This document shows, piece after piece, positions 1-41,832 of a DNA stretch of 41,832 nt. This DNA is from Gryganskiella cystojenkinii (taxonomy: Eukaryota; Mortierellomycota; Mortierellomycetes; Mortierellales; Mortierellaceae). The position numbers and the translations under genes are program-made. The DNA lies in NCBI GenBank assembly GCA_015852425.1, contig JAAAIG010000056.1, positions 35,019 through 76,850 of the forward strand, in the 5' to 3' direction. The first letter of the stretch is position 1, and each line of letters starts with the position of its first letter. The notes beneath the pieces are model-generated. The model was not told where the DNA came from. It saw only the letters and a program-made list of their open reading frames with translations, and did no database searches.

Positions 1-134
1 TACACCTGCTGCCTCCCACTCCGACAACCCTCCAACCACATACCAATAAATACCAAATCTTTTCTTTGAAAATGAGTACCTTTTTGTCATCCCCTGTTGA
101 GGCCTGAAGGCAGGAATGCCTGTGTGGTGCCGAT

Positions 135-645
135 TGTCACGAACGGCGATGATTGTGTCACGAACTGCGATTGTTATTCTAGGTGTCTTACTTGAGAGCT
201 AATAACCTAGGTTTACTTTGAGCATAGCTCTTAGCTTTTGCTCTTGACCCCCGACTCCGCCCTCATCACTTTTAACGTGTTTGGCGCCTATCTGGTCTTT
301 CTCTCGTCATCCTGTTCGGGACTCCATCCTCGAGTTCCAGCTCCCATCATCCAGCTCGGATTGATATCCGAGATCCAGTCAGGAATGCCTATTCGAACAA
401 GCTCCCCATAAACGTATCCCGGCGCGCTTTTTATACCTTGTTTTACGCCATTGACTTGTAAAGATTAATACCAGTGTCTTTCTCATGTAAGTAGCCCCTC
501 CCCCCAACCCTGTCTTCTCTCTTCGGTCTGCAATAACCTACTGCCTTGGTCTAGTCCTCCTGCCTCCTGCTCACTCTTTGTTTACCGTAACCTATATATC
601 TTCGTTTTACACACCTCACTCAAACCTACCTGTCAGCCCTTGACA
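135..645. mobile_element. Solo LTR of a retrotransposon
   Basis: A 511-bp block begins TGTCACGAAC and ends CTTGACA, so its ends are TG...CA with a 5-bp inverted terminal match (TGTCA/TGACA). The pentamer CCGAT lies directly before it (130-134) and directly after it (646-650), as expected for a 5-bp target-site duplication made by a retroviral-type integrase. No coding sequence for gag or pol and no second LTR copy is present, so it is best read as a solo LTR left by recombination. Near its 5' end the unit GTCACGAAC...GCGAT is repeated twice about 20 bp apart. Family (Ty3/gypsy or Ty1/copia) cannot be decided from the LTR alone. Strand is not assigned. Confidence 0.72.
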
Positions 646-723
646 CCGATTTTTTGCAAGGCGATTATTTTTTATAGGGGTTTGGTCCAATGTCTAAACA
701 GCTTGTGCGATTTTATTTTGTCT

Positions 724-3700
724 CTACTCGTCGCTCAGGATCTGTTGTCGTAACCAAGTCGTCTCTTCCACGATCCAGTCATTATTACTATGCGGTCCAT
801 CTAACGTACTTATCTCCTGGAACCCTTGGTTGATCCTCAGGCTTGCCATTGAATTTAAAAATTGACCCGTCTGACCATGTTGAAGCCAAAACACGTCCTT
901 CCACTTGAGATACGGTGATGGAGGGGGTGATAATGGGTTCGTCAATGGTAATGACGGCGATAATGACTTTGAAGACTCTTCATCGTTTTGTTTTTGCTGT
1001 CCTTTTTCCTGCTGGGTCGAAGTCGATGACGATGATGATGATGATGGTGATGGAGATGATGATGACGATGATGATGGCGATGCGGCAGAACAAGGCTTGT
1101 TGGCGATCTTGTCGGGTCTGCTCACGATCCAGTCGTTATCCCGGTTGTGGTACCGATAACCCGAGACTTCATTATGGTCCTGATGATTAATGGACCGATG
1201 CTGGTGAGAGTGTAAATAAAGCGTCGTTGACGGTGTAGTCTTGTAGATCATGGTATGATATGAGCATAATGGCCGAAGTTCCAAAATTGGGCCACAATGG
1301 TTTGATGAAGTAGCGGAAGACGATGAGGGTGAGAATGGAGCAAACTCCGGATCATGTTCGTCATCGTCGTCGTCTTCTTCTTCTTCATCCTCGCCGTCTT
1401 CACCTTTGGCTGCTATCGAGTCCGTTTCTTCCGAGTCATATGTCGTTCCCGTCGCCTGACTTGCACCACAAGAGCAGTGGTCAATGCAATCCAGTTCAGT
1501 CTTGGCCCATGTGATATCATGGTCCTGGTGATCGGAAGCCTGTCGACACCGCATACAGAGATATGGATCATGACCTCCAAGCGACATGTCCGGGAAACAC
1601 GTTCTGTATTCAGAGAGGATTCCAAATGGAGCATTAAAAAACAATATTAACACGCGAGATTCATTGTGGAATAAAACGTCGCTCCTATGCCGTTCTAATC
1701 ATGATTGTTATGTTTTCTTACCTGCAATGGGCAATCCATTCGCCAGCTCGAGCACGGTATCTACATCGAAGTACAACATTGGTTCCGCCAGTCCGCTCAT
1801 GTTGCTTACAATGAGTCGCAAACCGGAAAGCGCTGTTCTCACCACATGCACATTGTAGTGTTGGTGGCAACGAATGATTGCTTTGCTGATTGTGATCAAA
1901 TCCTGGACCAAGAACAGGGAAAGCCACCGGAGGCGCACAGAGTCGTTGGTATAGATGTCCCACATGGGCTTCCTTGACAAAGCAAGGATCGCAGAACACA
2001 CGGGTGGGGTCGGTTTGACACGACTAAGAGCAATAGAAGGCAAAGTTGTAGAAAGGCTGCTTGTCAGTTTCCGATCCCATCGAGAGCACGCGCACAAGTG
2101 CGAAAATATCAGCAGTGCTCCTTTACCTCACATTTGTAATAATACGTGCCCTCCTTAATCTCTTTGGAGCAGAGGATAGTCTGTCGATTGTGATCGTCAC
2201 AGCACTCGGTCTCAATCGCATCCGAGTCTTCACTTTCATCCTCGTCTTCTTCTTTGTCTTCGCCTTGTGTCACAGGTGGCGATGGAGTGATTTTGGGGGT
2301 GTCAGACTTGGAACATGCAGACCTGCAATTATCAGGTGAGCCACAATGACAATACAATCCTTCGTTCCGTTTGTTTGTAAATTCCTCAAATTTGTGATCC
2401 CTGTGCGCATCCATGTCGAAGCAGCGTTCGCAAGTCCATAGAGCCTCCGATAATGATCGCTCCCCAATGAGTTCTGAGGAGGTGCTGTCGCTTGTCGCTG
2501 GCGCCAACTCACACGTCAAGCATCGGTACATGGTGTCACCCTTGAGGAAGAGGTAGTTGCATTGGACGAGATGAGGTACTGGCCGGTACTCATCGGGAAG
2601 ATGATAGTTACAATCGAACGCTGTCTTGAACAAGCTGGGATCTCCACAGTCGCATGTCACATCTGAAACTGGCGACTGTCCCTCATCGGGATCGCCGCGC
2701 TCTACTTCTTCCTGCTCAGTATCTGTCGTTTTAGTGGAATTGGCATTGATGGCAGTATCCAGTTCGTCGCGTTGATGCTTCTCAGAGATGCGAGGCTGCG
2801 ATTGGATTCGCAGACTATCGACCAAGGAAGAAGACACATCAGTTGCTACAGGGTATCCGCTGGTTTGATCCGATCGCGGGCTCGTTTGGTTGTTGTTCCC
2901 TTCCATAGCAGAAAGATCGCGGTCCGAGGAATTAGCTGGATACGACGACGTAGCTCGAGCCTTGGTCCGGGGACCAACTCCCTGAAACTCGCCCATCCTC
3001 CACCGGTGGGATATACAGGCGGAAGCGTGGAAGCATCGACTGCAAAGCACGACGCGATCGTCCACGCTGCAGTCTTGGCAGTGGTATATGTCCTCACCAG
3101 GTTTAAATACATGTCCACAGCGGTGTTGATTATTATCCAGTACAATCGATTTTGTCGCATGTCTTTCAGTTGATGAAGAAGACGAGGGTATTGAATCTAT
3201 GGCCGCGACCGCTGTTAAACTGCTTGTATTTCCTGATTTCGATGAACTCAGATTGGATCCAGACACCGCGGATGATTTCGATGTGCTCAACGAGTCCTTA
3301 TCCTTGTCCTTGAGCGTCAATGGCTGCCGCATATATTCGGAGCCCAGCTGACCGGAGCTGTGATAAGCGCATGAAACTTTCTTGATCCAAGATTTGTTGT
3401 CATGACAACTGCAGGTAGCTCCTTCCTCGGCTATCTGAGCTGACGTTTCGTGTCCAAAATGGTTTTGCTGGAAAATAAAAGGGAGTTGAGAATAGGAGTG
3501 TGAGAATGTAAGGGGTTTCATGGCTTTGGAAACATGCAAGTCCACAACGATGAAAATGATTGGAGACGCCTGTGTACATACCGAACGGAAACAACGAGCA
3601 CAGAGTACTGCCGTTTTGGAATTGTCCAAGGAACATGTCTATTGGAAAAGGCGATTGTGATGAACAACGAAGAGCACTTGTTTTTTTCCTTGAATGTCCC

Positions 3701-6700
3701 AATCTATACTGTAAACTTCATACCTGACAATGGTAAACCATTTCTCCAGTCTTGAAGGTCATGGAGCACTGCTTTCCTTTACCAAGTCTCGAGTATGTCC
3801 GATGGGTCTCTGCACAGTGAATAGAGCAGTGCAGTGAATGATGCGCCTTGAGTCGAGATGTGTCCTCGCAAACACATACAGATGTGCCCCAAGAGCACTG
3901 GAGATACATAGTATGATCGGTATGGTCAGAGGCTATAGTCAACCAATTGCACGAAAAAAAGGTATATAGAGTTAAAGTAGAGTCCCTCAAGATCACTCCA
4001 GGTTTCTCATTAGGATGTCGACATTTACCTCGGAAGCATCGCATGCAAAGGACATCCACTGGACAAGTCTTGCAAATAACATAGGTTTCGCCATACGGGA
4101 TAACATGTCGACATGGTGAACCACGAGCCAAAGGTAAATACTCTGGGAGCTCCATCTTCGCATTCCTTGTCGAGAACCAGTATGAGACCAACCAGACGCG
4201 ATCGCCGTATGACACCTTCCAATCCTTCCGTGTCCTGATCAGATCCTTGGCTGGTAAAATGATCCATTTAGAAGCCGTATACATTTTGCTATCGCAGGCC
4301 ACTATCAAGATGAGCAGGTGGGAAGGAAGGTAAGGATCACTCGGCAGGGTGGAATAAGGTCATATGGTCTCTTCACCGCTCGAAGAGTTAAAACAAGAGA
4401 CTTGCCTGCGTTTTGACGTGAAGATCCTTCGTGGTTGTAAAGCCAATTCCAGATCCAAGCGTACTGTTGAGTGTTGGCGTGCAACAAGTGGATAGTCCAT
4501 CCAAATTGAACAACCACTCGGCTGTCAGTTTCCTTTACCACCGTCTTTCCGATGCTGTGGGTCTTTGCTGCTACTCTCGCCTGCACTGCTCCTGCTGGAA
4601 TTTCTGTAGCCGCCGCTCCTGCTCTGTGACTTTGACAACGTTTAAGATGATAATAGTTCATGGTTATTATTGGCCAAAACCAAAGAGAAGTACCGAATGT
4701 AGCCGATCCCCTCCTCAATGTAAATTACCTTGACTTTTTGTCGTGGATCTTTGTAAAATTACCGAAATCGGAACTTTTTGACAGCAGAATTTCCGCTATC
4801 CGTCGCTCCAGTGCCGATATTGGTGGCTGAGTGATCGCTGGTCGCTGCACCGTCTCTGTGATAATCTGATCCAGACCCGTAACCACAGAATCGTTGTTCT
4901 CGTCATTTATTGTTTCGACTTCCTTTGTCCGTAAGCGTGATAGACGATAGCCTCGATTGGTGCTGGTGTGTCGAGTGATTGAAATCGGGCTATTTGGTGA
5001 GCCGGTTGATGCCAAGGACGACGTATTATCGAGGATGAAAGAGCTGAGCAACTCCATAAAGCCAGTGGATTCATCTTGTAACATGTCATTCAAAGTCACA
5101 AGAGCAGCTGAAGCCTCTGGGCCAGGGATACACCTTTCGAGTAATTGCTGTCGTATCTGATCAGACAGGCGAAGGAACTGTACATAGTCCTAACGAGCGC
5201 ATATTAGATTGTCATATTAGAGAGCTGACGCAGAAGCATGTTTCTGGCAGCGGATAAAATTACTCACTAGTGAGCAATATCATCTGTTGTCAGACATCAC
5301 ACCTCGACTCACCTTTAAGTATCCTGCTCTGTCCAGTGGGTCCTGTGCGGTCGCTGTTTCCGCAGCAACGCCTTCCTCTTCGTCCAAGGCATCCAGGGCT
5401 TCTTCGCTAAACGTTGCTTGCCACAACTCGTCCAGTAAGTTGGAGTGGTAACTTTTCAACGCTAAGACATTCGCAGTCCAGTACTCCATATACATCCCAC
5501 TTGTCGGTTCCATAGAGATCGTTATCGCATCCGCCACAGTGGTCACTGCTGTGGTGCGAGCGGCTAAAGTTGTCTGTTGATCTGCCACGAGACACATATC
5601 TCGCAGCTTTGGCAGTAAGAGTTGTTTCAAGTCGAAATCCACTGAGAGGCCCATACATTGAACTTCGGCCACGGACAGAGCTGCAGACTCGGCCTTGCTG
5701 TGAATCATGGCTAACGTGTGACTGGGCAAAGGGATAGGCATGGCATCTAAATATTCGTTCATGACCCTGTGGTAAGTCAACCCGGCATTCAAGAGAATTC
5801 TTTCGCTCAGGAGGGTCTGTCGATGGAGTTGAGGCTGTTGGAGTAACGAATGGTCGATATATGTGCTACTGGGATCCGATGACGCAAAGGTGATGATCGT
5901 TTCCAACTGTGTGAGCGAAACTTGCAAGTTTGCGTATAGCAAGAGTCCTAATGTGGGGACAATAAGTTAATAACGCCACATGATTGGAATATAGATATCG
6001 AGATTACTGCAAGATCTTGCAAGCACGAGTTTTCGTTACCATTGACAAATTGGTCTCCTGTTGTCAATAATCCCTCTACACTAGACAAGGTGTTTTCGAT
6101 CCATGGAATCAGAGATGACTTGTGGAGTCCATGGTCCTTCTCGCTGAGGACGGTTCCTTTTCCTTGCCCAGTGCTATCGCGATTGATGGAGAGAACTTGT
6201 AGTCCCCCGGTAAGCATATTTTCCATGTCCATGTCGGGTGTTGTATGAGACTCACAATATCCAGATCTTGCGGCTTGGTCCTGCAGTGTAAAGAACCTGT
6301 TTATGACATCCAAGTTTCGAATGTTGTCACTATTGTTGCCTTGGTTTGATAACAATCGCTGGATTGCTATCGTTCTCGATCCCGCTGTTGAACTGTCTGC
6401 TATGCTGGGATCGTATCCCATCCTCCATGATAAGGTGGGGTGACCGTAAGTTGCCAGCAAGGGCTCAACATCTGTTGCTCGCTCGACAACAAGCTCGATC
6501 GCGGGACCGATGACTTTGAGATCGTCTTGAGCATCCTGAAGATTTTCCGAGATGACAACCAATTGAGTCGATGCTACAGCCATAAGACCCACAAGGATGC
6601 GGCCAACAAGGTCGACAGTATCATCGTCAGGGAAGGAGAGAGAGGAATCTTGGCCTTGTCCGCCTCCTGCTGTTGCTGTCGAGGCCGGTATGAGGTACAA

Positions 6701-7118
6701 GTAGCGGGGTGACGAGGGCGTCAATAGCTGGGTCGGGATGCCATCAATCTGTTGTCCAGTTTTCCTGTTGTCGGAGAGAAAAGCCCAGATCCCGCCTATG
6801 CCGATATTTGCACTTTCAATGGACTCTTGGTCGAATTGACGATGAAGCGCAGACCGAAGGGCTTCTTGAACAGGTCGCTTGCAAGAGTCTATTTTTTGAA
6901 ATAAAGTTGACCCCAAAGGAGCCGTCAATGGTCATTGATCACTGACGTCTTTGCTCTTTTTTGTTCCCCTTCCATGTGTTCTGCTTACAGAAGGAAACGA
7001 CTACGAGGGGATCAACGATATACTCCAGGATGGCCTTTGCCGAGTCTGGGATGGTAATAGTCGCAGACCCTTGTTGTTGTCCTGAACGTGTTGCTCTCGC
7101 CAACTGAAAGACGGACAT
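724..7118 (-). CDS. Multi-UBR-box zinc protein (six tandem UBR-like modules)
   Basis: Exons on the minus strand: 7118-6989, 6888-6040, 5947-5313, 5189-4729, 4623-4406, 4301-4029, 3932-3724, 3638-3582, 3467-2127, 2023-1722 and 1603-724; 5355 nt, 1784 residues, with all junction phases agreeing. The ATG at 7118 is chosen because the long open frame starting near 6928 has no ATG of its own, and splicing from 6989 to 6888 supplies one in phase. Residues 1 to about 820 are unrecognised and look largely helical. From about 828 to 1608 the UBR-box pattern (C-x-F-x-x-G-E-x-x-Y-x-C-x-x-C, then C-x-x-C-F, H-x-x-H, C-x-C-G, C-x-x-H) recurs six times: about 828-898, 911-980, 1061-1233 (long Ser-rich insert), 1247-1329, 1377-1466 and 1478-1608. 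Known UBR boxes bind N-degrons in E3 ligases. No RING or HECT is evident, so calling it an E3 would be inference; an adaptor is equally possible. Acidic and poly-Ser stretches follow box 6. The intron 4405-4302 appears to use a GC donor. Confidence 0.8.
1022..1080. repeat. GAT-type triplet microsatellite in coding sequence
   Basis: A run of GAT/GAC triplets with scattered changes. It lies in the last exon of the UBR-box gene and, on the coding strand, reads as a poly-serine tract near residue 1660. A second triplet run at about 1353-1395 encodes an acidic Glu/Asp stretch of the same protein. Confidence 0.75.
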
Positions 7119-8128
7119 TGTGCGAGGACGAGTTGCGTGTTACGCAGTCGTGCGAGTCAAGAGAGTTGAAAAGAGATGGTGAATGAATGACAACGGGGGT
7201 TGTGGGCAGAGTTTGAATGACAAGGAGAAGAAAAAAGGAAAAGAAACAGAGCGTGTCTCCCTGTTTTTTTTGTTGGTGTTGCTGTGGGGTTGGGGGGTTT
7301 GTGTGACCGTGGTGGTTGATGGCAGGAAGGGGTGGGAGGGGATGACTGGGAGTGAGAAAGAGCGCTCCCATCTCCCATTCGGTGACAAAGAATGATATGC
7401 ATAATGCGATGGAGTGAGCTGGTCTGCATCAGTCTGCATGGCTGTCGTCATCCTTTTTCTGTCGTGGTGGGAACAAAGAGGTGGAAAGGAACAACATTGT
7501 TTCCACGCGTGCCTAAAAGAAAAAATAAAAAAGAAAGGTCGATTGGACCCTTTTTCTTCCCCTGCCTTCTTTTCTACATCATTTGCAGTCCTGCTCGTTC
7601 AATGGACACTCTATTCCTTCAACGAGCCATGCTGGATTCTCTCTTCAATGCAAATGCGTATAATCACCTCTTCTACTCCCTCTTTTTGCAGTCAAAGCGG
7701 ACATAACCCTTTGGGTGATCGTTGTCTCTCTCTATCTATTGGATTGTGTTGGGAAGACGCATTCGAAGAACTTCTGGATTCGTTCCTCTATACTCTCGCA
7801 GCGGACAACGTCCCATCGACGCAAAATAAAGATAGAAGGAAGGAAAGTGTGTACATCATTGGACAAACACAGGGTGTGCTCTCGCCCGCCTTTTCTTTTC
7901 AGCGGAAGGACTATTAGGCGCAAGGAAATGTTGCACAAGGACCTGCCAATCGTGATTTTGCCAACGTTTGCCCAGAGTTCTTGGGTCGGAGCTGCTCATT
8001 CGAATCGAATCGATGGGCGCATCCGATGAAAGTTCATCCTTGACATTCTTCCTCATCTTTCATCCACATCTCTCCCTCTTCTTATCTCTTTTGGCTTGTT
8101 GCTGCTGTAAACGTACCTTACTCTACAC
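7119..8128. other. Divergent intergenic region, no gene supported
   Basis: About 1 kb between the start of the UBR-box gene (minus) and monooxygenase copy A (plus). It has strong purine/pyrimidine strand skew at 7190-7370 and pyrimidine-rich sequence just before 8129. Several open frames cross it, but none shows a recognisable domain or splice support. A stretch at about 8023-8072 resembles the promoter motif shared with copies B and C (GATGAAA, TTCATC and a second CATC run). Confidence 0.5.
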
Positions 8129-10159
8129 ATGGATCCAACCACCACACCCCCAAATTCTCCAGGAGCACGGCCGGATGTCATCATCGTCGGTGCTGGACTT
8201 GGAGGCTTGACTCTTGCAATCCTGCTCGAGAAAGCCGGAATTCCTTACAAAGTGCTTGAACGGGCCTCAAGTGTGAAACCATTGGGTAAAAAGACAAGCA
8301 AAATGATCCAACAGACTTCCTTATCGCGATCGTTCTCTCCGCGACTAATCTAAACGTTGACGCGTCTTCGCTCCCTCGCGTTTAGGATCGGCGCTATCGC
8401 TTGGACCGACAATGTTCCCTTTACTGACGCAACTGGGTGTATATGATGAAATCGTTGCGATTGGAAAGCCTATCGTAATCTCCAACAACTACGATGACCA
8501 AGGCGTCTTTCAGATAGCCAAGGATTTTTCTCCTGGAAATGAGTTGTAAGTGTGTTTTTTTTGCTTTTTATTAGCGCATATCCATCGCTGTTGGTCCACC
8601 TCCTGCCTGCCATCGAACTGACCCCATCATCGACTGCATATTTATCGACAGCGGAGGCGCCGGGAATTATGTCGTCGCGAGACCGCTCCTCTACAACATT
8701 CTCTACAAGCAAGTACCCAACGAAAAGATCCATCACAACAAGCGTGCGTTGACCATCACCAATGGCGACCTTGGAGTACGTGTAGAGTGCACGGATGGCT
8801 CTTTTTACGAAGGCAGTATTCTAGTTGGCGCCGATGGCGCTTACTCTCCTGTCCGTCAGGGTATGTACAAGTTGCTTCAACGAGATAACTTGTTGCCTTC
8901 AAGTGATGGAAAGCCTCTGCCCTACAACTGTATCTGCCTCGTCGGTCAAACTACGCCCTTGGACCCTGAAGAGTTTCCATCAATCAAGGAAACCAATACC
9001 GCTTTTGACTCCATGAACAGCATCGACACCCCATACAAGGTATGCCAATATGCTCTGAATCATCAACCTGTGTTACTATACCTGTTCCGCCCACCCATCC
9101 CATCCAACAATAAACAACCCCTTCTCTTTCTTTTAGTGGGTCACGTTCACCACGAGACAAAACACGATCTGCTGGATGGTTCTTAAGTTTTTGTCGACCG
9201 AGTCCAGTAAAGAGCATGACACCTTCCGAGATTCGAACTGGGGTCCTGAGGCCGCTTCGGCTATGTCGAAGGAGGTGCGCACATTCCCTGTTCACATGGG
9301 CAATGGTAAAATGAAAACCATGGGCGATCTGATCGATAGGACTCCGAAGGACCTGATTTCCAAAGTCGTATTAGAGGAAAAGGTCTTTAAGACCTGGTAT
9401 TCTCTCAGAACCGTTCTCCTTGGTGATGGTAAGATCCACAATGTCTGATTGTATGATACCATATACAGTACTCACTATACACGAATACGGACAGCCGTCG
9501 ACACTGTCCCCCTTCTCATAATTTTTTCTCTCTCTCTCTCTCCCTCTAGCCTGCCACAAGGTATTTCTTGACTAATAAGAATTTGTTACAAGTTACTTGC
9601 GAAACTTGTCTTTTTTTATCACCTTACATGGCATTTTTTTTTTTAGCTGAACCCCGCAGGAGGTGCCGGCGCGTTAACAGCGATGCAAGACGCACTGTGC
9701 TTGGCCAACTGGCTCAACGTGTTGCCAACAAATACCCTCGAAGATATTAGCAAGATCTTCAAGGAGTACCATTCTGAGAGATACCCGGTTGTGATGGACA
9801 CGTACAGGAGCAGCCAAGTCTTTGCAGCGACAGGTGACAAGGTACAACGTTTTTGTTTTTGTTTTCCTGTTTCAGTGCAGATTCTCCAGACCTCAATCCA
9901 ACCTCTTTTTTCATTTTCCGTCGTCCCCAACTAGACTTTAAAAGGTGCGCTCGTTCGTTTATTTTTCTCATGGATGCCTGAATGGCTTTGGTTAGCCATC
10001 TTGAAGAAGATGAGCAAGTCTCGGCCACAATGCTCTTTCTTACCCGCGGTGGCGGACAAGGGTACCGTCCCTCCGTCCGACCAGCCTAGTCTCATCAAGA
10101 CAAATGCCATCTTGGAAAAGCTGAGAGCTGTTGCTGCCAAGGAAACAGTGGCTGCATGA
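8129..10159 (+). CDS. FAD-dependent monooxygenase, array copy A
   Basis: Seven exons: 8129-8285, 8386-8545, 8652-9039, 9137-9428, 9550-9560, 9647-9841 and 9935-10159; 1428 nt, 475 residues. It belongs to the aromatic-ring hydroxylase-like flavoprotein family (FAD_binding_3 type, as in kynurenine 3-monooxygenase and paxM-like enzymes). These use NAD(P)H and O2 to hydroxylate or epoxidise a small substrate. Visible motifs are the N-terminal Rossmann VGAGLGGLT near residue 20, [11 protein letters not shown] near 175, and LLGDACHK near 330, the second FAD-contact motif. The four residues ACHK of that motif come from the 11-nt microexon 9550-9560. The C-terminus has a hydrophobic, Trp-rich segment ([11 protein letters not shown]) that could touch a membrane. 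Copy A is the most divergent of the four: it has NPAGGAG where C has SPSGGQG. Substrate is unknown. Confidence 0.88.
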
Positions 10160-10234
10160 TGAGAACGCTTGGACGAGGGCCTCAAAAGAACAATGACAAA
10201 ATAAAAAAATAAAAAAAGGAAAGAAAGAGAGACG

Positions 10235-10775
10235 TACACGTCTGAAGGAGCGCTTCCCGATGTCATTATCGTTGGTGCAGGAATCGGTGGCCCTCGCTTC
10301 GCCCCTACTCCTTGAAAAGATCAACATCCCCTACGAAGTTCTGGAACGCGCTTCCGCCACATAGACGCTCTTAGCAATCGAGTATTCAAGAAAAAAATTC
10401 TCCACGTAAGGAAGGTTCTGGCCATGAAGAAGATGAAGAAGGGTGATTGTGGCGTCCTAGTCGTGCCAGGGCCTCATTCTATGAGGGAGGTATACATGTA
10501 GATGCAGACGACGTCTACCCTCCCGTCCGTCGGGAGCTGTACAACTTGCTCTAGCACGTGAACAGCTTGCCCGGTCGGATCAGAAACCCCTGCCTTAAGA
10601 CACTGTCTTCAAAGAGCGTCACTGCATGCTGTCTTTGAAGCAGAAAAAGGATTCCTTTATTCCGCCCATATCGAGGATAGAGGCACTGTCCCGCATCTGT
10701 TTCATCGACGTTATGAAGGCTAGAGCTATCCTGGAGGATCTGGCAACCTGGAGAATTGGGCAAGTGCCTGTGTGA
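10235..10775 (+). pseudogene. Decayed FAD monooxygenase copy between A and B
   Basis: Starting about 75 bp after the stop of copy A, the sequence reads like exon 1 of the array genes ([19 protein letters not shown]), with a shift soon after. It then resembles exon 3 (hinge KKILH, then a broken [12 protein letters not shown] stretch near 10500-10550). It ends with exon 7-like sequence (EDRGTVP, later AxxCV and TGA at 10773-10775). Exons 2, 4, 5 and 6 are missing or unrecognisable, and frameshifts and stops interrupt the rest. At about 541 bp against about 2 kb for intact copies, this is a deleted relic. Confidence 0.8.
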
Positions 10776-10878
10776 AAATAAGTCAACAGAGCACTTCATG
10801 TTTTTTTTTACAAAAGAACCGCCCAAGGTGACACAGAATTTGTTTGAACCTGGATGAGCATGATTCATTGACAGGCCT

Positions 10879-10922
10879 AAATGCAGTCCATGACGAGATT
10901 CATCATCTCTTTCTCATTCATC
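10879..10922 (+). promoter_or_regulatory. Conserved upstream block of copy B
   Basis: This block, AAATGCAGTCCATGACGAG and onward through two CATTCATC-like runs, is closely matched upstream of copy C at 13186-13225, with a 3-bp indel and few changes. It sits 40-85 bp before each start codon. Whether it is a promoter element or only sequence carried along by a recent duplication cannot be decided here. Confidence 0.5.
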
Positions 10923-10962
10923 TTTTACATCTCTGTTTTTCAATCTGTTAACCTGGAGAACT

Positions 10963-12961
10963 ATGTATCAGGAGACTTCACGTTACACATCCCCGGGAGC
11001 ACGTCCGAAAGTTATCATTGTCGGTGCAGGGCTCGGAGGTCTGACTCTTGGCCTCCTTCTCGAGAAAGCCGATGTCCCGTATATCATCCTCGAACGCGCG
11101 TCTTCCGTGAAACCCCTCGGTACGCCTATGATAACCCACAAACTTCATATTCCAAAAAAGAGCTGCTGAGTTTATACGCGGTCCAGTAACATTTTCTGCT
11201 CTTAACAGGATCGGCTATGTCATTTGGCCCGAACGTGTCGGCCTTGTTTCGTCAATTGGATATTTTTCCCGAGTTCTTTGAAGCAGGAAAAGAATGCAGC
11301 AGAATACAGACGCACGACGACAAGGGGAACCTGCTGAGTGTGACAGACTTCGCCGCTGGAGAAGAACTGTAAGATACATTAGTTTAGAGTCAATACTTGT
11401 TTTCAAAACGCACCATGACAATGCTTACATGCCTTCTCTTGTACCTCCTCTGCCGACTTTCCTCGCTATTTACCACAGTGGTGGAGACAAAGGGTACATC
11501 ATTCCGAGGCCACTTCTCTATGATATCATGTACAGCCGTGTTCCCAAGGAAAAGATCGCCCACAACAAGCGGGTCCTGACTATGAAGAATGGCGAGTATG
11601 GTGTCCGCGTCGAGTGTAACGACGGCTCGTTTTATGAAGGAGACATCCTCGTTGGTGCCGATGGTGCCTATTCTCCTGTTCGCCAGGGCCTGTACCGATT
11701 GCTCAAGCGCGAGAACAAGTTGCCTTCCTCGGATGAGAAGCCCTTGCCGTATAGCTGTGTCTGCCTTGTGGGTCAGACGTCGCCACTAGATCCGGAGGAG
11801 TTTCCTTCGCTCAAGGAAAAAATTTGCGATTTCAACTACATGAATAGCATGGATATACCATATACGGTAAGATTATATTGTTCTTACTGGGAATGCACAC
11901 CTACATGCAACTGCTTGACAACAATTGTCCACTCCTTTTTCCGGACAATCCTCAGTGGGTGACATTCACAACCAAACAGGACACTATCTGCTGGATGGTG
12001 AAATTATATTTGTCAGAGGAATCAAGTAAAGAACACGACTCTTTCAGAGATAGCAATTGGGGTTCTTCTGCTGCTCTTGCAATGAGTAAAGAGGTGCGGG
12101 ACTTTGTCGTACCTATCGGAAATGGAATGCTCAAGACCATGGGCGACTTGATCGACCGAACTCCATCTGATCTAATCTCCAAGGTCGTACTGGAGGAAAA
12201 AGTCTTCAAGACTTGGTACTCGGGGCGCACAGTCCTCCTAGGCGATGGTACGTAACCCCTTGGAATCCTGCTGCCGACGCTCCGTCACGCCAAGAATTTC
12301 TCTGTTCTACTTCTAACCACGTTTGTTCTATGTTTTTCTTCTTCCTTCTCTCTAAAAGCCTGTCATAAGGTATCTATATGGGCAAGTTGTAAAAACGGTC
12401 TTGACCAAAGCCACTGTTTCTGACCTTAGTCTTTTCTATATTTTTTCTCCTATAGTTAAGTCCTAGCGGTGGTGCAGGTGCGATATGTGCCATTCAAGAC
12501 GCCCTGTGCCTCGCCAACTGGATCAACGTATTGCCGGAGAATACGATCGAGGCCACGGACAAGATCTTTAGCGAGTACTACACGGAGCGACACCCGATCG
12601 TGATGGCAGCGTACAGATCCAGTCAGACGCTTTCTGCTCGAAATGAGAAGGTAAAAAGGAAGAAAGGTCAAAAAAAACTTGCTCTCACAAGATCGGTGTA
12701 ACTTAAATACAGCACTCCCTCTCTTACACCTTTCATTAGTCTGTCAAAGGCGCTATTATCCGTTTTGTGTTTGACAATATGCCGCATTGGCTCTGGCTTA
12801 TCGTTCTCAAGAAGTCGTACGAGTCACGACCTCAGGCATCGTTTTTGCCTCACATCGAGGACAAAGGTACGGTCCCACCTTCTCCTCAGCGGAGCTATAT
12901 CAAGACTCGAGCCATCTTGGTAGAGCTAGCTGCCAGAGGCAAAGGGTCAGTGCCTGTGTAA
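10963..12961 (+). CDS. FAD-dependent monooxygenase, array copy B
   Basis: Seven exons: 10963-11119, 11209-11368, 11479-11866, 11956-12247, 12359-12369, 12456-12650 and 12740-12961; 1425 nt, 474 residues. Exons 1-6 have exactly the lengths of copy A (157, 160, 388, 292, 11, 195 nt). Motifs are [17 protein letters not shown] near residue 20, [19 protein letters not shown] in exon 3, and LLGDACHKLSPSGGAGA across the microexon 12359-12369. It is the closest relative of copy C, sharing the exon 3 stretch with KNGE and VRVECNDGSFYEGDILVGADG. The start codon is the first ATG in frame after the conserved upstream block. Reaction class is known from the family (flavin monooxygenation); the substrate is not. 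Confidence 0.9.
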
Positions 12962-13277
12962 AAAATAAAATAAAATTCGACGTTGACCCACGAACCAGCT
13001 TGACCTCTCGCGCTCTCGTCGGAGATGATACCATGTCGCATTCTAGCAATTCGGGGATAGAGGGGGAAAAGACCGTTGGTTACACAATTATTTTTTTTTG
13101 CTATTGTGCTCTCTCTTTTTCCTTTGGGGCGTTGCATCGAAAGAAAAGAACAAGAGAGGGATGAGCAGGATGAATCGATGCACCCAAATGCATTCCTTGA
13201 TGAAATTCATCTCTTTTCATTCATCATCCCCATTGCACCCTTTGCTCCATCTCTAACACCCTTTTAATCAAAGCGCT
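12962..13277. other. Intergenic region between copies B and C
   Basis: It holds the 3' flank of B (AT-rich, with AATAAAATAAAAT just after the stop) and the upstream region of C. The latter includes the conserved block at 13186-13225 that matches the one before copy B. No further gene is seen. Confidence 0.6.
13186..13225 (+). promoter_or_regulatory. Conserved upstream block of copy C
   Basis: Begins AAATGCATTCCTTGATGAAA and continues with TTCATCTC and CATTCATC. It is the counterpart of the block at 10879-10922 upstream of copy B. It lies about 53-92 bp before the ATG. Confidence 0.5.
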
Positions 13278-15309
13278 ATGGAACAGGACAACTCGCAATA
13301 TACGTCTCCAGGGGTACGCCCCAAAGTCATCATCGTTGGCGCAGGACTCGGAGGTCTCACTCTTGGCCTCCTTCTCGAGAAAGCCGGTGTCCCCTATACC
13401 ATCCTTGAACGCGCCTCTGCCGTAAAGCCCTTGGGTATGCATATGAAGAATTGAAGAATTGTCAATTTCATAAGCAAAAGGTTTCAGCCTCATTTGATAT
13501 TAACACGCTATTCCGCCCCCCCTTTCTGTCTCTCAGGATCGGCCTTGTCGCTGGGTGCTCCTGTATTTGGCCTTTTCCGCCAGCTCGGAATATTTGACGA
13601 GTTCGCGGAGCAAGGGAAAAGGAATTACTTGATGCGCTTACACGACGACAAGGGAAACCTGCTGAGTGTGGTAGACTTCGCCGGTGCCGCTGAATTGTGA
13701 GACCCCGTTCAGCCTGCCAAATGATGTTGACAAACAATTCTAGCGCTTTGTTCTAATCCATTTTTTCTTTCTTGCTGCTCCCCTCTATTTTTTTTTTTTT
13801 TATTAAACCGCAGCGGAGGAGACGAGGGGATTATCGTTGCCCGTCCGATCTTGTACTCGATTTTGTACAATCGCGTCCCCAAGGAAAAGATTCTCCACAA
13901 CAAGAGGGTCTTGACCATGAAGAATGGCGAACGCGGTGTCCGTGTTGAGTGTAATGACGGTTCGTTCTATGAAGGCGACATCCTTGTTGGTGCCGATGGC
14001 GCTTATTCTCCTGTTCGCCAAGGTCTGTACAGACTTCTCAAGAGAGACAATAAGTTGCCGGCATCGGATGACAAGCCTCTACCATACAACATCGTCTGCC
14101 TTGTGGGTCAGACCACACCGCTGGATCCTGATGAATTCCCTTGCCTGAAGGAAGAGAGGTGCACCTTTAACATTATGGAGAGTTCTGACATTCCATACGT
14201 GGTAAGAGCTGTTACCTCGTCAAGACCTATGCGACTAAACAAACTTGAGAACCAGTATTTGACACTCCACTTTTGTTTCGACCAATTTAGTGGTGTACGT
14301 TCACCACAAAGCAGAATACGATCTGTTGGATGGTTCTTCAATATTTAAACAAGGAAACAAGCAAGGAGCATGATTCCTCTCGAGATACTAATTGGGGTTC
14401 CGAGGCAGTCATTGCCATGAGTAAGGAGGTGCGAGCCTTTTCTGCGCCTGTTGGGGACGGAAAGACTAGTACAGTTGGTGACCTGATCGACTGGACCCCG
14501 ACGGATCTTACTTCCAAGGTCGTATTGGAAGAAAAGGTCTTCAAAACGTGGTATTCTGGAAGAACAGTACTCATTGGCGATGGTAGGTTCTCTCTTATTG
14601 ACTATGTTATTGCTCCGTTAGTTTGAATGATAACGTTTCTAACCTCCGCTGTTACTCCTGTTCTTTCTTTTTCATTTGGAAAGCGTGTCACAAGGTATTC
14701 ATGGACAGATGTAACGGAAAGAAAGATCAGCGAAAGATCACTTTACGTTATTGTCGTTGCTGACAAAGTTGTATACATCATTCCTCTCTGTGCTAAATAG
14801 TTGAGTCCCAGTGGCGGTCAAGGCGCCATTTCGGCAATGCAGGACGCCTTGTGCCTGGCGAACTGGATTAATGTCCTCCCCGAGAACACTACCGAGGCCA
14901 CAGAAAACATTTTCGAGGAATATTATAAGGAGAGATATCCGGTTGTCATGGAGGCTAACCGGTCCAGTCAACTGTTTGCTGCTCGCTCTGAAAAGGTAAC
15001 AATGCAAATATGGATAGACCTGTTTTCGGGCCTCCTCAAGAAATGTGTTCTTACTCTCCATGCCTGTCTTTTATACATTTTTAATATTAGTCTATCAGAG
15101 GCGCTGTTGTCCGATACTTGTTCAACAATATGCCGAAATGGCTTTGGGTGATTGTAGTCAAAAAAATGGTAGAGTCGAGGCCTCAGGCATCATTCTTGCC
15201 TCGTATCGAGGACAGAGGAACTAACCCACCTATTCCTCAGCCAAGCTATATCAAAACTCGAGCCATCCTGGAGCAATTGGCCACGCGTGTAAAACCAGCT
15301 GTGGTGTGA
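13278..15309 (+). CDS. FAD-dependent monooxygenase, array copy C
   Basis: Seven exons: 13278-13434, 13537-13696, 13814-14201, 14291-14582, 14684-14694, 14801-14995 and 15091-15309; 1422 nt, 473 residues. Architecture is the same as A and B: Rossmann [37 protein letters not shown], and LIGDACHKLSPSGGQGAISA split by the 11-nt microexon. The second FAD motif here is the most canonical of the four copies (GGQGA). The C-terminal Trp-rich segment (MPKWLWVIVVKKM) is kept. Introns differ freely in sequence from those of B while exons are alike, which points to a duplication old enough for introns to drift. Confidence 0.9.
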
Positions 15310-15926
15310 TGACCGAAATCGTCACCCCGCTGACTACGTATGGATGAATTTGTTCGGTTCCTCCGGCTTGGTTTCTCACAAGTTAATAATGAGCGACCCA
15401 ACAGGGATAATAAAGGACTGATTTGATTAAAGATCCGGTTCTGCGATGACCAGAGGACGATTCTGTATCTGTACTTTTATTTGGGGGGAGGAGGGGCTCC
15501 TTTTGCTGTTGTTAGGCTATTGCAGCCACGAGCGAGACTACATAATAGAGGTACGCCGTCCTGGCGATGGATCGGCCCAATCCCATCGAGACATAGGTCC
15601 TCTTGGAAAAACTGAGTGCTGAAGCGTTGAAGTATTCGTTGCCTTATGAAGTAAAAGATGGGAGCGATTCTCGATTGTGCAAACATCTGTGTTCTCCAAC
15701 TGTCGCACAGATAAAAAAGGGTGCGCTTTAGCTTTGTGTTCAAAGGCAGAGTGAGTTGTTGGTCGGGAAAAAAAGGGCAGAGCCTGAGGGCGAATGCAAC
15801 ATCTGAATGCAGACCATGTCCACATGAGAAGCATGTCATCACATTTCACCCATTCTTTTTATTCTCCATCACCTCAATCCTCTCCTTCAAGTCCACTCAC
15901 TCGACTTTTTTTTTCTTTTCGCAGAC
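15310..15926. other. Intergenic region between copies C and D
   Basis: About 0.6 kb. It contains the short exon-7 relic at 15545-15630, described separately. Otherwise it shows no gene. It ends in a pyrimidine-rich leader before copy D. A stretch near 15805-15855 (GAATGCAGACCATG...) loosely resembles the upstream block of B and C. Confidence 0.5.
15545..15630 (+). pseudogene. Exon-7 fragment of a lost monooxygenase copy
   Basis: One frame reads DRPNPIET, then a stop, then VLLEKLSAEA. This matches the C-terminal pattern [19 protein letters not shown] of copy A. A frameshift precedes it at the GGTACGCCGTCC part, which corresponds to GTVPPS. Only the last coding part of the family is left, so it marks a former copy between C and D. 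Confidence 0.65.
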
Positions 15927-17861
15927 ATGGCTCAAGACAACGCGCCTTACAAATCTCCTGGCGCTTGCCCCAACGTGATCATTGTGGGTGCAGGAATCGG
16001 AGGTCTTACCCTTGCCCTCCTTCTTGAGAAAGCAGGTATTCCATATACCATCCTCGAGCGAACTTCCGTTGTCAGACCGTTGGGTAAGAGATCTACAACT
16101 GTATTCGGGGCCTAAGTGCTAATCCAAATTACTCAATTTTAACAGTTATTCTTGACCCCCGCCATGTTTTACCCCAGGATCTGCACTGTCCTTAGGTTCA
16201 AATGTCACGAATATTTTACGGCAAATGAACGTCTATGATGAATTTGTAGAGGGAGGCAAACCAGGTCGCGTTTCTACGAATTATGACGACAAGGGCAACT
16301 TTGTCGGAATCACGGATTTTTCGCCTGGCATCGAATTGTAAGAGGACTATTACCACTACTGCAACCCTTGGGGACGCAACAGACAATGACTTCTAACGCA
16401 GAGCACCTTCCCTCATATTCCTGAACACTCTACAGTGGGGGCAACCAAGGGTACCTTATCGCTCGCCCCATTCTGTACGAAATTCTCCACAGTCGGATAC
16501 CCAAAGAAAAAATCCATCATAAGAAACGAGTCGAGAGCATCACGAACGACGTGAATGGCGTCCGTGTCGAGTGTGCGGACGGATCAATTTTCGAAGGCGA
16601 CATCCTTGTCGGAGCCGATGGAGCCTACTCTCCTGTTCGACAGGGGTTGTACAAACAGCTGAAGCAAAATAACAGCCTGCCTTCAGCTGATGACCAGCCC
16701 TTGCCATACAACTGTATCTGCTTGTTAGGGCAGACTGTGCCCTTGGATCCAGAAGAATATCCGTCTCTCAAGGAAGAGGAGTGCATCTACAACTCCATGG
16801 ATAGCATCAACGCACCATATGTGGTAAGGAAGGAGCATCTTCATCAACAGCATGCACATCAAGAGTGGATGGAATAGATCTTACTCACCTTGCAGCCTGT
16901 TTCTATTTATTTTACCGCGCTTTCCCGCAGTGGGCCACATTTACTACGAAGCAAAACACGATCTGCTGGATGGTTGTTCGGCAATTGGATGGGAATCAAA
17001 GCAAGGAGCAGGAAACATTGGATAACTCGGAATGGGGTCCTGAAGCGACACAGACTATGTGCAAGGAAGTAGCTGGGTTCGTAGCGCCTGTCGGTGATGG
17101 CAAGGTGAAGACTATTGGGCACCTGATCGAGAAAACACCTAAAGATTTTATCTCTAAAGTTGTCTTTGAGGAAAAGGTGTTCAAGACTTGGTATTCAGGA
17201 AGGACAGTTCTTCTCGGGGATGGTAAGTTTCGGCACAGTTCTTCTAAGTCCACCAGTTTTGTTTTTTGTCGCGGCGTGCTCATTTTTACGGCTGTTATAT
17301 TTTCGGCCATTTTGCTCTACTTAGCTTGTCACAAGATCAGTCCTAGTGGTGGTTTGGGGGCCGTCTCTGCGATCCAGGATGCAGTGTGTTTAGCAAACTG
17401 GCTTAATGTGTTACCCGAGAACACATCGGCGGCTGCTGAGAAGATATTTGACGAGTACCGCCAAGAACGGTTTCCCATCATTATGGATGCGTATCGATCC
17501 AGTCGACTCTTTGCTTCCTGCAACGAACAGGTAAACTTGATTGATTCTCGGCCACAGAAATTAATCCTCATGTATGATCGTCACAAAATTAAGCTACTGA
17601 TCACCACACCTGTTTCTTTCTTTCGGTCGCAACAAACAGTCCCTCAAAGGTTTCATTGTCAGGTACCTTTTCAAGAACATGCCTCAGTGGCTCTGGCTCA
17701 TCCTTCTCAAAAAGATGTATAGCAGTAGACCACAGGTCTCGTTTCTTCCTCGTGTCGAAGATAAGGGATCCGTTCCGCCTATCCCTCAACCGAGCTACGA
17801 CAAGACAATAGTCATCATGGAAGAACTTGCAGCCAAAGGCAAAGGACCAATGCCTGTCTGA
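15927..17861 (+). CDS. FAD-dependent monooxygenase, array copy D (microexon fused)
   Basis: Six exons: 15927-16083, 16178-16337, 16436-16823, 16931-17222, 17325-17530 and 17640-17861; 1425 nt, 474 residues. Exons 1-4 have the same lengths as in A-C. The fifth exon is 206 nt, which equals 11 + 195: the 11-nt microexon and the following exon are joined without an intron, so ACHK runs straight into ISPSGGLGAVSA. Motifs are [37 protein letters not shown] and LLGDACHK. The C-terminal MPQWLWLILLKKM segment is present. It is as intact as B and C and presumably functional. Confidence 0.9.
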
Positions 17862-18137
17862 TAGTCCACAGAGAGGCGCTTTTCTTGATATAAACAAGAT
17901 GTAGTCCTCCTTGTGTAGCCAAAGGTCCAATAAAAAGATCTGGGGAAAGGCAAGGGCCTCGTTCCTGTCCTTGGGTAGACATTTTTTTTCCTGGCACATT
18001 AGTTGCACTGCTTCTTCTCTATTTCGTGCAATGGGATAGAATGGTGCTCGTAACTCAGAGTAACAAACAATCCAACTTTTAGGGAAATTCGTGATCTGCT
18101 CTCTATCCGCCCTTCATTCTTTTCCTCTTTTACACCC

Positions 18138-18275
18138 ATGACCCAAGAAAGCGCCTACCCCAAGCTCGCTTTCGTTAATGCAGGACTCGGTGGCCTCACC
18201 ATCGGGCTTCTTCTCGAGATGACGGGTATCTCCTATCCCTTAATCGAGTCTAAATCAAAACTAGAAACCCTTGAA
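18138..18275 (+). pseudogene. Exon-1 remnant of a monooxygenase copy
   Basis: The sequence starts with ATG and reads MTQESAYPKLAFVNAGLGG followed by LTIGLLLEMTGISYPLIES. This is plainly exon 1 of the array family, but the first glycine of the FAD-binding GxGxxG is replaced by Asn. The usual splice donor at the end of exon 1 and all later exons are absent. It lies at the downstream end of the array, next to the 3' end of the NACHT/WD40 gene. Confidence 0.75.
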
Positions 18276-18662
18276 AGCTTGCATCCAGCAAATGCCGCAA
18301 CAACAATGGTCCTGTTTTACCGTGAACCTTAGGTTGCTGGTGGACGGTGCATTTGTTACTCTCAGCAAACGAATACAGATCATGAAGTGCGACACCAAGA
18401 AATACAGATCTTTATTCTTCCCCCGCAAAGGGACTCTATCTGTTTTTTTCTATGTTTTGGCAAACACAGAAATTTTATACAGTATTAATACACCCAAAAA
18501 GAGTGGAGTGGAATAGAAAATCGACACCAGGAATTGATAATCTTTCGTAAAATAAATAGGGAACAGTACGATTTTATTCGGATGCTAGGGACAGGAGCAG
18601 CATTCGGTAGATACAAAGAGACGGCCATCCATAGTGGAATGTACCCAACTTTCCACAATCCC
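18276..18662. other. Intergenic region, array end to STAND gene 3' end
   Basis: About 390 bp of AT-rich sequence. It holds no recognised gene and should contain the 3' untranslated part of the minus-strand NACHT/WD40 gene. Confidence 0.5.
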
Positions 18663-21600
18663 TCAAAAGGCTTTGGGATTGCCATCCGCCCCACTTTGCT
18701 GCAAGAGTCGCCTGTTTCTCTGACTCAATCCTCGCACACCCTGGATGAGAGCGTTGGAGAGAACAAGTCGATCATTGCTCGTACTCCAGATCAGGTTCAC
18801 CCAGATGCGATTCTCATCTTCGACAACTCGCCACACGCAAACAGACTTGTCTTCACATGCTGTCACGAACTGTTTGTCCTCGAGAGCGCCTCTCCAGGCG
18901 ATGCTGTAAATGATCCCACCAAAACCTCTCACTGAAGTTAGAGATTGACCTGATGCGACATTCCACAGTCGAACTGTCTTGTCTGCGCTACCAGAGGCAA
19001 CCATCTGGCCATCTGGTGAATAAGCGACACTCCAAACCTCGTCGGTGTGGTCCTTCAAGATGTGAACAGGAGTACGGGTTTCTGCATCCCAGAGTCGAAC
19101 TGTTCCATCAGTGCTTCCCGAGGCGATCTGACGGCCACTTGGTGAATATGTGACACTCTGAACGCCGCCGGTATGACCAGTTAGGATGTGACCAAGCCTG
19201 CCGGTGTGTGCATCCAACAGTCGAACTGTTCCGTCAGTGCCACCTGATGCAATCTGTTTGCCGTTTGGTGAATATGTAACACTCATAACTGGACCACTGT
19301 GGAAAGAGTACAAAGGGATATCGGAGAGGATTTCTGAATGCATGGAACTCGGATCCCGGTCAATAAGGCCAGTCATGATGGAGCCACGTGCGCCGGGTTT
19401 TGGATCCCACAACAAAACTTGTTCGCCATCATCACCTGAGGCAATCTGCTGGCCATTTGGTGAATAAGTGACGCACTGAACCCCATGAGAGAGGCCAGAC
19501 AAGACATGACCAGGTGAGCCCGTTTGCGTATTCCACAGCCGAATCTTGCTGTCATTACTGCCGGAGACGATCTGTTGGCCATTTGGCGAAAATGCGACAC
19601 TTTGAACGCCACCAGTATGTCCAGTCAATACGAGGCCAGGAGCACCCGTTAGTGCGTCCCATAGTCGAACTGTGTGGTCATCACTGCCAGAGAGGATTTG
19701 CTGACCATTTGGTGACCAGGCGACACTCTTGACATGGTCGTCGTGTCCAATCATGATAGGACCAGATATTCCAGTTTGTATATCCCAGAGTCGAACAGTC
19801 TTGTCAGCACTGGAGGATGCGATTAGTCGGCCATTTTGTAAATAGGTAATATCCTCAACAGGTCCGGTGTGGCCAGTTAGAATGGGACCAGGTACTCCTG
19901 TTTGTGCTTCCCAAAGCCGAACTACGTTGTCAAAACCGGTAGAGGCAATCTGCTGGCCGTTTGGTGAATATCTGACACACCGAATACATGCAGTGTGGCC
20001 AGATAAGACTGGACCATAGGTGCCCGTTTGTGCGTCCCACAGCCAAACTTTCCCGTCATGAGTACCAAGGGCGATCTGCTGTCCATTTGGTGAATATGTG
20101 ACAGTCACGACAACGCCAGTGTGGCCAGTTAATAGAGAACTGCGTGCGCCAGTTTGTCCATCCCAGAGCTGAACGGTGCCGTTTTCATTGCTAGTGGCGA
20201 TCTGCTGGCCATTTGGTGAATATGTGACACACAGATCCGACCAACCAGGGACATGGTAGGAAGGAATGCCAAGAGAATCTGCTCCATCATCACTTTCAAT
20301 TACAATAAGATCCCCTTCGGTGTCATAAAGTGTTCCAGTTTGGGCATCCCACAGCTGAATTGCCCTGCCGTCATTGCCAGTGGCGATTTGTTGGCCATTT
20401 GGTGAATATGCAACACACGTAATCTCACCATCGACACTTGTTAATACTGGACCAGGTGCACCGGTACAGGCATCCCACAACCGAACCTTCTTGTCAGCGC
20501 CAACCAAAGCGATTTGTTGGCCATTTGGTGAATATGCAACGCCAATAAACCTGTCAGTCTGACCAGTTGATATGGGACCAGGTGACTCGGTTTGCGTATC
20601 CCAAAGCCAGACAATGTTTTTATCACAGGTATAGGCGATCTGCTGTCCATTGGGCGAAAATTGCACTTGTAAAACACTTCCTGAGTGGCGGCCATCCAAG
20701 GTGTGGGTCCTTTCCCATGTCGAGGTGTTATACAAGCTGATTGCACCGTTGTCGAGCCCAGAGGCAAAGGTCGCTCCGTCAGGTGAAAATGCACCACATT
20801 GCACGCCATCTTCTTGCTCCAAAAACGGCCGTTCACTGAAATTGATGCCATCCATTTGAGAATCGCTCAGATTGGCCTGTCGCAGCCAAATGTTGCGCAA
20901 GTTGGTGTTCCTCAGATCCGCCCCTTGTAGCTGTGTAGAGTCGAATTGTCCATTACTCAGATCTGCACCAGGGATTCGAATACCCTTTAAATCCTCACCA
21001 TTGAATCGAACTTGAGCTCGAACCAAGATCGTAATAGCATTCGTGGCCGCAATGATGACTTGATCATGATCTCTTGATTGTAGGATGACCTTGAGAAGTG
21101 TGCATTTGAACACGCGACTTTGTTGGACGCGCTCGGCCAGGAAGCTGATGATGGAGGGTTCGTGGGCGAAACTCTGGCGAAATAAAGGCGAGTTCGAAGT
21201 GGTGGCATAATCCTCCTTAAAGGTTGGTTTGTCTTTCTCCTCTTGATGCGGTTCAAAAACAGCTCGAGCTAGGGCGTACTCCAAAACAGATCGGTGGATG
21301 AATTGATATTGGTTCCGACTGGTTCGAGGGATAGGACAAGCCTCGAGCAAGAGATTCTCCCCATTGACATGGCCAAAGAACGATGCCTTCCAGTTATCCC
21401 TATCATGGACGGGTGAAAAGTCGACCACAGGATTTCCATTTTGCTTGTCAAATATGGCCGTTGCCAAGTCCTTCACAAATTTGATGGCATTCTTGGTGAA
21501 ACCATCTTCAGACAAGATACCAAAGGCTTTCTGGTCGTCTCCTGTCAATCCTCGCCCAATCAGTCGCTTTTGACCACGCTCCACCCAAAACTCCAGGAAA

Positions 21601-24550
21601 CGGTCATACAGAGTCACTCTGGATATCTTGGTGAGAGGTACATTCTGGGTCGGATCCACCAATCGTGGCAAGACCACAAGGGACAATGACAGCAGGAACG
21701 GGTTCGTTACTAGCTCTTGAAGGTTAGGGACGCTCTCAATGATTCGGAGGTAGTCTTCAACACTCCAAACCGATTCGCCTTTCGATAGACATTTCTTGAC
21801 ATAGCTCTGAACATAGTTCTGAATCTTGACCTTCGAGAATGGCGCGACCACAGCTTCCTGAAGGTAGGCAGCCCCTGTAAGATCATTCACATCGCCAGGC
21901 TGGAAGAACAAAAGGTAGTCAGGTCCAAGATACTCGCTCCTGCAACTGATAACCATCTTGACGTTCCACTCTCCAGACTTGTTCAGTCGGTTACGGTTGT
22001 AAAGGTTGACCCTATTTTGACATTCGTCATATCCATCGCAGATCAGAATGAACTTGTAATAGGTTTTGAGCTCACGGATTTGATCGTCTGTAAAGTCATA
22101 TTCACGCAATTGCTTGCCGATGAGGTCCTTCTCTGGTTTTTCAATGGCGGGCAAGGTGACAAAGACCGGGATCCGATTTCGGTGTTGGTCATATTCCCTC
22201 CACAAGTCTTTCTCCAGCTGCAGGTTGAACGTAGACTTTCCGGCACCAGAGTCCCCTAGAAGCAAGAACACCTTTTGATCGCCAGCCAGGAACTCATTGA
22301 CCTTGTCAGTCAGATTAAAGAGATTGTCATCAGATGCATCCCGGCTCGACTTGGCTTGCAGAGGGATGTAGACTGCATCCGGCTGTTCTTGTTCGCGGAG
22401 TCGTTGATATTTTCGCAATGAAAGCTCAACCGGGGATTTGTTTTGAACAATATCCAGCAGTGGCGATGAATTGAAGTGGGGAAAAGAAACATTCCAGGGA
22501 TATGAACTAGGCCCAGTGCTACAGCATGCTCGGTAAAGTGCTTGTTTGCTCTCATCACCATTGGTTTTCAGCTCCTCCAGCATTGTTTTGGCTGAAGATT
22601 TCGGGCCTGTGTGAAGAATAATCGATGTTCAATTAGGACCACAGGTTCATTGGCACCCACGCCACGCTCGCATTTTGACCAATATGATTGATTAACACGA
22701 ACCTTGAATGTCATTTTCAGATGTTGAAACCAGTCGCATGAGGATGTCGAGGATATACTGCTTGATCCGCGGTTCCTGTCCCCACTCCTTGTCATTCCGA
22801 TAGATCTCGCCTAGAAATGCAATTGCATCTTTCCGAGAGTCAGTTTCCCAAACTGGATCTGCTGCCAGATCTCCGAGACGCTGACAGACGCCCCATTGGA
22901 AGGCGGGATAGCGGAGACAAGGTGCCTCACAGACCAATATCTTGAACTTGGACAGCTCGCCATTCCGAAAAGCAGCGTCTATGCCACGTAATTGAGGATA
23001 CCAATCGCGGTTGCGATTGAAGCTGAGGCCATTCTTGAACGACTCCAGAAAACTCTGACCGCTTTCCTTCAGTGCAATCACTCCTTTGTATGCATCGACA
23101 ACGAGGTCAAAGACCTGATCGGCACCTTGGAGTCCATCTTGAATAGTGCCGACACTATGAATAAAGTCTGCGATATTTAACTCCTTGATTGCGCTTGCCA
23201 GCCCTCCGACTCCTTTGATTACGGTACCGGATCGTCGTAAAACCGCTTGCCAGGGTTTCTCGTCATCGGGGACAAGCAACAGGGCCTGCATGGCGTATTC
23301 TGCCTGGAACACAATGAAGGGGTCCTTGTTGGTCCTCAACTTCGTTAAGAAGGAAAGGAGTGGCGCGTGCAACATTATGCGGTCAAGACCCTCGACCTTG
23401 TTGTCCGCCATGGCATCCAAGACGAGTGACAGGGCCATCATTATCGGGTATACGTGATCCGCAGTTTTTTGAAAGGTTTTTTGGAGTCGCGTGCTCAAAA
23501 GTTCCAAGATCTTGACGAGATCATCGGCTCTGAAATGACCAGGATCAGCATCCTGAATCAACTGTGCGATACCTTTCAAGGCATGATCATTCAGCAAGAC
23601 CGAGTCGTGGACCCAATTGACCAATTGGGAGAGCAACCTTCGACAATCTCCCTTGTGAAGAACAGGGGCCAGGCACACGACTTCAGCTATGGCTGCCTCT
23701 GTATCCTTCAGTTCATCCCGAACCAGCGCTCGAATCAATTCTGCTGGCATAGCATTGAGTCTCTCTTTCTCGTTATGATTCACGTTTGTGGCTTTGAGCC
23801 AGGCGCGCACTAAGGGGTCGAGTCCAATATCACTAGCCGAGGTCCTCAGGAGAGCAAGGCAGAAAGCAAGCTGGCGGGTACTGAGCAGACGCCCATCCAC
23901 TTCTGGAAACTCGAATGAAGGGACGGATGGAGGACGGTCCGTGGTGAAGATTGTTGTCAATCCACTCAGTTTGTTGAGACTGACGTTTGTCTTTCTCCAA
24001 GGCAAGGGAGGTAATGGTTTGATTTTATCAGCAGGTGTGACGGGAACTGTACCAGCTGCCGTGGCAAAGGCGGCGCCTGGAGTTACTGAAGGGGTAGTCG
24101 CATGATTGGTTGCAACAGACGTAGTCGAAGAAGAATTCACAATAGTTGGTGCGCGACTACGGATAAGACTGTGATCACATTCAGCAGCGGCGATCAGTAT
24201 TGATGGAAAGTGTGGGTTCAACAAAATTCACAAGCTAAGCAGCAACACCTCCTGTTCTGGTCATACCTCAGTTCTTTAGCTTTTCTGTAGCTAGCTTGAG
24301 CCTCGTCAGCGAGTCCTAACTTCTCGAGTTGTTTACGGTGCTCGTCATACACAGCTACGATCCGGTCAATTTCAACGTCACTGGTGCTTTTTTGCGAAAT
24401 GTCGATCCTTTCCAAGTGTCGTTGTGCTTTCTCGCAGTGCTTTTTGGCTAGCTCACTGTCAGGTGTGCCGCTAGCTTTCTCAAGCTCGGCGTATGTGCGC
24501 TTGAGGGCCGTCTTTACCGACAGAGTTCGTTGGGACTCCCACTTTTTCAT
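18663..24550 (-). CDS. NACHT-pentapeptide-WD40 STAND protein (fungal NLR-like)
   Basis: Exons 24550-24267, 24168-22703 and 22606-18663; 5694 nt, 1897 residues, with matching phases. Residues 1-95 are helical and TPR-like. Residues about 95-585 have a Pro/Thr-rich linker, then a helical ARM/HEAT-like region. A NACHT-type NTPase follows, with Walker A GDSGAGKS at 701-708 and Walker B ILICDGYDE around 770-778. Pentapeptide-like A(D/N)LxN repeats lie near 1118-1173, then about 15 WD40 repeats from 1183 to 1876. Such STAND proteins oligomerise on ligand binding by the repeat region, and several fungal ones control non-self recognition and cell death; the role here is inferred from architecture. 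Many blades carry the same SPNGQQIA core, also at DNA level, suggesting recent repeat amplification. The ATG at 22583 is internal: splicing joins the NTPase exon to the helical exons. A 71-nt 5' leader intron (24629-24559) precedes the start. Confidence 0.88.
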
Positions 24551-24558
24551 GATGTGCA

Positions 24559-24629
24559 CTATTGACAGAGTGAACGTTAGAAGAAGGAGCACGCCCAAAG
24601 TCTCTGCTGTTTGCAAGGGTGTTACTTAC
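24559..24629 (-). other. Probable 5' leader intron of the STAND gene
   Basis: Minus-strand sequence begins GTAAGTAAC and ends GTCAATAG, with CTAACG as a possible branch site. It sits 8 nt before the chosen ATG. It explains why the open frame upstream of that ATG has no conserved character. Confidence 0.55.
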
Positions 24630-24871
24630 CAACGTTCAAGACTTTGTTGGAATGATGAAAAAAAGATATGACCGAAAATCAGGCGTGAATGGAAGGCGAA
24701 TGAGGGTTGAGCAGAGAAGTGAAGAGAAGGGGAAGAGGAAGAAAGGAGGGTTCAATGGATGTCTCTTCTTTTGTACTGTTCTCATCTATACTTCGCGACA
24801 CTTGCTCTGAGGCTGTTGGCTGGGAGCAGTCGACAACTCTAAACTAGATTTTTTTTGCTTCTATTCGTTTT

Positions 24872-25181
24872 GGCCAAAATTTATGTGAGCCTGAGCCTTC
24901 CAGTGTGCCAAAACGATTTCTTGTTTGAGCCAAAGAGGTACAGTCTGCTATTGCATACTCCTCGGCCAGCCTTTTTTCCATACATTTGGAGAGACTATGC
25001 AGTTTGACAACAGAGCTTAGGAAGATTCACATGCAACTTTAAAATCGGCCCCCGAAAAAAAAGTGTTTGGAGAGATTATACACCTCGAGAGTATGCAATA
25101 GCAGAGGGTTGACTGTGCCAACAGGAAATCCCGCTGTGCCAAATCTAAAGACGGGCTGTGCCATTATTTTTTGTTTTAGCC
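24872..25181. repeat. Inverted-repeat, MITE-like element
   Basis: The core arms are nearly perfect: 24944-24964 reads TCTGCTATTGCATACTCCTCG, and 25086-25105 is its reverse complement apart from one base. Outward from these arms, imperfect complementarity continues to GGCCAAAA at 24872 and TTTTAGCC at 25181. The spacer has a direct pair TTTGGAGAGA at about 24988 and 25064. The right arm has three copies of CTGTGCCA spaced about 25 bp apart. No coding sequence is present. A clear target duplication was not found, so it is either an old non-autonomous DNA element or another fold-back structure. Confidence 0.5.
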
Positions 25182-25778
25182 CAAAAGTGCAAAAAAGAGC
25201 AACCTTTAAAAAATATAAAATATCCCTTTGCATGTACTTTGCCTTTTTTGCTCCAATTCTTTTGGATCGATTTAACCCAAATCGACCACTTGTGGCGAAC
25301 GAAGGGATAAAAAAAAACTTTTTCGTCGTGCTGAGCCTTCTTCAGACTCAATTGTTGCGGGCAAGACCGCGCAACAAATACCAACATCACAGGATTAGAA
25401 TTCAGTCGCAATCTAAGCATATCTAAGGCTCATCTGTTCATCGGCCAAGATTCGCACAGTATTCGTCTTATTGTTGCTTAACACTCCCCTTCCCTCCGCC
25501 GCGCGTCCACGTCTCTCTGCAGTCGGCTGGCCTCAAAGTCCTCGAACAACACCTCTCTCCCTTTTTTTCTTTGTTAAGAGGCGCTTAATGGATTGTATTT
25601 ACGATGACTTTTTCCACTTGCCAGAACAAGGGAGTGGGACAGGGACAGAGAGGACTCTGACTGACGACACCATGGTTCTCCACCGACTTTTTTGACGGAC
25701 AGGTAAAAGTCTTGCCCCAAACTCTTGGATCTAAAACGGTTGATCCGACAGTGGACTGAATGCGGCTGCATTGCTTTC

Positions 25779-25973
25779 ATGTTCACACAAGGTCTGGATG
25801 GTCGATCCATGAATGTGCGGGCCTTCTATACTCCAGAGAAGACCAGACCCATTCCCTCTCCAAAGAAGCTTCCACTCTCGCCAAGAAAAAGTCCTATGGA
25901 CCGATTCGCCTCCTCCTTCTTTTCCCAGATGGATCGTAAGATGACGAAAGAATCCCAGAAGCGTCATGGATAA
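25779..25973 (+). CDS. Small basic Ser/Pro-rich ORF, doubtful gene
   Basis: An ATG-started frame of 64 codons. Its middle is rich in Pro, Ser and Lys, with SPKK and SPRK motifs like those used by proline-directed kinases, and it ends with a basic tail. No signal peptide, domain or intron is evident. It lies alone in a gene-poor region upstream of PET127. It could be part of a spliced small gene or chance, and it is listed only because of its biased composition. Confidence 0.2.
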   Translation: MFTQGLDGRSMNVRAFYTPEKTRPIPSPKKLPLSPRKSPMDRFASSFFSQMDRKMTKESQKRHG

Positions 25974-26275
25974 AGTGATACATTCTCCATGGATAGGATC
26001 TCTCCTATCAAGATATTTTTATCAGCAAAGAGACTATGTATACCTACAGTATCCGGTCAAGCAGACGGGGAGTGAAGGAGAAGTGGAGGAAGAAGAATAT
26101 ACAGGCTAGAGAGAGAGGATGTCAAAACGGGCGAAGACCACCGAAAGTTGCCACCAAACATTTTGAGTGTGACTGCTGATTCAGGTAAACAGACTTTTGC
26201 ACGCTTGAGAGAGAAAAAGATCTGTCGTAGCCCCTTAATCATTCTTGTTACTCGGTCTTTTTACCATCAAGAACC

Positions 26276-26326
26276 ATGGAACCAGGATCAGAACCAAACA
26301 CCACTGCAAAATTCATACAAACCTAG
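26276..26326 (+). other. Upstream ORF in the PET127 leader
   Basis: ACCATGG gives a strong initiation context for a 16-residue peptide ending in TAG, 75 bp before the PET127 start codon. If the transcript begins upstream of 26276, ribosomes should meet it first and PET127 translation could be damped. The transcript start is not known. Confidence 0.4.
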
Positions 26327-26401
26327 GAAGTCAATTACCAGCAATCAGCGCAACAACATTCAGCGGAACAACAACCTAATTGGAAAGAAACCGTGCGCAT
26401 A

Positions 26402-29400
26402 ATGTCAAGAGCCTTTGGCATCTCATGTCGCACAGTCCCGCTTGGGAGGGTATCCTCCTCCTCCGGACTCGTCCTCAGCTCCGTGCTCAGGGCTACCAAC
26501 GGCCGGATCTCGACTAAACTCACAACAAGATGGTACCCCACCAGGACGATATCTTCCTCAACTCCATCAAGCAAGCGACTCGAACGAACAGCAGCCCCCA
26601 AAAAACCAAAAGGGATCAAAAAAAGTGACTCCGCCATCCCTACAAAGGAGGGATCTGCCGAGGGCGCCGGAAGCACTGGTGAGAGACCCGCGTTTGTAAA
26701 GACACCCGCAGTTTCCGCCAGGGAGATGGTTGCCGCGATCGTGTCCAGACGTAAAGACACTGACCCTTTCACCCCGAATGCCGATCCGTTCGCGAACCGA
26801 CTCGACTCGGCGATCCAGGCGGGATTGAAGGGGACGGGATCAGCGTCATCAGGAAGGAGGGACTCGAGGCACAATCGAGCCAATGTTGAACCGGCATCAG
26901 GGGTACAATTACCGGATGTGCAGGCACATTACCTTGTAGGACCAGCCCGTTGGGAGTCTGTTCAAGCCAGCGACGTCAAAATTAAGAGTGAGTGAGCGAA
27001 TGAACCAAGAACCTCCTTTAGTTTGATGGACACTCTACTTTACATCTGTTGGCTAACGCGATAAGCGATGCGCTTGATTTCCCATTTGCAGATATCACAC
27101 CCTCGAATAGACCAAAGGTAGCAGCACTGGAGCATGGATTGGATCGAGTTTTGTTCAAGTAAGTCCCATTGTCTGGTGCGAGCCATAGACTTTCTTAGAA
27201 TACTCTGATGACAAGGAATTTGATCTGATCTCCTCCATACCGTCTTATGTCCATATAGCCCGGGAGTCCATTGGTTGCAGGATCCACGCTCATCAGTATT
27301 TAATTTTGATCCATACCTGCGGTCCATCTGTCAGCCAGAAGACTTTGATTACAACGCCCTTCCAGCCTACAAAACCTCATCGATGGATCCATCGCTTCTC
27401 AACGTCACCAAGAAACACAAGGCAAAGTACATGGGATCAACGTCTTCGATGACCTCTATCCTTTCTCAGTTCTATTATTTGATCTCGGCGTGGAAACCAC
27501 TCAAGACGAGTCATCTATCAGGCGCATTCGCATCTCAGGTAAAAGGAGCGGCTTGTAATATGGAGGAAACATTATGTTATGAAACTGCGGACGAAATTTA
27601 TCTGGAATACGCACAAAGGACAATCTCGGCTGACACCCTTGTGGACTTTCTTGTACTGATAGCCAAAAGGATTCACGCGGTTAAGTCGAGCCCCTACGAC
27701 GATTCAACTCGTCTACAAAGGGTCGGGCGTGTATGCCGTTGATGCAGACAAGACCTTTGATTCCAACACAGTATTGATGCAACTGGTATGTAGATGACCA
27801 CTCACCTTTTTTTTAAACTATTTTCTGTAAACGGCAAACAGTCCTAACACTAACAAACACATCTTGATTATTGCGATTTAGGGAAAATCCATGGAAAAGA
27901 TGCTTACAAGCACACCGGAAGAATTTTCCCGATTCACAAAGGAAAACTCTTGGCAGGTCTCAAAAACCGAACGTAACGAACCCGAGGCCTTCAACTACAT
28001 CACAGCAGAGAACTTTGTTCTCCGATCCCAACTCGATTGCGAGGACCCTCGACTTCCAGGAAAGACCTTTGATCTCAAGACCCGCGCCGCGGTCGCGATT
28101 CGACTCGACGTTCATAACTATGAACAAAACCAAGGATACCAACTCTCAAAGGCTCACGGCTACCTCGAGTCGTTCGAACGCGAGTACTACGACATGATGC
28201 GCTCCGCATTCCTAAAGTACAGTCTGCAAGTCCGAATCGGTCAAATGGACGGCATCTTTGTCGCTTTCCACAACACGGCCAAAATCTTTGGGTTTCAGTA
28301 TATTTCCTTGGACGAAATGGATTCTCGCCTTTTTGGAACCAGTGTCATGGGCGATGAATGTTTCCGGAATCAACTTCGAGTCTTGAATAGGACCCTGGAC
28401 GAGATCACAAAGAAATACCCCGAGCAGGATCTCAAGATCACAGTCGATACCGATGAGACGGTCCAGAGCATGAATGTCTGGGTCGAGACCATGCCTCTCG
28501 GAGCGGCATCTTCTCCCCAGGGCAAGAATGTTGAGATCCGTTTTGATGAGAACGGAGCCCCTGAGATGCAACCTGGGGGCGAACTGAGTCTTTGGCAGAT
28601 TGTCTGCTACTCCAATATTAACAGTACACCCACTGTCGGACCTTTTGAATTGAACGACCGTGCCACAGACCTTTGGGAGTTGCGGTTCAAGATTGCGGAG
28701 CTGAACAAACCCCATATGATGAACGAATACCGTCGTGTGAAGGCTCTGCAGGCAGAAATTCTCTCGGATGACAAAGAGCGCGAGGCTGCCGCCGCTGCTG
28801 CCGCTGCTGCCGAGAGCAAGAACTCGAGCGAGGCTGTCGAAAAGACTGCGACCCGCTTTGACGCCATGAGGGACAAGTTGAGACGGATTAGTGAACGAGG
28901 CCGTGTTAAGGCCGAACACGAAGAGAAACGTCAAGCCAGTCAAGGTCTCTTGGTCTGGGAACCCAAGGGATATGTCAAAATCTCCGAGATCACTTCCGAC
29001 TCTGTTGTCTCTGCCGCCACTGCCCCTGTTGTCTCTGCCGCTACTGCACCTATTGTCTCTGCCGCCACTGCTCCTATTGTCTCTGCCGCCACTGCTCCTA
29101 TTGTCTCTGCCGCCACTGCTCCTGTTGTGGATATAACCCCACAATCGATCACATCTCGGATGGTAGAGAAACTCAACAAATTGAAAGAGTCCAAGAGCGA
29201 GTCCAAGAGCGAGCCCAACAGCGAGTCCAAGAGCGAGCCCAACAGCGAGTCCAAGAGTGAGTCCACGAACGAGTCCAAGAGCAAGTCCTCGGCCTCTACA
29301 AAGAACATTGATTCCAACCCTGCTATGCCCAGCATCCAGTACAAAGTCTATTCGAACCCTGTCGACTCTATCCGTCTCGCAATCAAGGACCTCGATTTGA

Positions 29401-30362
29401 TTCGCAAGGCAGTCACGTCCGATCGTCCGCTTGTGGGAAAGGAATTGTCGAGATTTGAAGAGTTGTCAAAATCGAAGCATGCGCCGTTGATTAAATCCTC
29501 GCATGCCTTTGACGAGATTCGATTCAGGCTGTTGTCGATCCCCACCAAACGTGCTGCTTACAACCCGTTTGACCGTGTTGCGTTGGAGCGAATGGCCGAC
29601 ACCATGGAACTACCGAAGTCCGAGATCACACCTGAATTGTCCGATTCCGACCTCCGTAAGAAGCTCTTTCGCTCCTTTCCAAAGTACAAAAGTCGTCAAC
29701 ATCTGGAATATTTCCACAAGCACCTTCACAAAGTGTTGACCTTGAGATCTGATACCAAACCGTTCAAGTCTGTTGAGGAATTTATTGCCTCTCCTGGCAA
29801 CCTCTTGGGACTCGAGCGAGCGATCCAAGGCTTGAACTTGAACAGTAGTCATGTGACCCGATATCATTTCTTCCAGAAGATGTCGAAACTGGATGCGGCC
29901 AAGAAGGGGCTCTTGTCTCAGATCTGGTATTCGGAACAGAAATTCTCAGACGATGAGTTGAAGGCATGGGGTCTTTTCCCAAGAATCTTTAATCCCGAGA
30001 AGTACAAGTCGACGCGCGATATCTTCAGGGCTGGCCAGACTAACTATGCAGAGATGAAGGCCTATAAAAAGCTTGCTGCTCAGAGAACGAGAGAGTCAGC
30101 CCCGGAGGCAGTAAAAGCCAAGAAAAAAGCTGCCGCCGAGGCCATGAAACTGAAGTGGACAGCACATGCCAAAAAAAAGTCGGCTGAACTTCCATCCGCA
30201 GACAGTGTAATGGATGCCTTGATAGCCGATACCAACAGATTCGAGAAGTCTTCGGATATCTTTGTCAGTGACGTCAAGGAGACTGAGAAATCTGAAGATG
30301 CCCCCGCCGTCGAGGGCAAGGATGCGAAACCTTATAGAGGATACGATGTAATATTTTATTAA
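26402..30362 (+). CDS. PET127: PET127-like mitochondrial RNA processing protein
   Basis: Five exons: 26402-26987, 27092-27158, 27259-27538, 27663-27785 and 27882-30362; 3537 nt, 1178 residues, phases consistent. Yeast Pet127 is a mitochondrial membrane-associated protein needed for 5' processing and turnover of mitochondrial RNAs. The family signature is visible as EHGLDRVLFNPGVHWLQDPR spanning exons 2-3, then FNFDPYL, GSTSSMTSILSQFYYLISAWK (split here for length) and FTRLSRAPTTIQLVY. The first 45 residues are rich in Arg and Ser and lack acidic residues, as in mitochondrial presequences. It is longer than yeast Pet127 (about 800 residues) because of an octapeptide repeat region (727-767), a KSE/PNSE repeat (788-821) and a lysine-rich C-terminal extension. 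The frame change between 27538 and 27663 is an intron, not damage. It is convergent with the PH-domain gene. Confidence 0.87.
29004..29123 (+). repeat. 24-bp coding minisatellite (five units)
   Basis: Five tandem 24-bp units, each close to GTTGTCTCTGCCGCCACTGC plus CCCT, encode the octapeptide (V/I)VSAATAP inside the PET127-like protein. Units are nearly identical, so copy number is likely to vary between strains. Confidence 0.9.
29188..29286 (+). repeat. 12/24-bp coding minisatellite, KSES/PNSE
   Basis: Repeats of GAGTCCAAGAGC and GAGCCCAACAGC encode Lys-Ser-Glu and Pro-Asn-Ser-Glu units in the PET127-like protein, about 65 bp after the first minisatellite. The product is highly charged and presumably disordered. 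Confidence 0.85.
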
Positions 30363-30392
30363 TTTTAGCAAAAATCCCCCTTCCCCCCCCCC

Positions 30393-30402
30393 NNNNNNNN
30401 NN
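30393..30402. other. Assembly gap (10 N)
   Basis: Ten N bases follow a long C run at about 30385-30392, so the gap is probably a homopolymer or scaffold break. It lies between the convergent PET127-like and PH-domain genes and breaks no coding sequence. The true length of the missing part is unknown. Confidence 0.98.
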
Positions 30403-30506
30403 TGTAACATAAACAACCATTCTGCATTTCATTAACCCAAGAAGATCAAAAACAAAAACAAAAAAAATGTCATACATTCTGTGATCGATAGCTTTTTATT
30501 TCTTCT

Positions 30507-33500
30507 CTACTGAATAATAGCAGCCCGTTGAGCTCGTAACTCTTCCAGCTCCTGTTGGAGAGCATCACATTCGTTTTTGAGCGACTCTTTCTTTGCTGTC
30601 AAACCTTCGACTTCCAACTCGGTTCGAGCCTTGCGCCTGTACAGAGACTCGAGTTGATCATGGAGCCAATCCATGGTCAGACCTCCTGGGCTCTCTGATC
30701 CTAAGGTTGTACTGTTTTCGACTCTTGTTGTATCTGTTGTTGATGCTGAACTTTTTGATCCCCTGGATGGACGACCGTCACGACCATCACCGTTCTCATG
30801 CGACGCCTCCGCAGGATCCTCTTCTTCGTCCTCCTCTGCAAACGCCAGCTCGCCACAGGACCGTCTGGGCAAAGTCCTGTCCGATTCCAGCGCAAGAGTA
30901 CTCTTGGCTGCTGCTTTTCCTGTAGCCGTGGTGGGGGAAGTGGCTGAGGACGTGGAAGGTTCCATGCCCGTGAACAAGGACATGGATCGACGAGGCTGAT
31001 ACAAATACTTGAAGATTCCACTACCACTGCCGCTACTATTCTCGCCTCGGCGCATACCGTTCATGTTTTGGGCGACTTCTTGATTCGAACTGTCTGGACC
31101 GCTCGTATCCAATGGTCTATCGACGCCACTATCCAACGATCCACCTCGAGGCAGGGGTGGGTGGTTCACCAAACTGGCAGGAGAATTAGCAGAAGAAAGG
31201 GCCGATATTCGACGGGTCATGACCTCTTCAATCGTTTCCTTGACTTCCATGGCTAACATGGCTCGACCCTCATCGGCCTCTTTCTTTCGCATAATAGTTC
31301 CACCTCGTCGAAGGCCCATCATCTTGGCCATATCGCGCATCATCCGCTCAACCCCCGTGAGATTATCCGACATTTCGGAGAACGTCGCCATCTGAATCCT
31401 CGTAAACATTTCGAGTTGGTCCTTGATGACTTCTCGGATCAGTGTCTCGTCCATGGCCACAGCGGGAGGGGCAGACTTGGTCAGTGCTGATGAGTCAGTA
31501 GTGGCAGGACCATCATCTAGAGATTCCATGTTCGTGAAACTCGGATCCGCGACATGAAATGTTTTCGAGGCCGGTTGCATCGCCATCTCCGACATCAATT
31601 CTCGCAAGTGCTCTGTCTGTCGACTGGAATGAGTGACGATCCAGTCTCTCATCTCCTGTAATTCTTCTTTGATCGTACCTTCGCGTGAGGAATCCGAGGC
31701 TTGGGCGTCTTGGATTGAGGACTGTAAATTATTCATCCTCTCCAAGATCTCGTCCCTCTGGTCGTTCAACGAGTTCTCGGAGCGATCCGCTTCTTGAACA
31801 ATGAGATCTTTCAGTCGATCAAATGGCTCTGTCGGCCAATTTAACACAGCCGATTCCTCGTTGCCGTTCATTTGCTCTTGTGAGGTTACTGAGGTCCTCT
31901 TGGGAGCCAAAGATGCTGATCCGGATCGTTTGACAACAGCTGGACCCAATGGCGACGTTTCTTCCTCATCGTCATCCTCATCCGCCTCCAAGAGCTCAAA
32001 GACTTTGGCCAAAAGTTCCTTGTTTCCCTTCTCATACCTAGTCAGTTGCTCATCAATGACAGAGGTCATCCTTGCATCCATTCGGTCCAGCATCTCTGTA
32101 ATTCGATCCGAGGTCGATTGCAATGCCAGCATTTGACTCGATGATCGATCCTTGAGAAGAGTACCACCAAAAACAGAACCTGAGCTCCCGGTGCTGCTAC
32201 TGGGTCTGAGAGAAGCACGCCAGAGCGCTGGCGATTCTACCTCCAAAGGTGAGGACACCGCGGACGGACTCGAAACTTGCTGTTGTTGCTGGTGCTGGTT
32301 CACCGAGATTTGTGATGTCGATCGAGAATGCGTTAAAGGTGGAGCCGGTCCTTCAATACTGTTACCTCTTGCCAGGGCGGTAGCCACACGAGGGCGAGAT
32401 AGTGGTGAACCAGTAGCAGTATCCTGATGTCGACGCTGTTGTTCATCCAGTTGTCGTTTCATCTCTGAGAGTTGATCTGAGAGCTCATAGATCCTGTTAG
32501 ACTGATCTTGGACGGAGGGGATGACTTGGAAATCGAGCCGGTTCAGGACCTCGACTAAAGTAAGCTCATTATCCTCGGGGAGTTCGGAATCTGGTACCGG
32601 ATCGCTTTTGTCAACATCAGTCTCGGGAATTTCGGATATATTTGCCTCTCCTTCGGCGTCTTCAGTGTTCGTGACTACAGCGCTAGTGGATCTACTTTCG
32701 ACTCCTTGAAGCGTCACGATACGTCGTAACAGATGCATCTGTTGATTCATCTTCCTGTCCATTTGTTCCATATGTTCTTGTACGGCTATCATACGCCCAT
32801 CATCCACATTCGGCTCCCGACTCTTGTCGTACTGCAGATCTTGATAGGCCATCATGCGACACTGCGCTGTGTTCACAAACTCGAGCAAGAGAAGAAGCTG
32901 GTCCAACTTGGAAACAACCTGCTGGGAAGAACTGTGAAAGAATTGGAGGTTTTCGTCCTCATCGTAACCGTTTGCGACCATTCCAGAATCCATCATGGCT
33001 TGGTGTTGAGACTTCTCTTCAAACATTCGAGCCATGCCTGCAATCTTGGAATGCTTTCCAGTTGCCAATCCTCCGCCGTTGATCATAGAGCTTGAGTTCG
33101 GGATCTGGAACCCGACGGCAGACGGCGAGAGCGGATGTAGATTGGAAGAGTTGTTGGCAGTGCGCTGAAACTGACCCCTGGAACCACTGTCGATCGTATG
33201 ATAGTACGCTGGTCCTGATACTCCTGTAGACGAATGAACCATCGTACTCGCGGACCGTTGAAGCAACGACAGACCAGTCGCCGTGGCACCGTTACCTGAA
33301 CCTGCGTGTCCACCATTCAGTCGCCTGTAGGAACCAGTACGATTCTGACTCAACAATCCCTGGAGCTGTGGTTGCTGCTGTAACTGCGCCTGTGTACTCT
33401 GAACATTTTCGAGCTGCCCTGTAATCTCTGCCAGTTTCGATCGGATCTCTGACAGGGCTGAGATATCCCTCTGGTGCGCGCTGGGATCCGTCGCCGAGAG

Positions 33501-36500
33501 TTGCATTACATCGATGATCTCGTCCTTGAGTTCCTCGAATTCCTGCCGTTGGTTATGTGTTGCGTCTTTGATCTCGCCCAGTTTGTTCACCAAGACCGAT
33601 GAGACCTGGTTCAACAAGGCCGTCATGGATTGAAGAGACTCTTCTTGTTTAATGGACAGATGATCGAATTCCGGCAGTATAGTGTCCCGTAGCTTTTGCG
33701 TTAAATCTGACGTCGAGGCAGGTCCTGCAGTGGTGTTATTGGTGGTTGTTACAGGATGCTGTTGATGCTCAGGAAAGAGAAAAGAGGATAGCGACTCTGG
33801 AAGTGCCAACGAGAGCGTCGGAGGTCCGTTTCCTGTAGACGACGATTTTGGAGGCTGGACCACAGCTGGTTGAGAGGGGCTGGTGACGCCTTTGGGGATT
33901 GATGCAACCTCAGGTGTGGAAGACCTTGTTCTGATCGCGGATGTAGTTGCACCTTCTGGAGACTTTGAATCTTGTGTCTCGGTCGATTGAGCAGGTGGGT
34001 GCATTGGCTCCATCGCATTGTTACCACCAGAGCCAGAAGCCTTTCGAAGCAACTCTTGACCTTTTTGCTGAATCTGGACCAAATCTTCCCTGTAAAACGT
34101 ATCCGCAGCTCCGGGCAAGGGTTGGTCAGGAAGGCACGGCATAAATGGATAACTCGGTAAATTGAGAAGCCCTCGCAAGGTCTCACAGACCTCGTCGTAG
34201 AAACGACGACCGCTCGCCATATTGTTGAGGTCGGATCGTTCCAGTATCCGTTTCAGGCGCTTTGAGTTCTCCTCAAGAATCAACAACGTTTCCGTGTACT
34301 TGTCGCGTAGTTGGAGAATATACACATTAATCCCTGCTGTTGTGGAAGGTGGGTGTGGTGGCTGGATAGTAGCGCCAATAGACATCCGTCGTTGCTCCTT
34401 GGTCATTGCCGGCGATCCGAGGAGTCTGGGTGAGGTCGGAGAGGATGATGACGATGATTTTGTGGCGGCGATATATTGATCCAGGACTAGCAAGACCCTC
34501 TTAATTTCGGAGCTTCGGGTATCGAGGTTAACCGTCAAACCAAGAACAATCGACTTGATCATCTTTTGAGAGGCACCATTTAGACCGAGTTCACCCATAT
34601 GGACCCTGAGACACTCCATGTGACTCTTAACGACCTCGGTCACTTGATCTGACCCTGTCTCGAGATGAACCTTGGCTCTGTCTGTCAACTCTTGCACTGT
34701 TCTTGCTGTTTTCATTACCCTTTCCAGTAATTGGTCACGAACGGCATAATGTTGGTTTACGGTCACCTTGGCAGCAGCCCTCCAAGCTTCCAGTTGAACC
34801 AAGAGCGATTCGACTCGTTTCCTCTCCAGTTCTTGTTCTCGTTGCGTCAGCTGATTCTCTCGAGAGACCAGATCCTGTTGCACCAGCTGAAGATGTTCCT
34901 CCAGCGTTGCCTTTTCGGTCGAGAGCGCTGTGTGTGCATATTCGAGTGAGTTGTTTCGATGGCGAATCGTGTTTAATTTGGCTTCCAGTTTCAAGAGTGA
35001 GGCCCCGACGACCTTGGCCATCAGCGAGTTCAGGGCATCGATCCATCCTGTTCTCTCAGACATGGTATCGGTTGCAAACCAGGTCTCTTCCTTGCGCGTG
35101 ACCAGCTTGAACTCGAATCGTCCTGCACCTTTCGTATCGAACGCCTTGACTTGCACCTCGTAGCACTCAGACATGTCTATCGTCTTGATTGGGAATAAAT
35201 GCTGCAAAGAGGACGAAGACATGTATCGCTAGTCAGTGATCGTACGCCTGTTGAAATGAAATGAGATCTTGATGCTGAAGTTCATTATGTAGACATACCT
35301 CGTTGTCCTTGAACAGCGTCAACAAGCCTGGGTGAGCATCGCCTCGATACCGTCCGATCGCATAGCACCGTTTCCACGTCTATTAAAAACGAAAAATTCA
35401 ATGGCACAGTTTCAGTTCGTTCGATTCTCACCAACCATACTACAATCAGCTTTTGACAAGATCTGTCCATAGCGATTGATCATACCAGAAGATTGCCCCT
35501 TCTCCATAACCATCCTTCCTTCGCGACCTATGAATCAGAAAAAAAAACACGCCTGTCAGTTTCTCTTTTTTTTTTTTTCTTGTTGGATTCATTCATCGTC
35601 TCTACGGCTTTCACCATTCTCGCGCTCTCGCTGCGATACCTCCTGTATCGTTTTCTTTGTTCGTAAAAACGCCCATTACCTGGAGTTGCATACCAAGGGT
35701 GCCCGCCGAAGCAGGAGAAGCGCTACCTGAAACCTCACCAGACTGAATCATAGCAGGGCTGAACGGTGGTAGGCTGTCTGTGTCGCTATAGGTACTCTCT
35801 CGCCTGGACCGAGTTCCTGTTGGATCGCCAGGACTACTCGTTTCCTGGCTCATGACCAGGGGACCTCTTCTTGGAAACTTCGAGGCATTCGATCCAGGGT
35901 CCTCAGGGGTAATAGAAGACTGACCTCCAAAGCTACTGATCGTATTATTAGCTTGGTTCTGTCGCACGGGCTGGTACTGTTGTTGTGGAGGTGGTAGATG
36001 TGGTGTTGCTGACGTGTGGGCTGTTGCACCTGCGTTCGTGTTGATGTAAGAACTCTTTGCTCCTTGTGCCATAGTGGGTCTTTGAGAAGGTTGCGAACCT
36101 GGTCCAAGAGTATTAAACGAGGAGGACAGGGCAGAAGTGACGGAGGCGGGCCGAAGAGGGGCTGAAGAAGTTGCTGTGGTTGTTGTGGTCGAGTTGGCAG
36201 AGGCAGCTATGTTGCTGGTTGGAGGAGGAACATAGTTCATGATCATGGTAGGCGAGATGGGTCTTGTTAAAGCTGCATGGTACGCTGATGCTTCGTCTGG
36301 TGACATTCCTGTTGGAAGATTCGGTTGATGTTGTTGGTTCAAGTGCTGCTGACTCTTCATTCCGCCCAAGACCGCACTCCCAGTCGAGTAAGCCGTCGAG
36401 GTTGTTGAAGTCCCAGGGGTCGGTTTTGGTTGGACCCAAGAGGAGTAGTTTCGGGCGTTGCCACCGTAGCCATGATTAGACTTTGTGCCATTACCAAGAG

Positions 36501-36966
36501 CTGGGCCAGTGTTAGTACCGTGGCTGTTGTTGTTGCCGTTGTTGTTACCGTCGCTCCATGATGATGATGACGTTGCCGTGGTTGCAAGCGAGGAAGTTGA
36601 GGGTTGGCTAATATGGATATTGCCTCTGGATGCTAAAGCCGTGTTGGGTACACTGAGTGATGTACTGCTGGTGCTGCTGTTCATTTGGTGCGGTCCTGCT
36701 TGCAGATGACTGCTGCTCGAGTTGTTGTTTGTCGGGTCTAGGTTGTATTGTTGCTGTTGTTGTTGGTGTCCAGGTGGTGTCTTTGGCAATGGTCGACCGG
36801 CTGGTACGGCGAGATTCGACGAGGATATAGAGGTGGGAAATTTGGACCCAGGAGGTGGAGACGTCTTTTGGGCCGAAAGCGCGTTTGCAGAGGATTGTCG
36901 ACGGGCGCCATATGCTTGCTGTTGTTGTTGCTGTTGTTGATAGTCGTACGGGTTCGAGGTGTTCAT
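30507..36966 (-). CDS. PH-domain, coiled-coil protein, 2034 residues
   Basis: Four exons: 36966-35680, 35527-35486, 35379-35299 and 35201-30507; 6105 nt, all introns phase 0. Residues 1-429 are low complexity, rich in Gln, Ser, Asn and Pro, with a poly-Gln run near the start. A pleckstrin homology domain spans about 430-540: it starts EGWLWRRGNLL in the 42-nt exon, continues TWKRCYAIGRYRG in the next, and ends with the typical helix around TGWIDALNSLM. A coiled coil follows (about 545-640), then long Ser/Gln-rich and helical stretches, and a terminal coiled coil (last 55 residues). PH domains bind phosphoinositides or protein partners at membranes, so a cortical scaffold or polarity role is plausible but is inference. 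No catalytic domain is seen. I do not recognise a named orthologue. Confidence 0.85.
36916..36939. repeat. CAG/CAA tract encoding poly-Gln
   Basis: A TTG/CTG triplet run on the plus strand gives eight consecutive Gln codons near residue 10 of the PH-domain protein. A second Gln run lies near 36746-36766. Confidence 0.85.
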
Positions 36967-37768
36967 GGCGGAGGGTCGTTTTGATTAGGTCTTGACAAAT
37001 GAGGAATGAGAAATGAATGAGAAGGCTTTAAGGTTCTCAGCAATGACCTTGAAAAAAGGAGTGAAAAGGGCACAGTTGACCAGACCCACCGAAGTCGACT
37101 TCAAAAGGGGGAGCAGGAGGTCACGCTTCGCTTTGTTTGTCTGTCAGCAGGGATTGATAGAGATAGACGGGCAAAAGGGGGGAAGAAGAAGAAAAGGCAG
37201 AAGAAGAATGTGGGTTCGGAGGTAATCAGATGCAGCAATACCACAATTGATTCCGTTTGACTGGGCCATGGGGGAATGCGCGGCTGAAAGAGGTGTCATT
37301 GAATCAAGAGAGTGGTTGCAATCGAAGAATGTGTGGGTGTGTTGGTGTGGATCAGCATGTCGTCAAAAAGGCTTGCAGCACGCAATTCTCTTTTCCTTCT
37401 TACGTTGCATGCTTCGCGTTTCTTTTCTTTGCGTGGTGATGACGGGAAAAGAATCAAGACGTTGAAGGATTGAATGAATGATCGTCTTTCATGTTCACTT
37501 TTTTCGAAACGCGTTCTTCATTGATATGAGAGCCGGATCAGAGAGTAACGCGTGCTGACAACAGCACTCTGCTCCGCGCGTCTGATCAGAAACAAGAAAA
37601 GGCGTGCGCATCATTGCATCATCCCTCTCCTTCCCCTTTCTGCTGTACCTTCTTTGGATCCTATTTTTGACTCCTCTCTTTACTTTACAGTTATAACTTT
37701 CCATCGACCTTTTTGGCCCCCTCTCTCTCTTTTCAACTCTGTCTCGCTCTTTCACTGCCCCAGAAAAA
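36967..37768. other. Divergent promoter region, no gene supported
   Basis: About 800 bp between the PH-domain gene (minus) and the small secreted protein gene (plus). It is purine-rich at 37150-37210 and pyrimidine-rich at 37620-37740, the latter just upstream of the secreted protein start, as is common in fungal promoters. Open frames crossing it show no domain. Confidence 0.5.
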
Positions 37769-38170
37769 ATGTGCGATCGATTAATCATCCTCATCCTTAT
37801 GTTTCTAGCAACCTTCTCTGCAATCTCCAAGGCAGCACCCACATCCCCTGCTCCTCCTCTTCTCCCTCCCCATCCGATTTTGGGACCCCCATTCACTTAT
37901 CCTTCCAATGCCTACGATGCCTGTCGCGTTCGCTGCTTTTTCTCTGCGCTTGATGCCAATGCTCCTGACTACCCAGATATCCCACAACAGAATATCCGTA
38001 CAGGGTACAATGCCTGTGCTTTCAATTGCCCCCGCAACCTTCCCGACCTCGACAAGGGTACTTGTTTATTGGAATGTGTCCACACTGAGATTGACAAATT
38101 TCCTTCTCTTGTTGAGATTGGTGGACCCATTGCTTCCTGTGTCTTCCTTCAATGTCCCATCAAGACATAA
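37769..38170 (+). CDS. Small secreted cysteine-rich protein
   Basis: A single exon of 133 residues. The N-terminus has one charged turn (MCDR) and a hydrophobic core (LIILILMFLATFSAI), followed by a likely signal-peptidase site around SKA-AP, then a Pro-rich segment. The mature part has eight cysteines in four pairs: CRVRC, CAFNC, CLLEC and CVFLQC, that is three C-x3-C and one C-x4-C. This even pairing suggests a disulfide-stapled helical fold. The size and composition resemble fungal secreted effector-like or surface proteins, but no family is recognised and no toxic or effector role can be claimed. The start is the first ATG, preceded by a purine-rich AGAAAAA context. It converges with the V-ATPase gene, with 224 bp between their stops. 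Confidence 0.75.
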   Translation: MCDRLIILILMFLATFSAISKAAPTSPAPPLLPPHPILGPPFTYPSNAYDACRVRCFFSALDANAPDYPDIPQQNIRTGYNACAFNCPRNLPDLDKGTCLLECVHTEIDKFPSLVEIGGPIASCVFLQCPIKT

Positions 38171-38394
38171 GTAACAAACCATACAGCTCCACTGTCCGTC
38201 GATAGTGCGTGCCTCTCTTTTCCGCCTACAATAATGAACAGGTTAAAAAAAAAGCAAGAAATGGACTCAAGAATGATGTTCCTGTTTATTGCATGTCGAA
38301 AGGGATTTGGTTTACAGAAACGGAGGAGGGGGTTTTTTAGTCAGGTGAAGAAGAATGAAGGGTAGCAAAAGAAAATTGTGCGTCTGAGGGTCAA

Positions 38395-39867
38395 TTAAGC
38401 GCATCGTGCGTCCGAGGCTTTCGTGTTCAAGATCAAGGCCACAATGAGTCCATAAAGCGCCAACACCTCAGCGAAAATGAGGACAAGAATCTAATAGGGG
38501 GTTCAAACGGGAATGTTTTTTTTGTCAGCCTAGCTGATTCGCAAAAAAACCGCAAAACTATTAAAAATAAAAGAGGGCATTCGCAACATCTTACCATTCC
38601 TGTGAAAAGTCTGGGCTGCTGAGCCGAGGCGCGGACACCGGCATCTCCAACAATACCGACAGCGAAACCAGCGGCCATACCGGCCAAACCAACACTAAGT
38701 CCAGCACCCAATTGAATGAATCCAGCATAAAGAGACATTTGCTGAGAGACTATACGTTTTGGAAAAAAAATAAAAAAAATGAAATGAGTATGTAGAACTT
38801 GTCAGCATTGATCCGTTCAATTGCACAACGATATGGGTAGAAATGGTCGTTCTCACAGGTCGAAGTGCACTTACATCCGTTTCCGATAAGGACAGAGACG
38901 ACGAGTCCGTAAATACCGATAATACCGGCCATAATAATTGGAACAACACCCTTCATGATCAGATCGGGGCGAAGGACACCCATGGAGGTAAGACCGACAC
39001 CAGACTTGGCAGTACCGTATGCAGCTCCAAAGCCTATAGCGAGGAGTCGTTGAGGGGAAGGAGTAAACAAGTAGTCTGTGAGTATCTCTGCCTCTGTGAT
39101 CTCCATGTTTCGTTCCTGGTTTGGGACAGTTGATTGTTGAACGTCGGTCTGTTGTCGACTTGGGGTTTGGTTTGTTCGATGACGTGTTAGATCTTCCTGA
39201 TCAGGCACAAAGAGCGGACCGGCGATGAGGATCGGGCTGTCTCGGACAGGTATATCTGTATAACGCCTCCTCCGTGTTTCCGTGTTTCCATGTTCCCATG
39301 TTCTTGTCAATCTTGGAGATGACGAAGACAATTCTTGGAGGGTATGCACTGAAGGTTGACCAGGCGGCCTCAGAGCAGACCCTGTTATGTTGTTATTGTC
39401 CCACTGACTTTGAGCTGTTGTTGTCCTTGTTGTTTCCTAGAAGGGCATAAAAAACTTACAGCAGAAGACGATGGCACTCGTGGCACCCATGACTCCAAAG
39501 AAGGGGGAGTACACGGGGCTAAAAAGGGATAACAAGGACACGGGGGATCAAAAGTCGACAGACAAAGAGAATAGGCTTTGTTTAGTTTGTGATGCACACG
39601 AGATAAGTCCATTCCCAGAGGGAATAGGATACAAGAACACGTCCGGAACAACGAGTCCCTGTTGGAATAAATCCTTTTGTGTGATGTCCCAGCCGAAGTC
39701 AAAGTCAAAGAAATGTCAGCATTAAAAGGATTGTGCCCAGGCTGGAGCATTGTCGTTCTCAAAACGCGACGACGACACAGTTGAGAGGGCAAAAGCTATA
39801 GCGCGCTTTTTCTTTTGGTGGAGGGAGAACGGTACCAGTATTCAGTTGCGACAAGAGGAGCAGACAT
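38395..39867 (-). CDS. VMA3: V-type ATPase proteolipid subunit c
   Basis: Five exons: 39867-39836, 39518-39460, 39033-38875, 38749-38595 and 38490-38395; 501 nt, 166 residues, phases consistent. This is the membrane rotor subunit of the vacuolar proton pump. Four hydrophobic helices are evident, with the conserved blocks [55 protein letters not shown] and [18 protein letters not shown]. The proton-carrying glutamate lies in helix 4 ([11 protein letters not shown]). Length matches subunit c in other fungi (about 160 residues). The [12 protein letters not shown] and DAGVR blocks favour c (VMA3) over c' (VMA11). Exon 1 is only 32 nt, giving [10 protein letters not shown] and two bases of a Cys codon, and is joined over a 317-nt intron. 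It is divergent from the dehydrogenase gene. Confidence 0.93.
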
Positions 39868-40003
39868 GGTGGATATATGTGGAATGGATTGGTAAGAGGA
39901 GAGATCCAATGAAGGGAGAATAAATGCAAAGTAAAGAAGAAATGCAACTCAAAGAAGTTGATGTGAATGAATGCCTCAAGAGCCCCCATCGTTCTGAGGG
40001 ATG

Positions 40004-40011
40004 TGACGTCA
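40004..40011. promoter_or_regulatory. CRE/ATF-type palindrome TGACGTCA
   Basis: A perfect 8-bp TGACGTCA sits 137 bp upstream of the V-ATPase c start and 429 bp upstream of the dehydrogenase start. bZIP factors of the ATF/CREB class bind this palindrome in fungi and animals. Function here is inference from the motif and its placement between divergent genes. Confidence 0.45.
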
Positions 40012-40057
40012 CAATGTTCGTGGTTTGAAGAGTCCAGCAGTTAAGGGGCAACAACCA

Positions 40058-40086
40058 ACTTCCGAGTGATCGATCGGGAAATTCTT
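40058..40086. repeat. 29-bp direct repeat, copy 1
   Basis: ACTTCCGAGTGATCGATCGG plus GAAATTCTT. It matches copy 2 (40135-40163) at 26 of 29 positions and contains the palindrome CGATCG within GATCGATC. It lies in the shared upstream region of V-ATPase c and the dehydrogenase. Confidence 0.75.
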
Positions 40087-40134
40087 GCTGCCCTTTTTGT
40101 GTAAAGGCGTCAACGACCAAGGCAGCTACCAAGG

Positions 40135-40163
40135 ACTTCCAAGCGATCGATCGGAAAATTCTT
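40135..40163. repeat. 29-bp direct repeat, copy 2
   Basis: ACTTCCAAGCGATCGATCGG plus AAAATTCTT. This is the second copy of the motif at 40058-40086, with starts 77 bp apart. Possibly a pair of transcription-factor sites or a local tandem duplication. Confidence 0.75.
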
Positions 40164-40439
40164 ACAGTACTGCTATCTTCATGTCAGTTGGAGGGACGCG
40201 TTTCACGCAAGGGCGCAATGAAAAAGATTCTGTGCAGTTCTTCAGTTTGTTCAGCGACTTCACTACTTAAACCGTCTTTTTCTCCATCATTGCACTATCA
40301 GTCTCTTCACCAAATCACTTTACTGTCGCTTCTGATTGCTCACCTCACTTCCCGCTTTCTTTCTCTCGCTCGCTCCACCGTTCTCTTTCATCACACCCTC
40401 AACCAAAAAAAAATACCAGAACAGTTGTTTTTCTCCCAA

Positions 40440-41554
40440 ATGCCACTGTCCAGATACCTCATTGATCCAGCTTTTCTCAAGACCTTTCTTGTTGACAACT
40501 ACTCGTATGACCAGATCCCAGACCTCACCGGGAAAATCGCACTCGTCACCGGCGCCAACGCCGGTCTCGGTTACCAAACCACGGTTGGCTTAGTTGCCCA
40601 TGGAGCCAAGGTCATTATGGCTTGCCGTTCCCAAGAAAAATACGAGGACGCTGTCCTCAAGATTAAGGACGACATCAAGTCCAAATACCCTCGTTCTACT
40701 GCCGCCAAGAATGGACCTTTGGTCGAGTTTTTGGGACTGGATCTGAATGATCTCAAAAAGACACAGGCCTCTGCTCAACAGTTCTTGGATAAAGGTTTGC
40801 CGTTGCATCTCTTGGTTCTCAACTCGGGTATCTCTGGTACACCATGGGCCTTGAGTGCCGATGGCATTGAACAGCACTTTGCGATTAATCATATGGGTCA
40901 TTTCGTCTTTACCCTCGCCCTCCTTAATCGTTTGAAGGAATGTCAGCCTTCCAGGATCGTGGTCGTAAGGTATAAAAACTTGATTTGTTTTAATGGTCCC
41001 TTTTTTACCTTTCACTGTAAAGTCATCGACCCTTTCACCAGACTAACAAACGTTTCGGCTATTCAACAAATGATAGCTCCATCGCCCATGAAATCTCTGT
41101 GCCCGGATTCATCAACTTCGATCTGATCAGTGACAAGTCCCAGACACCCATGGCTCTCTACGGTCAATCCAAGTTTGCCAACATGCTCTTTACAAAGGCA
41201 TTGGCTCGCCGATTGGAGAAGGAGCGTGTTTATGTGAACGCGATCCATCCTGGTTTCGTCAACACAGATATGGCTCAAAATAATATGCCCTCTGCAGATT
41301 CATTTGCATCCTCAGCTTTCAAGGTCGTGGCCAACAGGATCCTATTGACACCGGAGCGAGGTGCATTGACGCAATTGTATGCTGCGACGAGCCCCCAGAT
41401 CGAGAACAATGATTGGCGTGGTCAGTTCTTTATCCCAATTGGCCAAAAAGTCGATCCTAGCCCGTTGACGGAGGACAAGGACCTGCAAGAGAGATTGTGG
41501 GCCTATTCCGAGGATCTGGTTCGCAAGATTTGTCCAACAAAAGTAAATATGTAA
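40440..41554 (+). CDS. Short-chain dehydrogenase/reductase
   Basis: Two exons, 40440-40969 and 41023-41554; 1062 nt, 353 residues, with a 53-nt phase-2 intron. It is a classical SDR, an NAD(P)(H)-dependent oxidoreductase. The dinucleotide-binding motif is TGANAGLG at residues 37-44, preceded by a beta strand GKIALV. An LNSGI block stands in the NNAG position, NHMGHFVFT follows, and the catalytic YGQSK has Tyr223 and Lys227. The tail has NAIHPGFVNTDM, as in retinol-dehydrogenase-like and WWOX-type SDRs. The ATG at 40440 is the likely start: the frame is open further upstream, but that part looks like leader. The donor GTATAA with acceptor TAAAG keeps a Ser just after the VVV strand, which fits the family. 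Substrate is unknown. Confidence 0.87.
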
Positions 41555-41674
41555 CACAGGCACACGAGAACCGCCAGAATTTAAATAGTCGGCGAGAATT
41601 CTGAGGGTTACGCTAGGGTTCATTTTGTTACGACAGTTCGAGGTGATAAATGAAAATTCGAGTGTTGTCATACA

Positions 41675-41688
41675 AATAAATGAATAAA
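41675..41688 (+). terminator. Poly(A) signals after the dehydrogenase gene
   Basis: Two AATAAA hexamers (41675-41680 and 41683-41688) lie about 120 bp after the stop codon. They are followed by an A run and a GCCTCCGGGAGGC hairpin at 41693-41705. The hexamers are the likely cleavage signal. The role of the hairpin is unknown. Confidence 0.5.
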
Positions 41689-41832
41689 AAAAGCCTCCGG
41701 GAGGCAACATCGACTGACAAACATTTCTCCCGTGAGCGCGTTTATTTCCATCGAGAGGCTCATTTCGATTAGGGATTGTTCAATAGGACATGTCGCTGAT
41801 CGTCGTTTGCGTTCTTGTGCTTCTTTTCTGCT

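Follow-up and report, generated by a model that had tools for sequence, protein, structure and literature searches.

A predicted fungal protein with six consecutive UBR boxes, one of which keeps a complete acidic N-degron pocket

INTRODUCTION

The best-known UBR proteins, UBR1 included, carry one UBR box each. Closest to the protein described here are the UBR1/UBR2 N-recognins (yeast Ubr1, human UBR1 and UBR2, and the UBR1 of the same genome), having boxes of the same family and subfamily, with His at position 166, and providing the nearest solved sequences. Other members, namely UBR3, FBXO11/UBR6 and UBR7, have UBR boxes serving purposes other than the reading of N-termini (PMC4506424, in the part consulted) and own a RING, F-box or PHD domain (PMC10873205, likewise in part). 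The ZZ domain of p62/SQSTM1 is said to resemble a UBR box in a portion of PMC11668491; p62 is not a family member and could be a functional analogue only, the common trait would then be that of a non-ligase N-terminus reader. MIR-domain proteins, finally (O-mannosyltransferases, SDF2, and the IP3 and ryanodine receptors), are weakly matched, at the level of profiles, by two C-terminal repeats.

Here we describe a gene in a 41,832-nucleotide stretch of Gryganskiella cystojenkinii DNA, which is the window analysed and to which all positions refer. As compared with UBR1/UBR2, its predicted product has six UBR boxes, lacks ClpS, RING and PRT6_C (Pfam, E 1) and is without the amine-binding Asp in five of its boxes, although the organism's own UBR1 has an intron site in common with it and the three pocket Asp residues are retained by box 3. 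None of the RING, F-box or PHD domains of UBR3, FBXO11/UBR6 and UBR7 was found in it, nor did Pfam find the ZZ domain of p62, to which it would be likened through a putative adaptor role. In contrast to the MIR-domain proteins, its repeats score below the Pfam cut-off, and its best 19-residue hydropathy window is 1.93.

RESULTS

Gene model and splicing

The 11 exons of the gene were spliced by hand into one open frame encoding a single protein, the length of which equalled that given in the initial annotation.

724..7118, minus strand: complete model of the gene with its 11 exons, 1784 codons and a stop codon
7118-6989, 6888-6040, 5947-5313, 5189-4729, 4623-4406 and 4301-4029, minus strand: exons 1-6
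3932-3724, 3638-3582, 3467-2127, 2023-1722 and 1603-724, minus strand: exons 7-11

The ten introns are 85-123 nt long, nine with GT-AG borders and one (4405-4302) with GC-AG, and the G+C content was 0.49 in exons versus 0.41 in introns. The acceptor of exon 5 is ambiguous, with a start at 4629 possible in place of 4623, and the joining of exons 1-5 to the remainder is less sure than that of exons 6-11. It could be argued that the array of UBR boxes is an artefact, either of exons belonging to separate transcripts or of wrong splicing, considering the GC-AG intron and the ambiguous acceptor (both upstream of the array), the lack of a branch-point-like YTNAY motif in one of the ten intron tails, and intron 3581-3468, which has no in-frame stop and could conceivably be retained. 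We find this very improbable, since boxes 1, 2, 5 and 6 are cut by introns and become whole only across them, thereby chaining exons 6-11 into one polypeptide, whereas boxes 3 and 4 both lie entire within exon 9 (447 codons). Excision of intron 3581-3468, furthermore, gives exactly the five-residue spacer found in the other five boxes.

Six UBR boxes with complete sets of zinc ligands

The six boxes follow each other in residues 828-1608, as listed here with their residues from first to last ligand and their individual scores against the zf-UBR family (PF02207).

3817..4113, minus strand: UBR box 1, residues 828-894, intron 4028-3933 within, 38.6 bits, Val at Asp150
3360..3768, minus strand: UBR box 2, residues 911-980, two introns within, 55.5 bits, Ser at Asp150
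2601..3119, minus strand: UBR box 3, residues 1061-1233, 117-residue loop, 46.8 bits, Asp at 118, 150 and 153
2190..2561, minus strand: UBR box 4, residues 1247-1370, 46.5 bits, His at Asp150, all 11 ligands present provided that residues 1367-1370 form the last CxxH
1799..2171, minus strand: UBR box 5, residues 1377-1466, intron 2126-2024 within, 46.1 bits, Ala at Asp150
1255..1765, minus strand: UBR box 6, residues 1478-1608, intron 1721-1604 within, 34.7 bits, Ser at Asp150, all 11 ligands present provided that residues 1605-1608 form the last CxxH

A Pfam profile search matched PF02207 to the entire protein with an E value of 3.3e-56, and when the modules were scanned one by one, each exceeded alone the curated cut-off of 25.2 bits. 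The zinc-ligand positions that we used are in part those which we take to be canonical for the UBR box. They agree with those in the part of PMC10687169 consulted. All 11 positions, for three zinc ions, are occupied in all six boxes, with a Cys at ligand position His133 in box 3. In boxes 4 and 6 the final CxxH is less sure, lying as it does past inserts of 47 and 67 residues, respectively. The spacers between the ligands are identical across the boxes, three loops excepted. A ligand-spacing pattern, composed after the modules had been seen, matched six times in the protein compared to none in 2000 shuffles of the Cys-rich array. Among PDB sequences the top matches of box 2 were the boxes of UBR1, UBR2 and PRT6, which also came first with a profile of boxes 1, 2, 3 and 5. 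For box 3, AlphaFold2 in single-sequence mode, run on the unspliced stretch with no alignment, gave a mean pLDDT of 44.8, too low for the model to be used. The initial annotation had read the modules as six consecutive UBR-box-like units in one chain, and profile count and ligand sets both bear this out.

It had also noted inserts in modules 3 and 4 and suggested that the modules may have specialised. Both inserts are real and there are further ones: one spacer of box 3 has 117 residues versus 12 in UBR2, box 4 has inserts of 26 and 47 residues (the second being acidic), box 5 has one of 34, and box 6 has the acidic one of 67. Specialisation of the modules is supported.

Introns within the boxes

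In boxes 2, 5 and 6 the codon following the Cys112 equivalent is interrupted by an intron or has one directly behind it. The UBR1 of the same genome shows this as well, in keeping with descent from a UBR1-type box. A second intron site, 1 and 3 bases past the CFR codons, is shared by boxes 1 and 2 only, and boxes 3 and 4 are intronless. The earlier observation that exon junctions often fall at the same place within modules therefore holds for one site, that at the Cys112 equivalent; its proposed explanation, internal duplication of an exon pair, is supported only in part, with one site common to three boxes and UBR1 but no repeated exon pair seen. When the invariant positions are set aside, boxes 4 and 5 have only 9-20% in common with the other boxes (shuffles: mean 6%, maximum 15%), leaving their descent poorly resolved.

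The N-degron pocket is complete in box 3 only

The amine-binding Asp is stated to be present in all UBR boxes in the portion of a review, PMC11668491, that was consulted. In the array, the Asp that would hold the alpha-amine of a substrate (Asp150) is found in box 3 only, with V, S, H, A and S in boxes 1, 2, 4, 5 and 6, respectively. This apparent loss from five of six UBR boxes is a new observation, and if the amine-binding Asp counts as defining, these five boxes are UBR-box-like and not typical. The Asp153 equivalent is present in boxes 1, 2 and 3, and the Asp118 equivalent in five of the six. The type-1 acidic pocket of Asp118, Asp150 and Asp153 is consequently complete in box 3 only, as residues 1080, 1217 and 1220.

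The initial annotation had offered two possible functions for the array, a multivalent N-degron reader or an unrelated metal-binding scaffold. With regards to the first, having all or most of the boxes reading N-degrons would be in line with the intact zinc frame in all six and with the distribution of the Asp118 and Asp153 equivalents. However, the alpha-amine Asp being kept in box 3 alone makes six readers unlikely, Asp is missing from the Arg-selecting position in three boxes (S, E and A in boxes 4, 5 and 6), and we consider the multivalent reading improbable. The residues found are better explained by a single candidate reader set among re-purposed boxes that act as a scaffold.

As to the second, the word 'unrelated' falls, considering that profile and ligand set identify six UBR boxes, whereas the array may all the same serve as a scaffold. 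All six boxes could then be protein-protein interaction modules on a zinc scaffold, none of them reading N-termini, as has been put forward for UBR boxes that are not N-recognins, and this we hold to be a possible, though not the favoured, explanation. It agrees with the five missing amine-binding Asp residues and with the altered pocket of box 3, which has Thr for Phe148, Arg at 120 and the adjoining 117-residue loop, each of which may spoil N-degron binding. Binding of N-degrons is, moreover, not universal among UBR boxes, with that of UBR3 binding DIAP1 (PMC4506424, in the part consulted). It agrees less well with box 3 having all three pocket Asp residues when none of the other boxes has the full set, a difference suggesting that they were retained in box 3 because they are used. 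The UBR4 box binds N-degrons without use of the Asp153 equivalent, according to part of PMC10687169, and the ligands of a box are thus incompletely predicted by its pocket residues.

MIR-like repeats after, and perhaps before, the array

Three regions were compared with MIR repeats, using Pfam cut-offs of 25.6 bits for MIR (PF02815) and 23 bits for Ins145_P3_rec.

4249..4511, minus strand: residues 730-782, a weak MIR-like repeat preceding the array, not established
1114..1239, minus strand: approximately residues 1614-1655, a MIR-like repeat that follows the array
754..906, minus strand: approximately residues 1725-1775, a MIR-like repeat close to the C-terminus, following a Ser-rich insert

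PF02815 scored 12.6 bits in the whole protein. Omission of the Ser-rich insert raised this to 20.4 and 22.1 bits, still below the cut-off. A repeat profile of the MIR proteins of the same genome gave 26.2 bits for the C-terminal part, the best of 1000 shuffles reaching 7.6. The assignment of the C-terminus as two diverged MIR repeats accordingly holds at the level of profile scores, below the Pfam cut-off and above all 1000 shuffles. AlphaFold2, run on the unspliced stretch without an alignment, gave this region a mean pLDDT of 33.7, again too low for use.

The N-side repeat is weak, with its summed score reached by 3 and its best-domain score by 7 of 1000 shuffles, and with 12.4 bits for Ins145_P3_rec. 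When it was joined to the C-side piece, one profile went from 25.8 to 26.3 bits and another fell from 28.3 to 26.8, and 8 and 13 of 1000 shuffles reached the joined scores with two profiles. Joining as a split strand lowered the scores (22.1 to 20.7 and 22.0 to 20.9), an outcome at chance level in that 697 and 312 of 1000 shuffles matched it. The Pfam MIR score dropped from 22.1 to 15.0 upon joining, with Ins145_P3_rec at 14.9 bits and hence below its cut-off. That the array is nested inside a three-repeat MIR beta-trefoil is no more than a possibility. No paper with both 'UBR box' and 'MIR domain' was found in open-licence PubMed Central.

No recognised E3 ligase domain

The N-terminal region lies as follows.

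4624..7118, minus strand: N-terminal region, exons 1-4, with exon 5 encoding about residues 1-725; no recognised domain

These approximately 725 residues matched no Pfam family at E 5 and no PDB sequence at E 1. In the whole protein, Pfam at E 1 gave zf-UBR and sub-threshold MIR only, with no RING (as the initial annotation had it), HECT, F-box, ClpS, ZZ or PRT6_C, and thus none of the features of a UBR1-type E3 ligase (RING, ClpS/N-domain, PRT6_C/UBLC). The protein could nonetheless owe an E3 ligase activity of its own to some module that escapes recognition, either in residues 1-725, which resemble nothing known in Pfam or PDB, or as an E2-recruiting UBR box, considering that the hemiRING of UBR4 was overlooked for years (PMC10873205, in part) and that the UBR box is kin to RING-like treble clefs (PMC4506424, in part). 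We believe this to be improbable with Pfam giving no E3 domain and with Cys residues numbering 57 in residues 821-1612 versus 7 elsewhere, 5 of them in residues 1-725; so few Cys argue that there is no zinc-type E3 domain outside the array.

Relatives in the same genome and elsewhere

The same genome encodes a separate UBR1 (on C651), carrying ClpS and PRT6_C, as well as an Arg-transferase domain, ATE_C, which are points for an adaptor. A weak search of this genome did not find ATE_N, a miss that introns may explain, and PF13764 (UBR4) gave no match there, though none of the control genomes gave one either. Paralogs of residues 1-822 and 1240-1784 were sought in the same genome at E 0.01 with only the locus itself being found; for residues 823-1239 the search was that of the zf-UBR family. 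No DNA relatives could be confirmed among prokaryotic contigs (38 and 29 pattern matches) or viral contigs (9 and 1), which says little, the collections being prokaryotic and viral. No protein with several UBR boxes was seen in titles and abstract openings of open-licence PubMed Central, and the word 'tandem' is absent from the main text of PMC4506424 as consulted, the supplementary domain-architecture figure of which could list a multi-box protein.

DISCUSSION

Our tentative reading, to which we assign a probability of roughly 45%, is that the protein may be a non-catalytic, zinc-rich adaptor of six UBR boxes, with box 3 as a candidate N-degron reader and the others re-purposed. At least some of the boxes would have descended from a UBR1-type box. 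Box 3, with the only complete acidic pocket, would bind basic or free N-termini as N-degrons, and boxes 1, 2, 4, 5 and 6, having kept the zinc frame and lost the amine grip, would bind other peptides or partner proteins, with the C-terminal MIR-like repeats possibly adding a binding surface. Such an adaptor could collect clients and hand them to a separate E3, for example the UBR1 of the genome, or to another fate; p62, which reads N-termini without being a ligase, and FBXO11, which is the receptor subunit within one, may serve as models for the hand-over. A fuller scenario, which we find rather doubtful, would have a UBR1-type box multiplied and five copies without the amine grip reading several further peptide or partner marks at the same time as box 3 reads an N-degron, in an array flanked by or even inserted in a MIR beta-trefoil.

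With all zinc-ligand positions filled in six boxes and the Asp dropped in five, the fold of the UBR box would here be separated from the reading of N-termini. The array brings together six related boxes as a natural series, the ligands of which could be compared side by side with those of the UBR1 box from the same organism, thereby bearing on the question of what UBR boxes bind when they do not bind N-degrons. If true, this would be, within the searches made, the first described UBR protein having a six-box array in one chain.

Six UBR boxes in one protein

With the Pfam profile zf-UBR (PF02207, cut-off 25.2 bits), the whole protein of 1784 residues gave 187.7 bits (E 3.3e-56) over seven stretches, and the six modules of the array (residues 828–1608), when scanned singly, reached 38.6, 55.5, 46.8, 46.5, 46.1 and 34.7 bits from the N- to the C-terminal box. 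The excess of stretches over boxes probably reflects long loops that divide the match to a box into two parts, as was seen for boxes 3 and 5 in their separate scans. Using human UBR2 numbering, which for the ligand set we partly presume, Cys or His was found in all six boxes at positions 99, 112, 115, 124, 127, 133, 136, 149, 151, 163 and 166, with Cys at 133 in box 3 and ligand spacers of 12, 2, x, 2, 5, 2, x, 1, x and 2 throughout. The six consecutive UBR boxes proposed in the initial annotation were thus confirmed, with ligands least surely assigned in boxes 4 and 6, where inserts of 47 and 67 residues precede the last CxxH. The spacing pattern, derived from these same six boxes, matched the protein six times and none of 2000 shuffles of the array. 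How many Cys and His bind each zinc, and the positions His166 and Asp150/Asp153, are consistent with passages of PMC10687169, in which His166 marks the UBR1/2/3 subfamily; this His is present in all six boxes. The first PDB matches of box 2, and of a profile of boxes 1, 2, 3 and 5, were the UBR1, UBR2 and PRT6 boxes.

Gene model

The gene lies on contig C617 (76,850 bases) and runs on the minus strand from 7118 to 724, with 11 exons totalling 1784 codons as judged by hand from splice sites. Its ten introns span 85–123 nt, nine being GT-AG and one (4405–4302) GC-AG, and G+C is 0.49 in exons versus 0.41 in introns. Since boxes 1, 2, 5 and 6 are whole only once spliced, exons 6–11 must form one chain; boxes 3 and 4 are both carried within exon 9 alone. 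Intron 3581–3468 contains no stop in the coding frame, so that its retention is possible as far as frame alone goes, but splicing it out gives the 5-residue Cys-His spacer of the other five boxes. The start of exon 5 is ambiguous (4623 or 4629), and the joining of exons 1–5 to the remainder, as predicted from frame and splice sites, is less certain than that of exons 6–11. No second copy of residues 1–822 or 1240–1784 was seen in the same genome. Weighing this less certain 5′ part and the retainable intron on one side, and the boxes completed by splicing on the other, we regard an artefact as highly improbable.

Further features noted in the window are as follows.

8130–9186, +, FAD-monooxygenase-like stretch (dinucleotide-binding motif by eye; its piece 8575–9186 had no Pfam match)
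16805–17719, +, FAD-monooxygenase-like stretch (FAD_binding_3, 26.5 bits)
18666–24227, −, open frame with many WD40 repeats (1321 aa) beside an ARM-like repeat frame (PF23948, 511 aa)
27882–30359, +, Pet127-like mitochondrial protein (PF08634)
30510–35228, −, 1573-codon open frame without Pfam match at E 1e-5
35614–36984, −, 457-codon open frame without Pfam match at E 1e-5
40029–41123, +, short-chain dehydrogenase (PF00106)

The WD40 and ARM-like frames may be one NLR-like gene, a link to NLR that we assume. On the strand opposite the Pet127-like gene lies a 417-codon open frame (28215–29465). This Pet127 neighbour, together with the introns and the O-mannosyltransferase-like MIR proteins of the genome, suggests a fungal source.

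N-degron pocket

In UBR2, Asp150 holds the amino group of the ligand and Asp153 selects Arg, according to passages of PMC10687169. Passages of a review (PMC11668491) state that every UBR box has the Asp that binds the amine, Asp176 in yeast Ubr1, and give Asp142, Asp176 and Asp179 as the Arg pocket; by role and spacing these would correspond to UBR2 118, 150 and 153. Across boxes 1–6 we found V, S, D, H, A, S at position 150 and D, D, D, S, E, A at 153, with Asp at 118 in every box except box 4, and all three Asp in box 3 only (residues 1080, 1217 and 1220). Counting against pocket function in box 3 are Thr in place of Phe148, a 117-residue loop ahead of the pocket and Arg at 120, where Thr120 presumably has a role. 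A pure scaffold, in which no box reads N-termini, is therefore a serious though somewhat less probable alternative to the adaptor discussed below, with the complete pocket of box 3 speaking against it. According to passages of PMC10687169, N-degron binding by the UBR box of UBR4 does not rely on the Asp153 equivalent, and pocket residues thus predict ligands incompletely. With the complete pocket present only once, N-degron reading by all six boxes is unlikely. Boxes 4 and 6 have lost both loop Asp, and acidic inserts directly follow their pocket loop (Asp/Glu at 15 of 47 residues in box 4 and 21 of 67 in box 6), which one might speculate to be built-in pseudo-ligands.

Flanks of the array

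As the initial annotation had stated for RING, the protein gave no match to RING, and likewise none to HECT, F-box, PHD or ClpS, in Pfam at E 1. For residues 1–725, neither Pfam (E 5) nor the PDB (E 1) gave a match, and the Cys outside the array number five in residues 1–725, one in 726–820 and one in 1613–1784. A hidden ligase, with the unmatched N-terminal region on one side and the absence of known E3 domains on the other, is improbable.

The C-terminus holds two repeats resembling MIR. Pfam MIR scored 12.6 bits on the whole protein and 22.1 without the Ser-rich insert, both below the 25.6 cut-off, and three weak PDB matches (E 0.037–0.91) were all protein O-mannosyltransferases, presumably in their MIR domain. 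With a profile built from 12 repeats in MIR proteins of the same genome the score was 26.2 bits, versus 7.6 for the best of 1000 shuffles. For a weak third MIR-like repeat ahead of the array, the summed score was reached by 3 and the best-domain score by 7 of 1000 shuffles. When the MIR pieces on either side of the array were joined, 13 and 8 of 1000 shuffles reached the score (two profiles); adding the piece ahead of the array lowered the Pfam MIR score, and the specific strand join expected of an array splitting one beta-trefoil did not rise above chance, being equalled by 697 and 312 of 1000 shuffles. Two MIR matches, with a combined 47.9 bits, were also seen on contig C776 of this genome (G000), at 37772–38266 (+), within a single open frame of 268 codons.

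Origin of the boxes and related genes

Among nine candidates scored, zf-UBR occurred at five six-frame places in the genome, three of them in the array gene, one on contig C651 and one on C606. The C651 gene was called UBR1, having ClpS in the same open frame as zf-UBR and PRT6_C on the same strand; on C606, where reading by eye showed a PHD-like stretch after the UBR box, we take the gene to be UBR7. ATE_C was found on contig C704, ATE_N had no match in the genome search, and PF13764 (UBR4) had none in a genome search run without a positive control.

Over 46 core positions, invariant ones left out, the boxes were 9–33% identical to each other and 15–41% to the UBR1 box of the same genome, versus a mean of 6% and a maximum of 15% for 200 shuffled pairs. 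Box 2 matched this UBR1 at 41%, the same value as between this UBR1 and human UBR2, and boxes 4 (13–17%) and 5 (9–20%) were scarcely above shuffles. The UBR1 gene has an intron 2 bases into the codon following Cys112; that of box 6 falls at the identical base and those of boxes 2 and 5 lie 1 base later, at the codon end. The common intron site fits an ancient duplication of a UBR1-type box, with intron gain at a preferred site a possible alternative. No repeated exon pair of the kind suggested in the initial annotation was seen.

Discussion

The zinc frame kept in all boxes, together with a complete pocket found once, favours a non-catalytic adaptor over the scaffold, six-fold reader, ligase and artefact readings, and we tentatively give it a probability of about 45%. 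In such an adaptor box 3 would be a possible reader of N-termini and the remaining five boxes would bind other partners; binding, partners and the fate of clients are predicted. The sequence itself shows the exon structure of the array, the identity and zinc ligands of the boxes, their pocket residues and the lack of recognised E3 domains. The protein represents a known domain in an architecture for which no precedent was found in the open-licence literature, as represented by abstracts and passages. Orthologs may already be present, unannotated, in public fungal proteomes.
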